Assembly: GCF_024723825.1 (NCBI RefSeq)
Contig: NZ_JANQBQ010000001.1
Location: 3,348,001 to 3,412,000 of the forward strand
Direction: 5' to 3'
Origin: Romboutsia lituseburensis
Lineage (GTDB): Bacteria > Bacillota > Clostridia > Peptostreptococcales > Peptostreptococcaceae
DNA: 64,000 nt
The notes under the pieces are model-generated. The model had not been told where the DNA came from, did not search any database, and was given only the letters and a program-made list of their open reading frames with translations. The translations under genes and the position numbers were made by a program. Below, in pieces: positions 1 through 64,000 of this stretch (position 1 is its first letter; every line of letters begins with the position of its first letter).

Positions 1-1066
1 ATGGAAATCAATAGATATAATCGAGGAAGAACATCCTTTATATGTAGGTCATCCAGGTATAATGGGTGATAGAGGAGCTAATTATATATTACAAAGTTGT
101 GATTTACTTATAATATTAGGAAGTAGACTAGATCCAAGTATAACTGCATTCAATGAAGCTAATTTTGGTAAAAATGCTAAAAAAGTAATGATTGATATAG
201 ATAGTAATGAAATAAATAAAATGAAAATGGATATTGATGTAAAATCCATATGTGATGTAAAAACATTTATTGAAGAGCTAAATACAAGTATTGAAAAATT
301 AAATACAAATATGGGCATTGATGCAGAATGGTTATCATATTGTAAAAATATTAGAGATAGATATCCTGTAGTTACAGAGTTGCATAAGAATGAAGAAAAA
401 TATGTAAGTGCATATAGTTTTATAGATGAACTATGCAAACAATTGACAGGTGAAGATATAATAGTTCCAGAAAGTTCAGGTGGAGCGGGTGAAATTACAT
501 ATCAAGCATTCAGAATTAAAAAAGGCCAAAAAATGAAAAATGCTGCTGGTCTTGGATCTATGGGATTTGGACTACCATATTCGATAGGGGCTTGCGTTGC
601 TAATGATAGAAAACGAACTATACTTATAAATGGTGATGGAGCATTCCAGCTAAATATTCAAGAGTTAGAAACTGTCTCAAGATTAAAATTACCAATTAAG
701 ATGTTTATATGGAATAATAATGGTTATGCAAGTATAAGGTCTATGCAAAAAAATCTATTTAATGAAAACTATGTTGGCAGTAGTGAGGATAGTGGGCTTA
801 CAATGCCAGATACAAGCAAGGTAGCTAATGCATATAATATAAAAACTTATACAGCAAGAACTAATAAGGAAATGAAGAATCTTTTACCAGAAGTTTTAAA
901 TTATGATGGGCCTGTATTATGTGAACTGATAGTTTCTCCAGAAGAAACAATATCACCAAGAGTAAAGTCTGTAAAATTAGAAAATGGTAAAATGGAATCT
1001 AAACCACTAGAAGATATGTGGCCATTTTTAAGTAAATATGAAATCGAAAATAATATTAAAAATTAA
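1..1066 (+). CDS. TPP-dependent acetolactate-synthase-like enzyme, 5'-truncated (YerE-like candidate)
   Basis: The reading frame is open from base 2, so the true start lies before the window; the first ATG in frame (62) is internal. What remains is the central cofactor domain and the C-terminal thiamine-pyrophosphate (TPP) domain of the acetolactate synthase/pyruvate decarboxylase superfamily. The central domain shows the HPLYVGHPGIMGDRGAN stretch. The TPP and metal site shows GDGAFQLNIQELET followed by WNNNGY. Such enzymes move a two-carbon unit from pyruvate or a similar 2-oxoacid. In sugar clusters a relative, YerE, adds that unit to C4 of a CDP-3,6-dideoxy-4-ketosugar, and an RfbH-type dehydrase that would make such a ketosugar lies at 9608. 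The YerE role is inference; ordinary acetolactate synthase is less likely here because no small subunit or isoleucine/valine pathway gene is visible. Confidence 0.85.
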   Translation, partial: WKSIDIIEEEHPLYVGHPGIMGDRGANYILQSCDLLIILGSRLDPSITAFNEANFGKNAKKVMIDIDSNEINKMKMDIDVKSICDVKTFIEELNTSIEKLNTNMGIDAEWLSYCKNIRDRYPVVTELHKNEEKYVSAYSFIDELCKQLTGEDIIVPESSGGAGEITYQAFRIKKGQKMKNAAGLGSMGFGLPYSIGACVANDRKRTILINGDGAFQLNIQELETVSRLKLPIKMFIWNNNGYASIRSMQKNLFNENYVGSSEDSGLTMPDTSKVANAYNIKTYTARTNKEMKNLLPEVLNYDGPVLCELIVSPEETISPRVKSVKLENGKMESKPLEDMWPFLSKYEIENNIKN

Positions 1067-1083
1067 ATTAGATGAGGTATTAT

Positions 1084-2235
1084 ATGAAATGGAAAAATAA
1101 AGGTCATGAATTTGATGATTTTATAAGAGAATGGGATATAAATAAAGAATATTATATATGGGGAGCTTCAAATTCTGGTAATAGATTTTTTGATAAGTTT
1201 AAAGATATTCTTAATATTAAAGGATTTATAGATAGTGATGAAAGTAAGCATAATCATAAAATTGCTAATAAATCTATAGTTACTTTTGAACATGTAAAAA
1301 GTAACTATCCAAAAACGAAGATAATAATTGCATCACAAGCATATTACGAAATTTCAAATATATTGAAGCGTGAAGGATATATTGAAAATGTAGATTTTTG
1401 TAATGGTAATACATTTACTGCTACGTATTTTATGTATAATCACAATAAGTTATATTTACATAGAATAGATATTTCTTTAACAAATAGATGTACATTAAAA
1501 TGTAAGAAATGTAACATGCTAATGCCTTATTTTGAAAAACCTATGCATAAAAGCCTTTCTAGCATAAAAGAAAATATAGATTTGTATTTTAAGTGGGTTG
1601 ATAATGTAGAAACTATTAAGCTATTAGGAGGAGAACCTATGTTATATCCTTATTTAATAGATGTTATTGAATATTTAAATGAGGAATATAAAGATAGAAT
1701 AGATAATATAGATATTTTTTCAAATGGAACATTAAAGCTTTCGAATGAAATTTTAACAACACTAAAAAGGCATAAAGTAACAGTACAGATAAGTGACTAT
1801 TCTAATAGACTAGAGTATTTAAAGGAAAAGGTAGATCTATTTGAAGCACAGTTAAAAAATAATGAAATTACCTATACAAGACTAACCTATGATAAGTGGC
1901 TAGATTTTATACAACAAAATTATCATAGCATTGACAGCACACAAGAAGAGTTAGTAGATAAATTTAATAAATGTAATCCTCCTTTTAGAGGTTTACATGA
2001 TAAAAAATTATATTATTGTCACTTAAGTACAAGTGCAGTACAAGCTGAGATTTTTGAAGATAATAATAATGATTATTTTGATTTATCTAGATATAATGAA
2101 AATAGAAAGATAGAATTGATGGAATTTGATTTAGGTTATAATGAAATAGGTTACGTAACATATTGTAAAAGATGTAATGGTTGCGAATCTGTGAACAATA
2201 GATTCACAAATGTAGCTGAACAAGTTAAAAGATAG
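1084..2235 (+). CDS. Radical SAM protein with N-terminal Rossmann-like domain
   Basis: I chose the ATG at 1084 because GATGAGG lies six bases upstream; the earlier in-frame ATG (1072) sits inside that ribosome binding site. About 110 N-terminal residues form a Rossmann-like domain (YIWGASNSGNRF, then GFIDSD). This is followed by a radical SAM core with the C-x3-C-x2-C iron-sulphur motif (CTLKCKKC, Cys136/140/143) and a GGEP motif. Further cysteines near the C-terminus (YCKRCNGC) suggest a SPASM-like auxiliary cluster. Such enzymes do radical chemistry on peptides, sugars or cofactors, and the substrate here cannot be read from sequence. It lies 17 bases after the TPP enzyme and 16 before the HAD gene, so it is probably co-transcribed and acts in glycan precursor synthesis. 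Confidence 0.85.
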   Translation: MKWKNKGHEFDDFIREWDINKEYYIWGASNSGNRFFDKFKDILNIKGFIDSDESKHNHKIANKSIVTFEHVKSNYPKTKIIIASQAYYEISNILKREGYIENVDFCNGNTFTATYFMYNHNKLYLHRIDISLTNRCTLKCKKCNMLMPYFEKPMHKSLSSIKENIDLYFKWVDNVETIKLLGGEPMLYPYLIDVIEYLNEEYKDRIDNIDIFSNGTLKLSNEILTTLKRHKVTVQISDYSNRLEYLKEKVDLFEAQLKNNEITYTRLTYDKWLDFIQQNYHSIDSTQEELVDKFNKCNPPFRGLHDKKLYYCHLSTSAVQAEIFEDNNNDYFDLSRYNENRKIELMEFDLGYNEIGYVTYCKRCNGCESVNNRFTNVAEQVKR

Positions 2236-2251
2236 TATGGGAGAAGAATGA

Positions 2252-4432
2252 ATGGATACAGAGGTATTACCTGTTGAGAGTAAATATGTTATAGAAAGTT
2301 TTATAGAAAATTTTACTAAGTATAAGGAAAAATCAATAGCTCTTTATGGAATAGGAATAAACACTAAAAATATTCTGGATAATATAGACGGATTTAATAT
2401 CTTAGGACTTATGGATGCTGAAAATGTAGGACAATATTTTTTTGGTAAAAAAGTTTTATCATACGATGAAGTTATAAAAAATGTAGATATGATTGTTATT
2501 GTAGCTAGAAAAAGTATAGTAAATCTTATATATAAGAGGATAGAATTTATAGAAAAAGAATATGGCATACATATATATACAGTAGATGGGGATCTTATTT
2601 CTAACAAAAATAAAGAATTTATAGTTGATGACATTGATTATTGGAAAATAAATAAAGAACAGTTAATGGCTAAAATAGATGAAAATGAAATAATTTCATT
2701 TGATGTATTTGACACTATTATAATGAGAAAAACTCTTAAACCACAAAATATTTTTGAAATAGTAGAGCGTAAGCTATATGAAGAAAATAGCATTAAATTA
2801 GATTTTAAAAATATAAGAGTTCAGTGTGAGAGAGAATTAAATGAAAAAAATGAAGCTCCAAAGTTTGATGAAATCTATAGAGAATTAAAAAATAAATTAA
2901 ACATAGATAATGATTTATTGGAAGAGATAAAAAAAATAGAAATAGAAACAGAACTGAACTGCATAATACCTAGACATGAAATGGTTGATATATATAAATA
3001 TGCGTTAGATAAAAATAAAAAAATATATTTATTATCTGATATGTATTTTTCATATGATGTTTTAGAAAAGTTTTTAAAAAAGTGCAAAATTTACGGATAT
3101 AAAAAATTAATAATATCATCTGATTGTGGAAAAAGCAAAGCTAGTGGTAAAATGTTTGAATATTATGCTAAATTAAATAAAAATAAAAAGATGCTACATA
3201 TAGGTGATAATCCTAGAGTAGATATAAAGATGGCTAAAATATATAATATAGATACATTTCATGTATTTAGCAGTTATGAGCTTTTTATGCATTCTAGTTT
3301 TAAAGAGTTGCTAGTAGACACTAGTAATATTGATAACAATATTATACTTGGATTATTTGCATCAAGTATGTTTAATAATCCATTTATTTTAAATGAGACT
3401 AAGGGGATTTTGCATATAGAGGATATTTACCAAATGGGATATTTATTTATTGGTCCTTTGATCTTAAAGTTTACATTATGGTTTATTGATAAAGTTAAAA
3501 AGGCTAATTATACTAAAATACTATTTTGTGCTAGAGACGGGTATTTAATAAAGGAAATCTATGATTTAATCATAGATACTATTAATATAGATATTAATGC
3601 AGAAAGCATATATTTTAAGACATCTAGAAGAGCAGCTACAATTCCTACAATAGAAAATGAAAATGATATTGAATTTATTTTAAAAAAATTATTTAAAGGG
3701 ACTAAGGGTCAATTGCTAAAATCAAGATTTGGTGTTAAAGCCTCTTTAGATGATTATGAGTCAGAAGAACTTGTAACTGTAGATAGTGATTATGAAGAAT
3801 TAAGAAAATATATATTTTCTTATAAGGATGAAATAATTAGTAACGCTGAGGCTGAAGCAAATGCATATAAAAATTATTTAAAACACATAAACGTTAATTA
3901 TTCTGACAATATATGTGTTTTTGATTTTGTATCATCAGGAACTATACAATACTATATTTCTAAATTTTTAAATAAATCTATAGATGGATTGTATTTTGCA
4001 AGCAATAGTATACCAAATAGGTTTTATAATGATTTTAGATATATAGACTCTTTATTTGGAAATATTAATGAATTTAACACCAATAATAATTTGCAAAAAT
4101 ACTATTTTTTCATTGAAAGTATTTTGACTGATGAAAATAATACATTAATAAAGTATGAAAAAGATTCTACTTTTATATATGAAGATCATAAAAAGAGTAA
4201 TCGTAATTTTTCAAAAATAAGTAAAGTTCACGATGGAATTAGATCATTTATAAAAGATACATTATCAATGGATAATAATATTATAAGCTACAATATTGAT
4301 AATAAATTAGTTGATGAAATCTTAGGTTTATTGATGTCTAATAAATGTATTGTAGATACTAATATTAAAAAATCTTTTTATAATGAGAATGAATATGACT
4401 GTGAAAAAGAAGATTATGTATGGCCAAGTTAA
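2252..4432 (+). CDS. Large HAD-superfamily protein of glycan clusters
   Basis: A 726-residue cytosolic protein. Residues 1-120 resemble the Rossmann-like accessory domain of the two neighbouring fusion proteins (ALYGIGINTKNI, GLMDAEN). A HAD hydrolase domain follows, with motif I FDVFDT, motif II LLSDMYFS and motif III/IV GDNPRVDIKMAK. The C-terminal half contains LFCARDGYL and FKTSRRAA, as seen in large HAD-like proteins of polysaccharide loci. HAD enzymes hydrolyse phosphate esters or make phospho-sugar intermediates; the true substrate is unknown. The start at 2252 is supported by GGGAGAAG five bases upstream. The gene is intact and in line with its neighbours. Confidence 0.75.
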   Translation: MDTEVLPVESKYVIESFIENFTKYKEKSIALYGIGINTKNILDNIDGFNILGLMDAENVGQYFFGKKVLSYDEVIKNVDMIVIVARKSIVNLIYKRIEFIEKEYGIHIYTVDGDLISNKNKEFIVDDIDYWKINKEQLMAKIDENEIISFDVFDTIIMRKTLKPQNIFEIVERKLYEENSIKLDFKNIRVQCERELNEKNEAPKFDEIYRELKNKLNIDNDLLEEIKKIEIETELNCIIPRHEMVDIYKYALDKNKKIYLLSDMYFSYDVLEKFLKKCKIYGYKKLIISSDCGKSKASGKMFEYYAKLNKNKKMLHIGDNPRVDIKMAKIYNIDTFHVFSSYELFMHSSFKELLVDTSNIDNNIILGLFASSMFNNPFILNETKGILHIEDIYQMGYLFIGPLILKFTLWFIDKVKKANYTKILFCARDGYLIKEIYDLIIDTINIDINAESIYFKTSRRAATIPTIENENDIEFILKKLFKGTKGQLLKSRFGVKASLDDYESEELVTVDSDYEELRKYIFSYKDEIISNAEAEANAYKNYLKHINVNYSDNICVFDFVSSGTIQYYISKFLNKSIDGLYFASNSIPNRFYNDFRYIDSLFGNINEFNTNNNLQKYYFFIESILTDENNTLIKYEKDSTFIYEDHKKSNRNFSKISKVHDGIRSFIKDTLSMDNNIISYNIDNKLVDEILGLLMSNKCIVDTNIKKSFYNENEYDCEKEDYVWPS

Positions 4433-4470
4433 TATTTTATAAGCATACAAAAAAGTAAAGAGGGGCATAT

Positions 4471-5529
4471 ATGAACAAGATAATAGAAGAGGATATAAAG
4501 TATATTATAAATAATATACCAGTGAAAGAATTTGAAGGTAAATCTGTTATGATAACGGGAGCTAATGGATTTATAAGTGGATATATAGTAGAAACGCTAT
4601 GCTATATAAATGAAAATATATTAGATGATAAGTGTAAGATAGTAGCATTATGTAGAAATGAATTAAAGGCAAAAGCAAAATTTAAAAATTATTTAAATAA
4701 ACAATACTTTAATCTATTGATTCAAGATGTAAAAGAAACTATAGAATATGATGATAAAATTGATTATATTTTCCATGCAGCTAGTATAGCAAATACCCGT
4801 GAATTTGGGATAAACCCTGTTGGAGTAATCGGTGCTAATGCGATAGGTACATATAATTTACTTGAATATGCTAATAAAAAAGATGTAGAAGGATTTGTGT
4901 TTTTCAGTAGCGGAGCTATATATGGTAATCTAGATTCTGCAAAAGATTTTATTACTGAAAATCAAAGCTTTGGACTAGATCCATTAGATATAAGAAACTG
5001 CTATTCAGAAAGTAAGCGCATGGGAGAAAATATGTGTTATTCTTACCACAAACAGTTTAATATACCTACAAAAATAGTTAGAATAGGTCATACATATGGA
5101 CCAGGTATAGACATAAATGATGGTAGGGTTTTTTCAGATTTTGCTAAATCAATACTAGATAATGAGGCTTTAATCATAAAAAGTGATGGAACTTCTAAGA
5201 GGGCATTTTGTTATATTTCTGATGCTATCATAGGATTCTTTTTAGTTTTATTGAATGGAAATAATGGAGAAGCATATAACCTGACAAATAATGATTATTT
5301 TATCTCAATAAGTGAATTAGCTGAAATTTTAGTCAATGAAGTTTTTTATAATAAAAAACTAGATATTATATATTATAGTGATCCTAATGAAAAAGATTTA
5401 CGAAGTAAAACTAAAGGTTGTGTATCTTTAAATATAGAAAAGATAAAAAAACTAGGTTGGAATCCTAAAATAAGCATAGAAGAAGGATTTAGAAGGACTA
5501 TAGACAGTTTTAGCGGAGGCGAGAATTAA
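4471..5529 (+). CDS. Extended SDR NAD-dependent epimerase/dehydratase or ketoreductase
   Basis: A 352-residue extended short-chain dehydrogenase. The glycine-rich dinucleotide motif is TGANGFISGY near residue 26, and the catalytic Tyr-x3-Lys is YSESK near residue 178. The C-terminal half has the nucleotide-sugar-binding pattern of dTDP-glucose dehydratase or UDP-sugar epimerase relatives (RAFCYISDAI, then GEAYNLTN). It probably epimerises, dehydrates or reduces a nucleotide sugar at C4, or at a side chain. In yersiniose synthesis an SDR (YerF) reduces the two-carbon branch, and this is the only SDR in the island. The ribosome binding site AAAGAGGGG precedes the ATG. The next gene starts one base after its stop codon. 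Confidence 0.85.
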   Translation: MNKIIEEDIKYIINNIPVKEFEGKSVMITGANGFISGYIVETLCYINENILDDKCKIVALCRNELKAKAKFKNYLNKQYFNLLIQDVKETIEYDDKIDYIFHAASIANTREFGINPVGVIGANAIGTYNLLEYANKKDVEGFVFFSSGAIYGNLDSAKDFITENQSFGLDPLDIRNCYSESKRMGENMCYSYHKQFNIPTKIVRIGHTYGPGIDINDGRVFSDFAKSILDNEALIIKSDGTSKRAFCYISDAIIGFFLVLLNGNNGEAYNLTNNDYFISISELAEILVNEVFYNKKLDIIYYSDPNEKDLRSKTKGCVSLNIEKIKKLGWNPKISIEEGFRRTIDSFSGGEN

Positions 5530-5530
5530 T

Positions 5531-6652
5531 ATGAATATATATAAAGAAAAAATAGATAGATATTTAGACAAAAAAAATAATGAGAAATATGTGGAATATT
5601 TAAAACAAAAATTTAAAAACTATAAATATGTTTGTTCATTTGGAATGGGTGCAATTGGAAAGTCAACAGTTAATGAGCTTCAGCATCAAAATATAAAAAT
5701 AGATTTTTTATGCGATAACGATGTTAATAAGGTGGGTAGTAATTTTAATTCAATAGAATGTATATCTTTTGATAAACTTTTAGAAATTAAAGATGAAACT
5801 ATAGTATTAATTTCAACAGCTATGCATGATAGTGATATATATGATCAACTGATACAAAATGATATTAAAAATATAGAACGTGTGTATATAAATAAATTTG
5901 AGATAGATAACTACTTTGAAAGAGTAGGTAAAAATTATATTAGTAATAAATTATATGAGTTAATAGACATATTAGATGATGATGAGTCAAAGAATATCAT
6001 ATGCAAGATTGTTAAAGGATGGTCTTCTAATGAAATTATGTATGGGGAATTTAATGATATATATTCACAAAATCAATATTTCTTAGATGATTTAGTGAAT
6101 TTATCTGATGATGAAGTATTTCTTGATGCTGGTGCATATACAGGTGATACTCTTTTAGAATTTTTAAAAAATACAAATCATAAATTTAAAAATGCTTATT
6201 TATTTGAATTAAATGAAAAGGTTTATATAGATTTGAAAAAAAATATTAATAAATTAGATAATAATATAAGAGAAAAAATAATTACATATAACACAGGGAC
6301 TTCTAATAAAAAGGGTGTAGTTAATTATTGCGATGAAGAATCAGCTTCACTTATAACGGATATAGGAGAATGCGTAGGAAAAGTAGATAGTATAGATAAT
6401 ATGCTTAATGAAAATAAAGTTTCATTTATAAAAATGGATATTGAAGGTGCTGAAATAGATGCAATTATAGGTGCAGAAAAAACTATAAAAAGGCATAAAC
6501 CTAAGCTAGCCATATGTGTATATCACAGTGCGAGTGATTTATGGGAAATTCCATTAATGTTAAAAGATATGTTGCCAGAGCATAAAATATATATAAGGCA
6601 TCATACGAATATGTTGATTGAAACAGTGTGTTATGCAATACCTAAAATATAA
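5531..6652 (+). CDS. FkbM-family SAM methyltransferase with N-terminal Rossmann-like domain
   Basis: A 373-residue protein. Residues 1-130 form a Rossmann-like accessory domain (SFGMGAIGKSTV, then LCDNDVNKVG). The FkbM methyltransferase domain has the SAM loop FLDAGAYTGDT near residue 200 and the conserved IKMDIEGAEIDAI and HKPKLAICVYH segments. FkbM proteins O-methylate sugars or similar hydroxyls, and in flagellar islands they commonly tailor the glycan. GGAGGCGAG precedes the ATG, and the gene follows the SDR gene after one base, implying tight co-translation. The acceptor is unknown. Confidence 0.85.
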   Translation: MNIYKEKIDRYLDKKNNEKYVEYLKQKFKNYKYVCSFGMGAIGKSTVNELQHQNIKIDFLCDNDVNKVGSNFNSIECISFDKLLEIKDETIVLISTAMHDSDIYDQLIQNDIKNIERVYINKFEIDNYFERVGKNYISNKLYELIDILDDDESKNIICKIVKGWSSNEIMYGEFNDIYSQNQYFLDDLVNLSDDEVFLDAGAYTGDTLLEFLKNTNHKFKNAYLFELNEKVYIDLKKNINKLDNNIREKIITYNTGTSNKKGVVNYCDEESASLITDIGECVGKVDSIDNMLNENKVSFIKMDIEGAEIDAIIGAEKTIKRHKPKLAICVYHSASDLWEIPLMLKDMLPEHKIYIRHHTNMLIETVCYAIPKI

Positions 6653-6669
6653 AATATAAGAGGAAAAAC

Positions 6670-7617
6670 ATGATAAAAGAAATAGTAAATCAGTATAAAA
6701 ATGGTGAAATTAGTAAAAATGAATATGGACATAATATGTTTAAAGTGCATGAAATTTTGTTAGAGTATGTAACTTTATTAAATGGATCTTTAGTGGAAGA
6801 TATAACTATAAATAAAGACAGTGTAGTCGTATCTATAAAAAGTAAAGATAATATAGTAAAAATGAAACTTTATGATACTGATGAAGGATCAATAGCAGCT
6901 AGCGTATTAAATAATGGTGAGTATGAATCTGAAGAATTAAATATGAGCTTAAAAGTATTAAGTTATCTTGAAGAGAATAGTGTTGTGTTAGATGTAGGAG
7001 CTAATCTGGGATGGTATACTATTAATATATTACTTGATAAAAGAGATAGAAAAATTTACTCATTTGAACCGATAAAGGAGACGTATGAAATATTAAAAGA
7101 AAATTTAAAACTTAATAATATAGATAGTCAGTATGTATTTAATATAGGTTTATTTAACCAAAATAAAGTAGAAGAATTTTATTTTGATATTACTGGTTCA
7201 GGAGCATCTTCAATCGCTAATTTAAGAAATTTAGAAACAACTAAAAAAGTAAATTGCAATCTTATGAGATTAGATGATTTTGTAAAAGAAAATAATATAG
7301 AAAGAATTGATTTTATAAAGTGTGATGTAGAAGGATCAGAGTTATTTGTTTATGAAGGTGGTATAAAAAGTATAACAAAGTTTAAACCAGTTGTTTTCTC
7401 AGAAATGCTTAGAAAATGGTCTGCAAAATTTGGATATCATCCAAATGATATTATTGATTTATTTACAAACATAGGATATGGATGTTATATTATTAAGAAT
7501 CAAAATATAGTTGAATTTAGTAAGGTAGATGAAGAAACTGTTGAAAAAAATTATTTTTTCTTACATAAAGAAAAGCATAAAGATATAATTAGCCTATTAA
7601 AAATAGATAATTACTAA
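6670..7617 (+). CDS. FkbM-family SAM methyltransferase
   Basis: A 315-residue methyltransferase that lacks the accessory Rossmann-like domain of its neighbour. The SAM-binding loop VLDVGANLGWYT lies near residue 108 and the acidic FkbM motif DFIKCDVEGSELFVYEGG near residue 215. The two FkbM proteins differ clearly in sequence, so they probably methylate different positions or sugars rather than being a recent duplication. It starts 17 bases after the previous stop with AGAGGAAAAAC upstream. It closes the first tight operon of the island; a 295-base AT-rich gap follows. Confidence 0.85.
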   Translation: MIKEIVNQYKNGEISKNEYGHNMFKVHEILLEYVTLLNGSLVEDITINKDSVVVSIKSKDNIVKMKLYDTDEGSIAASVLNNGEYESEELNMSLKVLSYLEENSVVLDVGANLGWYTINILLDKRDRKIYSFEPIKETYEILKENLKLNNIDSQYVFNIGLFNQNKVEEFYFDITGSGASSIANLRNLETTKKVNCNLMRLDDFVKENNIERIDFIKCDVEGSELFVYEGGIKSITKFKPVVFSEMLRKWSAKFGYHPNDIIDLFTNIGYGCYIIKNQNIVEFSKVDEETVEKNYFFLHKEKHKDIISLLKIDNY

Positions 7618-7912
7618 TTTAAGTGTTTTAGTTTATTTAAATATAGAAAAGTAGAATAAATAAATATAATTAAATTGATATTTAAAGTCAGTATAATTAA
7701 TAAAATAGGTATGTTTTATCAATTCAAATAGAAGTTTAATACAAAAATGATTACATAAATATAAAGATATGAAAGTAATAATATTAAGTTCGTAGAGATA
7801 CATATAAGTTTAATATAGAATTTTATAAATTAAACTTGATATATTTAAATAAAGTTTATTATTAGCTAAAATAGTAAAAATTGAATATTTAGTTACATAA
7901 AGGAGATTAGAG
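7618..7912. other. AT-rich intergenic gap
   Basis: This 295-base gap separates two runs of glycan genes on the same strand. It is almost pure A+T, with no open reading frame, no convincing terminator and no promoter with good spacing. A strong ribosome binding site (AAAGGAGAT) for the next gene lies at its end. A promoter may be hidden here, but I cannot point to one. Confidence 0.5.
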
Positions 7913-9589
7913 ATGATAAAAGATCAAATATTAGTTAAAAATATGCTAGATATGATAAATACCCTTCTAGAAGCATCTCAATATTTATATAATGCTGCGA
8001 AAAATAAAAATTACAATAGTTTTGCTATTGTATCAGATGATATGCATATTGCAATAAATAGTATATATAATACTGTAATTGAAATAAAAAAAGAAGAAAA
8101 TATAGTTATTAATGTAGACTTAGCGTGTGAGAATGCTATTTATTCTCTACAAAAAATAATAAAATTTTCAAAATCAAGATCTATAAAAATCTTAGATAAA
8201 ATTGAATTTGAATTAACACCCATATTAGAGGATATGTATTTACAGCTATATTTTTGGGGAAGTATTTATCCAGATAAGAATAAAATGGAAAATTATTACA
8301 AAAACGATGTTGCAAAATTATTTTTTAATAAGTATATAGATGAGGCTGAAAAAAAAGGTGATTTTAAGTATGATTTATCTGTAATTGTATTAGGATATAA
8401 TAAATTAAGTTATACAAAACTATGCATAGAAAACCTATTAAAATGTATACCACAAAATTTAAATTATGAATTGATTTTAGTAAATCATGGTTCTACGGAT
8501 GATACGGAAGAATACTTTAAATCCATAGAACCTACAAAACAATTAGATTTACTAAAAAATGGAGGGTCGCCAACCGTAATAGATAGAATTGTGGAAGGTA
8601 AGTATTTTTCTCTAATTAGTAATGATGTCATAGTTACAGAGAATGCTATAGAAAATATGTTAAAATGTATGGAATCAGATACAGATATAGCATGGGTAGT
8701 ACCTACTACACCAAATGTTAGTAATGATCAAACTATAGATGCAAAATATACTAATATGGATGAAATGCATGAATTTGCTAAAAAAAATAACATAAGTAAT
8801 AAATATAGATGGGAACAAAAATGCAGATTATGCAACCCTATAGATTTAAAAAAATCAAGTATATGGATATCATCAAAAGGAATTACACCAGGTGGATACT
8901 TCCATACTAATAATATGATGTCTTTCCCCGACGATAAAGTATCTATGATATTAAGGCGAAATGGATATAAAATGATGTTGGCTAAGGATGCATATTGTCA
9001 TCATTTTGGGAGTGTAACATTAAGTGAGGAAATTAATTCTTACGAGGATGAAAATGGACGTGTTGGGGCAGATGAGTTTTATAAATCAGGCAGAATAGAA
9101 TTTTATAATACATTCGGCATAGATCCTTGGTCAAAAGGTTTTACACCTGATTATAATCTAATCAAAGCATTACAATATAATTATAAAAAAGATGTAAAAA
9201 TACTTGGTATAAACTGTGGAATGGGAAGCAATCCACTTAAAATAAAAGATCGAATTAAAGAGGAAAGTTACAGCTTAGATACTAAAATCTATAATGTAAC
9301 TGACGAAAAACAATATTTTGAAGATTTAAAAGGTGTATCAGATGAAGCATACTGTATTAAAGATTTAAGTAATTTATATGAAATTTTAAATAATATGAAG
9401 TTTAACTATATTATATTTGAAGGACAGCTAGACACATGTGAGAATGTAGTTCAGACGCTAAGAAATTTACAAGTATATATTAGTGATGGTGGAACAATCG
9501 CTATGAATATACCTGATTTAGATGTAAGAGTAGAATTAAAAAAGATAGGATATAGCTTTACTGAATCTGGAAATTGGATTATTTTATAG
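7913..9589 (+). CDS. Three-part GT2-type glycosyltransferase (likely flagellin glycosylation)
   Basis: A 558-residue protein. Residues 1-150 are helical without a recognised motif. Residues 153-400 are a GT-A fold family 2 glycosyltransferase (DLSVIVLGYNKLSYTK, VNHGSTDDT, and a DxD-like SND near residue 235). Residues 420-558 resemble a Rossmann/methyltransferase fold (ILGINCGMGSNP, DGGTIAMNIPD) but lack a clear SAM motif. In Clostridioides difficile the flagellin-modifying glycosyltransferase also sits next to the early flagellar operon, which supports a role in starting or extending the flagellin glycan. The next gene, rfbH-like, begins 18 bases after the stop. Confidence 0.8.
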   Translation: MIKDQILVKNMLDMINTLLEASQYLYNAAKNKNYNSFAIVSDDMHIAINSIYNTVIEIKKEENIVINVDLACENAIYSLQKIIKFSKSRSIKILDKIEFELTPILEDMYLQLYFWGSIYPDKNKMENYYKNDVAKLFFNKYIDEAEKKGDFKYDLSVIVLGYNKLSYTKLCIENLLKCIPQNLNYELILVNHGSTDDTEEYFKSIEPTKQLDLLKNGGSPTVIDRIVEGKYFSLISNDVIVTENAIENMLKCMESDTDIAWVVPTTPNVSNDQTIDAKYTNMDEMHEFAKKNNISNKYRWEQKCRLCNPIDLKKSSIWISSKGITPGGYFHTNNMMSFPDDKVSMILRRNGYKMMLAKDAYCHHFGSVTLSEEINSYEDENGRVGADEFYKSGRIEFYNTFGIDPWSKGFTPDYNLIKALQYNYKKDVKILGINCGMGSNPLKIKDRIKEESYSLDTKIYNVTDEKQYFEDLKGVSDEAYCIKDLSNLYEILNNMKFNYIIFEGQLDTCENVVQTLRNLQVYISDGGTIAMNIPDLDVRVELKKIGYSFTESGNWIIL

Positions 9590-9607
9590 GAATATGGAGA
9601 AATGAAA

Positions 9608-10918
9608 ATGACTGGCAGAAAAAAAATATTAGATAGTGTTAAAGAATTTTATAGTGAAAATAATGGTGTTAAAAAATTTGAACCAAGTAAAACTTATATA
9701 CCTGTTTCAGGGAAAATATTAGATGAAAATGACTTAGTTAATTTGGTTGACTCATCTCTTGATATGTGGCTTACAGCTGGTAGATACTCGGATGAGTTTG
9801 AAAGAGAATTTTCTAGATTTCTAGAAGTGAAGCATTGTAGCTTAGTAAATTCAGGTTCATCTGCAAATTTAGTTGCATTTACAGCTTTAACATCTCATAA
9901 GTTAGGAGAAAGAAGGCTAAAAGATGGTGATGAAGTTATAACTGTAGCTGCTGGATTCCCAACTACTATATCACCTATAATACAAAATGGAATGGTACCT
10001 GTATTTATAGATGTAGACTTAGAAACTTATGATTATAAAGTTGAAGATATAGAAAAAGCTATATCTGAGAAGACCAAGGCTATATTTATGGCACATACAC
10101 TAGGAAATCCATTTAATTTAGACAAAATTATGGAATTAGCAAAAAAATATAATTTATGGGTAATAGAAGATAGTTGTGATGCTTTAGGATCTAAGTATAA
10201 TGGAAAATATACTGGTACAATTGGCCATATAGGAACGTTTAGCTTTTATCCAGCTCATCATATAACTATGGGGGAAGGGGGAGCTGTAGTAACAAATGAT
10301 CCATTATTACATAAATTAATAACTTCAATCAGAGACTGGGGAAGAGATTGTATTTGTCCACCGGGTAAAGATAATGTATGTAATAATAGATTCACTCAAA
10401 AACATGGTGATTTACCGTTAGGTTATGATCATAAATATGTTTATTCTCATTTAGGGTATAATTTAAAAGTGACAGATATGCAAGCTGCTATAGGGGTTTC
10501 TCAACTTAAAAAATTGAATGGATTTATAGAAAAACGAAATGAAAATTTTGAAAAGCTTTATAAAGGGCTAAGTCATTTAGATGAATTTATTATATTGCCA
10601 AAAGCAACGAAAAATAGTGAACCAAGTTGGTTCGGTTTTCCTATAACTTTAAAAGAAAATGATAAATATAATAGAAATGATTTAGTTGAATTTTTAGAAT
10701 TAAGCAAAATAGGTACAAGATTATTATTTGCAGGAAACATTTTAAAACAGCCTGTATTTACAGAAAATAATTATGAATATAAGGTAATAGGTAACTTAGA
10801 AAATACAGATATTATAATGGAAAATACTTTTTGGATAGGTGTTTGGCCAGGGATAACAGATGAATGCATAACATATATAATATATAAATTTAATGAATTT
10901 TTCTCATATAATAAATAA
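9608..10918 (+). CDS. rfbH: RfbH/E1-type CDP-4-keto-6-deoxy-D-glucose 3-dehydrase
   Basis: This PLP/PMP-dependent enzyme of the DegT/DnrJ/StrS fold removes the C3 hydroxyl of CDP-4-keto-6-deoxyglucose, the step committing to 3,6-dideoxyhexoses. Two diagnostic features are visible. The usual PLP lysine is replaced by histidine in FYPAHHITMGEGG (His217/218). The iron-sulphur pattern C-x57-C-x-C-x7-C is exact (Cys190, 248, 250, 258; the last three in CICPPGKDNVC). The ATG at 9608 is better spaced from GGAGA than the one at 9602. CDP-glucose synthesis and 4,6-dehydration genes are not in the window and may lie just upstream. The partner reductase E3 is also not seen. Confidence 0.93.
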   Translation: MTGRKKILDSVKEFYSENNGVKKFEPSKTYIPVSGKILDENDLVNLVDSSLDMWLTAGRYSDEFEREFSRFLEVKHCSLVNSGSSANLVAFTALTSHKLGERRLKDGDEVITVAAGFPTTISPIIQNGMVPVFIDVDLETYDYKVEDIEKAISEKTKAIFMAHTLGNPFNLDKIMELAKKYNLWVIEDSCDALGSKYNGKYTGTIGHIGTFSFYPAHHITMGEGGAVVTNDPLLHKLITSIRDWGRDCICPPGKDNVCNNRFTQKHGDLPLGYDHKYVYSHLGYNLKVTDMQAAIGVSQLKKLNGFIEKRNENFEKLYKGLSHLDEFIILPKATKNSEPSWFGFPITLKENDKYNRNDLVEFLELSKIGTRLLFAGNILKQPVFTENNYEYKVIGNLENTDIIMENTFWIGVWPGITDECITYIIYKFNEFFSYNK

Positions 10919-11071
10919 GTTACATTTAATAAATTAAATATCAAATCAATAGTAATATCTATAAAATTTTATATTTAAATATTTAATGACTGTAAAGAAG
11001 TAATTGTTTTAGAATTGAAGGAAAAAAACAAGTTTATTAAATAAAATGTACTACATATAAGGCGGATGAAT

Positions 11072-12904
11072 ATGGATATTATAAATGAAATACAAAGATG
11101 TATAATTGAAAATGATATAGAGCTTGCATACAAAACTATAGTTGAAAATGAAGATGAGCTTTTAAACAGTGCGCAATATTGGAATTTAAGAGGTATTCTA
11201 TGTTATAAAATTCAAGAATATGATGCAGCTATAAAATGTTATATAAAATCAATAAATATAAAAAATGATTATTTAGATTCTTATTTTAACTTAGTATATA
11301 TTTATAAAATTACTAGAGAAAAGATGAAAGCTGCACTATATTCAGGGCTAGCTTTAAAGTATACTGATGATATAAATTTTGAAAATGAATTAATTGATAT
11401 ATTTAATGATGAATTATTGTATTGTGAGTATATCAACTTAATAAAACAAGTAAAGAATAATAATAACATAAATATTAAAAACTTAAGTTTTATAAAATAT
11501 ATATCAACTATGTTTGAAGATATAGATGAAAATTACATAAGTTATATTAACGATAAAAATATAGATAAATTATGGGCGTTTGTAAATGAAGATTATTTAT
11601 TAACAAATAAAGAAATTTTAAGTATATCAGATTATATAAAAATAAAAGAAAATTTACAACTTAACATAATGATAAAGTACGATGTGAATTATATAAATAA
11701 AACTAGAGACATTGCATCAAAAGGTGTAGATTGTTGTTTTATTATGGTAGAAAACAATAGGACTTGGGACTTAGTAGAAATTGATCAACAAGATATGAGA
11801 CATTTGAAAAATAAAGATTATAAAAAAACTGTAACATTAAATAAATTTAATGCAGCAGATTCAAATGTATATGCTCTTATCAATTATATGCCACAAAAAT
11901 ATAAAGAAAAATATAAATTAAATATTATAAATGGAGTAGATGTTTTTAGTATAGAAAATGTTGTGAAGGTTCCTTTACTATCATCTGTAACTGTATCAGG
12001 ATTTAATACATTTACAAGCTATCCTAAGTTTACTTATAATATTGAAGTGGGTCATGGGGAAGTAGGTTTTAAAGGTTGTGGATTAATGGATAAGAAAAAT
12101 AAACAATTTTCATTTACACCAGAAGAATACACAAAAATAGATAAAATATGTACAATATCTACAATGTCTATGATACTACTGAGTTCTTTTGCAGCCGTTC
12201 CAGAAAATAAATACGAAATAACTGGAAATCCTAGAACTGATACTCTAGTGTTATCAGATGGTAAAATAAACTTAGAAAGATTACTAAAAATACCATTGAA
12301 TAATAAAAAAGTTGTATTCAATATGCCTACATTCTATATACATGAAAACACTGGATTAGTTAGTGGTTCAAAAGAACTTAATGATAGTATAAAAATAAAA
12401 AATTTCGATTATAAAAAATTCAATGAATTTTTAATTGATAATGAAATAATTTTCATATCAAAGGTACATCATGGAGAAGAAAGAACGGTTACTTCTAAAG
12501 TAAAGAACCGCCATTTAGATAATATGATATTTATATCAAATGATGATTTAGACAAAGCGGAGTTAGATTTATATGAAATTTTAAATGCAGCAGATATGCT
12601 GATTACAGATTATTCTAGTATATACGGGGATTTCTTATTTATGGATAAACCCACTATATTTGTAAATACAGATATGGAAAAATATGAAGAAGAAAGAGGT
12701 ATAATTCTGCAACCGTATGATTTTTGGGCAGCTGGACCTAAAGTTACTAATCAAGATGATTTAAGTAAAGAGATACTTAAGTGTATTAATGATTCTAACT
12801 ATTATAAGAAAGAACGTAATACTATCAGAGATATTTTTTATTATCATAAAGATGATAAAGCTACTATGAGAGTATGGGATACTATAGATAGAGTGCTAAG
12901 TTAA
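11072..12904 (+). CDS. TPR-linked CDP-glycerol:glycerophosphotransferase (TagF-like) family protein
   Basis: About 610 residues. The first ~120 form tetratricopeptide-like helices (YWNLRGILCYKIQEYDAAIK). The C-terminal half is a TagF/TarF-type transferase with GNPRTD near residue 386, HHGEE, and the hallmark DYSS-x3-DF...KP motif near residue 512. The family moves a phospho-alcohol from a CDP carrier to an acceptor, forming a phosphodiester. A complete choline kinase/transporter/cytidylyltransferase set lies downstream and no LicD transferase is visible, so this is the best candidate to place the phospho-group on the glycan. A related protein is encoded in the C. difficile type A flagellin glycan locus (from memory). 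The ATG at 11072 has AAGGCGG at proper spacing; 11066 is too close. Confidence 0.85.
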   Translation: MDIINEIQRCIIENDIELAYKTIVENEDELLNSAQYWNLRGILCYKIQEYDAAIKCYIKSINIKNDYLDSYFNLVYIYKITREKMKAALYSGLALKYTDDINFENELIDIFNDELLYCEYINLIKQVKNNNNINIKNLSFIKYISTMFEDIDENYISYINDKNIDKLWAFVNEDYLLTNKEILSISDYIKIKENLQLNIMIKYDVNYINKTRDIASKGVDCCFIMVENNRTWDLVEIDQQDMRHLKNKDYKKTVTLNKFNAADSNVYALINYMPQKYKEKYKLNIINGVDVFSIENVVKVPLLSSVTVSGFNTFTSYPKFTYNIEVGHGEVGFKGCGLMDKKNKQFSFTPEEYTKIDKICTISTMSMILLSSFAAVPENKYEITGNPRTDTLVLSDGKINLERLLKIPLNNKKVVFNMPTFYIHENTGLVSGSKELNDSIKIKNFDYKKFNEFLIDNEIIFISKVHHGEERTVTSKVKNRHLDNMIFISNDDLDKAELDLYEILNAADMLITDYSSIYGDFLFMDKPTIFVNTDMEKYEEERGIILQPYDFWAAGPKVTNQDDLSKEILKCINDSNYYKKERNTIRDIFYYHKDDKATMRVWDTIDRVLS

Positions 12905-12935
12905 ATATAATAATATGTGCAAAGGATACAGTTAG

Positions 12936-14411
12936 ATGAAAAATAAGTGTAATTTATATAAATATATAGTTGGACAAGAGCTTATCAATAAAATTGTAAG
13001 TATATTAGGTAAAGATGATATAACTATAGAAATAGAAATAGATATAATTAATATATTGGCAGATTTTGTACAAAATAATACTCAGTATAGTACGATGGAT
13101 TCATTTAATAAACTAGTAGATGCAATAGTGGATATAATTGAAAGTTTTAATAACGAAAGTATAAATGCGTATAATGATAAAAAATATAGATTAAGTACAC
13201 TTATACAATTATTGAATGAATTTTATAAAAATATAAATAGTATAAAAATCAATTTATATTTTTATGGGAAAGATAAATATAATATAAAAGATAGGTGCTT
13301 TAATAAAAAATTTATACATATAGAACATATTAATGACTATATACAAAAAAATAAAGATAATGAAAGTAATATTATTAATGTTTTAATAGTAAGTGAAGAA
13401 ACAATGCATTGTAATATAGATTTTAGCTTATATTTTGATGAAGTGATTTATTATGATAAGCTAATGAACAATATGTTTGAAATAACTGAGAAAATATATT
13501 ATGAAAACTATGACTACAATTATTTATCGCAATCTATAGAAAATTGTGAAAATGAAAATTTAAATACATTGATAGTTGGAAATTCATATCCTTTAACAGG
13601 GATAGATTGTAAGTTACTATCATGTAACTCTGTAAGTTTAGCGCTGTCTAGTCAAGATTTATATTATTCTTATAAATTGGCTAAAAAAATTATAGTTAAG
13701 AATAAAAATATTAAAAATTGTGTAATAGGTGTTGGATATTATTTAGTTAATCACGATTTGTCTAAGTGTAAAAGTGATTACTCTAAAAACTTAGTGAAAA
13801 ATATATATTATCCAATACTAAAAGACAAACATAATTCTAATAACGTAGAAGATGTAAATTTATTGTACTTAAAAGATGCGTTAAAAGATGAAGTAATAGA
13901 GTATATATTTAATTTAGAATTTTTAGATTATCATTTTAGAAATTTAATATATAGAGAAAATAACGGATATTTTAATAAAAATTGGACAAGAGAAAATAAT
14001 AGTATATTAAGAGGTGTTAAGTTAAGTTTGATTAGTGATGATGAAAAGTATAGAATAGGAGAGCTTAGAGCTAATCAACATAATGACTTATCAAGATATA
14101 CTGATACATCAAAAGAATATAATAGTATATTTGATGAATTTGTATTCTTTTTAAAAGAAAATAATATAGAACCTATAATAGTTGTATTTCCAAGTACCAA
14201 GTACTATACAAAATTTATAAATAAAATATATGAAAATGAATTTTATAATATTATAAGTAGGTTAAATGAGAAATATGGAATCAAATTAGTTGATTTTACA
14301 AAAATAAATATATTTGAAGAAGATGATTTTATAGATTTTGACCATATGAGCGAACAAGGATGCAAAAAAATAACACTATTATTAAGTGATATTTTAGATA
14401 ATAAGATATAA
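12936..14411 (+). CDS. SGNH/DltD-like protein, function unknown
   Basis: A 491-residue protein without an obvious signal peptide. Residues 1-200 are low-complexity and AT-biased, with no recognised domain. The second half has features of the SGNH hydrolase fold: LIVGNSYPLTGID as a possible nucleophile block (Gly-Asn-Ser), IIVVFPSTKYY, and a C-terminal FIDFDHMSEQGCKKI that could supply the Asp and His. Related folds act as O-acyltransferases or esterases on polysaccharides. Assignment is by motif reading only. It lies between the TagF-like gene and licA, so it may finish or edit the same glycan. Confidence 0.55.
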   Translation: MKNKCNLYKYIVGQELINKIVSILGKDDITIEIEIDIINILADFVQNNTQYSTMDSFNKLVDAIVDIIESFNNESINAYNDKKYRLSTLIQLLNEFYKNINSIKINLYFYGKDKYNIKDRCFNKKFIHIEHINDYIQKNKDNESNIINVLIVSEETMHCNIDFSLYFDEVIYYDKLMNNMFEITEKIYYENYDYNYLSQSIENCENENLNTLIVGNSYPLTGIDCKLLSCNSVSLALSSQDLYYSYKLAKKIIVKNKNIKNCVIGVGYYLVNHDLSKCKSDYSKNLVKNIYYPILKDKHNSNNVEDVNLLYLKDALKDEVIEYIFNLEFLDYHFRNLIYRENNGYFNKNWTRENNSILRGVKLSLISDDEKYRIGELRANQHNDLSRYTDTSKEYNSIFDEFVFFLKENNIEPIIVVFPSTKYYTKFINKIYENEFYNIISRLNEKYGIKLVDFTKINIFEEDDFIDFDHMSEQGCKKITLLLSDILDNKI

Positions 14412-14440
14412 CTATATAGATAAGTATAGATAAGACACGT

Positions 14441-14490
14441 AGTAAGGTCAATAGTGGTAGAAATGTAATTTCTAAACTATTGACTTTACT
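14441..14490 (+). terminator. Long two-part hairpin between the SGNH gene and licA
   Basis: Bases 14441-14455 pair with 14476-14490 over 15 positions (one G-U pair). Inside the loop a second 7-bp stem forms (14458-14464 with 14468-14474). No T-tract follows, so it is not a classical terminator. It could be an RNA processing or stability element, an attenuator, or a small mobile-element relic. It separates licABC from the upstream genes. Confidence 0.5.
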
Positions 14491-14568
14491 ATGTAAGATG
14501 AAAGCTATTTATTTTAGTTGTAAATTTTTACGGGTGTATCTAAAAGGTGAGTACTATGAGGTGATTTA

Positions 14569-15465
14569 GTGAAAAAAAAATATCAAGACAATAAAATTAA
14601 TAGAATAAAAGATACACTATCAGAAGTGTTAGGTTTAAGTAATCATGATATATATAGTATAGATCCTATTGGAGGTATGACTAATAAAAACTTTAAAGTT
14701 AATATTAAAAATGAAAATTATATATTAAGAATACCTGGTAATGGAACGAAAGAAATGATTAGTAGATATAGTGAAAAATATAACAATTTAATTGTAAATA
14801 AGTTAGAAATAGATACTAATATGTTGTATTTTAATGAAGAAAATGGTTTAAAGGTATCTAAATATATTAATAATGCTGAAACAATTACTCCTAAAACTGC
14901 TAAAAGAGAAGATAATATGAAGCTAATAACTAATATATTAAAAAAGCTTCATAATTCCAACGTTAAATTTAATAATGAATTTGATGTGTTTAGCAAAATA
15001 GAGGAGTATGAAATTTTATTAAAAAAATATAATGGTAAGAACTTTGATGATTACACATTAGTAAAAGGTAAAGTCACAAAATTAAAACAAATACTTGAAC
15101 AAATAGGTGTAGAAAGTGTACCGTGTCATAATGATACTGTTCCTGAAAATTTTGTAAAGGATAATGAAAGATTGTACTTAGTTGACTGGGAGTATTCAGG
15201 AATGAATGATCCAATGTGGGATTTAGCAGCACATTCTTTAGAGAGTGGTTTCTTAGAATCTGAAGAAGAGCTATTTTTAAGTTTATATTTTGAAGGAAGA
15301 ATAGAAGATAGATATAAAAAAAAAATACTTATATATAAGATTTGCCAGGATTTTTTATGGAGTATTTGGACAAATATTAAAGAAGCTAAAGGTGACAATT
15401 TTGGGACCTATGGAGAATATAGATACAATAGAGCTAAAATTAATTTAAAAAAAATAACTAACTAG
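14569..15465 (+). CDS. licA: LicA-type choline/ethanolamine kinase
   Basis: A 298-residue aminoglycoside phosphotransferase-fold kinase matching the LicA branch. It has GGMTNKNF in the nucleotide-binding lobe, the Brenner motif CHNDTVPENF (catalytic Asp, near residue 187) and VDWEYSGMNDPMWDLA (metal-binding Asp, near residue 205). LicA uses ATP to make phosphocholine, or phosphoethanolamine in relatives. It starts with GTG, preceded by GAGGTGAT. It is followed after two bases by the ribosome binding site of a LicB-like transporter and then LicC; this lic gene order is the main support for choline as substrate. The substrate itself is not proven by sequence. Confidence 0.88.
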   Translation: MKKKYQDNKINRIKDTLSEVLGLSNHDIYSIDPIGGMTNKNFKVNIKNENYILRIPGNGTKEMISRYSEKYNNLIVNKLEIDTNMLYFNEENGLKVSKYINNAETITPKTAKREDNMKLITNILKKLHNSNVKFNNEFDVFSKIEEYEILLKKYNGKNFDDYTLVKGKVTKLKQILEQIGVESVPCHNDTVPENFVKDNERLYLVDWEYSGMNDPMWDLAAHSLESGFLESEEELFLSLYFEGRIEDRYKKKILIYKICQDFLWSIWTNIKEAKGDNFGTYGEYRYNRAKINLKKITN

Positions 15466-15485
15466 ATTTGGAGTGTATAGTAAAT

Positions 15486-16415
15486 ATGATTAGCAGGAGT
15501 AAGGGATTAACTTTAGGCATAATATCAGGTATGCTATGGGGATTAGATACTGTTTTAACAGGTATAATTCTTAACAAGAGTTCCTTTGTAGAAACTCAAA
15601 CGGCTATATTTTTAGCTCCATTTATAAGTTCTTTCCTGCATGATATGTTTTCTAGTTTATGGATGATGGTATATATGTCAGCTACTAGACAGCTACCACA
15701 GATAGTCGAATCAATTAAGACTAGAAGTGGAAAGTTTATATGTATTGCAGCTATATTTGGTGGTCCTATAGGAACGGCATCATACTTATTAGCTGTTAAA
15801 TATATAGGTGTAGGATATACCGCAAGCATATCTTCAATATACCCAGCTATAGGATCATTTTGGGCATATTTATTTCTAAAAGAGAAATTAAATAAGAATG
15901 CATTTATAGGGTTATCTATAATCATGCTTTCTGTAATAATATTAGGATATTCATCTGAAAAAATAAGTGGAGATAATTACTTATTAGGGTTTTCATTGGC
16001 ACTAGTATGTGTATTAGGATGGTCTTTAGAGAGTATAATTTGCGCATATGGAATGAAGGCTAATGAAGTTAGTCCATCTCAAGCACTTCAAATAAGACAA
16101 TTAGTATCGACATTATTCTATGGTATAATAATACATATATTAGGTGGAATAGAATTAATTAGTACGGTTACAGTTATATTTACAAATATTTCGGGATGGA
16201 TTTGTTTTATTGCATTAGCGGGAACTGCTTCGTATATGTTTTATTATACATCAATAGATTCGATAGGACCGGTAAAGGCAACTGTATTAAATATAACGTA
16301 TTCTATATGGGCTATAATCTTTAATATATTTATTTTTGATAGTCCTGTTACTTTAAGATTAGTTATATGCAGCGTACTTATAATAATAGGGTCCATTATG
16401 GTTTTAAAAAATTAG
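15486..16415 (+). CDS. licB: LicB-like choline importer (DMT/EamA family)
   Basis: About 309 residues with ten predicted membrane helices and two EamA-type repeats (GIISGMLWGLDTVLTG at the start; GGPIGTASYLLAVKYIG and GTASYMFYYTSIDSIG as the paired GxxG-type helices). The drug/metabolite transporter family includes LicB, the choline permease of phosphocholine loci. Its position between licA and licC supports uptake of choline or a similar amino-alcohol. The ATG at 15486 is preceded by TTGGAGTG; the in-frame TTG at 15468 lies within that site and is rejected. Confidence 0.82.
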   Translation: MISRSKGLTLGIISGMLWGLDTVLTGIILNKSSFVETQTAIFLAPFISSFLHDMFSSLWMMVYMSATRQLPQIVESIKTRSGKFICIAAIFGGPIGTASYLLAVKYIGVGYTASISSIYPAIGSFWAYLFLKEKLNKNAFIGLSIIMLSVIILGYSSEKISGDNYLLGFSLALVCVLGWSLESIICAYGMKANEVSPSQALQIRQLVSTLFYGIIIHILGGIELISTVTVIFTNISGWICFIALAGTASYMFYYTSIDSIGPVKATVLNITYSIWAIIFNIFIFDSPVTLRLVICSVLIIIGSIMVLKN

Positions 16416-16433
16416 TTTAAAGGAGTATTTTTT

Positions 16434-17132
16434 ATGAGAGCAATACTTTTAGCTGCAGGAATGGGTACAAGATTGAGGCCCTTAACACTTACTACTCCGA
16501 AGTCTTTAGTGGAAATAAATGGACAGCCTATGTTAGAGAGACAAATTAGTTTTTTAAAAGACATAGGAGTAAATGAAATAATAGTTGTGGTAGGTTATTT
16601 AAGGGAGAAGTTTGAATACTTAAAAGATAAGTATGATGTCAAGCTTATTTATAATGAGAAGTTTAATGTTTATAACAATATATATACTATGTACTTAGTT
16701 AGAGAATATTTGGGAGATAGCTATGTAATAGATGCTGATGTTTATTTGTATAAAAATTTTTTAGATAAGGATATAAGTAAATCTACTTATTTTAGTGGTT
16801 ATAAATATGGGTTTAAAAATGAATGGATATTAGAATTTGATGATAATTACAATGTAAAAGATATAGTTATAGGAGATGGAGAAGGGTACATATTATCTGG
16901 CATATCATACTGGAATAAAAAGGATGCTAGTATTATTGTTAATGAGTTAGAAAAAGTTATAGAATTAGATAAATTTTTTGATTTATATTGGGATCATATT
17001 GTCAAAGATAATTTATTAAAATTAGATATACAAATTAAAAGAATAGATAGTTATGATTCATTTGAAATTGATTCTTTAAGTGAATTAAACTCTTTAAATA
17101 AGTTTTTATACAATAAACAGCATAGCATATAA
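16434..17132 (+). CDS. licC: LicC-type CTP:phosphocholine cytidylyltransferase
   Basis: A 232-residue nucleotidyltransferase of the length expected for LicC. The signature at residues 4-24 includes LAAGMGTRLRP and TPKSLV; DADVYL is the metal-binding segment. It would activate phosphocholine to CDP-choline for transfer to a glycan. AAAGGAGTATTTTTT precedes the ATG. It ends the plus-strand glycan operon and faces a convergent glycosyltransferase gene. A sugar-1-phosphate nucleotidyltransferase is the alternative, but the short length and the licA/licB neighbours favour LicC. Confidence 0.85.
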   Translation: MRAILLAAGMGTRLRPLTLTTPKSLVEINGQPMLERQISFLKDIGVNEIIVVVGYLREKFEYLKDKYDVKLIYNEKFNVYNNIYTMYLVREYLGDSYVIDADVYLYKNFLDKDISKSTYFSGYKYGFKNEWILEFDDNYNVKDIVIGDGEGYILSGISYWNKKDASIIVNELEKVIELDKFFDLYWDHIVKDNLLKLDIQIKRIDSYDSFEIDSLSELNSLNKFLYNKQHSI

Positions 17133-17143
17133 AGAGTATTGAA

Positions 17144-17180
17144 AGCCAATAGTAAAAAAAGGATTTTTAATCTATTGGCT
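17144..17180. terminator. Inverted repeat between convergent genes
   Basis: AGCCAATAG at 17144-17152 pairs with CTATTGGCT at 17172-17180, with an A-rich and T-rich loop. It lies between licC and the minus-strand glycosyltransferase and is likely a bidirectional terminator, although the T-tract is weak. Confidence 0.5.
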
Positions 17181-17205
17181 ACTACTAAATTTAAGGAATT
17201 TATAT

Positions 17206-18276
17206 TTATTTAAATCGATTAAGAGCTTCTAAAGCACGTTTATAATTATATTTAGCGGATAATTCATAATACATTATAGCATTATCCTTATTGTTTATAA
17301 GTTCATAAAACAAACCTAAATTAAATGCAGCTAAATAACTTCCAGTACCTTGAACACTATTATAAGAAAAACTATTTCCAATTTCTAATGCACCTAAATA
17401 AGAGAGCTCAATATTTTCAAAATAATTTATATATTTTTCTGGATTTGATGAAACTAATTCGGTAAAAAACACACCACATACAAAGTAAAAGTCAGAAGAA
17501 TTTTTTAATAAATCAAAATTATCATTAATAATTTCAAGTCCTTTTTCAAATTCATTTGTTTTAATAAGCGTATAGATATAAGTAATTAAGCCATCTGCTA
17601 CAAATTCCTCAGTATCAGGACTAAAGCAATTATAAAAACTGTTAAAATATGTTGAGGCTTCAGAGTACATTTTATTAACATAATAAGTTCTTGCTGTTTG
17701 ATAAAGTAAATATGAATCATTAGGTTTTATTTTTAATTCATCTAATAATATAGATATATTTCTATCAAATTTATTAGTATTTAAATAGCCATTATGTTCT
17801 AATATTATATCAACTATTTTCCTAGGAAAATCACTTTTTAGCTGTTCGTGTATAGCACCTTCAAACCAAACTCCTTTAGGAGTTAATCTAGATATAAAAG
17901 ATTCTGAATTTTTAATTTCACCATCTTGTTCAAAAGAACTTACTATTTTTACTTGACCTATAGTACTATCATTATAGCTTATAAAATATCTTATGCTATC
18001 TAAATCTATATTAGCTATATACTCATCAGCATCTAAAATTAAGTTCCAGTCACTATTTGAATTGCTTAGAGCGAAATTTCTAGCTTTTGAAAAATCATTA
18101 TCCCATTTATAATCAAAAATTTGTGCATTAAATTCTAATGCAATTTCTTTTGTTTTATCTGTGGAACCAGTATCTACAATTACTATTTCATTGACTATAT
18201 CCTTAACAGATTCTAAGCATCTTCGAAGGTTACTTTCTTCATTTTTTACAATCATAACTAAGCTTAAGCTTTTCAT
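17206..18276 (-). CDS. TPR-containing GT2 glycosyltransferase (SunS-like)
   Basis: A 356-residue glycosyltransferase on the minus strand. The N-terminal GT-A domain shows LVMIVKNEESNLRRCLESV, VDTGSTDKT and the DADEY (DxD) metal site. The C-terminal ~150 residues are TPR-like helices (SYLLYQTARTYYVNKMYSEA, and a repeat near the end). This architecture occurs in protein glycosyltransferases such as SunS and in flagellin glycosylation loci. AAGGGGGAA lies before the ATG. The gene has its own promoter at 18310-18341, overlapped by a Spo0A-like box, so it is regulated apart from the plus-strand glycan operon. Role in flagellin modification is inferred from position. Confidence 0.8.
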   Translation of the reverse strand: MKSLSLVMIVKNEESNLRRCLESVKDIVNEIVIVDTGSTDKTKEIALEFNAQIFDYKWDNDFSKARNFALSNSNSDWNLILDADEYIANIDLDSIRYFISYNDSTIGQVKIVSSFEQDGEIKNSESFISRLTPKGVWFEGAIHEQLKSDFPRKIVDIILEHNGYLNTNKFDRNISILLDELKIKPNDSYLLYQTARTYYVNKMYSEASTYFNSFYNCFSPDTEEFVADGLITYIYTLIKTNEFEKGLEIINDNFDLLKNSSDFYFVCGVFFTELVSSNPEKYINYFENIELSYLGALEIGNSFSYNSVQGTGSYLAAFNLGLFYELINNKDNAIMYYELSAKYNYKRALEALNRFK

Positions 18277-18309
18277 TGAGAGTTCCCCCTTTTATTAAAA
18301 TATAGATTA

Positions 18310-18341
18310 ATTATAGCAAAGACTATATTTTTATTCGACAA
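18310..18341 (-). promoter_or_regulatory. Promoter of the minus-strand GT2 with a Spo0A-like box in the -35 region
   Basis: Read on the minus strand, TATAAT (18310-18315) carries the extended -10 TG. TTGTCGAA (18334-18341) sits 18 bases upstream, where a -35 would be. TGTCGAA is the 0A box, and Spo0A-activated sigma-A promoters place boxes just there. A single 7-mer can occur by chance in a window this size, so regulation by Spo0A is a hypothesis. Confidence 0.5.
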
Positions 18342-18410
18342 ATTTTTTATAACTTATATAAAATAGTTATAGTTTTATTATTTTGATTTTAGTATTAAAC
18401 TCTCAAAAAT

Positions 18411-18438
18411 TAAAGTTGATATAAATAAATCCGTAAAA
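18411..18438 (+). promoter_or_regulatory. Sigma-28 (FliA/SigD)-like promoter
   Basis: TAAA at 18411-18414, a 16-base spacer, and CCGTAAAA at 18431-18438. The spacing is identical to that of the five CCGTATA promoters in the chemotaxis region; the -10 differs at one position. It lies 54 bases before the coiled-coil gene. Confidence 0.55.
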
Positions 18439-18492
18439 TAATAAGTGATTAAATACTAAAAAAATATAAATTTAAATATTAGGAGTATAAAT

Positions 18493-19143
18493 ATGAATAT
18501 AGATAAAAATAAAATTTATCAAGTGACATTATATGCAAATATAAGTCCTAAATTATTAGATCCAAACAATCAATCTAACAAAGAGAAACTATTTAAAAAA
18601 GATCAAAAAGTATCTAACAACACAAATAACAGAATAAAAATGAAATCAAAGGTAATAAATAGTGACCAAAGACGATTACAGGATAAAATGACACTAATTC
18701 AATCCCAAGAAGTACATATAGAAGAAGTAGAGAAAACTTTAAACTATGCAAAATCAAAATATCATCAAGAAAATAACAATTTAAATAAAGAATCTAGAAA
18801 TATAAAAATTAAAATAAAGCAATTAACTAAAAAAGCAAAAGAATTAGAAAGTAAATCTGAGTCCAATCAAAATCAAAAAGATCAGTATATAGAGGATAAA
18901 GAACAAATCATATCATTAATAAATGATACACTTAATAAGATAAAAAAAGTAAAACAAAATCTTTCTCATCAAAAAACAAAGCTTATATCATTAGAAGAAT
19001 ATCTCAAAAAAAGTGAATCAAAGTTAGATAATACTAAAGACCAAATAGATTACATAAAAGAAGAAATAATATTAAATCCTTTAGATTTTATATTTATAGA
19101 AGGTAACATGGAAACTGGTTTAATTATAAACATACTAATTTAA
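18493..19143 (+). CDS. Coiled-coil protein of unknown function, likely in the flagellar regulon
   Basis: A 216-residue, very lysine/asparagine-rich protein. Residues ~55-190 are predicted long coiled coil, and the ends are short and non-helical. I recognise no family. It lacks a signal peptide and membrane segments. AGGAGTATAA precedes the ATG. A sigma-28-like promoter upstream and its place directly before the flgB leader suggest it is made with late flagellar and chemotaxis genes. Possible roles are an export chaperone, filament-associated protein or regulator, none shown by sequence. Confidence 0.65.
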   Translation: MNIDKNKIYQVTLYANISPKLLDPNNQSNKEKLFKKDQKVSNNTNNRIKMKSKVINSDQRRLQDKMTLIQSQEVHIEEVEKTLNYAKSKYHQENNNLNKESRNIKIKIKQLTKKAKELESKSESNQNQKDQYIEDKEQIISLINDTLNKIKKVKQNLSHQKTKLISLEEYLKKSESKLDNTKDQIDYIKEEIILNPLDFIFIEGNMETGLIINILI

Positions 19144-19288
19144 AATATTTAAACAAAAATAAACTTTATTTTATAAAGCTAATTACAATATATAAATTAA
19201 AAAATATACCATGGATTTATATAAAAATATTTTTAGGTATTAGTATGGGAAAAAATACATGAAAAAAAAAGAAAATCAGCATAAAACC

Positions 19289-19317
19289 TTGATAAAAGTC
19301 GAAATATATTATACTAT
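19289..19317 (+). promoter_or_regulatory. Sigma-A-like promoter of the flagellar operon
   Basis: TTGATA (19289-19294), a 17-base spacer and TACTAT (19312-19317), about 70 bases before the c-di-GMP aptamer. Start of transcription is predicted near 19324. Confidence 0.5.
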
Positions 19318-19387
19318 AGTAGTAGGAAAAGTTTACACTGTAGTATGAGAAAAAAGTGTGAGTAATTATGATTAAATAAAAATTTAA

Positions 19388-19463
19388 TAGGCAAACCTAG
19401 AGAAATTTAGGGACGCAAAACTATAGGGGCTAAGGTTTTTAAAACTATGCCAGCCAGCTGCCG
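19388..19463 (+). ncRNA. Cyclic di-GMP-I (GEMM-I) riboswitch aptamer
   Basis: The conserved GEMM-I core is readable in order: GGCAAACC, a GAAA tetraloop hairpin (CCTAGA-GAAA-TTTAGG), GGGACGCAAA, GGGGCTAAGG (tetraloop receptor side), CAGCCAGCTGCCG. The outer helix pairs GGCA at 19390-19393 with TGCC at 19459-19462. It lies in the flgB leader and is followed by a terminator, as in C. difficile, where c-di-GMP binding stops flagellar transcription. An OFF switch is therefore expected. Confidence 0.92.
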
Positions 19464-19508
19464 AAGAGTTAATAAACTTTTTGTTATCATTGCTGATAAA
19501 AAATTTAC

Positions 19509-19532
19509 ACTCTTTAATAAGAGTATTTTTTT
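19509..19532 (+). terminator. Riboswitch-controlled intrinsic terminator
   Basis: ACTCTT (19509-19514), loop TAAT, AAGAGT (19519-19524), then ATTTTTTT. An identical AAGAGT lies directly after the aptamer (19464-19469) and could pair with the same ACTCTT instead, giving a simple anti-terminator. Ligand-stabilised aptamer folding would then decide which pairing forms. Confidence 0.75.
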
Positions 19533-19635
19533 ATGTAAAAAAACACAAAAATAAAATTATAAAGTCTAAAAAAATTACATTGTTTTAATAAGAAACTTTA
19601 TCGTTTGAAATGAATTGTATAAAAATACAAATAGA

Positions 19636-19652
19636 TGTCGAAGAGTGTCGAA
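19636..19652 (+). promoter_or_regulatory. Tandem Spo0A-like boxes (TGTCGAA x2)
   Basis: TGTCGAA occurs at 19636-19642 and again at 19646-19652, exactly one helical turn apart on the same strand. This fits the 0A-box consensus TGNCGAA and cooperative dimer binding. It lies downstream of the riboswitch terminator and upstream of flgB. Confidence 0.55.
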
Positions 19653-19861
19653 AAATAACGAACGAAAAAGGTCAGAAATATCGTAAAATGTAGAATAAGT
19701 TTTAAAAAAAGTGTATAATGTTGTGTAGTGGAAATAAAACAAAAAATAAACAATATTAGACAATTTTATAGACATATAAAAGAAAGAATGGAATTGGATT
19801 TTATAACTTTGTTTAGTTTGTATTTAGAAAGTTAGCGATGTTTAAAATTACTAAGTAATTC

Positions 19862-19887
19862 AAACTACTCTTTTGGGTAGTTTTTTT
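19862..19887 (+). terminator. Second terminator hairpin directly upstream of flgB
   Basis: A 9-bp stem (19862-19870 with 19875-19883), a TTTT loop and a run of seven Ts. It ends 29 bases before the flgB start and just before the flgB ribosome binding site. Any flagellar transcript must read through it, so it is probably an attenuator. Confidence 0.7.
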
Positions 19888-19916
19888 AAATTAGATTGAA
19901 TAAAAGGAGGTTGATT

Positions 19917-20240
19917 ATGAACATATATGGATTAATGAAAATGGGCTTAGATGCAACTGAGCTAAGAGGTAGAGTTATTGCAAATAATATAACAAATATA
20001 AATACACCAGGATACAAAAGAAAATATGTTACATTTGAAGATACTTTAAAAGGTAAGATGGACAATGCTAAGATAGAAGTTAAAACAGATGAAGGGTCTA
20101 TAATGAGAGAAGATAAGAATAATGTTGACTTAGAAAATGAAAAAGTTAATCAAGCTGCTACAACTCTTCAGTATAATGCATTAGTTAGTTTAACTAATAC
20201 TAAAATAGCAATGACAAAAAGTGTAATATCAGGGAGGTAA
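19917..20240 (+). CDS. flgB: Flagellar basal-body rod protein FlgB
   Basis: A 107-residue proximal rod protein and the first gene of the early flagellar operon. I start it at ATG 19917, which has AAAGGAGG at good spacing; the in-frame TTG at 19896 is upstream of that site. The N-terminal flagellar rod motif is present (LRGRVIANNITNINTPGYKRK), and the C-terminal helix pairs with it in the assembled rod. Exported by the flagellar type III apparatus without a cleavable signal. Length is at the short end for FlgB. Confidence 0.95.
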   Translation: MNIYGLMKMGLDATELRGRVIANNITNINTPGYKRKYVTFEDTLKGKMDNAKIEVKTDEGSIMREDKNNVDLENEKVNQAATTLQYNALVSLTNTKIAMTKSVISGR

Positions 20241-20244
20241 TTAA

Positions 20245-20649
20245 ATGAGTGTTTTTAGCGGTATGAGAATTAGCGCAAGTGGTTTATCGGCTGAAAGAAT
20301 GAGAATGGATGTTATATCATCTAATGTAGCTAATGTAAAAACAACTAGAACAGAAGAGGGTGGAGCATATAGACGTAAAGTAGCTAGTTTTGAGGAAAAT
20401 TATGATGAAAAACTAGGTATGTTAGGGGTTAAGACAGTAGCAATAGAAGAAGATAAATCTCCACTTAGAAAACTATATGAGCCTAATCATCCGGATGCGG
20501 ATGAACAAGGTTACGTAGAGTATCCTAATGTAGATTTATTAGTTGAAATGTCAGATTTAATATCTGCATCTAGAGCTTACGAATCAAATATAGATACATT
20601 AAATGCTCAAAAAGGTATGATATCGAAAGCTTTAGAAATAGGAAGATAA
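20245..20649 (+). CDS. flgC: Flagellar basal-body rod protein FlgC
   Basis: A 134-residue rod protein with the N-terminal pattern [16 protein letters not shown] and the typical FlgC C-terminus ([20 protein letters not shown], then [15 protein letters not shown]). Starts four bases after flgB, with GGGAGG upstream. Rod subunit exported by the type III system, assembled distal to FliE and FlgB. Confidence 0.96.
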
Positions 20650-20667
20650 TTTTAAAGAGGTGATGGT

Positions 20668-20991
20668 ATGCAAGCTATAAATAGTATAGGGATGAACTCA
20701 GATATATTTGCAAATAGTATAAAAAATAATCCTATAACTGCTGAAAAAACAGTGGAAGAAAAAAGTTCTAAATTAAAATTTGATGATGTTATAAAAGAGG
20801 CTGTAAATAAAGTTAATGACAGTCAAGTTAATGCAAATAACAGTATAGAAAGTCTTATAAAAGGTGAGGACATAACAATGCATGATGTTATGTTATCTGT
20901 ACAAGAATCTCAAATGTCAATGCAACTTATGCTAGAAGTTAGAAATAAATTATTTGATGCTTATCAAGAGCTCAATAGAGTACAATTGTAG
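20668..20991 (+). CDS. fliE: Flagellar hook-basal body protein FliE
   Basis: A 107-residue adaptor between the MS ring and the rod. The C-terminal half carries the FliE pattern (DITMHDVMLSVQESQMSMQL, then EVRNKLFDAYQELNRVQL). The strong ribosome binding site AAAGAGGTG precedes it. Position between flgC and fliF is the usual Firmicute order. Confidence 0.95.
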   Translation: MQAINSIGMNSDIFANSIKNNPITAEKTVEEKSSKLKFDDVIKEAVNKVNDSQVNANNSIESLIKGEDITMHDVMLSVQESQMSMQLMLEVRNKLFDAYQELNRVQL

Positions 20992-21013
20992 TCTATTAAC
21001 AAGGAGTAAATAG

Positions 21014-22567
21014 ATGAATGTAAAAGAAATTACACAAAATATAAAAGACTTTATAACAACAAAAGCAGGTCAATTTAAAGAACTTAAAAAAACTAAAAAA
21101 ATCGCAATAATAATAGGTGTTATAGCTGTTATCCTAGCAGGAGGATTTGGAATAAAATATGCTAATGATAGTAAATATAAAGTACTTTTCTCTGGGTTAG
21201 ATGCTAACGATGCGACAGCTATTACAAAAGAACTTGAAAATAAAAAGGTTGAAACTAAAATAGAAGGGAATAGCATTTATGTTCCTAAAGATCAAGTTGA
21301 TAAATTAAGACTTGAATTATCTAATAATATCAAAAATGGTTCAGCGGGATTTGAAATAATGGATGAAGGCTCATCTTTTGGGCTTACAGATGAAGAATTC
21401 CAAATAAAAAAACAAAGAATGATCCAAGGGGAAATTGAAAAAACAATAAAAACTTTCCCGCAAGTGGCAGATGCGAGAGTACATATAAACAAAGGTGAAG
21501 AATCTGTATTTGCTAAAGAAAGTATTCCTGGATCAGCTGCAGTATCTATAAGTCTAAAACCAGGAGCATCTTTAGAACCGAATCAAATAAGATCAATAAT
21601 GTCATTAGTTTCAGCAAGTAATATGAATATACCTAAGCAAAATGTTGAAGTAATAGATCAAAATATGAATTTATTATCGGAAGGATTGTTTGATGAAGAT
21701 GGAAAAATAAACTCTTCAAAATCAAATGGAATAGATATTGCAAGGAAATCAGAAAAAGAATTAAATAAAGATTTAGAAAGATCTATAGTTAGCTTACTTG
21801 AACCGATATTTGGAGAAGGGAAAGTTAAAGCGACTGTAAATGCAGACTTAAACTTTGATAGTAATGAAAAAACAGAAATAAAAATAGATCCAGAAAAAGT
21901 AATTGTAAAAGAATCGAAAAGTGAAAATAAATCTACTGAACAAGGAAACACTGGTGGAGCTGTAGATAACAACATGAACAATGCAGGTAACAGCAAAAAA
22001 GGGACAGTAGAAAGTAAAGAACAAAACACTGAATATGAAGTTGGAAAAATAGAAACAAAAACAATAAAAGCTCAAGGCGAAGTAAATAGAATAACGGCAT
22101 CTGTTGCGATAGATGGGAAATTAGATGCTGGAGCTACAAAAAACATAAAGGACATGGTTGCTAATACTATAGGGATGGATAATGCTAGAGGCGACGATGT
22201 TGCAGTTGTAGCTATGGACTTTGGTGAATTTAATGGTGCAAAGGATGCCAAAGCTGAAGATGAAGGAGTTGTTAAAGTGTTAAAAACAACAGGCTACATA
22301 GTAGGTATTTTATTATTACTAATAGTTATTGCACTAATAGCAATGTATGTAATTAAGAAGAGAGATAAAGCTAAAATAGATGAAGATTTCGATGAAGATG
22401 CTGAAATTGATTTAATTAATAAAAAATTAGAAGAGATGGAAAAAAATAGAATTACTGAAGGCGATGAAGAAGAGGAAAATATAACTCTTGAAGAAGAAGT
22501 GAAAATTTATGCTTCAGAGAACCCAGAACAAGTAACAGAGTTAATTAATAAGTGGTTAAATGATTAG
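21014..22567 (+). CDS. fliF: Flagellar MS-ring protein FliF
   Basis: A 517-residue membrane ring protein. It has an N-terminal membrane helix (residues ~30-48), two ring-building modules (VLFSGLDANDATAITKELE; ADARVHINKGEESVF), a glycine/asparagine-rich loop near 310-335, a C-terminal helix (~428-450) and an acidic cytoplasmic tail that binds FliG. Length and order are normal. It is the platform for the switch and export gate encoded downstream. Confidence 0.97.
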   Translation: MNVKEITQNIKDFITTKAGQFKELKKTKKIAIIIGVIAVILAGGFGIKYANDSKYKVLFSGLDANDATAITKELENKKVETKIEGNSIYVPKDQVDKLRLELSNNIKNGSAGFEIMDEGSSFGLTDEEFQIKKQRMIQGEIEKTIKTFPQVADARVHINKGEESVFAKESIPGSAAVSISLKPGASLEPNQIRSIMSLVSASNMNIPKQNVEVIDQNMNLLSEGLFDEDGKINSSKSNGIDIARKSEKELNKDLERSIVSLLEPIFGEGKVKATVNADLNFDSNEKTEIKIDPEKVIVKESKSENKSTEQGNTGGAVDNNMNNAGNSKKGTVESKEQNTEYEVGKIETKTIKAQGEVNRITASVAIDGKLDAGATKNIKDMVANTIGMDNARGDDVAVVAMDFGEFNGAKDAKAEDEGVVKVLKTTGYIVGILLLLIVIALIAMYVIKKRDKAKIDEDFDEDAEIDLINKKLEEMEKNRITEGDEEEENITLEEEVKIYASENPEQVTELINKWLND

Positions 22568-22583
22568 AAGGTGGTAGTTTATT

Positions 22584-23642
22584 TTGGAAAAAGAATTTGC
22601 AAAAGCAGGAAATGCCTTTGATTTAGGAGATATTCCTAAAGTTAGAAAAGTTACTGGTGCAAGAAAAGCTGCTGTACTTTTAATGACATTAGGAACTGAT
22701 GTGGCATCAGGAATAGTAAAAAATTTACCTGATAAAAAGATACAAAAAATAGGTGTGGAGATAGCTAATATCCACACCGTAAATGCAAGAGAGAGAAGAG
22801 AGATTCTTCAAGAATTTATAGAATTAAACAAAGGAAAAGACTTTGTACTAGAAGGTGGGTTAGATTTTGCTCAAACATTACTTAATGGAGCGTTGGGTAA
22901 TCAAAGAGCGAATAAACTTCTTGAAGGCATAAAATACGATACATGTACTAAGATGTTTATGGCAGCTAGAAAAGCTGAACCAGAACAAATATTATCTTGT
23001 ATCCAAGGAGAAAGTTCACAAACTATAGCTATAATACTTTCTCATATTCAGCCAGATAAAGCAGCTCAAATTTTAAGCGAGTTACCTGATAAGATAAAAA
23101 ATGAAGTTTCTTTAAAAATAGGTGGTACTTCTTCTGTGTCACCAAATATCATAAAAGCTATAGATGAGGCTGTAACAACTAAACTTTCGAAGTTAGGTCA
23201 AAGAGAGCTTGAAAGTTCAGGTGGTATAGAAAGCTTAATTGATATATTAAGCAATGTGGATAGAAAAACAGAAAAGAGTATTATTAAGTTTATTGAAGAA
23301 AATAATGAAGATTTAGCGGAGGAAATCAAAGCTAATATGTTCATATTTGATGATATTGTTAGGCTTGAAAATGCAGCTATACAAAGAATTCTTAAAGAAG
23401 TTAATGTTAAAGATATTGCATATGCTCTTAAGGGAGCATCTAAAGAAGTTGCAAATACTATATTTAAAAATCAATCTCAAAGAGCTGCACAAGCACTTAG
23501 AGAAGAAATTGAGTTATTAGGGAAGACTAAAATATCTCAAGTTGAAGAAGCTCAGCAAAATATAGTAAATGTTATAAGAAGACTTGAAGATGCTGGAGAA
23601 ATAACATTATCTAGAGGATCAGACGATGAATTCATTGTGTAG
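22584..23642 (+). CDS. fliG: Flagellar motor switch protein FliG
   Basis: A 352-residue rotor protein that starts with TTG (AAGGTGG upstream). The three FliG domains are visible: N-terminal FliF-binding (TGARKAAVLLMTLG), middle (EPEQILSCIQGESSQTIAI, the EHPQT-like region), and C-terminal torque domain (MFIFDDIVRLENAAIQRIL, then GEITLSRGSDDEF). The charged torque helix follows FDDIVRL. Its end overlaps the fliH start by 17 bases. Confidence 0.96.
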   Translation: MEKEFAKAGNAFDLGDIPKVRKVTGARKAAVLLMTLGTDVASGIVKNLPDKKIQKIGVEIANIHTVNARERREILQEFIELNKGKDFVLEGGLDFAQTLLNGALGNQRANKLLEGIKYDTCTKMFMAARKAEPEQILSCIQGESSQTIAIILSHIQPDKAAQILSELPDKIKNEVSLKIGGTSSVSPNIIKAIDEAVTTKLSKLGQRELESSGGIESLIDILSNVDRKTEKSIIKFIEENNEDLAEEIKANMFIFDDIVRLENAAIQRILKEVNVKDIAYALKGASKEVANTIFKNQSQRAAQALREEIELLGKTKISQVEEAQQNIVNVIRRLEDAGEITLSRGSDDEFIV

Positions 23643-24435
23643 TAATATCATAAAATCTGAAAATATTCAGATTAAAGGAAAGAAAGTTATACGACATAGT
23701 ATAAATAATCCACAAGCAGAAGAAGAGATAATAGATCAAGAACAGATTGAAGCTCAAATGCAAATACAAGCTCAATTAGAAGAGGAGCTTGCAAGAAAAA
23801 GAGAAGAAATGCAAATTAAATTAGAAGAAGCTCAGACTAAATATGATGAAATTTTAAATAAGGCTCAAGAAGAAAGTGAAAGAATTTTAAACAATGCTCA
23901 AGAAGAAGCTTTAAATATAGAAAAGAAAGCTTACGAAGAAGGTCATAGCCAAGGTTTAAAAAATGGTTACGAAGATGGATACAAAGAAGCATATGAAGAA
24001 AATATTGAAAAGGCTAAATTTGAAGCAGCTCAAATAATAGATAATTCTAATAAAGTATTATTTGAAGCAAATAATGAAGTTTCAAATTATATGAAAGAAA
24101 ATAAAAAAAATATAATAAGTTTAAGTGTAAGTATAGCAGAACAAGTTTTAAGAGAAAAATTTGAAGATGTTAACTCTATGGATAGCTTAATAACTAGTGT
24201 TATTGAGGAATATGAACTTAAAGAGAACTTTGTAATAAAAACAAATCAGTTATATAAAGAAAGTTTAGATGAACAAATTTTAAATCTTAAAAAAAATCAT
24301 AAAATAAAAGGCGATGTGTTTGTTTTAGTTGATGAGTCTATAGAACAAGGAAATGCAGTAATTGATAATGTGAATGGACGATTAGTAGTTGGAATAGATC
24401 ATGTAATAGAAAAGATAAAAGAGGAGTTACTATGA
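23626..24435 (+). CDS. fliH: Flagellar assembly protein FliH (ATPase regulator)
   Basis: A 269-residue stator for the FliI ATPase. The N-terminal and central part is a charged coiled coil rich in Glu, Gln and Lys, with the GxxxG repeat zone YEEGHSQGLKNGYEDGYKEA. The C-terminal domain has the V-ATPase subunit E-like pattern (SLSVSIAEQVLREKF). The ATG at 23626 lies inside fliG; a TTG at 23635 is possible. It overlaps fliI by four bases (ATGA). Confidence 0.92.
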   Translation: MNSLCSNIIKSENIQIKGKKVIRHSINNPQAEEEIIDQEQIEAQMQIQAQLEEELARKREEMQIKLEEAQTKYDEILNKAQEESERILNNAQEEALNIEKKAYEEGHSQGLKNGYEDGYKEAYEENIEKAKFEAAQIIDNSNKVLFEANNEVSNYMKENKKNIISLSVSIAEQVLREKFEDVNSMDSLITSVIEEYELKENFVIKTNQLYKESLDEQILNLKKNHKIKGDVFVLVDESIEQGNAVIDNVNGRLVVGIDHVIEKIKEELL

Positions 24436-25739
24436 TTAACTTAGACTTTGAAAAAATAACAAAAAGAGTAAAAGATATACCTTCAGTAATGTGTGAAGGT
24501 AAAGTGAGTCAAGTAATAGGTCTGACCGTAGAAGTAGAAGGTATAAAAGCATTTGTAGGTGAGTTATGTACAGTGTATAACAATTTAAATAATCCTATAA
24601 ACTGTGAAGTCGTTGGATTTAGAGATGATGCTGTTATATTAATGCCTCTTGGTGAACTTGCAGGTATAGGTCCTGGATGTAGAGTTGTAGCTCAAGGGAT
24701 ACCTCTAAGTGTTAGATGTAGTGAAGAGCTCTTAGGAAAAATACTAGATGGTTTAGGAAATCCAATAGATGAAAGTAGCATATTATCAGGAGAAAGATAC
24801 AGTTTATTTAATGAACCACCTGATCCAATGAGAAGACCGAGGATAACTAATATAATGCCCACAGGAATACGAGCTATTGATGGTTTTTTAACTTGTGGGG
24901 AAGGTCAGAGGATAGGTATATTTGCAGGTAGTGGTGTTGGAAAAAGTACAACTCTTGGAATGATGGCAAGAACAGCTGAAGCAGATGTTAACGTAATAGC
25001 TCTTATAGGAGAACGTGGAAGAGAAGTTCTTGACTTTATAGAAAGAGACTTAGGTGAAGAAGGTATGAGAAAGTCAGTTGTAGTTTGTGCTACTTCTGAC
25101 AAATCACCTTTAGTTAGATTAAAAGGAGCACTAACAGCTACATCTATTGCAGAGTACTTTAGAGATCAAGGTAAAAAGGTATTACTTATGATGGATTCTG
25201 TAACAAGATTTGCGATGGCTCAAAGAGAAGTTGGACTAGCTATAGGTGAACCACCAGCTCAAAAGGGTTATACGCCATCGGTATTTGCGATGTTACCGAA
25301 ACTAATGGAAAGAACAGGAATGTCAGATAAAGGTTCTATAACAGCTTTTTATACTGTACTTGTTGATGGGGACGATTTTAATGAACCAATAGCAGATACC
25401 GTAAGAGGTATACTTGATGGACATATAGTCTTATCAAGACAACTAGCTCATAAAAATCACTATCCAGCTATTGATATATTAAATAGCATAAGTAGACTTA
25501 TGAAAGAAATAGGCGAAGAAGAACATAACAAAGCAGCATCCTATGCAAGAGATATACTTGCAACTTTTAAAGAAGCAGAAGACTTAATAAATATTGGGGC
25601 ATATGAAAGTGGCTCTAATAAAAATATAGATAATGCTATTAAGTATATAGATACTGTAAATGGATATTTAAAGCAGGGAGTGAATGAAAGTACTCCATTT
25701 GATGTTAGTAAGGAATTATTAATAAAGATGTTTGACTAA
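24432..25739 (+). CDS. fliI: Flagellum-specific ATPase FliI
   Basis: A 435-residue export ATPase related to F1-beta. Walker A AGSGVGKST is near residue 165, Walker B is VLLMMDSVTRFAMAQRE, and the family marker GYTPSVFAMLPKLMERTG is intact. It energises and orders export of rod, hook and filament subunits together with FliH and FliJ. GAGGAG precedes the start, overlapping the fliH end. Confidence 0.98.
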   Translation: MINLDFEKITKRVKDIPSVMCEGKVSQVIGLTVEVEGIKAFVGELCTVYNNLNNPINCEVVGFRDDAVILMPLGELAGIGPGCRVVAQGIPLSVRCSEELLGKILDGLGNPIDESSILSGERYSLFNEPPDPMRRPRITNIMPTGIRAIDGFLTCGEGQRIGIFAGSGVGKSTTLGMMARTAEADVNVIALIGERGREVLDFIERDLGEEGMRKSVVVCATSDKSPLVRLKGALTATSIAEYFRDQGKKVLLMMDSVTRFAMAQREVGLAIGEPPAQKGYTPSVFAMLPKLMERTGMSDKGSITAFYTVLVDGDDFNEPIADTVRGILDGHIVLSRQLAHKNHYPAIDILNSISRLMKEIGEEEHNKAASYARDILATFKEAEDLINIGAYESGSNKNIDNAIKYIDTVNGYLKQGVNESTPFDVSKELLIKMFD

Positions 25740-25754
25740 AGGAGATTGACGTAA

Positions 25755-26192
25755 GTGAGTAAATTTAAGTTTAAACTACAAAAGTTACTAGATATAAAAA
25801 TAAAAGATGAAGAGGAAAGTAAATTAAGATATACTCAGGCTCAAAATCAAAAAAAAATTATAGAAAATAATTTAAGAAATTTAGAAATGAATTATAAGAA
25901 ATACTCAGATATAAGTAAGGCTCAAGATGTAGTTACTCAAAAGATAACAATTAATTATCTATCATCACTTACGCAATCTATAAAAGTGACTAACGAACAA
26001 CTTGAAAAAGAAGAAATTAAAGTAGCAAAAGCTAAAGAAGATTTTATAGAAAAACAAATAAAGAGAAAATCACTAGAGACTCTTAAAGAAAATGAAATGC
26101 TAAGGTTAAAAAAAGAAGAAGAAAGAATAGAACAAATAACAAATGATGAATTTGCATTATATGCATACATGAGAAATAATGCAAGCGCATAA
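25755..26192 (+). CDS. fliJ: Flagellar export chaperone FliJ
   Basis: A 145-residue, almost entirely coiled-coil protein, the normal FliJ size and position (after fliI). The N-terminus FKFKLQKLLDIKIKDEEE matches the FliJ start. It starts with GTG, preceded by AAGGAGATTGAC. It couples the ATPase ring to FlhA. Confidence 0.9.
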   Translation: MSKFKFKLQKLLDIKIKDEEESKLRYTQAQNQKKIIENNLRNLEMNYKKYSDISKAQDVVTQKITINYLSSLTQSIKVTNEQLEKEEIKVAKAKEDFIEKQIKRKSLETLKENEMLRLKKEEERIEQITNDEFALYAYMRNNASA

Positions 26193-26209
26193 TAAAAGGA
26201 TGAACTAAG

Positions 26210-27406
26210 ATGGATATGAATTTGAATATTTCAATGCAAATTATGAATAGTTTTCAGGGAAGTGCAAATGGTAGTACATCTTCATCAGGAAAAGATCAAT
26301 TTGAAGGACTTTTAAGTACTTTGAAAACTAATGTTGAAGATTCTACATTCACTCAGAACATTAATGATAAAGAGAATGTAGAAGATATAGACTATAATTT
26401 AATTCAACAGTTGATGAATTTACTTCAACAAATAGGTCAAATAGATGAGTCGGGTAAATTTAAAACACTTGATAAAGATACGGATGTAAACTTAGATACT
26501 TTAATCGATTTTGTAAAAAATCAAAATATGAATCAATTACAAACTAACGATGTAGAGAAATTGCTTGAATCATTAGTTAAATCTGGTGACATGAAATTAG
26601 TTACCCCTGAAAATTTAAATGAAGAAGTTTTAAATAAAATTAAAGATATCTTAAATAATAAAAATTCTAATAATGAAGTTTTAAAATCTTTAGATGATGG
26701 AAATAAAGTTTTGGATAACAGTAAAAATTTAGATACTAAGTTTACTCAAAATGATAATCAAAAAGAACAAAATTCTTATGCACAATTAGATGTTATAAAT
26801 TTAAATACTAAATCTAATATGATAAAATCAACTGAATCAGATAAGGATTTAAATACATTAGAAGATATATTAGGTGAGAAAAATAATAACCAATTTATGT
26901 TTTCTCCTGGAGTACAGACAACAGCTACAGCTAATGGAAGTAACGAAGTTGTAAGTAATACACCGATAAAAGAAATAAGACAAGAATTTATAGGCGATGA
27001 TGTTGTAAAAACTGTTAGATATCTTAAGGCGAATGGCCTAGAAGAAATTAATATAAAAATAAGCCCTAGAGAACTAGGGGAAATGACTATAAAACTTATA
27101 AAACATGCAGAAGAAACTAAGGTTGCTATAACTATAAGTAAAGATGATGTATTTGATTTAGTTAATAAAAACATAGGGGATATAGTTAAACATTTAAATG
27201 ATTTAAATATAAAAGTTAAAGAAGTATCTGTAGATATAAAAAATGATAATCAGAAATTTTTCTCAGATAATTTGAATCAAGAATTTGAAAGAAAAAATCA
27301 GCAAAATCAAAAAAGAAGAAATAAAAATATAAATAATGGAATTGAAAATATAGAAGACTCTATTGAAGATAGATTAGAAAAAGATAATCTAAATATTTTA
27401 ATTTAA
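26210..27406 (+). CDS. fliK: Flagellar hook-length control protein FliK
   Basis: A 398-residue protein. The first ~255 residues are low-complexity, Asn/Asp/Gln-rich and poorly conserved, as expected of the molecular ruler part. The C-terminal hook-length domain is readable (INIKISPRELGEMTIKLI, then LNDLNIKVKEVSVDI). The tail is Lys/Asn-rich. It measures hook length and triggers the switch of export specificity through FlhB. Confidence 0.9.
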   Translation: MDMNLNISMQIMNSFQGSANGSTSSSGKDQFEGLLSTLKTNVEDSTFTQNINDKENVEDIDYNLIQQLMNLLQQIGQIDESGKFKTLDKDTDVNLDTLIDFVKNQNMNQLQTNDVEKLLESLVKSGDMKLVTPENLNEEVLNKIKDILNNKNSNNEVLKSLDDGNKVLDNSKNLDTKFTQNDNQKEQNSYAQLDVINLNTKSNMIKSTESDKDLNTLEDILGEKNNNQFMFSPGVQTTATANGSNEVVSNTPIKEIRQEFIGDDVVKTVRYLKANGLEEINIKISPRELGEMTIKLIKHAEETKVAITISKDDVFDLVNKNIGDIVKHLNDLNIKVKEVSVDIKNDNQKFFSDNLNQEFERKNQQNQKRRNKNINNGIENIEDSIEDRLEKDNLNILI

Positions 27407-27421
27407 AGAGAGGCTAATAAT

Positions 27422-28003
27422 ATGCCAGGTATAAATACTAGGACAAACTTTAAGACAAAAACACCGCAAGAAAATAAAACGCAACAATCTAGGGGTGCTA
27501 ATAAAACTGAAAATGGAACTCCGATTATTGAACAAGGAAAAGAAAATGATAAAGATCTATTTTTAAAATTATTAGTTGCTCAAATGAAAAATCAAGATCC
27601 ATTTAGTCCTCAAGATCCAACTCAATATGTTACTCAGTTGGCACAGTTCAATAGCTTAGAACAAATGAAGTCAATGAATGACAATTTAGATTACCTTTTA
27701 GGTATGACTAATGGTCTATTAGTAAATTCAGCCATGGGATCAGCGTCAGCTTTAATCGGTAAAAATATAGAAGCATATGCGCCAGTTGAAGAGGGAATGG
27801 AAAATTCAGAAGAAAAACCTAAAAAACTAACTGGTAAAGTAGAAGGAATTCATATAAAGGATGGTGTTGTTTATATGAATGTTAGAAACGATGAAACTGG
27901 GGAATTGGTTGGAGTAGAGTATGGAGCTTTATTAAAAGTAAGTGATGAAAAAATAACCCCAGAACCAGGTCCAGAAGAAAATATAGAAAATAAGGGAGAG
28001 TAA
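27422..28003 (+). CDS. flgD: Flagellar hook capping protein FlgD
   Basis: A 193-residue hook cap. The family core is clear: DLFLKLLVAQMKNQDPFSP followed by DPTQYVTQLAQFNSLEQM. The C-terminal half is short with an acidic tail. It lies between fliK and the hook gene, as usual in clostridia. Scaffold for hook polymerisation, discarded after assembly. Confidence 0.95.
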   Translation: MPGINTRTNFKTKTPQENKTQQSRGANKTENGTPIIEQGKENDKDLFLKLLVAQMKNQDPFSPQDPTQYVTQLAQFNSLEQMKSMNDNLDYLLGMTNGLLVNSAMGSASALIGKNIEAYAPVEEGMENSEEKPKKLTGKVEGIHIKDGVVYMNVRNDETGELVGVEYGALLKVSDEKITPEPGPEENIENKGE

Positions 28004-28009
28004 TAGTTT

Positions 28010-28921
28010 ATGTTAAGATCGATGTATTCAGGAATAAGTGGTATGAAAGCCAACCAAACAAAAATGGACGTTGTTGGTAATAACGTAGCTAACGTAGGAA
28101 CAACAGCATATAAAAAGACTTCAGCAAGATTTTCAGATGCATTATATCAAAATGCAATATTTGCAAGTAAGCCAGGCGGTGGTGTTGGTGGGGTTAACCC
28201 AGGACAAGTTGGTATAGGAACTAAGGTAAGTGGAATATTTAAAAATATGGTTCAAGGAGCTATACAACCAACAGGTAGACCAACTGATTTAGCAATTGAT
28301 GGAGATGGTTTTTTCAAGGTTCAGATATCAGAAAATAATTATGCATATACAAGAGATGGTTCTTTTAGTCTAGATGAGCAAGGTTATCTAGTAACTGCAG
28401 AAGGTTATTATGTTTTAGGTACTTCAATGAAAGGAAATGGAACAGATAAACCTGCTGCTACTGATAATCAAAAAATTCAAATCCCTAAAGCTGTTAAGCC
28501 TGATGGAACACCAGGAGATGCTGGAGTTGATGGGGCGTTAAGAGTACTATCTTTTACAATATCTAAGGATGGAAAAATATCTTATTTAGTAGAAGATGGA
28601 ACTAAGGTTCCAGAAAATAATGCCGCTGGTAATTTAGTAGCAGGTAAAACACAACAAACATTAAATGTAAGTGTGTTTAAAAATCCAGAAGGATTAGAAG
28701 CATTAGGTGGAAATCTTTATAAAGAATCTGCCAATTCAGGAGCTGCTATCCAAGGGAAAGTAATGGGAAAAATTAATCAGGGGGCAATAGAAATGTCAAA
28801 TGTTGACTTATCAGAAGAATTTACAGAAATGATAGTAACAACAAGAGCATTCCAAGCTGCAAGTAAGGTTATAACAACAAGTGATGAGTTGTTACAGGAA
28901 ATAGTAAACCTTAAGAGATAA
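28010..28921 (+). CDS. flgE: Flagellar hook protein FlgE
   Basis: A 303-residue hook subunit, shorter than the enterobacterial protein. The N-terminal rod/hook motif is MKANQTKMDVVGNNVANVGT, the middle carries GDGFFKV, and the C-terminal helix is SNVDLSEEFTEMIVTTRAFQ. Start at 28010 with GGGAGAG upstream. The motA gene follows after only 15 bases, leaving no room for flbD. Confidence 0.93.
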   Translation: MLRSMYSGISGMKANQTKMDVVGNNVANVGTTAYKKTSARFSDALYQNAIFASKPGGGVGGVNPGQVGIGTKVSGIFKNMVQGAIQPTGRPTDLAIDGDGFFKVQISENNYAYTRDGSFSLDEQGYLVTAEGYYVLGTSMKGNGTDKPAATDNQKIQIPKAVKPDGTPGDAGVDGALRVLSFTISKDGKISYLVEDGTKVPENNAAGNLVAGKTQQTLNVSVFKNPEGLEALGGNLYKESANSGAAIQGKVMGKINQGAIEMSNVDLSEEFTEMIVTTRAFQAASKVITTSDELLQEIVNLKR

Positions 28922-28936
28922 TAAAGGAGTGGTAAA

Positions 28937-29746
28937 ATGAAAAAGCAAGATATTTTAACTCCGATAGGATTAATATTAGTATTTGGAGTTTGTTTATATG
29001 GTATTTCACAAGGAAAAACAGGTATTAAGCCATTTATTGATCCAGCTTCATTAGCAATAACAATAGGTGGATCTTTTGCTGCAGTACTTATAACATTTTC
29101 ACTTGATGATATAAAGCAAGTACCAAAAGCATTAAAAATAAGTATAACATCTAATAATATATATAAGATGGATTTAGTAGATCAATTTAAAGAAATATCA
29201 AGAATAGTAAGAAAAGACGGCTTATTAGCAATAGAACAAGATGTTTCAGAAATGGAAGATCCATTTCTGAAAAAAGGTCTAGAACTAGTTATAGACGGAA
29301 TAGAACCAGAAAATGTAAAGGAAATACTAGAGACTGATTTAGCATCAAAAGAGGCTATGTATGAACAAGGATCTAAGTTCTTTAAAATATGGGGCTCTTA
29401 TGCCCCTGCATTTGGTATGATAGGTACTTTAATAGGGTTAATACAAATGCTTGCAGATATGGGATCACCTGATGACATAGCAAAAGGAATGTCAGTTGCC
29501 CTTATAACTACATTATATGGAGCATTGTTTGCAAATGGAATATTTAATCCAATAGGCTATAACATACAAGGTAAAGGTGAGAAAGAAATTGAAGCTTTAG
29601 AAATGATGATCGCAGGAATTGTGAGTATTCAAAATGGTGATAGTACAAGAACAATAGAAGAAAAATTAGTAACTTTCTTAAATGAAAAAGAAAGAAAAAC
29701 TTATTATACAAGATATGGAAATGAGGAGAGTGCAAATGCCGCGTAG
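28937..29746 (+). CDS. motA: Flagellar motor stator protein MotA
   Basis: A 269-residue inner-membrane stator subunit with four membrane helices and the conserved cytoplasmic loop (YAPAFGMIGTLIGLIQML and MSVALITTLYGALFANG). It forms the ion channel with MotB and presses on FliG. AAAGGAGTGG precedes the ATG. The 3' end overlaps the motB start by 11 bases. Confidence 0.96.
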   Translation: MKKQDILTPIGLILVFGVCLYGISQGKTGIKPFIDPASLAITIGGSFAAVLITFSLDDIKQVPKALKISITSNNIYKMDLVDQFKEISRIVRKDGLLAIEQDVSEMEDPFLKKGLELVIDGIEPENVKEILETDLASKEAMYEQGSKFFKIWGSYAPAFGMIGTLIGLIQMLADMGSPDDIAKGMSVALITTLYGALFANGIFNPIGYNIQGKGEKEIEALEMMIAGIVSIQNGDSTRTIEEKLVTFLNEKERKTYYTRYGNEESANAA

Positions 29747-30470
29747 GAAGAAAAAAGGTGATGATGTAAATACTAATGGCTGGATGGACACCTATGCCGA
29801 CACTATAACACTACTTCTTACATTTTTCATATTATTGTATTCTATATCTGCTGTAGATAGTGAAAAACTAAAACAGCTAAATCAAGCACTACAGTCCTCA
29901 TTAAAAGGAACTACTGAAGTAAGCGAAGTTGAAAATTTAGATGAACTAGAAGTTAAAACAAAAAATCCTAATTCTGGGAATACAGAATATGAAGATTTAG
30001 CAAAAAAATTAAATGATACAATAGAAAAAAATGGATTAACTGAGGTTATAAAGTTAAGAAAAGAAGATAGAGGAATAGTCCTTCAGCTTGATGAAACAAT
30101 ACTTTTCGACCCAGGGAAAGCAGACTTAAAAGAAAACAATAAAGAAGTACTAGAAACAATAACTACTATAATAAATGAACATGACAATGATGTACTTATA
30201 GAAGGTCATACAGATAATGTGCCTATGAATAATAAAGAATTTGCATCTAACTGGGAATTATCAGCAGCAAGAGCTCTTAGTGCTGTAACATATTTTGTAC
30301 ATGAGAAACAAATTGATCCAATTAGGTTTTCTGTTAAAGGATATGGAGAGTATAAACCTTTAGTACCTAATGATACACCAGAGAATAGAGCTATAAATAG
30401 AAGAGTTGATATCTTAATGGTGGAGCAAAAAGTTAAAGACGACAAAGATACTAAAGCAAGTCAAAAATAA
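29736..30470 (+). CDS. motB: Flagellar motor stator protein MotB
   Basis: A 244-residue stator anchor. I start it at ATG 29736 (GAGGAG seven bases upstream, inside motA); an earlier in-frame ATG at 29682 would add 18 residues with no ribosome binding site. The membrane helix carries the ion-binding aspartate in TYADTITLLLTFF (Asp22). The periplasmic OmpA-like peptidoglycan-binding domain shows EGHTDNVPMNNKEFASNWEL and VKGYGEYKP. Proton or sodium use cannot be told from this. Confidence 0.96.
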   Translation: MPRRKKKGDDVNTNGWMDTYADTITLLLTFFILLYSISAVDSEKLKQLNQALQSSLKGTTEVSEVENLDELEVKTKNPNSGNTEYEDLAKKLNDTIEKNGLTEVIKLRKEDRGIVLQLDETILFDPGKADLKENNKEVLETITTIINEHDNDVLIEGHTDNVPMNNKEFASNWELSAARALSAVTYFVHEKQIDPIRFSVKGYGEYKPLVPNDTPENRAINRRVDILMVEQKVKDDKDTKASQK

Positions 30471-30514
30471 AGTAATCAAATAAATGTTGAAGGATATTAA
30501 AAATAGGAGACGCC

Positions 30515-30943
30515 ATGAATAATGTATTGCAATATATAATAAATTTAATAGTATTTGTGCCTATTGTTATTGTTTTAATAGTGGCTTCAATTAAATTAAG
30601 TAAGGCGAACTTTTCTAATATAGGAAATAATAAATATACAAAAGTACTTGAAAGAACTAATTTAAGTAAAGATACTGATGTGTTTGTTTTAAAAATAGGT
30701 GATGAAGGCTGTGTTTTAGTATCATCACCTTCTAAAGTAGAGAAGATAAAAGAATTAAGCAAAGAAGATATTGAAAATATAGAGGATTTAAAGCAAGAAT
30801 CTAAAGTAGATATATCAAATTTAAGGAAAGTTAGGTTAAAAAAAACTGACACAAACAACCTAAATACAGGAAATTTAAATTTAAATGAGTTTAAATTAAA
30901 TAAATTAAATTTAAAGGGGAAGAGATATGGAAGACTTCGCTAA
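30515..30943 (+). CDS. fliO: FliO/FliZ-family flagellar assembly protein
   Basis: A 142-residue protein with one N-terminal membrane helix (residues ~8-27), a short beta-rich part (TDVFVLKIGDEGCVLVSS) and a charged, Lys-rich tail. Position directly before fliP and topology match FliO, a helper for assembling the FliP export-gate complex. Sequence conservation in this family is low. It overlaps fliP by 17 bases. The fliL gene expected between motB and fliO is missing; only 44 bases lie there. Confidence 0.8.
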   Translation: MNNVLQYIINLIVFVPIVIVLIVASIKLSKANFSNIGNNKYTKVLERTNLSKDTDVFVLKIGDEGCVLVSSPSKVEKIKELSKEDIENIEDLKQESKVDISNLRKVRLKKTDTNNLNTGNLNLNEFKLNKLNLKGKRYGRLR

Positions 30944-31595
30944 ATTTATGGCAAATAATCAACAAGAATTTACTCCTTTAATAAAATTATTTATAGTTTT
31001 AACGTTTTTAATGTTTTTACCAACTGTAATCTTTATGATGACAAGTTTTGTAAGAATAATTATTACGTTTTCGTTTATAAAGTCAGCCTTGGGTGCTCAG
31101 CAATCTATTCCGAATCAAGTATTAATAGGAGTTGCTATAGCACTAACAATTTTTATAATGGCACCGACCATAAATGATATTAATAATAATGCGATAAAGC
31201 CTTATAGGGAAGAAAAAATTGGATTTGAACAGATGATAGAAAAAGCGCAGGTACCTGTTAGGAAATTTTTATTAAATCAAACTAGAGATGAAGATATAAA
31301 ACTGTTTGTAGAAAATGCAAAGTTAGAAAAAGATGAGTTAACTAGAGAAAATATACCACTTTATGTATTAGCACCAGCATTTGCTATAAGTGAACTTAAG
31401 ACTGCATTCCAAATAGGATTTTTAATATATCTACCATTTTTATTAATAGACCTAGTAGTGTCAAGTACCTTAATGTCCATGGGTATGTTCATGCTTCCTC
31501 CAGCTATGATTTCTCTGCCATTTAAATTATTACTATTTATAATGGTTGATGGATGGAATCTATTAATTAAATCTTTACTTTTAAGCTTTACGTAG
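30927..31595 (+). CDS. fliP: Flagellar export gate protein FliP
   Basis: A 222-residue export-gate subunit with the FliP signatures MTSFVRIIITFSFIKSALG and LYVLAPAFAISELKTAFQIG. It ends with the conserved SMGMFMLPPAMISLPFKLLL segment. It has no obvious cleavable signal peptide, unlike the enterobacterial protein. AAAGGGGAAGAG precedes the ATG inside the fliO end. Confidence 0.97.
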   Translation: MEDFAKFMANNQQEFTPLIKLFIVLTFLMFLPTVIFMMTSFVRIIITFSFIKSALGAQQSIPNQVLIGVAIALTIFIMAPTINDINNNAIKPYREEKIGFEQMIEKAQVPVRKFLLNQTRDEDIKLFVENAKLEKDELTRENIPLYVLAPAFAISELKTAFQIGFLIYLPFLLIDLVVSSTLMSMGMFMLPPAMISLPFKLLLFIMVDGWNLLIKSLLLSFT

Positions 31596-31610
31596 CAAGG
31601 AGATAAAATT

Positions 31611-31880
31611 ATGACTGAAAATATGGTAATGAGCATAGTAAAAGAAGCATTATATACAAGTTTATTAGTAGGAGGACCAATACTTATTTTATCTTTAGTA
31701 GTTGGATTACTGGTAAGTATATTTCAAGCAACAACTCAAATACAAGAACAGACATTAACATTTGTTCCAAAACTAATAGTAATAGCTATAACTTTAGTTG
31801 TAGGTGGAAATTGGATGTTACAAGAAATTGTAAAGTTTACAAATAAAATTATGACTATGATAGCTTTTATAAAGGGGTAA
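31611..31880 (+). CDS. fliQ: Flagellar export gate protein FliQ
   Basis: An 89-residue protein with two membrane helices and the family pattern GLLVSIFQATTQIQEQTLTFVPKL. Usual length and order. CAAGGAG precedes the ATG. Part of the FliPQR pore. Confidence 0.97.
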   Translation: MTENMVMSIVKEALYTSLLVGGPILILSLVVGLLVSIFQATTQIQEQTLTFVPKLIVIAITLVVGGNWMLQEIVKFTNKIMTMIAFIKG

Positions 31881-31885
31881 TGTAA

Positions 31886-33718
31886 GTGATAGTACTTGTA
31901 TTTATTAGATTAATAACATTTTTTGCTTCTATAAATGTTATATTCCCAAATGGGACTCCAAAAATGTTTAAAGTATGTTTTACTTTGTTTATGTCTTTAA
32001 TAATATCATATGGTATAGATATAAACGTAAATATTGCTACAGTACCAGATTTAATTAATTGCGCAGTAATGGAAACTATAACTGGATTAGTATTAGGATA
32101 TATAACGAGTATATGTTTTACTAGTTTACAAATAGCAGGTAGTTTAATAGATCAGCAATTAGGATTAGCTATGGCAAACATATACGATCCTAACACTAAA
32201 GAACAATCGACTTTAATGAAAAATATTATGTACTGGATGGGAATAATAATATTTTTTAATATGAATGGTCATCACATGTTGATTACAGGGATACAACATA
32301 GCTTTGAATTAGTTGGAATAGGAGAATCTATTCTTAGTAATAATTTTAGTTATGTAATAAATGTGTTCATACAATATTTTGTAATCGGATTTAAAATAGC
32401 AGTACCTATAATTGTATCTCTTATTATAACAGATTTGATTATGGGACTTATCTCAAGAAGTGTTCCTCAATTAAATGTAATGATTATAGGAATGCCGCTA
32501 AAGTTATTAGTAGGAATAGTATTTTTTATAATAGCATTGCCATTTATATTAACTGAGATACACAACTTATTTAATAAAATACCATCAATTTTAGATGGTA
32601 CTTTACTTAGTATGAATAATGATATGCTACCGACATTAGGACCTGTAGGTATAATATTATCTGCAGGAGGGGATAAGACGGAAGAACCTACTGCTAAGAA
32701 AAAAAGAGAGGCAAGAAAACAAGGTAATGTTGCTAAAAGTAAAGAAGTAACAACTGCTATAACTCTTCTTGCAATATTACTTATAGTTTCTACGATGTCT
32801 GATTTTATAATAGCAGAATTAAAAAACTTTATTGTAAATATATTTAGCTTAGATTTAGGAACTAATATAAATTATAAAACACTAGATGATTTAGTTATGA
32901 AAATTATGACTTCGTTTATGATGATATTTTTACCCATGGGATTAATTATAATGGTGTTTGGAGTCATAGGAAATTTAATGCAAACAGGATTAATGTTTAG
33001 TGGCGATGGGCTAAAGCCTAAGTTATCAAAATTAAATCCTATAAGTGGATTTAAAAACATGTTTTCTCTGAAAGCATTAGGTGAATTAGTTAAAAGTATT
33101 GCTATTATATCAATACTTTTATATATAGGTTATTCATTTATGAATAAAAATTTCCAAGGGATTATGAAAAGTGGAGATATTTATCTTCCATACCTTATGG
33201 ATACAATAATAGATTTAGTAAAAAGTTTATTATCAAGTATAGCATTAGCTGTAGTAGTTATATCAGTTTTTGACTATGCATACCAAAAATATACACACAA
33301 AAAAGAATTAAAAATGACTAAACAAGAAGTCAAAGAAGAGTTTAAACAAATGGAGGGTGACCCCCATATTAAAGGTAAAATAAAACAAAAGCAAAGACAA
33401 ATGGCTACTCAAAGAATGATGCAGGCAGTACCTTCTGCAACCGTAATTGTAACCAACCCAACTCATATATCTATAGCTATTAAATATGAGCAAGGAAAAG
33501 ACACAACACCAATAGTAGTTGCTAAAGGAGCAGATGTAGTTGCTTTTAAAATAAGAGAAATAGCTAAAGAACATGATATACCAATTATAGAAAATAAACC
33601 GCTAGCAAGGCTTATATACAAAGAGGTTGAAATAGATCAAGAAATACCAGAACAAATGTATCAAGCAGTAGCTGAAGTATTAGTGGCTGTTTATAAAATT
33701 AAAAATAAATACAAATAG
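31886..33718 (+). CDS. fliR/flhB: FliR-FlhB fusion, flagellar export gate and specificity switch
   Basis: A single 610-residue frame carries both proteins. Residues 1-255 are FliR (VFIRLITFFASINVIFPNG; GLAMANIYDPNTKEQ). Residues ~262-610 are FlhB (TEEPTAKKKREARKQGNVAKS, four helices, then the self-cleaving NPTH at residues 524-527). Cleavage at NPTH is the known trigger for changing from hook to filament export. It starts with GTG after AAGGGGT. Fusion is known in several clostridia, so it is natural rather than a sequencing error. Confidence 0.96.
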   Translation: MIVLVFIRLITFFASINVIFPNGTPKMFKVCFTLFMSLIISYGIDINVNIATVPDLINCAVMETITGLVLGYITSICFTSLQIAGSLIDQQLGLAMANIYDPNTKEQSTLMKNIMYWMGIIIFFNMNGHHMLITGIQHSFELVGIGESILSNNFSYVINVFIQYFVIGFKIAVPIIVSLIITDLIMGLISRSVPQLNVMIIGMPLKLLVGIVFFIIALPFILTEIHNLFNKIPSILDGTLLSMNNDMLPTLGPVGIILSAGGDKTEEPTAKKKREARKQGNVAKSKEVTTAITLLAILLIVSTMSDFIIAELKNFIVNIFSLDLGTNINYKTLDDLVMKIMTSFMMIFLPMGLIIMVFGVIGNLMQTGLMFSGDGLKPKLSKLNPISGFKNMFSLKALGELVKSIAIISILLYIGYSFMNKNFQGIMKSGDIYLPYLMDTIIDLVKSLLSSIALAVVVISVFDYAYQKYTHKKELKMTKQEVKEEFKQMEGDPHIKGKIKQKQRQMATQRMMQAVPSATVIVTNPTHISIAIKYEQGKDTTPIVVAKGADVVAFKIREIAKEHDIPIIENKPLARLIYKEVEIDQEIPEQMYQAVAEVLVAVYKIKNKYK

Positions 33719-33737
33719 TTATAAAAAGAGGTTATAG

Positions 33738-35798
33738 ATGGAAAAGTTAAGTTTTAAGAAAAGATTTGATATATTCGTTGGATTTGGTATCTTAGGAATC
33801 GTATTAATGATTATAATACCACTTCCACCATTTTTACTAGATGTTATGTTAGCAATAAATATAGCATTTTCAGTATTAATATTATTACTTACTCTTTTTT
33901 CAACTAATATACTACAACTATCAATATTTCCTACTATATTGCTTGTTACAACCTTATTTAGACTAGGTCTAAATATATCATCAACAAGACTTATACTAGG
34001 ACAAGGATATGCGGGTAACGTAATAGAGTCGTTTGGTAGTTTCGTTGTTGGTGGAAATTACGTAGTCGGGGTAATAATATTCTTAATTATAATAATCGTT
34101 CAGTTTGTAGTTATAACAAATGGTTCGAGTAGAGTATCCGAAGTATCAGCAAGATTTACATTAGACGCTATGCCAGGTAAACAAATGAGTATAGATGCTG
34201 ATTTAAATGCTGGTATGATGGATGAGAAAACAGCAAGAAAGAAAAGAAGAGAATTACAACAAGAAGCAGATTTTTACGGAGCGATGGATGGTGCATCTAA
34301 ATTCGTAAAAGGGGATGCTATAGCAGGTATAATAGTTACGACTATAAATGTACTTGGAGGGATAGTAATAGGAGTATTAATGCTAGATATGAGCTTTTCA
34401 GAGTCAGTTCAAACTTATATAAGGCTTACAATAGGAGATGGATTAGTAAGTCAGATACCAGCATTATTAATATCTACTTCTGCTGGTATATTAGTAACTA
34501 GAGCTGATAGTGATGAAAATTTTGGTAGTTTATTAGGACAACAATTAATATCTATACCAACTGCAATAACAATGACCGGTGTGGTATTAATAGTTTTAGG
34601 GCTTTTACCAGGACTTCCTAAGTTATCATTTTTCACTTTGGGAATAGCTGCAATATCAATATCATTATTATTAAAGAAAGAAGAAAAAGAAAAAGCACTT
34701 GAAGAAATAGAAAATGCACAATACCAAGAAGAAGATGTAGAGCCTGGCATAGATACTGCTGAAGATGTATCGTCACTTATAAATGTTGAACCTATAGAAG
34801 TTGAAATTGGATATGGATTAATTCCTCTTGCAGATGAGTCAAATGGTGGAGATTTACTTCAAAGAATAGTATCTGTAAGAAGACAGTGTGCAATTGATAT
34901 GGGTATTTTAGTTCAACCAATAAGAATTAGAGATAATTTACAATTAAACCCTAATCAGTACAGTATAAAAATAAAAGGTAATGTGGTAGCTATATATGAC
35001 CTTATGCCTACTATGTTATTATGTATGAATCCTATGGGTATGAGTATAGACATAGAAGGTATACAAACTAAAGAGCCTACTTTTGGTCTTGATGCTTTAT
35101 GGATAAATAAAGATAAAGCTGAAGAAGCTGAATTATATGGACTAACAGTAGTGGATCCTACAACTATTTTAGTAACACATTTATTAGAGATAATTAAATC
35201 GAAGTCTCATGAACTTATAGGAAGACAAGAGGTAAAAGCTATAATTGATGCGACTAAAGAAAGATATAGTGCAGTAGTAGAAGAATTAATACCAGACTTA
35301 ATGACTTTAGGAGAAGTTCAAAAAGTATTCCAAAATCTTTTAAGAGAAAAAATCGCTATAAAAGATAGAGTTACAATACTTGAAACATTAGCTGATCATT
35401 CAAGGAATACTAAGGACATAGAACTTCTAACTGAGTATGTAAGAATGGCCATGAGTAGAAGTATTTGCTCTGAATTAGTTGATGAAAATAATTCAATAAC
35501 AGTAGCTACTCTATCTATGGAAGTAGAAAATTTAATAGGTAATAATTTACAAAGATCTGTAAATGGAACATACCCTGCAGTAGATCCAGATACAACTAAC
35601 CAAATATTTACAAATATACAAAGTATGACTGAAAATATAAACTTTAACAATAATAGGCCGATATTATTAGTATCTCCAAAAATAAGGGCACCATTTAGAA
35701 AGTTAGTTGAGATGGTATTCCCGCATGTAACGATACTGTCACTTAATGAAGTACCAAGTGATATCCAAATAAAAGCTCAAGGTGTAATTAATATATAA
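33738..35798 (+). CDS. flhA: Flagellar export gate protein FlhA
   Basis: A 686-residue protein with eight membrane helices in the first half. The FHIPEP-family segment is intact (RFTLDAMPGKQMSIDADLN, then FYGAMDGASKFVKGDA). A large cytoplasmic ring domain follows, binding chaperones and substrates (GYGLIPLADESNGGDLLQRI). In most relatives flhF follows; here the sigma factor gene starts after 17 bases. Confidence 0.97.
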   Translation: MEKLSFKKRFDIFVGFGILGIVLMIIIPLPPFLLDVMLAINIAFSVLILLLTLFSTNILQLSIFPTILLVTTLFRLGLNISSTRLILGQGYAGNVIESFGSFVVGGNYVVGVIIFLIIIIVQFVVITNGSSRVSEVSARFTLDAMPGKQMSIDADLNAGMMDEKTARKKRRELQQEADFYGAMDGASKFVKGDAIAGIIVTTINVLGGIVIGVLMLDMSFSESVQTYIRLTIGDGLVSQIPALLISTSAGILVTRADSDENFGSLLGQQLISIPTAITMTGVVLIVLGLLPGLPKLSFFTLGIAAISISLLLKKEEKEKALEEIENAQYQEEDVEPGIDTAEDVSSLINVEPIEVEIGYGLIPLADESNGGDLLQRIVSVRRQCAIDMGILVQPIRIRDNLQLNPNQYSIKIKGNVVAIYDLMPTMLLCMNPMGMSIDIEGIQTKEPTFGLDALWINKDKAEEAELYGLTVVDPTTILVTHLLEIIKSKSHELIGRQEVKAIIDATKERYSAVVEELIPDLMTLGEVQKVFQNLLREKIAIKDRVTILETLADHSRNTKDIELLTEYVRMAMSRSICSELVDENNSITVATLSMEVENLIGNNLQRSVNGTYPAVDPDTTNQIFTNIQSMTENINFNNNRPILLVSPKIRAPFRKLVEMVFPHVTILSLNEVPSDIQIKAQGVINI

Positions 35799-35815
35799 CA
35801 AGGGGGTTGAAGATA

Positions 35816-36529
35816 TTGACGGTATATGAACAAGAAGAACTTATAATGAGCAATATGCCTCTTGTTAAGCATATTGCATCTAAATACCACACCAACAAGA
35901 TAGGTATGGAGTATGAAGATTTAGTAAGCTATGGAGTAATGGGACTTATAGATGCAAGTAATAAATTTGATGAAGGTAGAGGAGTTAAATTTTCTACATA
36001 CGCATCTATAAGGATTTCATCTTATATAATAGATGAAATAAGAAAACACTCACCTGTTTCTAGAACTTATATAAGTAGAATAAAAGAATATAACAAATGT
36101 GTAGAAAGTCTACAAAATAAGTTTTTTAGAGAACCTAGCTTGGATGAAGTATCAAAATTTATGGGAATATCGAAAAAAGAAGTAAATGATATAAAATCGA
36201 AATTACTAAATTTAAACAATGCATCTTTAGATAATGTAATTTTTGAAGATGAAAATGAAGTTAAACTTATAGACACAATTAGAGAAAGTGAAGATCTTTC
36301 TCCAAGTACTATAATAGAAAATGAAGAACTTCAAGAAGTTATGGCCAAAGCAATAGATACATTAAAAGAAAAAGATAGGCTAGTATTATCACTTTATTAT
36401 TATGAAGAACTTACATTAAAGGAGATAGGTGCAGTGCTTGGTGTTTCTGAATCAAGGGTATCTCAATTAAATAGCAGAGCAATTGCTAATTTAAGGTTAG
36501 CAATGAAAAAGTTAAAGTACATAGATTAA
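35816..36529 (+). CDS. fliA: Sigma-28 factor FliA/SigD
   Basis: A 237-residue flagellar sigma factor. Region 2 (MEYEDLVSYGVMGLIDA; GVKFSTYASIRI), region 3 (HSPVSRTYISR) and region 4 (LSLYYYEELTLKEIG, VSESRVSQLNSRA) are all present. I prefer TTG 35816, which is nine bases after AGGGGG; the upstream in-frame TTG at 35807 directly abuts that site. It probably reads the TAAA-N16-CCGTATA promoters of the chemotaxis cluster. No FlgM anti-sigma gene is in the window. Confidence 0.95.
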   Translation: MTVYEQEELIMSNMPLVKHIASKYHTNKIGMEYEDLVSYGVMGLIDASNKFDEGRGVKFSTYASIRISSYIIDEIRKHSPVSRTYISRIKEYNKCVESLQNKFFREPSLDEVSKFMGISKKEVNDIKSKLLNLNNASLDNVIFEDENEVKLIDTIRESEDLSPSTIIENEELQEVMAKAIDTLKEKDRLVLSLYYYEELTLKEIGAVLGVSESRVSQLNSRAIANLRLAMKKLKYID

Positions 36530-36542
36530 AGGAGGATAGGTT

Positions 36543-37316
36543 ATGTTAAGAGGTTTATATTCGTCTGTATCGTCGATGTTAACATTACAAGCTAGACAGG
36601 GTGTTATAACAAATAACTTGGCAAATATAGTTACACCAGGTTATAAACAAGAAACATTAGCATCAAAAAGCTTTGATGAAGTTATGTTATACAATAAAGA
36701 TAAATATATAAATGGAGTTGGACATCAACAATATTTAGGAGATTTAAGTTTTGGTGTGAGAATAGATGAAACTGTAACAAGCTATCAACAAGGAACTCAT
36801 AAAGAAACAGGAAATAATACTGATTTTGCGTTGGAAGGGAAAGGTTTCTTCCAAGTTATGGATGGTAATAATAATCCATTCTATACTAGAGATGGATCAT
36901 TCAAGATAAACACTCAAGGTTATTTAGTTACAAATGCAGGTCACTATGTAACTGGTGTAAATAGTGCTACAGGAGCTGTAGAACCTATATATGTTGGAAA
37001 TGATAAAGTTTCGGTTACGCCAGATAATAAAATTAATATAAATGGTATAAATAAGTATACTTTTAATGTAGTTGATTTTGAAAATTATGATAAACTTATA
37101 AAAAGAGGCGATAATTTATACTCTGGAGAAAATGGAACTAAAGCTAATAATTATAGAGTAAGACAAGGATATCTAGAAACATCTAATGTTGATTACATAA
37201 ATGAAACAGCATTATTAATGGAAACTGTTAAGGAGTTTGAAGCTAACCAAAAAGTTATACAAACTATAGATTCAACTCTTAGTAAAATAGCGAATGAAAT
37301 AGGAACAGTAAGGTAA
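36543..37316 (+). CDS. flgF: Flagellar rod protein, FlgF/FlgG type
   Basis: A 257-residue rod protein and the first of two adjacent FlgG-like genes. It has the motif MLTLQARQGVITNNLANIVTP, the FlgF/G middle (FALEGKGFFQVM) and the C-terminal helix NVDYINETALLMETVKEFE. In clostridia this copy is often named flgG1 or flhO and fills the FlgF role. AAAGGAGG upstream. Confidence 0.88.
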   Translation: MLRGLYSSVSSMLTLQARQGVITNNLANIVTPGYKQETLASKSFDEVMLYNKDKYINGVGHQQYLGDLSFGVRIDETVTSYQQGTHKETGNNTDFALEGKGFFQVMDGNNNPFYTRDGSFKINTQGYLVTNAGHYVTGVNSATGAVEPIYVGNDKVSVTPDNKININGINKYTFNVVDFENYDKLIKRGDNLYSGENGTKANNYRVRQGYLETSNVDYINETALLMETVKEFEANQKVIQTIDSTLSKIANEIGTVR

Positions 37317-37330
37317 GGGGAGAAAAAATA

Positions 37331-38092
37331 ATGTATAATATAATGCATACTAGTAAAACAGGTATGAGTGCAAATCAAAATAAAATAGATATAATATCTA
37401 ATAATATAGTAAACTCTCAAACGACAGGTTATAAAAAATTAGATATGGAATTTTTAGATTTATATACAGAAACTCTAGATAGACAATCATATCCACATAA
37501 CTCTAAAGATTCTGTAATGGGAACTGGAGTAAAAACATCTCAAGCTACTAGAAATTTTATGCAAGGCGCATTAAAAAATACAGGTATAGATACTAATTTA
37601 GCTATTGATGGAGAAGGATTTTTTAAAGTTATAACACCAGATAAAACTCAGAAATATACTAGAAATGGTGAATTTGTTTTAGATGGAAATGGACGTCTGG
37701 TGGATGATTATGGTAATATATTGGAGGTTAAATATGACAATGGAATGCCTCCTCAAAGTGCAGATTTATCTAATGGTGAATTAAGTATTAATAAAGCTGG
37801 GGAAGTATATTTAGATAAACAAAAAGTAGGTAAAATAGATTTATATATGCCACAAGGAGACAATGACTTAATTCCTGTAGGAGATAGCCTATTTGTTTTA
37901 AAAGAAGGAGCAGGAGCAGATATAATTGGAGATAAAAAGCTTTTACAAGGTCATGTAGAAATGTCAAATGTAAATATGCAAAGTGAAATGACGGATTTAA
38001 TAATGGCACAAAGAGCCTTTCAATTTAACAGTAGAGGAATTAAAGCTGTAGATGAAATGTGGAGTATGATAAATAATCTTCAAGGTCGATAA
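37331..38092 (+). CDS. flgG: Flagellar distal rod protein FlgG
   Basis: A 253-residue distal rod protein. N-terminal motif MSANQNKIDIISNNIVNSQT, middle NLAIDGEGFFKVI, C-terminal NVNMQSEMTDLIMAQRAFQ. It is distinct from, not a recent copy of, the gene before it. GGGGAG precedes the ATG. A 63-base gap with a strong but unused AAAGGAG site follows before fliM. Confidence 0.9.
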   Translation: MYNIMHTSKTGMSANQNKIDIISNNIVNSQTTGYKKLDMEFLDLYTETLDRQSYPHNSKDSVMGTGVKTSQATRNFMQGALKNTGIDTNLAIDGEGFFKVITPDKTQKYTRNGEFVLDGNGRLVDDYGNILEVKYDNGMPPQSADLSNGELSINKAGEVYLDKQKVGKIDLYMPQGDNDLIPVGDSLFVLKEGAGADIIGDKKLLQGHVEMSNVNMQSEMTDLIMAQRAFQFNSRGIKAVDEMWSMINNLQGR

Positions 38093-38155
38093 AATTTAGA
38101 AAGGAGATAGTGCATTAAAATAAACCTAAGGTGAGTATTTTAAGTACAAAAAACT

Positions 38156-39043
38156 ATGAATAAAGATGTAAAGATATATGACTTTAAAAAACCTCAAAGG
38201 TACTCTAGTGATAACATGAGATTCTTATCTGTAGTATCAGAAGAGTTTTGTAAAAATATAAATTTATTTTTAGCTTATGAGTTAAAAAAGCAACAGATAT
38301 ATTGTAAGGTAGAAAAAGTAGAGCAAACAAACTATGATGAGTTTATGAAAATGACAGACTCTGAGTCTGTCATAGTAGAACATGCTATACAGCCTCTTGT
38401 ACAAGACCTTATATACCAAATAGATAAACCAATAGCACTTACTCTTGTAGATTTAATGTTAGGTGGAGATGGTATATTTGATAATTATAAGAGAGAACTT
38501 ACAGAAATAGATAAACAATTAATATTCCAAACTAGTTCACAATTTTTAACAAGAATGTATGTTGTTGAAAGTTGTACTCACAGAGAAGTTTTAAGAGTAC
38601 ATACAAATGCAGGTGCTAGTAAAAAGTATCCAATAAGTGAGTCTGTAATGATTGCACATATGAAGATGATGTATGGAGATAAAGAAATTGGAAAAATGAG
38701 ATTCTGCAAACCATATAGTTGTATGGAACCCATACTTGAATATTTAGAAACTAAAAAACTATTTAGAAGTAAAAATCTAGAGTATGACTTTGAGTTTACA
38801 AATGCTATATACAACAATGTATGTGGAGCTAAGACTGATTTACTTGCAAGACTTGGAAAAACGAGTATAAGTGTTGAGGAACTACTTAACTTAAAAACTG
38901 GAGATGTAATAAAGCTAGATAGTAAAGTTAATGGTGATATAGAGCTAGATGTAGCAGGGGCTAGAGTATTTACATGTAAGCCTGGTCTTATAAAGAAAAA
39001 AAATGGTGTTATAGTTACAGATAGCATAAAGAAAGGAGTGTAG
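38156..39043 (+). CDS. fliM: Flagellar motor switch protein FliM lacking the N-terminal CheY-binding peptide
   Basis: A 295-residue switch protein. It begins at the FliM middle-domain entry (VKIYDFKKPQRYSSDNMRF) and has the CheC-like middle domain and the C-terminal SpoA (FliN-like) domain (TSISVEELLNLKTGDVIKL). The usual first ~30 residues with the EIDALL-like motif that binds CheY-P are absent. An in-frame stop at 38141 rules out an upstream extension. The ATG has no good ribosome binding site, yet the strong AAAGGAG at 38100 leads only to a two-codon frame. Motor control may therefore differ here. Confidence 0.85.
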   Translation: MNKDVKIYDFKKPQRYSSDNMRFLSVVSEEFCKNINLFLAYELKKQQIYCKVEKVEQTNYDEFMKMTDSESVIVEHAIQPLVQDLIYQIDKPIALTLVDLMLGGDGIFDNYKRELTEIDKQLIFQTSSQFLTRMYVVESCTHREVLRVHTNAGASKKYPISESVMIAHMKMMYGDKEIGKMRFCKPYSCMEPILEYLETKKLFRSKNLEYDFEFTNAIYNNVCGAKTDLLARLGKTSISVEELLNLKTGDVIKLDSKVNGDIELDVAGARVFTCKPGLIKKKNGVIVTDSIKKGV

Positions 39044-39046
39044 ACA

Positions 39047-39310
39047 ATGAGTGAAAAATTTGATAGAGTATTAGATATTGAACTTAATGTAAGTGTTGTA
39101 CTTGGTAGGACTCATATGACTTTAAAAGATATATTTGATTTAGGTAAAGGTTCATTAATAGAATTAGATACATTTGAAAATCAAGAAGTTGAGATATATG
39201 TAAATGGTAGAAAAATCGGTTATGGAGAAGTAGTTATAGTAGAACAAAATTTCGGAGTAAGAATAACAAGTATATTAGGTGGAGAAGAACTAGTTAAAAC
39301 TATAAGCTAA
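39047..39310 (+). CDS. fliN: Flagellar motor switch protein FliN
   Basis: An 87-residue SpoA-domain protein (VLDIELNVSVVLGRTHMTLKD, LGKGSLIELDTFENQEVEIYV, GEVVIVEQNFGVRIT). It lacks the CheC-like domain of FliY. It starts three bases after fliM with AAAGGAG upstream, implying translational coupling and stoichiometric assembly of the C ring. Confidence 0.92.
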   Translation: MSEKFDRVLDIELNVSVVLGRTHMTLKDIFDLGKGSLIELDTFENQEVEIYVNGRKIGYGEVVIVEQNFGVRITSILGGEELVKTIS

Positions 39311-39337
39311 GCCTATATAGCAAAGGATGGATAGTAA

Positions 39338-40456
39338 ATGGCGAAAGTATTAAAGAGTAAATACAATAGTACGGGAGAACGATGTGTAGATGCTTGCTTA
39401 AATTACGGAGAGCTAAGATATATAAATGAAGATGGATCACCTATTAGTGTTGAAATACCTTGTGACAAATACGACGAAGCAATAAGTGACTTTGAGGATA
39501 GAATTAAAGAGGGTTTAACACAAACGGATATTGATCCAAAGGAAGTCTTAAAAAGAGGTAGTGTAACTTATAACCAAGCCAAAACTATAGCTTATGATGG
39601 AAGATTGAGAGGTCTAAATTTTTATGATATAGATGGCAGTATAGAGTGTGATCATATATTAGGGATATCAGGAAGTATAGAATATGCACTTGCTATGTGG
39701 AATGGTGACAATAGAGAAGATGCATTAATAAAATCTATAGTTAGAGCTATAAAAGTATATGGGGAAGAATTTATAAATGGATTATCTCTGGATAATACGG
39801 TGGATGAATCTTCTTATCTAAGATTTGCTAAACGTATAAAAGAAGTAGATAATATGATAAATGTAGCGCTATATGAAGTTAGAAATTATGAAATAGATAA
39901 TGAGCTTTATGTAGAAGATTTAGATTCAAAGCAAAAATTAATAAGAAATATCGATTTACCATTAGGGTTTATAGGGGCATTTATAGGATTTATAGTAGTT
40001 CAAGCTGTTACTAATTTTGGAAAATTAATAGATGATACTAATATTTATTTAATTATAAATTTAGTTACAATGATTGTTTTTGCACTAATAGTTATGAAAT
40101 TTACTAAGGTTATTAGTTCAAAATATATAAAAAATAGCAATTTTTCAATAATGGAAATGTTTAATGAAGAATTAGAAAAAGTAATATATGAAAATTTACT
40201 TACAGAAAAAGAAGTAAAAATAATTTTAAAAAATATAACTAAAGGTGAAGTATCTAAATTACTTATGGATATGAAGGGTAGTGTAAATAAGAAAGTATCT
40301 AGTAATACTATAGTTACGAAAGAAACCAAATTTATAATGGATGCTAGAAGAATAATTATATTACCTAGTGAGTATGAAGTTAAGCAAATGCTGGGAAAAC
40401 TTGTAAGTACATATCAAGATAAATTATCAACTGATTATAATGTTAAACATATATAA
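39338..40456 (+). CDS. Membrane protein of unknown function, last gene of the flagellar operon
   Basis: A 372-residue protein I do not recognise. Residues 1-200 are soluble and mixed alpha/beta. Two membrane helices follow (~207-226 and ~236-256). The last ~115 residues are cytosolic and rich in Lys. It lies 27 bases after fliN, and a strong 20-bp terminator hairpin closes the operon behind it. I believe C. difficile has a comparable conserved gene in the same place, but I cannot check. Involvement in the motor or in envelope anchoring is only suggested by position. Confidence 0.75.
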   Translation: MAKVLKSKYNSTGERCVDACLNYGELRYINEDGSPISVEIPCDKYDEAISDFEDRIKEGLTQTDIDPKEVLKRGSVTYNQAKTIAYDGRLRGLNFYDIDGSIECDHILGISGSIEYALAMWNGDNREDALIKSIVRAIKVYGEEFINGLSLDNTVDESSYLRFAKRIKEVDNMINVALYEVRNYEIDNELYVEDLDSKQKLIRNIDLPLGFIGAFIGFIVVQAVTNFGKLIDDTNIYLIINLVTMIVFALIVMKFTKVISSKYIKNSNFSIMEMFNEELEKVIYENLLTEKEVKIILKNITKGEVSKLLMDMKGSVNKKVSSNTIVTKETKFIMDARRIIILPSEYEVKQMLGKLVSTYQDKLSTDYNVKHI

Positions 40457-40459
40457 AAC

Positions 40460-40508
40460 AAAGGTGTAAAAAGATTATAGATTATATAATCTTTTTACAC
40501 CTTTATTT
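40460..40508. terminator. Strong bidirectional terminator
   Basis: A perfect 20-bp stem (40460-40479 with 40485-40504), a five-base loop, A-rich on one side and T-rich on the other. It serves the end of the flagellar operon (plus) and the GtrA gene (minus). Confidence 0.9.
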
Positions 40509-40534
40509 TTTAAAAATATACGAAGTTATTGACA

Positions 40535-40945
40535 CTATGAGTGCATATGATTTTTTATTACAGCCCTCATCATAAAGAAAACAGGAGGAGTTGAAATTAA
40601 AGGTGAAATTATTGGTGCTAAAACTTTACTTATATCAAATACATTAACAAGTAAAATTATAATCCCCATATTTAAAATATACTCTATTATATAAACTAAT
40701 GCAGATAATGAAAATTTTTTAGGACAATATTTTTTTTCTTTAAATGTAAATTTAGAATTAAGAAAATATGATGCACATATACTAAAAATACTTACCAATG
40801 TATATGCTAAAATATAATTAATTTTTAAATGTAAAAATAAATATAAATAAATTAGTTGAGAAACAAAAAAGTTGCTTATACCTATTATATTGAATTTAAT
40901 ATATTCAAGTATTTTATTTTTAAAAGACTTAAACTTAAAAGCCAT
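40535..40945 (-). CDS. GtrA-family membrane protein
   Basis: A 136-residue protein with four membrane helices and the GtrA hallmark YFLNSKFTFKE between helices 2 and 3. GtrA proteins are thought to move lipid-linked sugars across the membrane or to anchor glycosyltransferases. AAGGAGAT precedes the ATG on the minus strand. It stands alone between the flagellar operon and mntP, with no glycosyltransferase partner beside it. A link to the glycan island is possible but unsupported. Confidence 0.85.
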   Translation of the reverse strand: MAFKFKSFKNKILEYIKFNIIGISNFFVSQLIYLYLFLHLKINYILAYTLVSIFSICASYFLNSKFTFKEKKYCPKKFSLSALVYIIEYILNMGIIILLVNVFDISKVLAPIISPLISTPPVFFMMRAVIKNHMHS

Positions 40946-41072
40946 GTCGTTATCTCCTTTGATGATTTAGAAGTTTTATTAATAGTATTGTAACAAATTC
41001 AATATATTATGAAATAAAAAAATTGTATTTATTAGTAAAATATAATATAATTTAATTACATAAATAATATTT

Positions 41073-41150
41073 TTTCAGCTTTGCTGAGGGAGTAGTTTGC
41101 GCGGATAGTGTGATTAGATCAACATAATGACTTTATAGTCTGGTCTAATC
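41073..41150 (+). ncRNA. yybP-ykoY (Mn2+) riboswitch
   Basis: The conserved GAGGGAGTAG follows a small CAGC-TTT-GCTG hairpin. Further down, GATTAGATC pairs with GGTCTAATC around a loop starting AACAT, as in this class. It precedes a perfect terminator and then mntP, the classic target of this manganese riboswitch. High Mn2+ should prevent termination and allow mntP expression. Confidence 0.75.
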
Positions 41151-41152
41151 TT

Positions 41153-41204
41153 AAAAAACGAGACTCATGCATGCTTATTTTAGCATGCATAAGTCTCGTT
41201 TTTT
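41153..41204 (+). terminator. Terminator of the mntP riboswitch
   Basis: A stem of about 18 bp with one mismatch (41158-41175 against 41182-41199), flanked by an A-run and followed by TTTTTT. It sits between the riboswitch and mntP and is the likely expression platform. Confidence 0.85.
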
Positions 41205-41272
41205 GTTTTAAACTATTTTAGAGTATTAAAAAATGTTTATGTAATTATATTATTAATATTTAGGAGGAAAGT

Positions 41273-41896
41273 ATGAGTTTAATAGCAATTTTATTTACAG
41301 CATTAGCTCTCTCTATGGATGCATTCGCAGTATCAGTTACGAAAGGTATGACAATTAAAAATTTAAAGAAAAAATTAGGTGTAAAAATAGCCTTAGCTTT
41401 TGGAATATTTCAAGGTGGAATGCCACTTATAGGATGGATGCTAGGTATAAGTTTTGAAAAATATATAAAATCTGTAGATCATTGGATTGCTCTTATATTA
41501 CTTAGTTTTTTAGGTTATAAGATGATTAGTGAGTATATAAAGACTAGTAAAGAAGAAAAAGAAATGAAAGATAATCGAGCACAATGTGAATTTAGTGCTG
41601 ATATTTCTGATGAGGAATTATCAAATAAAGAACTTATTATGTTATCTGTTGCAACAAGTATAGATGCACTAGCTGTAGGTATAAGTTTTGCTTTTTTAAG
41701 TGTAGATATAGTTTCTGCATCTTTTAGCATAGCCTTAGTTACATTTTTAATGTGCCTAATAGGTGTTTTTGTAGGTAATAAGCTAGGTGATATATTTAAA
41801 GGAAAAGCGGAATTAATCGGTGGAAGCATTCTTATTCTTATAGGTATAAATATATTTAATGAACATACTCAATTTATAACTAATATATTTAAATAA
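41273..41896 (+). CDS. mntP: Manganese efflux pump MntP
   Basis: A 207-residue membrane protein with six helices in two repeats. Each repeat carries the acidic SMDAF / SIDAL motif (LALSMDAFAVSVTKG and ATSIDALAVGISF), the metal path of the MntP family. AGGAGGAAAGT precedes the ATG. The upstream manganese riboswitch supports the assignment. It exports Mn2+ to prevent toxicity; there is no functional link to flagella. Confidence 0.93.
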   Translation: MSLIAILFTALALSMDAFAVSVTKGMTIKNLKKKLGVKIALAFGIFQGGMPLIGWMLGISFEKYIKSVDHWIALILLSFLGYKMISEYIKTSKEEKEMKDNRAQCEFSADISDEELSNKELIMLSVATSIDALAVGISFAFLSVDIVSASFSIALVTFLMCLIGVFVGNKLGDIFKGKAELIGGSILILIGINIFNEHTQFITNIFK

Positions 41897-41904
41897 AATA
41901 AAAA

Positions 41905-41940
41905 AATATCTTCTTTTAAAATTAAAAGAGGATATTTTTT
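41905..41940 (+). terminator. Terminator of mntP
   Basis: A 15-bp AT-rich stem (41905-41919 with 41922-41936) followed by Ts. Confidence 0.7.
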
Positions 41941-41941
41941 A

Positions 41942-41970
41942 TCTAATTTAAAATTCAATTTTAAATTAGA
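41942..41970. repeat. Perfect 29-base palindrome
   Basis: Two 14-base arms (41942-41955, 41957-41970) around one C, directly after the mntP terminator. The gap to the first transducer gene (41971-42297) otherwise holds AT-rich sequence and a sigma-28-like promoter. Confidence 0.5.
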
Positions 41971-42128
41971 GTTTAAAAAAGCTTAATGTTAAATTTAAAT
42001 TAAATTTTAATGACTAAAATAAAGTTTTGATGGAAAAATTTTGATATTAATTAAGATTTGAAATGAAAAATATGAAAAAAATAAAAAAATATAATAATAA
42101 AACTTAAAAAAATGAAGTTAAAAAAATA

Positions 42129-42156
42129 TAAAGTATACTGAAATATATCCGTATAT
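42129..42156 (+). promoter_or_regulatory. Sigma-28-like promoter of transducer gene 1
   Basis: TAAA (42129-42132), 16-base spacer, CCGTATAT (42149-42156). It lies 142 bases before the ATG. Confidence 0.75.
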
Positions 42157-42297
42157 GGATATAAGAAGATGTTATTTAAATGATAAATAATAAAAAAAAA
42201 CAAATAAAATGTAATATTATGATAAATAATGTCGTATATACTTATTGAAGTATATAAATTAATTATTACTAAGTTTAGAACATAGGGAGGTACATAT

Positions 42298-44028
42298 ATG
42301 AAAAACTTAAAAATAGGTAAGAAGTTAGGTATATCATTTGTCATCTTATTGATGCTTGCTGCATTTGGTAATCTATATTCTATATCTAAATTAAAACAAG
42401 CAAGTGGATTAAATCAGGAATTATTTGATGGACCATATGTGGTAACAACAGAATCAATGGGAGTACGTAGAGATTTAGTTTCTATAGGTAGAAATCTTTC
42501 AAATATGATACTTAGAGATAATTATCAAGAATTTTATAGCTCAGTTAAAAAAGATTTTGAAAGTGTAGATCAAAGAATTAATACTATTAGAAATAGTTTC
42601 ACAGGAGATAAAACATTAATTAATGATCTTGATGATACAATGAAAGAACTAAATGCTCAAGCCGATATAATATATGGATTTGTAGCAAAAGGTGACCGCG
42701 AAGGTGCTAAAAGTATGACTGAAAAAGGTGGTGTATATTGGTCAATATATGATAAATGTGTTGAAGAGTCTATAAAATTATATGATACTTCATCAAATGC
42801 TGGAGTTGAATTTAATAATAATGTACATAAGACTGTTACAAGATCAGTGTTTGTAGCTATTGTAGTGAGTATATCTACTATAATTGCAGGTATAGCTATA
42901 TGTGTATATGTTACAAAGAGCTTAAAAGACCCTATTCAAGAACTAGAAATAGCGGCAAATAAAATGGTACAAGGTGATTTTAATATAGAAATCAATTATG
43001 AATCAGAAGATGAGTTAGGTGTATTATCAAGCAGTATGCGTAATGTATGTAACAAAACAAAAGAAGTTATAGATGATACAGTTCGTGTATTAGAAGAAGT
43101 TGCATCAGGGAACTTTGATGTAGAAACAGAATCAGAATATATAGGTGTATTTAAAGATATTGAAGATTCTGTAGAAAAAATAACTGTTGATTTAAGTGAA
43201 ACAATGTCACAAATAAATGTAGCATCAGAAGAAGTTGGAGCTGCATCAGATCAAGTGGCAAGTGGATCACAAATGTTATCTCAAGGAGCAACAGAACAAG
43301 CAAGCTCAATACAAGAATTATCAGCAACTATAATGGAAATATCAGAAAAAATTAAAGATACAGCAGGTAATGCTCAACAAGCTAATGTTTTAACATTAAG
43401 TGCAGGTAAAGATGTAGAAGATGGAAATGAGCAAATGAAGCAAATGGTAAAAGCTATGGAAGAAATATCATTTACATCAAATGAAATAGGACGAATAATA
43501 AAAACAATAGATGATATAGCGTTCCAAACAAATATATTAGCATTAAATGCAGCTGTAGAAGCAGCAAGAGCAGGTAATGCTGGTAAAGGATTTGCAGTAG
43601 TAGCAGATGAAGTAAGAAACTTAGCAGCTAAATCAGCAGAGGCCGCAAAAAATACATCTACTCTTATAGAAAATTCTATAAAGGCAGTAGATAATGGAAC
43701 TACTATTGTAGATAATACAGCTCAGTCTTTACAAAAAATAATACATACAACAAGTCAAACAATTAAAATAGTTGATGATATAGCTAAAGCGTCGGAAGAA
43801 CAAGCCAGTGCTATAGCTCAAGTAACATTAGGTGTAGAACAAATATCGGCAGTAGTACAAACAAACTCAGCAACATCAGAGGAAAGTGCAGCAGCAAGTG
43901 AAGAACTAAGTGGACAAGCTCAAATGTTAAAATCACTTATAGAAAACTTTAAATTAAAAGATGATAGAAATGGTTATAAATCTATAACTTTTGATTCTGA
44001 TTTAAATGACTATTTGGCTAAAAATTAA
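42298..44028 (+). CDS. Methyl-accepting chemotaxis protein 1
   Basis: A 576-residue transducer. TM1 is at ~11-30, followed by an extracytoplasmic four-helix-bundle sensor (~31-185), TM2 (~187-208), HAMP (~209-262: [15 protein letters not shown]) and a signalling hairpin with the conserved tip ([20 protein letters not shown], near 397-416). The tail ends [16 protein letters not shown]. The cytoplasmic half is almost identical, even at the DNA level, to four other transducers here; the sensor half is not. The ligand is unknown. GGGAGG upstream; a hairpin terminator follows. Confidence 0.96.
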
Positions 44029-44091
44029 ATATAAAAAGGAAATATCATACTAAAAAATAGGATGACATTCTTTTTACATAAAAAATAAATC

Positions 44092-44116
44092 CCAAGCTCG
44101 AAAGAGCTTGGGAGTT
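44092..44116 (+). terminator. Hairpin after transducer gene 1
   Basis: CCCAAGCTC, GAAA loop, GAGCTTGGG (44092-44113). The T-tract is poor. Confidence 0.6.
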
Positions 44117-44163
44117 TGCATAATAATTGCATAAAAAAACAAATATATTGTACAAATCGATTA

Positions 44164-44184
44164 TACTTATCACTGTGATAAGTA
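44164..44184. promoter_or_regulatory. 21-base palindrome, operator-like
   Basis: TACTTATCA (44164-44172), CTG, TGATAAGTA (44176-44184). Perfect dyad about 110 bases before the sigma-28-like promoter at 44291. The regulator is unknown. Confidence 0.45.
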
Positions 44185-44253
44185 TCAACTTAAATAATGT
44201 ATTGATTTAATTAAAATTTATATATTAAAAGTCAAAAAGTATAAAATATAAGA

Positions 44254-44584
44254 TAATTTAACAATATGTGAAAATATATTACATAATATATAAAGTAATT
44301 ACATGTTTATCCGTATAAAAAAAGTAATAAAATAATTATTAAACAACTAAATTATATAAAGTTAGAGTTCTAAATAACTTAAAAAACTGGAAAATATTTT
44401 AGGGTAAAACTGGTTTTAATATTTTTATTATAAAGTTTAATTGAAAATAAAAGTAATTCTAATAAATCTATAAACTTTAGCAATAATGAAGAGTATTATG
44501 ATGCTACAAGTGAGTTGAATAAAATAATAAAAGTCATTGTAATGTATAGATTTAAAAAATGGAAGCTTTTATGCTTCCATTTTT
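44254..44584 (+). pseudogene. Remnant of a deleted chemotaxis transducer gene
   Basis: This stretch copies the flanks of transducer gene 5. Bases ~44265-44330 match its promoter region (54860-54920), and ~44400-44432 match its leader (55136-55168). Then come ~20 codons like its C-terminus (44454-44514; SNSNKSINFSNNEEYY against [16 protein letters not shown]) and the same GGAAGC/GCTTCC terminator (44555-44584). The whole sensor and signalling body is missing. The joint lies at TTATA, which occurs in both the leader and the gene's 3' end, consistent with deletion between short repeats. The promoter is intact and now faces cheA. Confidence 0.75.
44291..44318 (+). promoter_or_regulatory. Sigma-28-like promoter upstream of cheA (copy 1)
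   Basis: TAAA (44291-44294), 16-base spacer, CCGTATAA (44311-44318). The flanks are near-identical to the promoter at 54879. It belonged to the lost transducer gene and may now serve cheA if the hairpin at 44555-44584 is read through. Confidence 0.75.
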
Positions 44585-44638
44585 AGAAATTAAACATAAA
44601 TTAAAATATATTGTTATAAATCGTAAAGGAGATGAAAC

Positions 44639-46837
44639 ATGAGTGGAATGGACCCAATGGTTGAGTTTTATGTGCATGAAAATATGCAATTATTAGAACA
44701 ACTAGAAGAAATTTTGCTTGGTGGTCAATCAGATGATGGTGGATTAGAAAGTGAACAGATAGAAGAGATTTTCCGTGTAATGCATACCATAAAAGGTGCA
44801 TCAGCTATGATGGGGTACGATAGTTTAATGCATATTACTCATAGTATAGAAGATGTCTTCGATGAAATTCGTAAAGGTTTAGAACTTTCTTATGATAAAT
44901 GGGAAGAAGTTATAGATGTTACTTTAGCAATTGTAGATTTCTTGAAAGAAGAAATAAATAATGTTCAAGACGGTTTATTCCCGGAAGCTAGTATAGACGA
45001 ACTCCATGAAAGAGTTATACAGATACTGAAGGAAGAAGAGCCTGAAGAACAGATTTTAGAAATAAATTTCCCAGGAGAAACTAAAGAAGAGAATAGTATC
45101 CAAATAGAGAAAGTAGATGGACAAATCCAGTACCATGCAAAAGTTTTATTTGAAAGTGGATGTGGTATGGAATCAATTAGAGCTCTTGGACTAGTGGTAT
45201 CTATAGAAGGATTATGTTCAAAATTAAGTACTATACCAGAAGATTTAAATACTGATTGTGATCAAGATATAGTGGACAATGGTTTTGAGCTATACATAAG
45301 TACAGAAAAAGAAAGATCAGAAATAGAAAAATGCATTGAAGAAACTATGTTCTTACAAAGCTATGATCTAGTAGAAATTAAAGACGAAGCACAACAAGAA
45401 ATTATTATTCAACCAGACGAAAAAGTTGAAGAATTAGTTATGGAAGGTGCGATGGCAGAAGTTGCAATTACTAGAGAAGATGCACATGAACAGATTGTAG
45501 AGCCAGTGAAAGAAGTAAAAGAGAATAAAGAAGTTGTAAATAATGAAATAGATAAAATAAATGAGGCTTTAAATAAAGAAAAAGTAAATGAGATAGCAGA
45601 AGAAACTAAATCTAAAGAGTCTGCTAAAAAAGAAGTTAAATCTAAATCTCAAAATAATCAAGTGCACTCTAATAAAAACAGCTATTTAACTGTTAATATA
45701 AGTAAAGTTGATATGTTAATGAATTTAGTTGGAGAGATAGTTACAACAGAATCTATGGTAGAAAAACAATCTCAATTAGAAAACTTTGATAGAGATATGT
45801 TTGAAAAACAAGCTAGAAGATTACATCAATTAACAACAGAGCTACAAGATGTTGTAATGTCTATACGTATGGTACCGATTTCTTCAACATTTACTAAAAT
45901 GCAAAGAGTTGTAAGAGATATGTGTAAAAAAACAGGTAAACATGTTGATTTAGTATTAGTTGGAGAACAGACAGAAGTAGATAAAACTATATTAGAAAAT
46001 ATATCAGATCCACTAATGCATATGATAAGAAACAGTATGGACCATGGTATAGAAATGCCAGATGAACGTATAGCAAAATCTAAGCCAGAAAAAGGAACAA
46101 TTACATTAGAAGCTAAAAATACAGGTGGAGATGTAGTAATAGTCATAAAAGATGATGGTAAAGGTTTAAATAAAGAAGCTTTAGTTAAAAAAGCTATCGA
46201 AAAAGGAATAACAAATAAAAGTATAGATGAAATAAGTGATAAAGAAGCATATAACTTTATATTAGCTCCAGGTTTCTCAACAAAAGAGGCAGTAACAGAA
46301 TTTTCTGGACGTGGGGTAGGTATGGACGTTGTTCATACAAATATACGTAAGTTAAGAGGATCTATAAATATAGATAGTGAAGAAGGCAAAGGTACTATGA
46401 TAATAATACGTATACCTTTAACACTTGCTATAGTGGATGGTATGAAAGTTCAAATAGGTGATGAAATATACATAATACCATCACTTAATATAAAAGAAGT
46501 ATTTAGACAAGGATCATATGAGATAGTTCAAAATCCAAATGGAGAAGAACATAGTATCATAAGAGGTAATTGTTATGAAATTAGAAGGTTATCAAATATA
46601 TTAGGCATAGAAACTGAAAAATCTGACGAAGGTATTATGATTTTAGTTGAGTCTGAAATGGGCAATGTGTGTATAATAGTAGACCGTATAATAGGTCAGC
46701 AACATGTTGTAATAAAACCGATACCTACGCTGTTAACACAATTTGAAAATGTTCAATCTCATATGTCAGGTTGTTCGATACTAGAAGATGGTTCTATTAG
46801 TTTAATATTTGATGTAAATGCCATTATAAGTAGATAA
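44639..46837 (+). CDS. cheA: Chemotaxis histidine kinase CheA, copy 1
   Basis: A 732-residue cytosolic kinase. P1 carries the phospho-accepting His49 in MHTIKGAS. P2 (CheY-binding) is at ~165-255 (FESGCGMESIRALGL), followed by an acidic/lysine linker. P3 dimerisation starts near 345 (LMNLVGEIVTTESMV). In P4 the N box is MIRNSMDHGIEMP (~460), with DDGKGL and GRGVGMDVV. P5 (CheW-like) runs from ~600. It phosphorylates the CheY proteins in response to the transducers. P3-P5 are nearly identical to copy 2 at 57088; the linker differs. AAAGGAGATG precedes the start. Confidence 0.97.
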   Translation: MSGMDPMVEFYVHENMQLLEQLEEILLGGQSDDGGLESEQIEEIFRVMHTIKGASAMMGYDSLMHITHSIEDVFDEIRKGLELSYDKWEEVIDVTLAIVDFLKEEINNVQDGLFPEASIDELHERVIQILKEEEPEEQILEINFPGETKEENSIQIEKVDGQIQYHAKVLFESGCGMESIRALGLVVSIEGLCSKLSTIPEDLNTDCDQDIVDNGFELYISTEKERSEIEKCIEETMFLQSYDLVEIKDEAQQEIIIQPDEKVEELVMEGAMAEVAITREDAHEQIVEPVKEVKENKEVVNNEIDKINEALNKEKVNEIAEETKSKESAKKEVKSKSQNNQVHSNKNSYLTVNISKVDMLMNLVGEIVTTESMVEKQSQLENFDRDMFEKQARRLHQLTTELQDVVMSIRMVPISSTFTKMQRVVRDMCKKTGKHVDLVLVGEQTEVDKTILENISDPLMHMIRNSMDHGIEMPDERIAKSKPEKGTITLEAKNTGGDVVIVIKDDGKGLNKEALVKKAIEKGITNKSIDEISDKEAYNFILAPGFSTKEAVTEFSGRGVGMDVVHTNIRKLRGSINIDSEEGKGTMIIIRIPLTLAIVDGMKVQIGDEIYIIPSLNIKEVFRQGSYEIVQNPNGEEHSIIRGNCYEIRRLSNILGIETEKSDEGIMILVESEMGNVCIIVDRIIGQQHVVIKPIPTLLTQFENVQSHMSGCSILEDGSISLIFDVNAIISR

Positions 46838-46874
46838 ACTATTAAAAATAAAACTAGAAAGAAAGAGGATGAAT

Positions 46875-47474
46875 ATGGATACTATAAGTGTATTTTGTGA
46901 ACTTAGTAATATAGGATCGGGGAACGCATCGACTTCGTTAGCAAAGATGGTAAATGAGGTAATTGATATAGGGGTTCCAAAAAATGATGTGAATAAACTT
47001 TCAGATATTATTGCAAGTTATGGAGATTCAAATGAACCTGTTTTAGCAACAGTTTTACAGCTTTCAGAAGATATGGAAGGTCTTGTAATGATTGTTATGA
47101 AGGTTGATAATGCATACAAATTATTATCAAAGCTTTTAAGAAGAAATATAAAAAGAGAAGTAAATAATCTTTCAACTATAAATGAAGAATTAAGTTCTGT
47201 TAGAGACGTATGCAATACATTATGTGGAGCATACTTAACTGCAATATCAGAAATGACTAACTTAAATATAGTTACTTCACCACCATATTTTAGTGTAGAT
47301 AATATAACAAATGCAATGAATTTACCAGCATCTTTATATGGTCCTGGTACAGATTCAATGTCATGTATAGAAACGGAATTCTTTACATTAGATAAAGAAG
47401 TTGAAGGGAAGTTTTACTTTATACCTAAAATTGATTCATGTCAAAAGCTATTAGCAGCATTAGGACTTGCTTAA
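46875..47474 (+). CDS. cheC: CheY-P phosphatase CheC, copy 1
   Basis: About 199 residues, the CheC size. The first active-site helix (SVFCELSNIGSGNAS) keeps the S-x3-E-x2-N signature. In the second (SSVRDVCNTLCGAYL) Glu is replaced by Asp, so one of the two phosphatase sites may be weakened. CheC removes phosphate from CheY-P, and in relatives it binds CheD, which is present only in the second gene set. ATG 46875 is better spaced from AAAGAGG than 46869. Confidence 0.92.
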   Translation: MDTISVFCELSNIGSGNASTSLAKMVNEVIDIGVPKNDVNKLSDIIASYGDSNEPVLATVLQLSEDMEGLVMIVMKVDNAYKLLSKLLRRNIKREVNNLSTINEELSSVRDVCNTLCGAYLTAISEMTNLNIVTSPPYFSVDNITNAMNLPASLYGPGTDSMSCIETEFFTLDKEVEGKFYFIPKIDSCQKLLAALGLA

Positions 47475-47510
47475 TAGGTGCATTGACAAGATAAGTTGGA
47501 GGGGAATATT

Positions 47511-48011
47511 ATGAGTGAAATTACTGGAGTTTTAGAAGTTGATAATAATGAAGATAACAAAGTTGATGATTTGTATATGGTATTTATAATAGATGGTAAA
47601 AAATATGCATTATCATCTAAGTATGTTATAGAGATTATTGAAATGTTACCTATAACTAAGGTTCCATTTATACCTAATTATATAAAAGGAATAATAAATT
47701 TAAGAAGTACTATTATACCTGTAATGGATACTAGAATGAGATTTAAGATGGATGAAATTGAATACAATGAAAGAACTTGTATAGTTATTATAGAAAATAA
47801 TGACAATAAAATAGGGCTTATTGTAGATGCAGTAAATGAAGTTATAAATATTTCAGATGATCAAATTATGAAAACTACATCTAACAGAAAAGAATACGAT
47901 CAAAACTTTATAAAAGGTGTAAGTGAAATAAACAAAGAAGTTCAGTTTATACTTGATTGTGAGGAGTTAGTATCTATTGTAGATGGAATAAATAAAGAAA
48001 TTATTATGTAA
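47511..48011 (+). CDS. cheW: Chemotaxis coupling protein CheW, copy 1
   Basis: A 166-residue CheW with the patterns YALSSKYVIEIIEMLPITKVP, GIINLRSTIIPVMDTR and IGLIVDAVNEVINI. It links transducers to CheA. ATG 47511 follows GGAGGGG; the in-frame TTG at 47496 lies inside that site and is rejected. Close to copy 2 at 61588 in sequence. Confidence 0.95.
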   Translation: MSEITGVLEVDNNEDNKVDDLYMVFIIDGKKYALSSKYVIEIIEMLPITKVPFIPNYIKGIINLRSTIIPVMDTRMRFKMDEIEYNERTCIVIIENNDNKIGLIVDAVNEVINISDDQIMKTTSNRKEYDQNFIKGVSEINKEVQFILDCEELVSIVDGINKEIIM

Positions 48012-48053
48012 ATTTTGAATTAATAATATATATTTAGAAATGGAGAACGTAAA

Positions 48054-48407
48054 ATGAAAAAAGTGTTAATAGTTGATGATGCAGCATTTATGCGTATGTC
48101 AATAAAAAATATGCTTTCAAAATATGATTTTGAAGTAGTTGGAGAAGCTGAAAATGGAATTGCGGCTATAGAAAAATATAAAGAGCTAGGGCCTGATATA
48201 GTAACAATGGATATAACTATGCCAGAAATGGATGGATTAGAAGCATTAAGAGAAATCAAAAAAGTAGACCCTGCTGCAGCTGTTGTAATGGTATCTGCAT
48301 TAGGCCAAGAAGCAAGAATGAAAGAAGCTATTATCTATGGAGCAAAAGGATTTATTGTAAAGCCATTTAAAGAAGAAATGTTAATATCGGCATTATCTAA
48401 GTTATAA
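48054..48407 (+). CDS. cheY: Chemotaxis response regulator CheY, copy 1
   Basis: A 117-residue stand-alone receiver domain. Acidic pocket Asp8/Asp9, phosphorylation site Asp53 (VTMDITMP), and Lys in FIVKPFKEE. No output domain. It lies 42 bases after cheW with no promoter of its own in view, whereas copy 2 has a sigma-A-like promoter. CheY-P normally acts on FliM, whose binding peptide is missing here. Confidence 0.96.
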   Translation: MKKVLIVDDAAFMRMSIKNMLSKYDFEVVGEAENGIAAIEKYKELGPDIVTMDITMPEMDGLEALREIKKVDPAAAVVMVSALGQEARMKEAIIYGAKGFIVKPFKEEMLISALSKL

Positions 48408-48443
48408 AATACTAATGTTTTTTAGTTTGAAATTTTAATATTT

Positions 48444-48484
48444 AGCTGTGGAATTAAATTATATTTAATTTCACAGCTTTTTAT
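48444..48484 (+). terminator. Terminator of the first chemotaxis gene set
   Basis: AGCTGTGGAATTAAAT (48444-48459) pairs with 48463-48478 and is followed by TTTTATTTT. Strong intrinsic terminator. Confidence 0.85.
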
Positions 48485-48542
48485 TTTGCATAATCAATAT
48501 AGAAAAAATATTATTTTTAGATATTGATTATGCAAAATAAAA
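48479..48542. repeat. Perfect 22-base inverted repeat with a self-complementary loop
   Basis: Arms 48479-48500 and 48521-48542 are perfect complements (core TTTTGCATAATCAATAT). The 20-base loop can also pair internally. It overlaps the T-tract of the preceding terminator and precedes the promoter of transducer gene 2. Confidence 0.7.
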
Positions 48543-48649
48543 TACAATAATATCACAATTATTTAAATATAATAATTTTAAATGATTTTTCTAGTATAGA
48601 AAATATGCTTGTATATAACAAAAAAATTAAATACAAAAGATAAAAAAGC

Positions 48650-48677
48650 TAAAGATAAATTGAATATTTCCGTATAT
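48650..48677 (+). promoter_or_regulatory. Sigma-28-like promoter of transducer gene 2
   Basis: TAAA (48650-48653), 16-base spacer, CCGTATAT (48670-48677), about 170 bases before the ATG. Confidence 0.75.
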
Positions 48678-48846
48678 AAAATACATGATACATTTTGTTA
48701 AAATATGTAAAAAAACGATTACCTAGGAATTGGTGTTAAAGCGCACAGTTATTTTAAAAATACGTAAAAAATATTACAGATTTTATATGGAATAGTTAGC
48801 TAATATGCTATTTAGTAAAAATAATCAAAGTACGGGGAGGCATTAT

Positions 48847-50574
48847 ATGAAAAATTGTAAAATAGGTAAAAAGTTAGGAATATGTTTTGTTATTTTACTA
48901 ATGATTACAGCTTTTGCAAATGGAAAAGCACTATATGATTTAAAAAAAGCAGGTAAAATGAGTCATGACTTATTTAGAGGTCCATATGTATCAACAACAG
49001 AGACTATAGGGATTCGTATGGATTTAGTAGCAGTAGGAAGGTATCTTGGTAATGCAATAATGGAAAAAAACCTTGCTGAATACAAGGCTATGACTATGAA
49101 AGAATTTGATAGAATATCAGGTAGATTAAATAACATAAGAACATCTTTTAACGGGGATGCGACAATGATTGATAGTCTTGGAAATTCAGTTAATAACTTA
49201 AGACAAGAATGTGAAAATGTATTTAATGTCATAGCACAAGGTAATTATGAATATGCAATACAAATTACTGAAAGAAACACTCCATATTTTAATGCATATA
49301 ATAAGTGTGTAGAAGATGCAAATCATCTTTATGAAGATTCTCAAAAATATGGTGAACAATTTGATGCAGGAGTAGCTTCAACGGTATCAAAATCATGGGT
49401 TATATGTTTAACTCTTAATATACTTAGTATATTATCAGGTATTTTTATATGTATATATATTACAAAGAGATTGAAAGATCCAATAGAAGAAATTGAAATT
49501 GCAGCTAATAAAATGTCTGAAGGTGATTTTGATATTAACATTACTTATGAATCAGAAGATGAATTAGGTAATTTATCTAATAGTATGGGGGATATGAGTG
49601 GAAAAATTAATGCTATTATTAAGGATACTGTTAGAGTTTTAGATGAAGTTTCAAAAGGGAACTTTAATGTAGAAACTGAGGCTGAGTATATTGGTGTATT
49701 TAAATATATAGAAGAATCTATACAAAAGATAACAAATGATTTAAGTGAAACAATGTCGCAAATAAATGTAGCATCAGAAGAAGTAGGAGCTGCATCAGAC
49801 CAAGTTGCAAGTGGATCACAAATGTTATCACAAGGAGCAACAGAACAAGCAAGTTCAATACAAGAATTATCAGCAACTATTATCTCAATATCAGATAAAA
49901 TTAAAAATACTGCAAAAAATGCAGCAGAGGCAAATAGTTTAACATTAAGTGCAGGGCGCGAAGTAAAAGAAGGAAATACTCAAATGAAACAAATGGTAAA
50001 TGCTATGGAAGAAATATCATTTACATCAAATGAAATAGGAAGAATAATAAAGACAATAGATGATATAGCGTTCCAAACAAATATACTAGCATTAAATGCA
50101 GCAGTAGAAGCAGCAAGAGCAGGAAGTGCAGGTAAAGGGTTTGCAGTAGTAGCAGATGAAGTAAGAAACTTAGCAGCAAAATCAGCAGAAGCAGCTAAAA
50201 ACACTGCAACGCTTATAGAAAATTCAATAAAAGCAGTAGATAATGGAACTGAGATTGTAAATCATACAGCACAGTCTTTACAAAAAATAATAGAAACAAC
50301 TAATAAAACAACAGATGTAGTTAATGAGATAGCTAGAGAATCAGAAGAACAAGCAAATGCAATAGCTGAGGTAACATTAGGAGTAGAACAAATATCAGCA
50401 GTAGTACAAACAAACTCAGCAACATCAGAAGAAAGTGCAGCAGCAAGTGAAGAATTAAGCGGACAAGCTCAAATGCTTAAGTCACTTATAGATAAGTTTG
50501 AAATAAAGGGGAATTATGATATTAAAAAATCTATAAGTTTTGAAGACAAAGAAATGAGTAGTTTTTTTAATTAA
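48847..50574 (+). CDS. Methyl-accepting chemotaxis protein 2
   Basis: A 575-residue transducer with the same plan as transducer 1: TM1 (~10-28), four-helix-bundle sensor, TM2 (~186-208), HAMP ([16 protein letters not shown]), signalling hairpin and tail [16 protein letters not shown] start it at ATG 48847 (GGGGAGG upstream); the frame is open 14 codons further but without a ribosome binding site. The sensor half differs from the other copies, so a different stimulus is likely. A hairpin terminator follows. Confidence 0.96.
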
Positions 50575-50592
50575 AAAGCCAAAATAGCTCAT

Positions 50593-50621
50593 AAAAATGG
50601 AAGCTACAAGCTTCCATTTTT
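50593..50621 (+). terminator. Terminator of transducer gene 2
   Basis: AAAAATGGAAGCT / AGCTTCCATTTTT hairpin with T-tract. Confidence 0.85.
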
Positions 50622-50748
50622 AAACATAAATTTTAATTAGATTTATTAATATAAAAAATGTAATTAAATTGATAGGAGGGAGCGTTATAACCTAAATAAA
50701 CTAAAACTGTTTATAAAATAAAGGAATAAATTTAAGGGGAGAGTTTAT

Positions 50749-52476
50749 ATGAAAAATTTAAAAATAGGAAAAAAACTAAGTATATCTTTTGCTATTTTAA
50801 TAATAATGGCAGCTTGTGCAAGTGTTTATGCAACTTTTAATTTAACTGATGTAAAAAAAGCAAATAAAAATTTATTTGAAGGACCTTTTTTATCTACAAC
50901 TGAAGCCATGGGAGTTCGTAGGGATTTAGTATCTATAGTAAGACATGTAAATGATGGATTTCTTTCACAAGACCATGCAAAAGCAAGAACAGTAATAATT
51001 CAAGAGTTTGATAGCATAAACAAGAGAATGGAAGTACTTTATAAAGCTTTACCACCTGAAGATCAAAATATGATAGATGAACTTGCAAGTACAATGGATC
51101 AATTAAGAAAAGAATATGATAAAATGTATGCAATAACACAAAGCGCAGGATTTACAGGTAAAGAATCTGAAGTTGATGCAAAAACTTTTGTAGGATTAAT
51201 AAATAAATGTACCCAAGAAGCAATAGATCTTAATGAACATGCAGAAAAAACTGCAAATGAGTATTATAATAAAGTACAAAAGACTATAGTAACGGTTATA
51301 ATTACATTCTCAATTATAAGTGTAATGAGTATACTAATAGGAATATTCGTATCTATTTACATGACTAGAAGCTTAAAAAATCCAATTGAGGAATTAGAAA
51401 TAGCCGCAGATAAAATGTCTGATGGAGATTTTGATATAGACATAGAATATGAATCAAAAGATGAGCTAGGATCACTATCAGATAGTATGAGAAAAATGAG
51501 CAACAAAACAAAAGAAATTATAGATGATACTGTACGTGTATTAGAAGAATTTGCAGTAGGTAATCTTAATGTTAAACCTAATGTTGAATATATTGGAGTA
51601 TTTGAAAGAATAGAGAACTCAATAATTAGAATAAGCAAGGACATGAGTGAAACTATGGCACAAATAAATGTAGCAGCAGAAGAGGTAGGGGCTGCATCAG
51701 ATCAAGTTGCAAGTGGATCACAAATGTTATCTCAAGGGGCAACAGAGCAAGCAAGTTCAATACAAGAATTATCAGCAACTATTATGGATATATCTGAAAA
51801 AATCAAAAATACTGCAAATAATGCAGGAGAAGCTAATAGATTAACATTAATGGCAGGACGTGAAGTAGAAGACGGGAATGCTCAAATGAAACAAATGGTA
51901 AATGCAATGGAAGAAATATCATTTACATCAAATGAAATAGGAAGAATAATAAAAACAATAGATGATATAGCATTCCAAACAAATATATTAGCACTTAATG
52001 CAGCAGTAGAAGCAGCAAGAGCAGGAAATGCAGGTAAAGGATTTGCAGTAGTAGCAGATGAAGTAAGAAATTTAGCCGCAAAATCGGCAGAAGCAGCGAA
52101 AAATACTGCAACACTTATAGAAAACTCTATAAAGGCAGTAGATAATGGAACTGAAATTGTTAATTATACAGCACAGTCTCTGCAAAAAATAATAGAAACA
52201 ACGAATCAAACAAAAACACTAGTTGATGAAATAGCAGGTGAATCTGAAGCACAAGCAACAGCAATAGCTGAGGTAACATTAGGTGTAGAACAAATATCAG
52301 CAGTCGTGCAAACAAATTCAGCAACATCAGAAGAAAGTGCAGCAGCAAGTGAAGAATTAAGTGGACAAGCACAAATGTTAAAATCACTTATTGAAAAATT
52401 TAAATTAAATTCTGAGTATAAAGATTGTAGAAGTCTTGAATTTACAGATAAAAGTTATTTTTCAACAAATGAATAA
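50749..52476 (+). CDS. Methyl-accepting chemotaxis protein 3
   Basis: A 575-residue transducer: TM1 (~10-28), sensor bundle, TM2 (~187-207), HAMP ([16 protein letters not shown]), signalling hairpin, tail [15 protein letters not shown]. The sensor is distinct, with a longer 100-125 segment. GGGGAGAG upstream. Unlike transducers 1, 2, 4 and 5, no TAAA-N16-CCGTATA promoter lies in its 174-base leader. It may be read through from transducer 2 or use another sigma factor. Confidence 0.96.
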
Positions 52477-52488
52477 GATTCAAATAAT

Positions 52489-52523
52489 AAAAAAGTAGGA
52501 GCTTTAAGGCTTCTACTTTTTTT
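52489..52523 (+). terminator. Terminator of transducer gene 3
   Basis: AAAAAGTAGGAGC / GCTTCTACTTTTTTT hairpin with a T-tract. Confidence 0.85.
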
Positions 52524-52614
52524 GTATTAGATAATAGCAAGATTTTCTAAGCAAAATATATTTTATAAATTAGAGTCTATAATAAAAATTAACAAAAAAT
52601 AAATAAATAAAATC

Positions 52615-52642
52615 TAAAGTGAAAAAAAAATAATCCGTATAT
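52615..52642 (+). promoter_or_regulatory. Sigma-28-like promoter of transducer gene 4
   Basis: TAAA (52615-52618), 16-base A-rich spacer, CCGTATAT (52635-52642). Confidence 0.75.
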
Positions 52643-52953
52643 AATAGGCAAATAACAAATATTTTTATGGGATTTAAAATTTGGAGAATAATTTAGTAAT
52701 ATATTATGTAAAAATGACAGTATTATAAAAATACAAATAATTCAAAAAAATATTATTATATCGAACTTTATATCATAATATTGAAAATTTAATTAATTTT
52801 AATTTTAGTGATTTGGGGTTGGAAAATTTTATTTTTTAATACTTAAAAAATACAAAAATAGATATAGTAAAAAAGTTTTAATTACTTAAATTTAATCTTT
52901 GAATTTAAAAATTACATAATATAAAAAGAAGATTAATGAGGGGGACTCACAAT

Positions 52954-54699
52954 ATGAAAAACATGAAAATTGGAAAAAAATTAGGTGTATGCTTTTTTGT
53001 ATTATTACTTATAACAGTAATTGCAAGTGGGAATGCACTGTATAATTTAAAAAAGGCAGGATCATTAAGTCATGATTTATTTAAAGGGCCTTATCAATTG
53101 ACTAATCAATCTATGGGAATACGTAGAGATTTGGCATCAATGGATCAAAATCTTGCGTATGCGCTTCTTTCAGAAAATCCAACAGAAGCTAGTTATGAAA
53201 GTACAATAGTAGAAAATTTTAACAGTATAAATGAAAGAGTAAAAATAATTCGTGAAGATCCATCTGCAGATCAACAATTAGTTAATGAACTAGAAAGTTC
53301 TGTAGCACAATTAAGACAAGAGTATGAAAAAGCAAATACATTTATAAAGGCAGGTGACTTTAAATCAGCAAAAGATTTAGTAATAAATGAAGGCCTTGCG
53401 TACTATCAAACGTATGATAAATGTGTGAAAAATGCAATGAATTTATATGAAAATGCAGAAAACAAAGGAGTAGAATTTGATGGAGGAGTCAAATCTACAG
53501 TTACAAAATCATGGATTGCTTCTTTATCTATGAGTATATTTAGTATAGTTTTAGGCGTAGGTATATGTATATTTATAACAAGAGGTTTAAAGAAGCCTAT
53601 TGAAGAAATAGAAATCGCTGCAAATAAAATGGCAGAAGGTGACTTTGATATAGAAATTGATTATGAGTCAAAAGATGAATTAGGAAACTTATCAAATAGT
53701 ATGCGTCAAATGAGTGATAAAATCAATGAAGTTATACATGATACAGTGGATGTTTTAGGTGAAGTAGCATCTGGAAACTTTGATGTAGAAACTAAGGTAG
53801 AGTATATAGGCGTATTTAAAAATATTGAAAAGTCAGTAAATAGAATAACAAATGATTTAAGTGGAACAATGTCACAAATAAATACTGCTGCAGAAGAAGT
53901 AGGAGCTGCATCAGATCAAGTTGCAAGTGGATCACAAATGCTATCACAAGGAGCAACAGAACAAGCAAGTTCAATACAAGAATTATCAGCAACAATAATG
54001 GATATATCTGAGAAAATCAAAAATACTGCTAAAAATGCAGGAGAAGCTAATAGATTAACATTAAGTGCTGGACATGAAGTAGAAGAAGGAAATGCACAAA
54101 TGAAACAAATGGTAAGTGCAATGGAAGAAATCTCATTTACATCAAATGAGATAGGAAGAATAATAAAGACAATAGATGACATAGCATTCCAAACAAATAT
54201 ATTAGCACTTAATGCAGCAGTAGAAGCGGCAAGAGCAGGAAGTGCAGGTAAAGGATTTGCAGTAGTAGCAGATGAAGTAAGGAACCTAGCAGCAAAATCA
54301 GCAGAAGCAGCTAAAAACACATCTACACTTATAGAAAACTCTATAAAGGCAGTAGATAATGGAACTGAAATTGTAAATCATACAGCTGATTCTTTACAAA
54401 AAATAATAGATACGACAAATCAAACAATTAGAATTGTTGATGAAATAGCTAAAGAGTCTGAAGAACAAGCAGATGCTATATCTCAAGTAACATTAGGTGT
54501 AGAGCAAATATCAGCAGTAGTACAAACAAATTCAGCAACATCAGAAGAAAGTGCAGCAGCAAGTGAAGAATTAAGTGGACAAGCTCAAATGTTAAAATCA
54601 CTTATAGAGAACTTTAAATTAAAAGATGATAGAAATGGTTATAAATCTATAAATTTTGATTCAGATTCAAATGATTATTTCGCTAAAAATGAAATATAA
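52954..54699 (+). CDS. Methyl-accepting chemotaxis protein 4
   Basis: A 581-residue transducer with TM1, sensor bundle, TM2 (~187-209), HAMP ([15 protein letters not shown]), signalling hairpin and tail [18 protein letters not shown]. The last ~30 residues are very close to those of transducer 1, although their sensors differ. ATG 52954 follows GAGGGGG; the in-frame ATG at 52936 overlaps that site and is rejected. Confidence 0.96.
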
Positions 54700-54726
54700 A
54701 AGATTTTATGAGGATAACTGTTAATT

Positions 54727-54753
54727 AGGGAAGCTATTAAGCTTCCTTTTTTT
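54727..54753 (+). terminator. Terminator of transducer gene 4
   Basis: GGAAGCT-ATTA-AGCTTCC hairpin followed by TTTTTTT. Confidence 0.85.
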
Positions 54754-54797
54754 GAGCAACGGACGAAGTCATTGGCGACATGAGCAAAGCAAATTTT
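54753..54797. repeat. Dispersed repeat, copy 1
   Basis: A comparatively GC-rich head (54753-54780; includes AACGGACGAAGTC and TTGGCGACA) and a tail (AGCAAAGCAAATTTTT). The head recurs at 63404-63431 with one mismatch. It can fold as AAC-GAC-GAA-GTC-TT-type hairpins ending in Ts. Confidence 0.75.
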
Positions 54798-54878
54798 TGT
54801 ATAAATAAATCAAAGAAATCATGTATTTAATAAAACTGATGAAATTTGACAGCATAAGAAAATATATTACATAAAATA

Positions 54879-54906
54879 TAAAGTAATTACATATTTATCC
54901 GTATAA
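54879..54906 (+). promoter_or_regulatory. Sigma-28-like promoter of transducer gene 5 and the second chemotaxis gene set
   Basis: TAAA (54879-54882), 16-base spacer, CCGTATAA (54899-54906). Nearly identical flanks to 44291-44318. Confidence 0.75.
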
Positions 54907-55255
54907 AAAAAGTAATAAATTGTTTAGTAACAAAATAATTAGTAACTTTTAATATATATGCTTAAAACAATAATGGAGGGAGTTTTAGGATATATATTGG
55001 AATGAAGATAGAATAGCTTTATAAAATAGTAGTATTATTTTGTAATTAACAAAAACTTTAAGAAGTAAAATATGTAATAAAATTAAGGGAAAATATAAAG
55101 TTTGAGTTTTATACTAAAAAAAATTAAAAAATTTATTATGGTTAAAATGGTTTTAATATTTTTATTATAGTTTTTTAAAATTGGGTTATTTAAATTTATT
55201 TATTTAAATATAAGGTATTATATTATCTAATTTAAAGTGCATGGGAGGCATTTAT

Positions 55256-56998
55256 ATGAAAAATATTAAAATAGGTAAGAAAATTGGTATATGCTTTATT
55301 GTACTGCTTATGTTTACAGCTTTAGCAAATGGTAATGCAGTATATAACCTGAAAAAATCAGGATCATTAAGCCATGAATTATTTGAGGGGCCGTACCAAT
55401 TAACTAATCAAGCTATGTCAATTCGTAATAATATAGTAGGGATATCAAGATATATTAATGGTTCATTTGCAGATAATGACCACGAGTCACATAGAGTGAA
55501 AATTTTAGGAGAGTTTGATAATATAGCGAAAAGTTTGGAGACGCTTCGCAGCAATCCTGAAAGTGATAATGTTACAGAGAACATAAATAATATTGAAAGT
55601 TTAACTAGTCAATTAAAGCAAGAATATGAAAAAATATATCAGCAAACTAAACAAGAAGGGTTTAGTGGTTTATTAATTGATATAGATATAAGTACATATG
55701 CTAATATATTTGGAAAAATTAGCAAAAACTCAGATGACTTATATGAAAAAGCACAAACTATTGGTGTTGAATTTGATAAACAAGTAGCATTAAGCGTTGC
55801 AAAATCAAGATTTATATCTACAACACTTAATACTTTAAGTATAATATTTGGTCTATTTGTATGTATATATCTTACAAAACATTTAAAAACACCAATAGAG
55901 CAAATAGAAGCTGCTGCAAATAAAATGGCAGAAGGTAATTTTGATATAGAAATTGATTATGAAGCAAAAGATGAATTAGGCAACTTATCAAATAGTATGC
56001 TTCAAATGAGTGAAAAAATAAAAGATATAATTAATGATACAGTACATGTTTTAGGAGATGTTGCTTCAGGAAACTTTGATGTAGATACTAAAGTAGAATA
56101 TATAGGCGTATTCAAAGCAATAGAAAAATCAGTAGATAAGATAACAAATGATTTAAGTGAAACAATGTCACAAATAAATTTAGCATCAGAAGAAGTAGGA
56201 GCTGCATCAGACCAAGTTGCAAGTGGCTCACAAATGTTATCGCAAGGAGCAACAGAACAAGCAAGTTCAATAGAAGAATTATCAGCAACGATAATAGATA
56301 TATCTGAAAAAATTAAAAATACTGCAAAAAATGCAATAGAGGCTAATAGTCTAACATTAAGTGCAGGACATGAAGTAGAAGAAGGAAATGCACAAATGAA
56401 ACAAATGATAAGTGCAATGGAAGAAATATCATTTACATCAAATGAGATAGGAAGAATAATAAAGACAATAGATGATATAGCATTCCAAACAAATATATTA
56501 GCACTTAATGCAGCGGTAGAAGCAGCAAGAGCAGGAAGCGCAGGTAAAGGATTTGCTGTAGTAGCAGATGAGGTAAGAAACCTAGCAGCAAAATCCGCAG
56601 AAGCTGCTCAAAACACGTCTACTCTTATAGAAAATTCTATAAAAGCAGTTGAAAATGGAACTAATATAGTAGACAATACAGCCAAGTCACTTAATAGAAT
56701 TATTGATACAACAAATAAAACTATTGAAATAGTTGATGAGATAGCTAAAGAATCAGAAGAACAAGCAACTGCAATAGCACAAGTAACATTAGGTGTAGAG
56801 CAAATATCAGCAGTAGTACAAACAAATTCAGCAACATCAGAGGAAAGTGCTGCAGCAAGTGAAGAATTAAGTGGACAAGCTCAAATGCTTAAATCACTTA
56901 TAGAAAACTTTAAATTAAAAGGTCAAAGATCATCTAATAAGTCTGTAAATTTTAGAAATGATGAAAGTAGTTATTTTGCTATGAATGAGTTTGAGTAA
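55256..56998 (+). CDS. Methyl-accepting chemotaxis protein 5
   Basis: A 580-residue transducer with TM1, sensor bundle, TM2 (~188-210), HAMP ([15 protein letters not shown]), signalling hairpin and tail [19 protein letters not shown]. Its upstream region, tail and terminator are the closest match to the remnant at 44254-44584. ATG 55256 follows GGGAGG; an in-frame ATG at 55241 overlaps that site. Confidence 0.96.
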
Positions 56999-57027
56999 AA
57001 AATGGAAGCTTTTAGGCTTCCATTTTT
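56997..57027 (+). terminator. Terminator between transducer gene 5 and cheA copy 2
   Basis: AAAATGGAAGC / GCTTCCATTTTT hairpin. Read-through must occur, or a promoter must exist in the next 60 bases, if cheA copy 2 depends on the upstream sigma-28-like promoter. Confidence 0.85.
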
Positions 57028-57087
57028 AAAAATTAAATATAAAAGAATGTTTAAATATATTTTTATAAATTATAAAGGAGAAAAAAT

Positions 57088-59238
57088 ATGAGCGGCGTAG
57101 ATTCTATGGTTGAATTTTATGTATATGAAAATATGCAATTACTAGAACAATTAGAAGAAATTTTACTTGGCGGTCAATCAGATGATGGTGGATTAGAAAG
57201 TGAACAAATAGAAGAAATTTTCCGTGTAATGCATACCATAAAAGGTGCATCAGCTATGATGGGATATGAAAGTTTAATGCATATTACTCATAGTATAGAA
57301 GATGTTTTCGATGAAATACGTAAAGGTAGAGAACTTTCTTATGATAAATGGGAAGAGGTTATAGATGTTACTTTAGCAATTACAGATTTCTTGAAAGAAG
57401 AAATAAATAATGTTCAAGAAGGACTATTTCCTGAAGCTAGCATAGATGAACTTCATGAAAGAGTTATAAAGTTATTAAAAGAAGAAGAAACTGCAGAACA
57501 AAATTTAGAAATAAATTTCCCAGGAGAAGAAAGCGCGGAAAGTAATACTGTAAAATTAGAAAAAATAGATGGACAAACTCAGTACCATGCAAAGGTCCTA
57601 TTTGAAAGTGGATGTGGTATGGAGTCAATTAGAGCACTTGGATTAATGGTATCTATAGAAGGATTATGCTCTAGTCTAAAAACTATTCCAGAAGACTTAA
57701 ACAGTGATTGTGATAAAGAAATTGTTGAAAATGGTTTTGAGTTATATCTATCTACAGAAAAAGAAAGAGCAGAAATAGAAAAGTGCATTGAAGAAACTAT
57801 GTTTTTACAAAGTTATGACCTTGTAGAAATTAAAGAAAAAGAGCAAGAGCCAGCTAGTAGCACTACAGAAAATGCTATTGCGGAAGTTGCAATTACTAGT
57901 GAAGATGTACATGAAGAAAATTTAGATAAAAATCAAGAAGTTGTAAATAATGAAGTAAATAAAATAAATGAAGCGCTAAATAAAGAAAAATCAAATGAAT
58001 TACAAAAAGATAATAAAAAATCAGATTCACCTAAAAAAGAAGCTAAATCTCAAAATAATCAAGCGCACTCTAATAAAAACAGCTATTTAACTGTTAATAT
58101 AAGTAAAGTTGATATGTTAATGAATTTAGTTGGAGAGATAGTTACAACAGAATCTATGGTAGAAAAACAATCTCAGTTAGAAAACTTTGATAGGGATATG
58201 TTTGAAAAACAAGCTAGAAGATTACATCAATTAACAACAGAACTACAAGATGTTGTAATGTCTATACGTATGGTACCTATTTCTTCAACATTTACAAAAA
58301 TGCAAAGAGTTGTAAGAGATATGTGTAAAAAAACAGGTAAGCACGTTGATTTAGTATTAGTTGGAGAACAAACAGAAGTAGATAAAACTATACTAGAAAA
58401 TATATCAGATCCACTAATGCATATGATAAGAAACAGTATGGATCACGGTATAGAAATGCCAGAAGATCGTATAGCAAAATCTAAGCCAGAAAAAGGAACA
58501 ATTACATTAGAAGCTAAAAATACAGGTGGAGATGTAGTAATAGTTATAAAAGATGATGGTAAAGGATTAAATAAAGAAGCTTTAGTTAAAAAAGCTATTG
58601 AAAAAGGAATAACTAATAAAAGTTTAGATGAAATAAGTGATAAGGAAGCATATAACTTTATATTAGCTCCAGGTTTCTCAACAAAAGAAGCAGTAACAGA
58701 GTTCTCTGGACGTGGGGTGGGTATGGACGTTGTTCATACAAACATACGTAAGTTAAGAGGTTCTATAAATATAGACAGTGAAGAAGGCAAAGGTACTATG
58801 ATAATAATTCGTATACCTTTAACGCTTGCTATAGTAGATGGTATGAAAGTTCAAATAGGTGATGAAATATACATAATACCATCACTTAATATAAAAGAAG
58901 TATTTAGACAAGGATCATATGAGATAGTTCAAAATCCAAATGGAGAAGAACATAGTATCATAAGAGGTAATTGTTATGAAATTAAAAGATTATCAAATCT
59001 ATTAGGTATAGAAAGTGAAAAATCTGATGAAGGTATTATGATTTTAGTTGAGTCTGAAATGGGTAATGTGTGTATAATAGTAGACCGTATAATAGGTCAG
59101 CAACATGTTGTAATAAAACCGATACCTACACTGTTAACGCAATTTGACAAAGTTCAATCTCACATGTCAGGTTGTTCAATACTAGAAGATGGTTCTATTA
59201 GTTTAATATTTGATGTAAATGCCATCATTAGTAGGTAG
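57088..59238 (+). CDS. cheA: Chemotaxis histidine kinase CheA, copy 2
   Basis: A 716-residue kinase with the same domains as copy 1: His49 in P1 (MHTIKGAS), P2 (FESGCGMESIRALGL), P3 (LMNLVGEIVTTESMV), P4 (MIRNSMDHGIEMP, DDGKGL, GRGVGMDVV) and P5. It differs mainly in the linker before P3, which is 16 residues shorter. AAAGGAGAAA precedes the ATG. It heads the fuller gene set (cheA-cheB-cheC-cheD-cheW-cheR-cheY). Confidence 0.97.
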   Translation: MSGVDSMVEFYVYENMQLLEQLEEILLGGQSDDGGLESEQIEEIFRVMHTIKGASAMMGYESLMHITHSIEDVFDEIRKGRELSYDKWEEVIDVTLAITDFLKEEINNVQEGLFPEASIDELHERVIKLLKEEETAEQNLEINFPGEESAESNTVKLEKIDGQTQYHAKVLFESGCGMESIRALGLMVSIEGLCSSLKTIPEDLNSDCDKEIVENGFELYLSTEKERAEIEKCIEETMFLQSYDLVEIKEKEQEPASSTTENAIAEVAITSEDVHEENLDKNQEVVNNEVNKINEALNKEKSNELQKDNKKSDSPKKEAKSQNNQAHSNKNSYLTVNISKVDMLMNLVGEIVTTESMVEKQSQLENFDRDMFEKQARRLHQLTTELQDVVMSIRMVPISSTFTKMQRVVRDMCKKTGKHVDLVLVGEQTEVDKTILENISDPLMHMIRNSMDHGIEMPEDRIAKSKPEKGTITLEAKNTGGDVVIVIKDDGKGLNKEALVKKAIEKGITNKSLDEISDKEAYNFILAPGFSTKEAVTEFSGRGVGMDVVHTNIRKLRGSINIDSEEGKGTMIIIRIPLTLAIVDGMKVQIGDEIYIIPSLNIKEVFRQGSYEIVQNPNGEEHSIIRGNCYEIKRLSNLLGIESEKSDEGIMILVESEMGNVCIIVDRIIGQQHVVIKPIPTLLTQFDKVQSHMSGCSILEDGSISLIFDVNAIISR

Positions 59239-59253
59239 AAGATATTAACAAAT

Positions 59254-59284
59254 TTGACACAGTTACTATAGACCAAACTATTTA
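59254..59284 (+). promoter_or_regulatory. Possible sigma-A promoter before cheB
   Basis: TTGACA (59254-59259), 19-base spacer, TATTTA (59279-59284) in the 114-base gap before cheB. The spacing is long, so this is weak. The first gene set has only 37 bases between cheA and cheC. Confidence 0.35.
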
Positions 59285-59352
59285 AATTTCTAAGAAAAAA
59301 ATAGACATAAATGAATTAAGACATTAAGGGTATTTAAAAGGAGATATAGTCT

Positions 59353-60429
59353 ATGGAAAAAAATAAAAAAATAAAAGTATTAGTAATTGATGATTCTAGC
59401 ATATTTAGACGTGTTATATCAAAGTATCTTCAAGAGGATCCAGAACTAGAGGTTGTAGATACTGCTAAGGATTCATATGAAGCTAGAGATAAGATATTAC
59501 AGTTAAGACCAGATGTATTAACATTAGATATAGAAATGCCAGGAATAAATGGAATAGAATTTTTAAAGATATTGATGGAACAATTTCCTATTCCTACAAT
59601 AGTTATAAGTGGAGCAGATGGAAGATGCTTCGAAGCTATAAGTGCAGGTGCAGTTGGATTTGTTGATAAACCAACTGCAACTACAATGGATGAATTTTCA
59701 AAAGATCTTGCAACTAAAATAAAGGAAGCATCTGTTGCAAAATTAGAAAAAAAGAAAAATATTAAATATGCTCAATCTCAATCAGTTGACTCAGTTAAGC
59801 CAAGAGCTACAACAAGTAGTAGCGTTGCAAAAAGGGGATATAACAACAAAGAAGTAATAGCTATAGGTGCATCTATGGGAGGCGTAGAAGCTATAAGTAA
59901 ATTATTAAAGCAATTACCATCAGGATTACCACCAATAGTTATTACACAACATATGCCACCTATATTTACAAAAAGATATGCAGAGAGACTAAATAAAGAG
60001 TGTGTGATTAACATATGTGAAGGTAGAAATGGACAAGAACTATTAAGTGGATATGCATATATTGCTCCAGGTGGACTTCAAATGGGAATTGCAAGAAAAA
60101 GCAATAAATATGTGTTAGAAATTAAGTCGGGAGAAAAGATTAGTGGCCATTGCCCATCAGTAGATTATTTATTTGATTCTGTAGCTCAAGCAGCTAAAGA
60201 TAATGCAATAGGCGTAATTTTAACTGGAATGGGTCATGATGGTGCTAAAGGTCTTCTAGGAATAAAAAAAGCAGGCGGTTATACTCTTGGCCAAAACAAA
60301 CACTCATGTGTAGTTTATGGAATGCCAATGGCGGCTATGAATATGGGTGCAGTTTGCAAAGAAACGTCTTTAGATATGATGCCAAATGCAATTTGGAATC
60401 AGTTAAAAAGAATGCAAACAAAAGTATAA
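59353..60429 (+). CDS. cheB: Chemotaxis protein-glutamate methylesterase/glutaminase CheB
   Basis: A 358-residue protein. Receiver domain (Asp59 in LTLDIEMPGINGIEF), a linker at ~128-165, then the methylesterase with the Ser-His-Asp triad (IGASMGGVEA, TQHMPPIF, GMGHDGAKG). It removes methyl groups from transducers under control of CheA. It is the only cheB in the window, so it probably serves both gene sets. AAAAGGAGATA precedes the ATG. Confidence 0.97.
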   Translation: MEKNKKIKVLVIDDSSIFRRVISKYLQEDPELEVVDTAKDSYEARDKILQLRPDVLTLDIEMPGINGIEFLKILMEQFPIPTIVISGADGRCFEAISAGAVGFVDKPTATTMDEFSKDLATKIKEASVAKLEKKKNIKYAQSQSVDSVKPRATTSSSVAKRGYNNKEVIAIGASMGGVEAISKLLKQLPSGLPPIVITQHMPPIFTKRYAERLNKECVINICEGRNGQELLSGYAYIAPGGLQMGIARKSNKYVLEIKSGEKISGHCPSVDYLFDSVAQAAKDNAIGVILTGMGHDGAKGLLGIKKAGGYTLGQNKHSCVVYGMPMAAMNMGAVCKETSLDMMPNAIWNQLKRMQTKV

Positions 60430-60458
60430 TCTAATGAATAGATAGAAAGAGGTTATAT

Positions 60459-61073
60459 ATGGAATTTGGATGCGATAAATTGAATGTATTTCGAGAAATA
60501 AGTAATATAGGATCTGGAAATGCATCTACTTCATTATCTATGATGGTAGATGAAATAGTAAATATTGGTTTACCAAATGGTGAAATGGTTAAATTTTCAG
60601 ACATAACAAATAGTTATACTTCAGCAGAAGAATTAGTTGTAGGAGCGGTATTAGAGCTTTCAGAAGATATAGATGGATTTGTTATGTTTATTATGAAAGT
60701 TGATTCAGCTTTTAATTTATTATCAAAAATAACTAAACAAGAAATTAAATGTGATAGAAATGATTATGAAGGTGTTTGTAAAGAGTTAAGTTCAATAGGA
60801 GAAATATGTAATATACTTTGTGGAGCGTATTTAACATCAATATCAGAGATGACAAACTTAAGCATAATACCATCAGTACCGTATTTTGCTGTAGATATGG
60901 TTGGAGCAATAATGAATTTACCAGCTGCAATATATGGACAAGTTTCAGACTCGATACTATGTATAGAAACAGACTTCTTTACAAGAGATAAGCAAGTAGA
61001 AGGCAAATATTACTTTATTCCTAAAGTTGATTCATGTGAAAAGTTATTATCAGCATTAGGATTTGGTATTTAG
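60459..61073 (+). CDS. cheC: CheY-P phosphatase CheC, copy 2
   Basis: A 204-residue CheC. Both active-site helices are readable: NVFREISNIGSGNAS (first Ser/Asp position is Asn) and SSIGEICNILCGAYL, with the full S-x3-E-x2-N. It differs much more from copy 1 than the two CheA proteins differ from each other. It is followed after 11 bases by cheD, its usual partner. Confidence 0.94.
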   Translation: MEFGCDKLNVFREISNIGSGNASTSLSMMVDEIVNIGLPNGEMVKFSDITNSYTSAEELVVGAVLELSEDIDGFVMFIMKVDSAFNLLSKITKQEIKCDRNDYEGVCKELSSIGEICNILCGAYLTSISEMTNLSIIPSVPYFAVDMVGAIMNLPAAIYGQVSDSILCIETDFFTRDKQVEGKYYFIPKVDSCEKLLSALGFGI

Positions 61074-61084
61074 GAGTGTAATTA

Positions 61085-61570
61085 ATGGAAAATGTTATAG
61101 TAGGTATAGCAGATTTTAAAATTGTAAAAGCACCTAATCAAATAATGACAGTAGGGTTAGGTTCTTGCTGTGGTGTTGTACTTTATGATGAAATAAGTAA
61201 AGTAGCAGGACTAGTTCATGTTTTGCTTTCAGATTCGAAATTTGAAAAAAGTGTAGTAAATAAAGCAAAATATGCAGATTCAGGAATTAATTTATTATAT
61301 CAAGAAATGATAAAGGCGGGTGCAAATGCTAGGTTTATAAGAGCTAAATTAGCAGGTGGTGCACATATGTTTAACTTTAAAAATACAGGAAATAGTATAT
61401 TTACCATTGGAGAAAAAAATGTAAAAGCATGTAAAGAAACATTAGCTAAATTAAATATCGCTATTGTTTCTGAAGATGTTTTAGGAACTTGTGGGAGAAC
61501 TATTGTATTTGACACTGCGACAAGTAAATTACGTATTAAAAGTGTTGGAAAAAGTGAAAAGTATATCTAA
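61085..61570 (+). CDS. cheD: Transducer glutamine deamidase CheD
   Basis: A 161-residue CheD. The Cys-His-Thr active site is visible: Thr22 and Cys28 in TVGLGSC, His45 in GLVHVLLSDS. Also GANARFIRAKLAGGAHMF. It deamidates transducer glutamines and is sequestered by CheC when CheY-P is high. GGAGTG precedes the ATG. Confidence 0.96.
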   Translation: MENVIVGIADFKIVKAPNQIMTVGLGSCCGVVLYDEISKVAGLVHVLLSDSKFEKSVVNKAKYADSGINLLYQEMIKAGANARFIRAKLAGGAHMFNFKNTGNSIFTIGEKNVKACKETLAKLNIAIVSEDVLGTCGRTIVFDTATSKLRIKSVGKSEKYI

Positions 61571-61587
61571 AAGGAGGATGTATTTTA

Positions 61588-62070
61588 GTGAACGAAAATG
61601 AAGAGATAGTAGAGGGTAAGATAGATAATTTATACATGGTATTTATTATAGATAACAAAAAATATGCATTATCATCAAAATACATTATAGAAATTATAGA
61701 AATGCTACCATTAACAAAAGTTCCATTCATTCCTAAATACATTAAGGGAATTATAAACTTAAGAAGTACAATAATTCCAGTAATGGATGCTAGAATGAGA
61801 TTTGATTTGGAGCCTATTGAATATGATGAAAGAACTTGTGTAATTATAATTGAACATCAAGGAAATACAATAGGTTTAATAGTTGATGCAGTAAATGAAG
61901 TTATAAATATATCGGATAATCAAATAATGAAGACAACATCAAATAAAGATGGTATAGCTCAAAACTTTATAAGTGGTATTAGTGAAATAAACAATGAAGT
62001 TCAGTTAATATTAGACTGTAATTCATTAGTAGAAATTATAGGGGATATGAATTATGAAATTAACGAATAA
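61588..62070 (+). CDS. cheW: Chemotaxis coupling protein CheW, copy 2
   Basis: A 160-residue CheW with YALSSKYIIEIIEMLPLTKVP, GIINLRSTIIPVMDAR and IGLIVDAVNEVINI. It starts with GTG after AAAAGGAGG; an ATG directly after that site opens only a short frame. It is shorter at the N-terminus than copy 1. The end overlaps cheR by 17 bases. Confidence 0.95.
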   Translation: MNENEEIVEGKIDNLYMVFIIDNKKYALSSKYIIEIIEMLPLTKVPFIPKYIKGIINLRSTIIPVMDARMRFDLEPIEYDERTCVIIIEHQGNTIGLIVDAVNEVINISDNQIMKTTSNKDGIAQNFISGISEINNEVQLILDCNSLVEIIGDMNYEINE

Positions 62071-62860
62071 TGACTTTATGCGTTTAAAAAACTTTATGTA
62101 TAATAACTATGGCATAAATTTAGAAAATAAAAGAACATTAATTGAAACTAGACTACTACTTGTTGTAAAGCGTTTAGGATTTACGGATTTTAAAAGCTAT
62201 ATAGATGCTTTAATACAAGATAGAACAGGAGAGCAAGCTTCAATTTTAGTAGAAAGACTTACTACTAACTTTACATATTTTATGCGTGAAGAAATGCATT
62301 ATGAATTTTTAAAAGATGAAGTTTTTGCAAAAGCCCTAAAAAAACCAACAGTAGGAGGTTTGAAAATATGGTCAGCAGCTTCGTCTACAGGAGAAGAAGC
62401 ATATTGTATAGCTATGTTGGCATCAAGTGTATTTGGTATAAATACAAGATCAAAAATAGCTATAACAGCATCTGATATATCTAACAATGTATTAAAACAA
62501 GCAAAACTAGGTGCTTATTCACCAGATAAAATAGCAAAATTACCACAACCATGGGTTAAGAATTACTTTAAAAAGATAAATGAAAAAAATTATGTAATTA
62601 ATGATAGTATAAAAAGCTTAGTTGAATTTAAATATTTTAATTTAAATAAGGATATAGGATGGGAAAGACGTAAATATGATGTTATTTTCTGTAGAAATGT
62701 TATGATTTATTTTGATAATCCTACAAAAGAAAAATTATGTAAGAGACTTTATGAAGCTCTTAAACCGGGTGGATACTTAATAATTGGACTATCAGAAAAT
62801 TTATCGAATTTACAAAATAATTTTGAACGTATAAAACCATCAGTATATGTAAAAAAATAG
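62054..62860 (+). CDS. cheR: Chemotaxis protein methyltransferase CheR
   Basis: A 268-residue CheR. N-terminal helical domain (FMRLKNFMYNNYGINLENKR), then the SAM methyltransferase core (IWSAASSTGEEAYCIAML, YDVIFCRNVMIYFD, GGYLIIGLSENL). It methylates transducer glutamates. The only cheR in the window. It overlaps cheW and lacks a strong ribosome binding site, so it is probably translationally coupled. Confidence 0.97.
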   Translation: MKLTNNDFMRLKNFMYNNYGINLENKRTLIETRLLLVVKRLGFTDFKSYIDALIQDRTGEQASILVERLTTNFTYFMREEMHYEFLKDEVFAKALKKPTVGGLKIWSAASSTGEEAYCIAMLASSVFGINTRSKIAITASDISNNVLKQAKLGAYSPDKIAKLPQPWVKNYFKKINEKNYVINDSIKSLVEFKYFNLNKDIGWERRKYDVIFCRNVMIYFDNPTKEKLCKRLYEALKPGGYLIIGLSENLSNLQNNFERIKPSVYVKK

Positions 62861-62880
62861 AGAAAATTTAAATAAAGATT

Positions 62881-62909
62881 TTGTAAGAATTTAAATTTTT
62901 AGGTATAAT
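62881..62909 (+). promoter_or_regulatory. Sigma-A-like promoter of cheY copy 2
   Basis: TTGTAA (62881-62886), a 17-base spacer and perfect TATAAT (62904-62909), leaving a ~120-base leader before cheY. The best sigma-A-like promoter in the chemotaxis region. Confidence 0.7.
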
Positions 62910-63033
62910 AATTAGTGGATAAATTTAAAAATAAAAATACTAATTTTGATATATCTAGTGCTAGTATAAAGCTATATAAGAGCATTATTTTAAACTAGGT
63001 AAAAGACTAAAATTAATAACATGGAGGAACAAA

Positions 63034-63387
63034 ATGAAAAAAGTATTAATAGTTGACGATGCAGCATTTATGCGTATGTCTATTCGTAACATGATTTCAA
63101 AGCATGGGTTTGAAATAGTTGGAGAAGCTGAAAATGGATTAGTAGCAATAGAGAAGTACAAAGAGCTACAACCAGATATAGTAACAATGGATATAACAAT
63201 GCCAGAAATGGATGGATTAGAAGCATTAAGAGAGATAAAGAAAGTAAATCCAGCGGCAGCAGTAGTAATGATATCAGCTTTAGGACAAGAAGCAAGAATG
63301 AAAGAAGCTATAATATATGGAGCAAAAGGATTTATAGTAAAACCTTTCAAAGAAGAAATGTTAATATCTGCTTTATCTAAGTTATAA
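63034..63387 (+). CDS. cheY: Chemotaxis response regulator CheY, copy 2
   Basis: A 117-residue receiver with Asp8/Asp9, Asp53 (VTMDITMP) and the FIVKPFKEE lysine. It differs from copy 1 at only about a dozen positions. ATGGAGGAAC precedes the ATG. It has its own sigma-A-like promoter and so may be made even when sigma-28 is low. Confidence 0.96.
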   Translation: MKKVLIVDDAAFMRMSIRNMISKHGFEIVGEAENGLVAIEKYKELQPDIVTMDITMPEMDGLEALREIKKVNPAAAVVMISALGQEARMKEAIIYGAKGFIVKPFKEEMLISALSKL

Positions 63388-63403
63388 TACCAACTGCTAG
63401 GCT

Positions 63404-63477
63404 TGAGCAACGGACGAAGTCGTTGGCGACAGAAAGTTGTAGCGCCCACGCAGTGGCTTAAGCGAAGCGACTTTTTT
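63404..63477. repeat. Dispersed repeat, copy 2, longer form
   Basis: The head (63404-63431) matches 54753-54780 with one mismatch. A ~30-base insert (with CCAC-GCA-GTGG) follows, then a tail AGCGAAGCGACTTTTTT like that of copy 1. AAGTCG in the head can pair with CGACTT in the tail. It stands out as GC-rich in this window and ends in Ts. Confidence 0.75.
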
Positions 63478-63515
63478 ATTAATATACATAAACATTAATT
63501 AAATTAGCAATTAAC

Positions 63516-63545
63516 AAAAAAGGAAGCATATGCTTCCTTTTTATT
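63516..63545 (+). terminator. Terminator of the second chemotaxis gene set
   Basis: AAAAAAGGAAGCAT / ATGCTTCCTTTTT hairpin with T-tract. Confidence 0.85.
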
Positions 63546-63659
63546 GCGTATAAGGGCATATAGTAGATAAATACTTTAGCATAATTAGTATTTATAATTA
63601 ACATAAATTGACTTGATTAGTAAACTGTTTATACAAATTCTAAAATTTGTAATAAAATC

Positions 63660-63706
63660 TTAAGAATTTAGTTAAGAAAATCTTAAGATTTATATTGTAT
63701 TATAAT
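63660..63706 (+). promoter_or_regulatory. Promoter with three TTAAGA direct repeats
   Basis: TTAAGA at 63660, 63672 and 63683 (12 and 11 bases apart), then TATAAT at 63701-63706. Direct repeats at helical spacing, standing in for a -35, are typical of OmpR/PhoB-class response regulators. A second TATAAT lies at 63811. The rest of 63546-63923 is AT-rich with a weak hairpin (TGGTAA / TTTACCA). Confidence 0.5.
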
Positions 63707-63923
63707 AGTATAAATTAACAAAGGTTTTAACTGGTAAGATATATAATTAATATAGTAAATTAAAATTTTACCAATTGATAGATTTATCTAAAAATAAACG
63801 AATTATATTGTATAATAGTAATTGTGAGTAAAAGTACATAAATCTAACAAATGACATGATTATAATAAGTTAAATAAATTATAAAAGTACTAAAATATAA
63901 ATGGTTAATGGTGGTGTTAAAGA

Positions 63924-64000
63924 TTGGATACAAAGTTGAAAAATTTTAGTGGGAAGATAATAAAAGAAAAAAGTTTAATTTTTAATTTGATTTTAATTTT
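63924..64000 (+). CDS. Start of a gene cut by the window end, unidentified
   Basis: A TTG start with GGTGGTG seven bases upstream opens a frame to the window end: a basic N-terminus (KLKNFSGKIIKEK) followed by the start of a hydrophobic helix (SLIFNLILI). This fits a membrane sensor such as a transducer or histidine kinase, but 25 codons are too few to decide. Confidence 0.4.
   Translation, partial: MDTKLKNFSGKIIKEKSLIFNLILI

Follow-up and report, generated by a model that had tools for sequence, protein, structure and literature searches.

A licABC set behind a TagF-type transferase gene between flagellar clusters of Romboutsia lituseburensis probably serves to decorate flagellar sugars with choline phosphate

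The window analyzed here, a 64,000-nucleotide stretch of the Romboutsia lituseburensis genome, contains an island in which five full-length open reading frames (window ORF list), all in one orientation, encode a TagF-like protein, an SGNH-like protein, LicA, LicB and LicC (Table 1). ORFs and homology agree that LicA, LicB and LicC follow the TPR-TagF and SGNH-like genes in lic order, and flagellar genes begin at 19896 with flgB-flgC-fliE-fliF-fliG, so that both the gene order and the placement beside the early flagellar operon given by an earlier, sequence-only reading are upheld. The probable real start of the TagF-like protein is its second Met, at 11072, where orthologue starts align. Upstream (L001) lie the late flagellar operon, genes for flagellin and for an FGT-type glycosyltransferase, and also rfbF/rfbG-like genes that precede the RfbH-type gene. 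The FGT glycosyltransferase, which is CD0240-like and encoded downstream of flagellin (L001:13109-15352), is 44–46% identical to the G005 and G058 proteins that precede type A cassettes. A c-di-GMP-I riboswitch lies upstream of flgB (19380-19465), and the flagellar island of G055 contains a broken homologue of the GT2-TPR glycosyltransferase that ends the island. No terminator-like site was found among the island genes. The arrangement of LicABC and the TagF-SGNH pair beside flagellar genes is not due to chance.

Table 1. Genes and other features of the island and its right border, in window coordinates
Feature	Position	Strand	Basis
RfbH-type CDP-4-keto-6-deoxyglucose 3-dehydrase, belonging to the island sugar pathway	9602..10918	+	PRK15407 RfbH, 728 bits over cut-off
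TagF-type phosphotransferase (Glyphos_transf domain) with TPRs; proposed to transfer phosphocholine from CDP-choline to a glycan	11066..12904	+	PF04464 1.3e-39, TPR matches, conserved motifs
DltD-like protein of the SGNH fold, always paired with the TagF-like gene	12936..14411	+	Model, invariant motifs, pair conservation
Long imperfect hairpin before licA, ~19-bp outer stem	14437..14494	+	z -4.3
LicA-type choline kinase, stand-alone	14569..15465	+	PDB 4r77 3.4e-62; PF01633
LicB-type DMT/EamA choline permease	15468..16415	+	PDB 7b0k LicB 5.4e-37; 2 bp past licA stop
LicC-type CTP:phosphocholine cytidylyltransferase	16434..17132	+	PDB 1jyk 3.7e-73, 49% identity
GT2-TPR glycosyltransferase, island end, convergent with licC	17206..18276	-	PF00535
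flgB, flgC, fliE, opening the early flagellar operon; right border of island	19896..20991	+	ORFs

Judged by their sequences, all three Lic proteins are genuinely homologous to their pneumococcal counterparts. The best PDB matches of LicA and LicB score 214 and 131 bits, respectively, and LicC matches 1jyk with 250 bits over its full length, its identity extending over 227 residues. When compared with ligand-residue lists taken from PMC4364537 and PMC6697681, every catalytic or choline-pocket residue checked in LicA is kept (T29, D176, V178, E180, N181, D194, E196, Y197, E213, W251, W254, Y268), and LicC keeps D105, D107, W136, Y190, D192, E216 and D218, the sole change being R129 to K. Because these residues are retained, synthesis of CDP-choline by LicABC, as first proposed from the sequence, is strongly supported. 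That proposal had reckoned with a LicC specific for a sugar-1-phosphate, a specificity that is ruled out by the score against pneumococcal LicC, since no sugar nucleotidyltransferase scores above 57 bits. Phosphonate (PntC-like) specificity is not favored, as D105 and D192 correspond to the small Asp of LicC, not to the Glu of Tde-PntC. Unlike the LicA of most relatives, LicA in the window lacks an HTH-NTP domain. A search for phase-variation repeats gave only weak short ones, unlike the tetranucleotide tracts known from licA. As a general point, Ari-PntC shows that box residues alone are not decisive for LicC versus PntC specificity.

If LicABC makes CDP-choline, which enzyme uses it? LicD, the usual candidate in a Lic-1 pathway, is absent: a profile search (PF04991) of the whole genome gave no match, which dismisses a LicD hidden elsewhere, and 12 of 71 relatives matched under the same search. 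The only Glyphos_transf (PF04464) protein in the genome is the TagF-like protein of the island (136.7 bits against a gathering cut-off of 22.1), which fits the proposal that a TagF-like transferase may take the place of LicD. Neither a second TagF nor a LicABC-linked CDP-alcohol phosphatidyltransferase was found in the genome. Orthologues of the TagF-like protein keep GH330, SKVHH466-469 and ITDYSS513-518; its AlphaFold model (pLDDT 52) is too poor for reading the donor site. The protein shares the Glyphos_transf domain, conserved His and DYSS motifs with the teichoic acid polymerases TagF, TarF and TarL and the capsule polymerase Cps3D, but it differs from them in its TPR N terminus and in belonging to a genome without TagD, and its 61 bits fall far below the TarF cut-off of 550. 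As the donor expected here has no free hydroxyl, the product would be a cap and not a polymer. CDP-glycerol made by TagD was rejected as the donor, since the genome contains no TagD or TarD. A class-wide search for TagF outside the family returned only distant, longer proteins in the sample.

For the SGNH-like protein, Pfam gives no match. Its model (pLDDT 75.6) best matches DltD (E 7e-5) and PatB in the PDB, and VGNS214-217 and DFxD464-467/DH469-470 are invariant. It resembles DltD and PatB in the modeled SGNH fold and in GNS and DxxH-like motifs, but differs from them in lacking a Pfam match, in its large helical N terminus and in having no signal peptide that is clear by eye; it is a probable glycan O-acyltransferase or esterase. 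A 157-bp gap containing the hairpin separates its gene from licA. None of 200 shuffled sequences was equally stable, and the hairpin is not terminator-like, as it lacks a T run. It matches no Rfam family, and thus no riboswitch or known RNA, and was not present at the other loci compared.

The closest known systems are those of the Clostridioides difficile type A (CD0240-CD0244) and Pseudomonas aeruginosa PAO1 b-type (PA1088-PA1091) flagella. Both resemble the island in their position after flagellin and an FGT gene, in the presence of a LicC-like cytidylyltransferase and a TagF-like transferase, and in a proposed model in which a CDP-activated amino-alcohol serves to place a phosphodiester on a sugar of flagellin (PMC10714395; PMC11833859). 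In C. difficile, mutants show that CD0244 is needed for phosphodiester addition (PMC10714395). Since a sister species of the same genus (G058) contains a CD0241-0244-like cassette at the same island position, with LicC-like CD0242 and TagF-like CD0244, the analogy to type A drawn in the sequence-only reading is apt. The donor modules differ, being LicABC (choline) here and CD0241/CD0242/CD0243 (N-methyl-threonine) in C. difficile; no CD0241-type HAD phosphotransferase and no CD0242- or CD0243-type protein is encoded by the window ORFs from position 10918 to 19896, and window LicC is only 27% identical to the CD0242-like protein, over 112 aa. The SGNH partner also sets the island apart from type A, and its TagF-like protein belongs to another subfamily than CD0244, with TPRs, although the C-terminal domains are homologous (hhalign probability 89%, 21% identity, 166 columns). 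With the Lic-1 pathway (licABCD) of Haemophilus, Streptococcus and Neisseria, the island shares clearly homologous LicA, LicB and LicC in the same order, but it differs in its missing LicD, its flagellar linkage and its proposed TagF-type transferase.

Because a LicABC set lies behind a TagF-type transferase gene between flagellar clusters in a genome without LicD, flagellar sugars are probably decorated with choline phosphate in this bacterium. With moderate confidence, we favor the view that the locus serves to decorate the flagellin glycan. LicB would import choline, LicA would phosphorylate it and LicC would convert phosphocholine to CDP-choline, three steps for which the sequences give good support. 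From CDP-choline, the TPR-TagF-like protein may then move phosphocholine, with release of CMP, onto a sugar that FGT-type glycosyltransferases would have attached to flagellin in the cytoplasm, and the DltD-like SGNH protein might acylate or trim the same glycan. The outcome would be flagella with phosphodiester-linked phosphocholine, following the same logic as C. difficile type A with its N-methylthreonine-phosphate, though built by means of LicABC. Of the original proposal that the flagellin glycan carries phosphocholine through the TagF-like protein, the CDP-choline genes and the lack of LicD and of a second TagF support one part. The other part, use of CDP-choline by the TagF-like protein, we only infer, because the TagF-SGNH pair appears to be a core to which different donor modules can be joined and orthologues occur without LicABC.

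At least four further genomes of the family lack LicABC but have orthologues of the TagF-like protein that are 56–65% identical and keep the SGNH partner. Next to other partner genes, the pair is found without LicABC in G003, G012, G023 and G050, in the flagellar islands of several species (Faecalimicrobium, Romboutsia timonensis, Asaccharospora, where it is broken, and Clostridium cadaveris) and, alone, in Metaclostridioides. Partner genes of the pair encode a methyltransferase in both F. dakarense and R. timonensis; in C. cadaveris they encode DUF2284, a different nucleotidyltransferase and an SDR. Both the pair and LicABC are present, far apart, in G029 and G030. The latter is the other well-assembled LicABC genome without LicD, and its LicA and LicC group with those of the window (support ~0.98); its LicABC adjoins mobile-element-like genes, with no glycan genes nearby. 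Co-occurrence of LicABC and TagF is suggestive only when the window genome is included and is not significant (P ~0.17) without it.

Could the pair add a different phospho-alcohol to the flagellin glycan, as it has to in relatives lacking LicABC, with LicABC a recent insertion that serves an unrecognized transferase? Although conservation of the pair in genomes without LicA or LicC, its varied partner genes, the mobile-element-like surroundings of LicABC in G030 and the gap with its strong hairpin at the SGNH-licA junction would all fit, we consider this unlikely, as the pair in the window has no further cytidylyltransferase gene next to it, the genome lacks TagD/TarD and no other CDP-choline-using transferase was recognized in it. 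It is improbable that phosphocholine is destined for a cell-wall or capsular polymer and that the location in a flagellar island is incidental. In most relatives with LicABC, LicD lies within about 4–10 kb of it, away from flagellar genes, and every known Lic-1 product is a glycoconjugate, for instance LOS or teichoic acid (PMC10434233); however, the genes here are inside the interval from flagellin-FGT to flgB, which in C. difficile and the sister species is occupied by cassettes for flagellin modification. Transfer of phosphoethanolamine instead of phosphocholine is very improbable: the kinase family includes ethanolamine kinases, but the aromatic choline-box residues checked in LicA and LicC are all kept, LicB is present, and choline is favored because pneumococcal LicC prefers phosphocholine ~2700-fold (PMC6697681). 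Least credible is that CDP-choline feeds membrane phosphatidylcholine synthesis, for although the genome encodes a second CDP-alcohol phosphatidyltransferase, of its two PF01066 proteins one is PgsA, while the other is similar to archaetidylinositol-phosphate synthase and occurs throughout the family, in nearly all relatives, LicABC-less genomes included, and neither is a phosphatidylcholine synthase tied to LicABC.

Known carriers of phosphocholine include LOS, teichoic acids and neisserial pili; C-reactive protein, natural antibodies and the PAF receptor all recognize the group. No report of phosphocholine on a flagellum was found in the open-access literature searched. If the locus is a flagellin-glycan decoration module, choline uptake would be linked to filament chemistry, the TagF family would gain a LicD-like role, and the CDP-alcohol model proposed to explain type A flagellin in C. 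difficile and b-type flagellin in P. aeruginosa would be testable with commercial CDP-choline. There is perhaps an even chance that the TagF-SGNH pair is the core of a family of flagellin phosphodiester decorations whose donor module is swapped between species, in which case clostridial flagella would bear various small, charged caps, among them phosphocholine. The swapped modules may, with equal reason to believe or doubt it, be LicABC and choline here, nucleotidyltransferase-SDR-DUF2284 in C. cadaveris and a methyltransferase-linked set in Faecalimicrobium and Romboutsia. Were this core-family reading true, the flagellum would be a carrier of a host-mimicking group.

The five genes follow RfbH in an island of glycan genes bounded by the late flagellar operon, with flagellin and a GT2-TPR glycosyltransferase of the flagellin glycosyltransferase (FGT) type (L001, the locus upstream of the window), and by the early operon flgB-flgC-fliE-fliF-fliG. 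The island also holds rfbF- and rfbG-like genes, NeuB, a HAD-SIS fusion, a TPP enzyme, a radical SAM protein, FkbM methyltransferases and a GT2. The TPP enzyme, together with the RfbF-, RfbG- and RfbH-type genes, points to a flagellar glycan with a CDP-linked sugar of branched or 3,6-dideoxy type, and NeuB and the HAD-SIS fusion suggest a nonulosonic-type sugar as well. A c-di-GMP-I riboswitch lies upstream of flgB, as is known in C. difficile. Elsewhere in the window, the five chemoreceptor genes and two CheA genes, with duplicated CheC/CheW/CheY sets, form a duplicated chemotaxis cluster.

Coordinates of features in the window and compared loci
Feature	Location	Strand
TagF-like gene	11066-12904	+
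SGNH-like gene	12936-14411	+
licA	14569-15465	+
licB	15468-16415	+
licC	16434-17132	+
TPP enzyme, RfbF-, RfbG-, RfbH-type genes	62-1066, 9602-10918; L001:15510-17371	
Hairpin	14437-14494	
c-di-GMP-I riboswitch	19380-19465	
Five long similar chemoreceptor genes, two near-identical CheA genes	42298-44028, 48805-56998; 44639-46837, 57088-59238	
Clostridium cadaveris interval	L058:10001-15385	
[Eubacterium] tenue interval	L068:6527-11373	
G052 decayed island	L076:1376-6067	
G011 LicC-like gene and TPR protein	L051:9591-12391	

LicA matches pneumococcal choline kinase 4r77 (214 bits), LicB the LicB structure 7b0k (131 bits), and LicC the CTP:phosphocholine cytidylyltransferase 1jyk (250 bits; 49% identity over 227 residues, gap-free). 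When ligand residues were transferred through the 4r77 and 1jyk alignments, LicC was found to keep D107, W136, Y190 and D218, ligand positions in 1JYL, with R129 replaced by K. It also keeps D105, D192 and E216, listed for the pneumococcal enzyme, which favors phosphocholine over phosphoethanolamine ~2700-fold (PMC6697681). LicA keeps every mapped ligand residue: T29, D176, V178, N181, D194, E196, Y197, E213, W251, W254 and Y268 (PMC4364537). With these matches and conserved residues, CDP-choline synthesis is about as secure as a sequence can make it. Downstream of the SGNH gene, the 157-bp gap before licA contains a strong hairpin without a T run; nothing similar occurs in the related loci compared, and the hairpin may either be a trace of two modules having been joined or serve to control licABC.

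Which enzyme would use CDP-choline? The observed arrangement, licABC with a TagF-like gene instead of licD, was confirmed: the genome (3.93 Mb, 6 contigs, 99.99% complete) yielded no LicD to a search that finds it in 12 of 71 relatives. It encodes one Glyphos_transf protein, the TagF-like one, and no TagD. Its two PF01066 proteins are PgsA, adjoining recA, and a protein closest to archaetidylinositol phosphate synthase that occurs in 17 of 21 sampled relatives regardless of LicABC. By elimination, which is not proof, the TagF-like protein, whose GH, KVHH and TDYSS motifs are invariant among orthologues, is the candidate, as the sole recognized enzyme of the class moving phospho-alcohol from CDP to glycan; it would transfer phosphocholine to a flagellin sugar.

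Since an SGNH gene stands beside every close TagF-like orthologue examined (≥56% identity), the two proteins probably act together. The 491-aa SGNH-like protein has no Pfam match, but the top structural matches of its AlphaFold model (pLDDT 75.6) are DltD (E 7e-5) and PatB, and its GNS and DFxDxDH motifs are invariant. The simplest guess is an O-acyltransferase or esterase acting on the same glycan.

Among 71 genomes, 10 have LicA and LicC. LicD accompanies them in seven, five of which have it within ~4–10 kb of licC, and is missing from the remaining three: the window's genome, G030 and a draft, G068. The TagF-SGNH pair (57–65% identity) occurs in G000, G012, G023, G029, G030 and G050 and is broken in G003. 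Its association with LicABC-positive, LicD-negative genomes is suggestive at most (P ~0.02 with the window, ~0.17 without). The window's LicA and LicC cluster with those of G030 (support ~0.98), and LicA stands alone in both; others are HTH-nucleotidyltransferase-kinase fusions. In G030 the pair and licABC lie at least 1.1 Mb apart, licABC near VapE- and polymerase-type mobile genes and with licB as two ORFs. In G011, with neither LicA nor LicD, a LicC-like gene (55% identical) adjoins a 685-aa TPR protein resembling, by eye, an LtaS/sulfatase-type enzyme.

The window's genome belongs to the Peptostreptococcaceae, whose members include Romboutsia timonensis, Asaccharospora irregularis, Faecalimicrobium dakarense, Metaclostridioides mangenotii and [Eubacterium] tenue. 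Across the genomes compared, the interval between FGT and flgB differs in content. The sister species G058, with flagellar proteins mostly 80–99% identical, has a CD0241-, CD0242-, CD0243- and CD0244-like set there and its LicABC and LicD elsewhere. F. dakarense and R. timonensis carry FGT, TagF, a 206-aa methyltransferase and SGNH, and their genomes lack LicABC. Clostridium cadaveris has FGT, TagF, SGNH, DUF2284, a nucleotidyltransferase 32% identical to LicC and an SDR, a set that predicts some further CDP-activated donor. [E.] tenue has a CD0244-like transferase, a HisC/CobD-like aminotransferase, a LicC-like nucleotidyltransferase, LicD and a methyltransferase, predicting another phospho-amino-alcohol decoration of flagellin, here with LicD. 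Remnants of two adjacent cassettes in the decayed flagellar island of G052 (tenue-type transferase, aminotransferase and LicD; type A HAD and nucleotidyltransferase) look like cassette replacement caught midway. Given these differing sets, the site appears to carry interchangeable phospho-alcohol modules, the window's version being a TagF-SGNH core plus LicABC. The chief caveat comes from this same comparison, which shows a core that is not bound to choline.

Addition of phospho-N-methylthreonine to flagellin GlcNAc in C. difficile type A requires CD0244, with CDP-threonine the proposed donor (PMC10714395); P. aeruginosa b-type N,N-dimethylthreonine follows the same logic (PMC11833859). CD0242 was formerly likened to phosphocholine cytidylyltransferase, yet phosphocholine is absent there (PMC4441256). 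That warning does not apply here, since the window's LicC matches LicC over its full length, is accompanied by LicA and LicB, and shares only 27% identity over 112 residues with the CD0242-like protein. Flagella go unmentioned in a survey of phosphorylcholine pathways (PMC10434233), and full-text searches of open-access papers found no report of flagellar phosphocholine. The sequence-only reading of phosphocholine on flagellin stands in part: a complete choline-to-CDP-choline module occupies a flagellar glycan cassette site, whereas transfer to a flagellin sugar by the TagF-like protein is a step we infer. The system would fall within a known type, flagellin phosphodiester decoration, and its interest lies chiefly in its direct testability.
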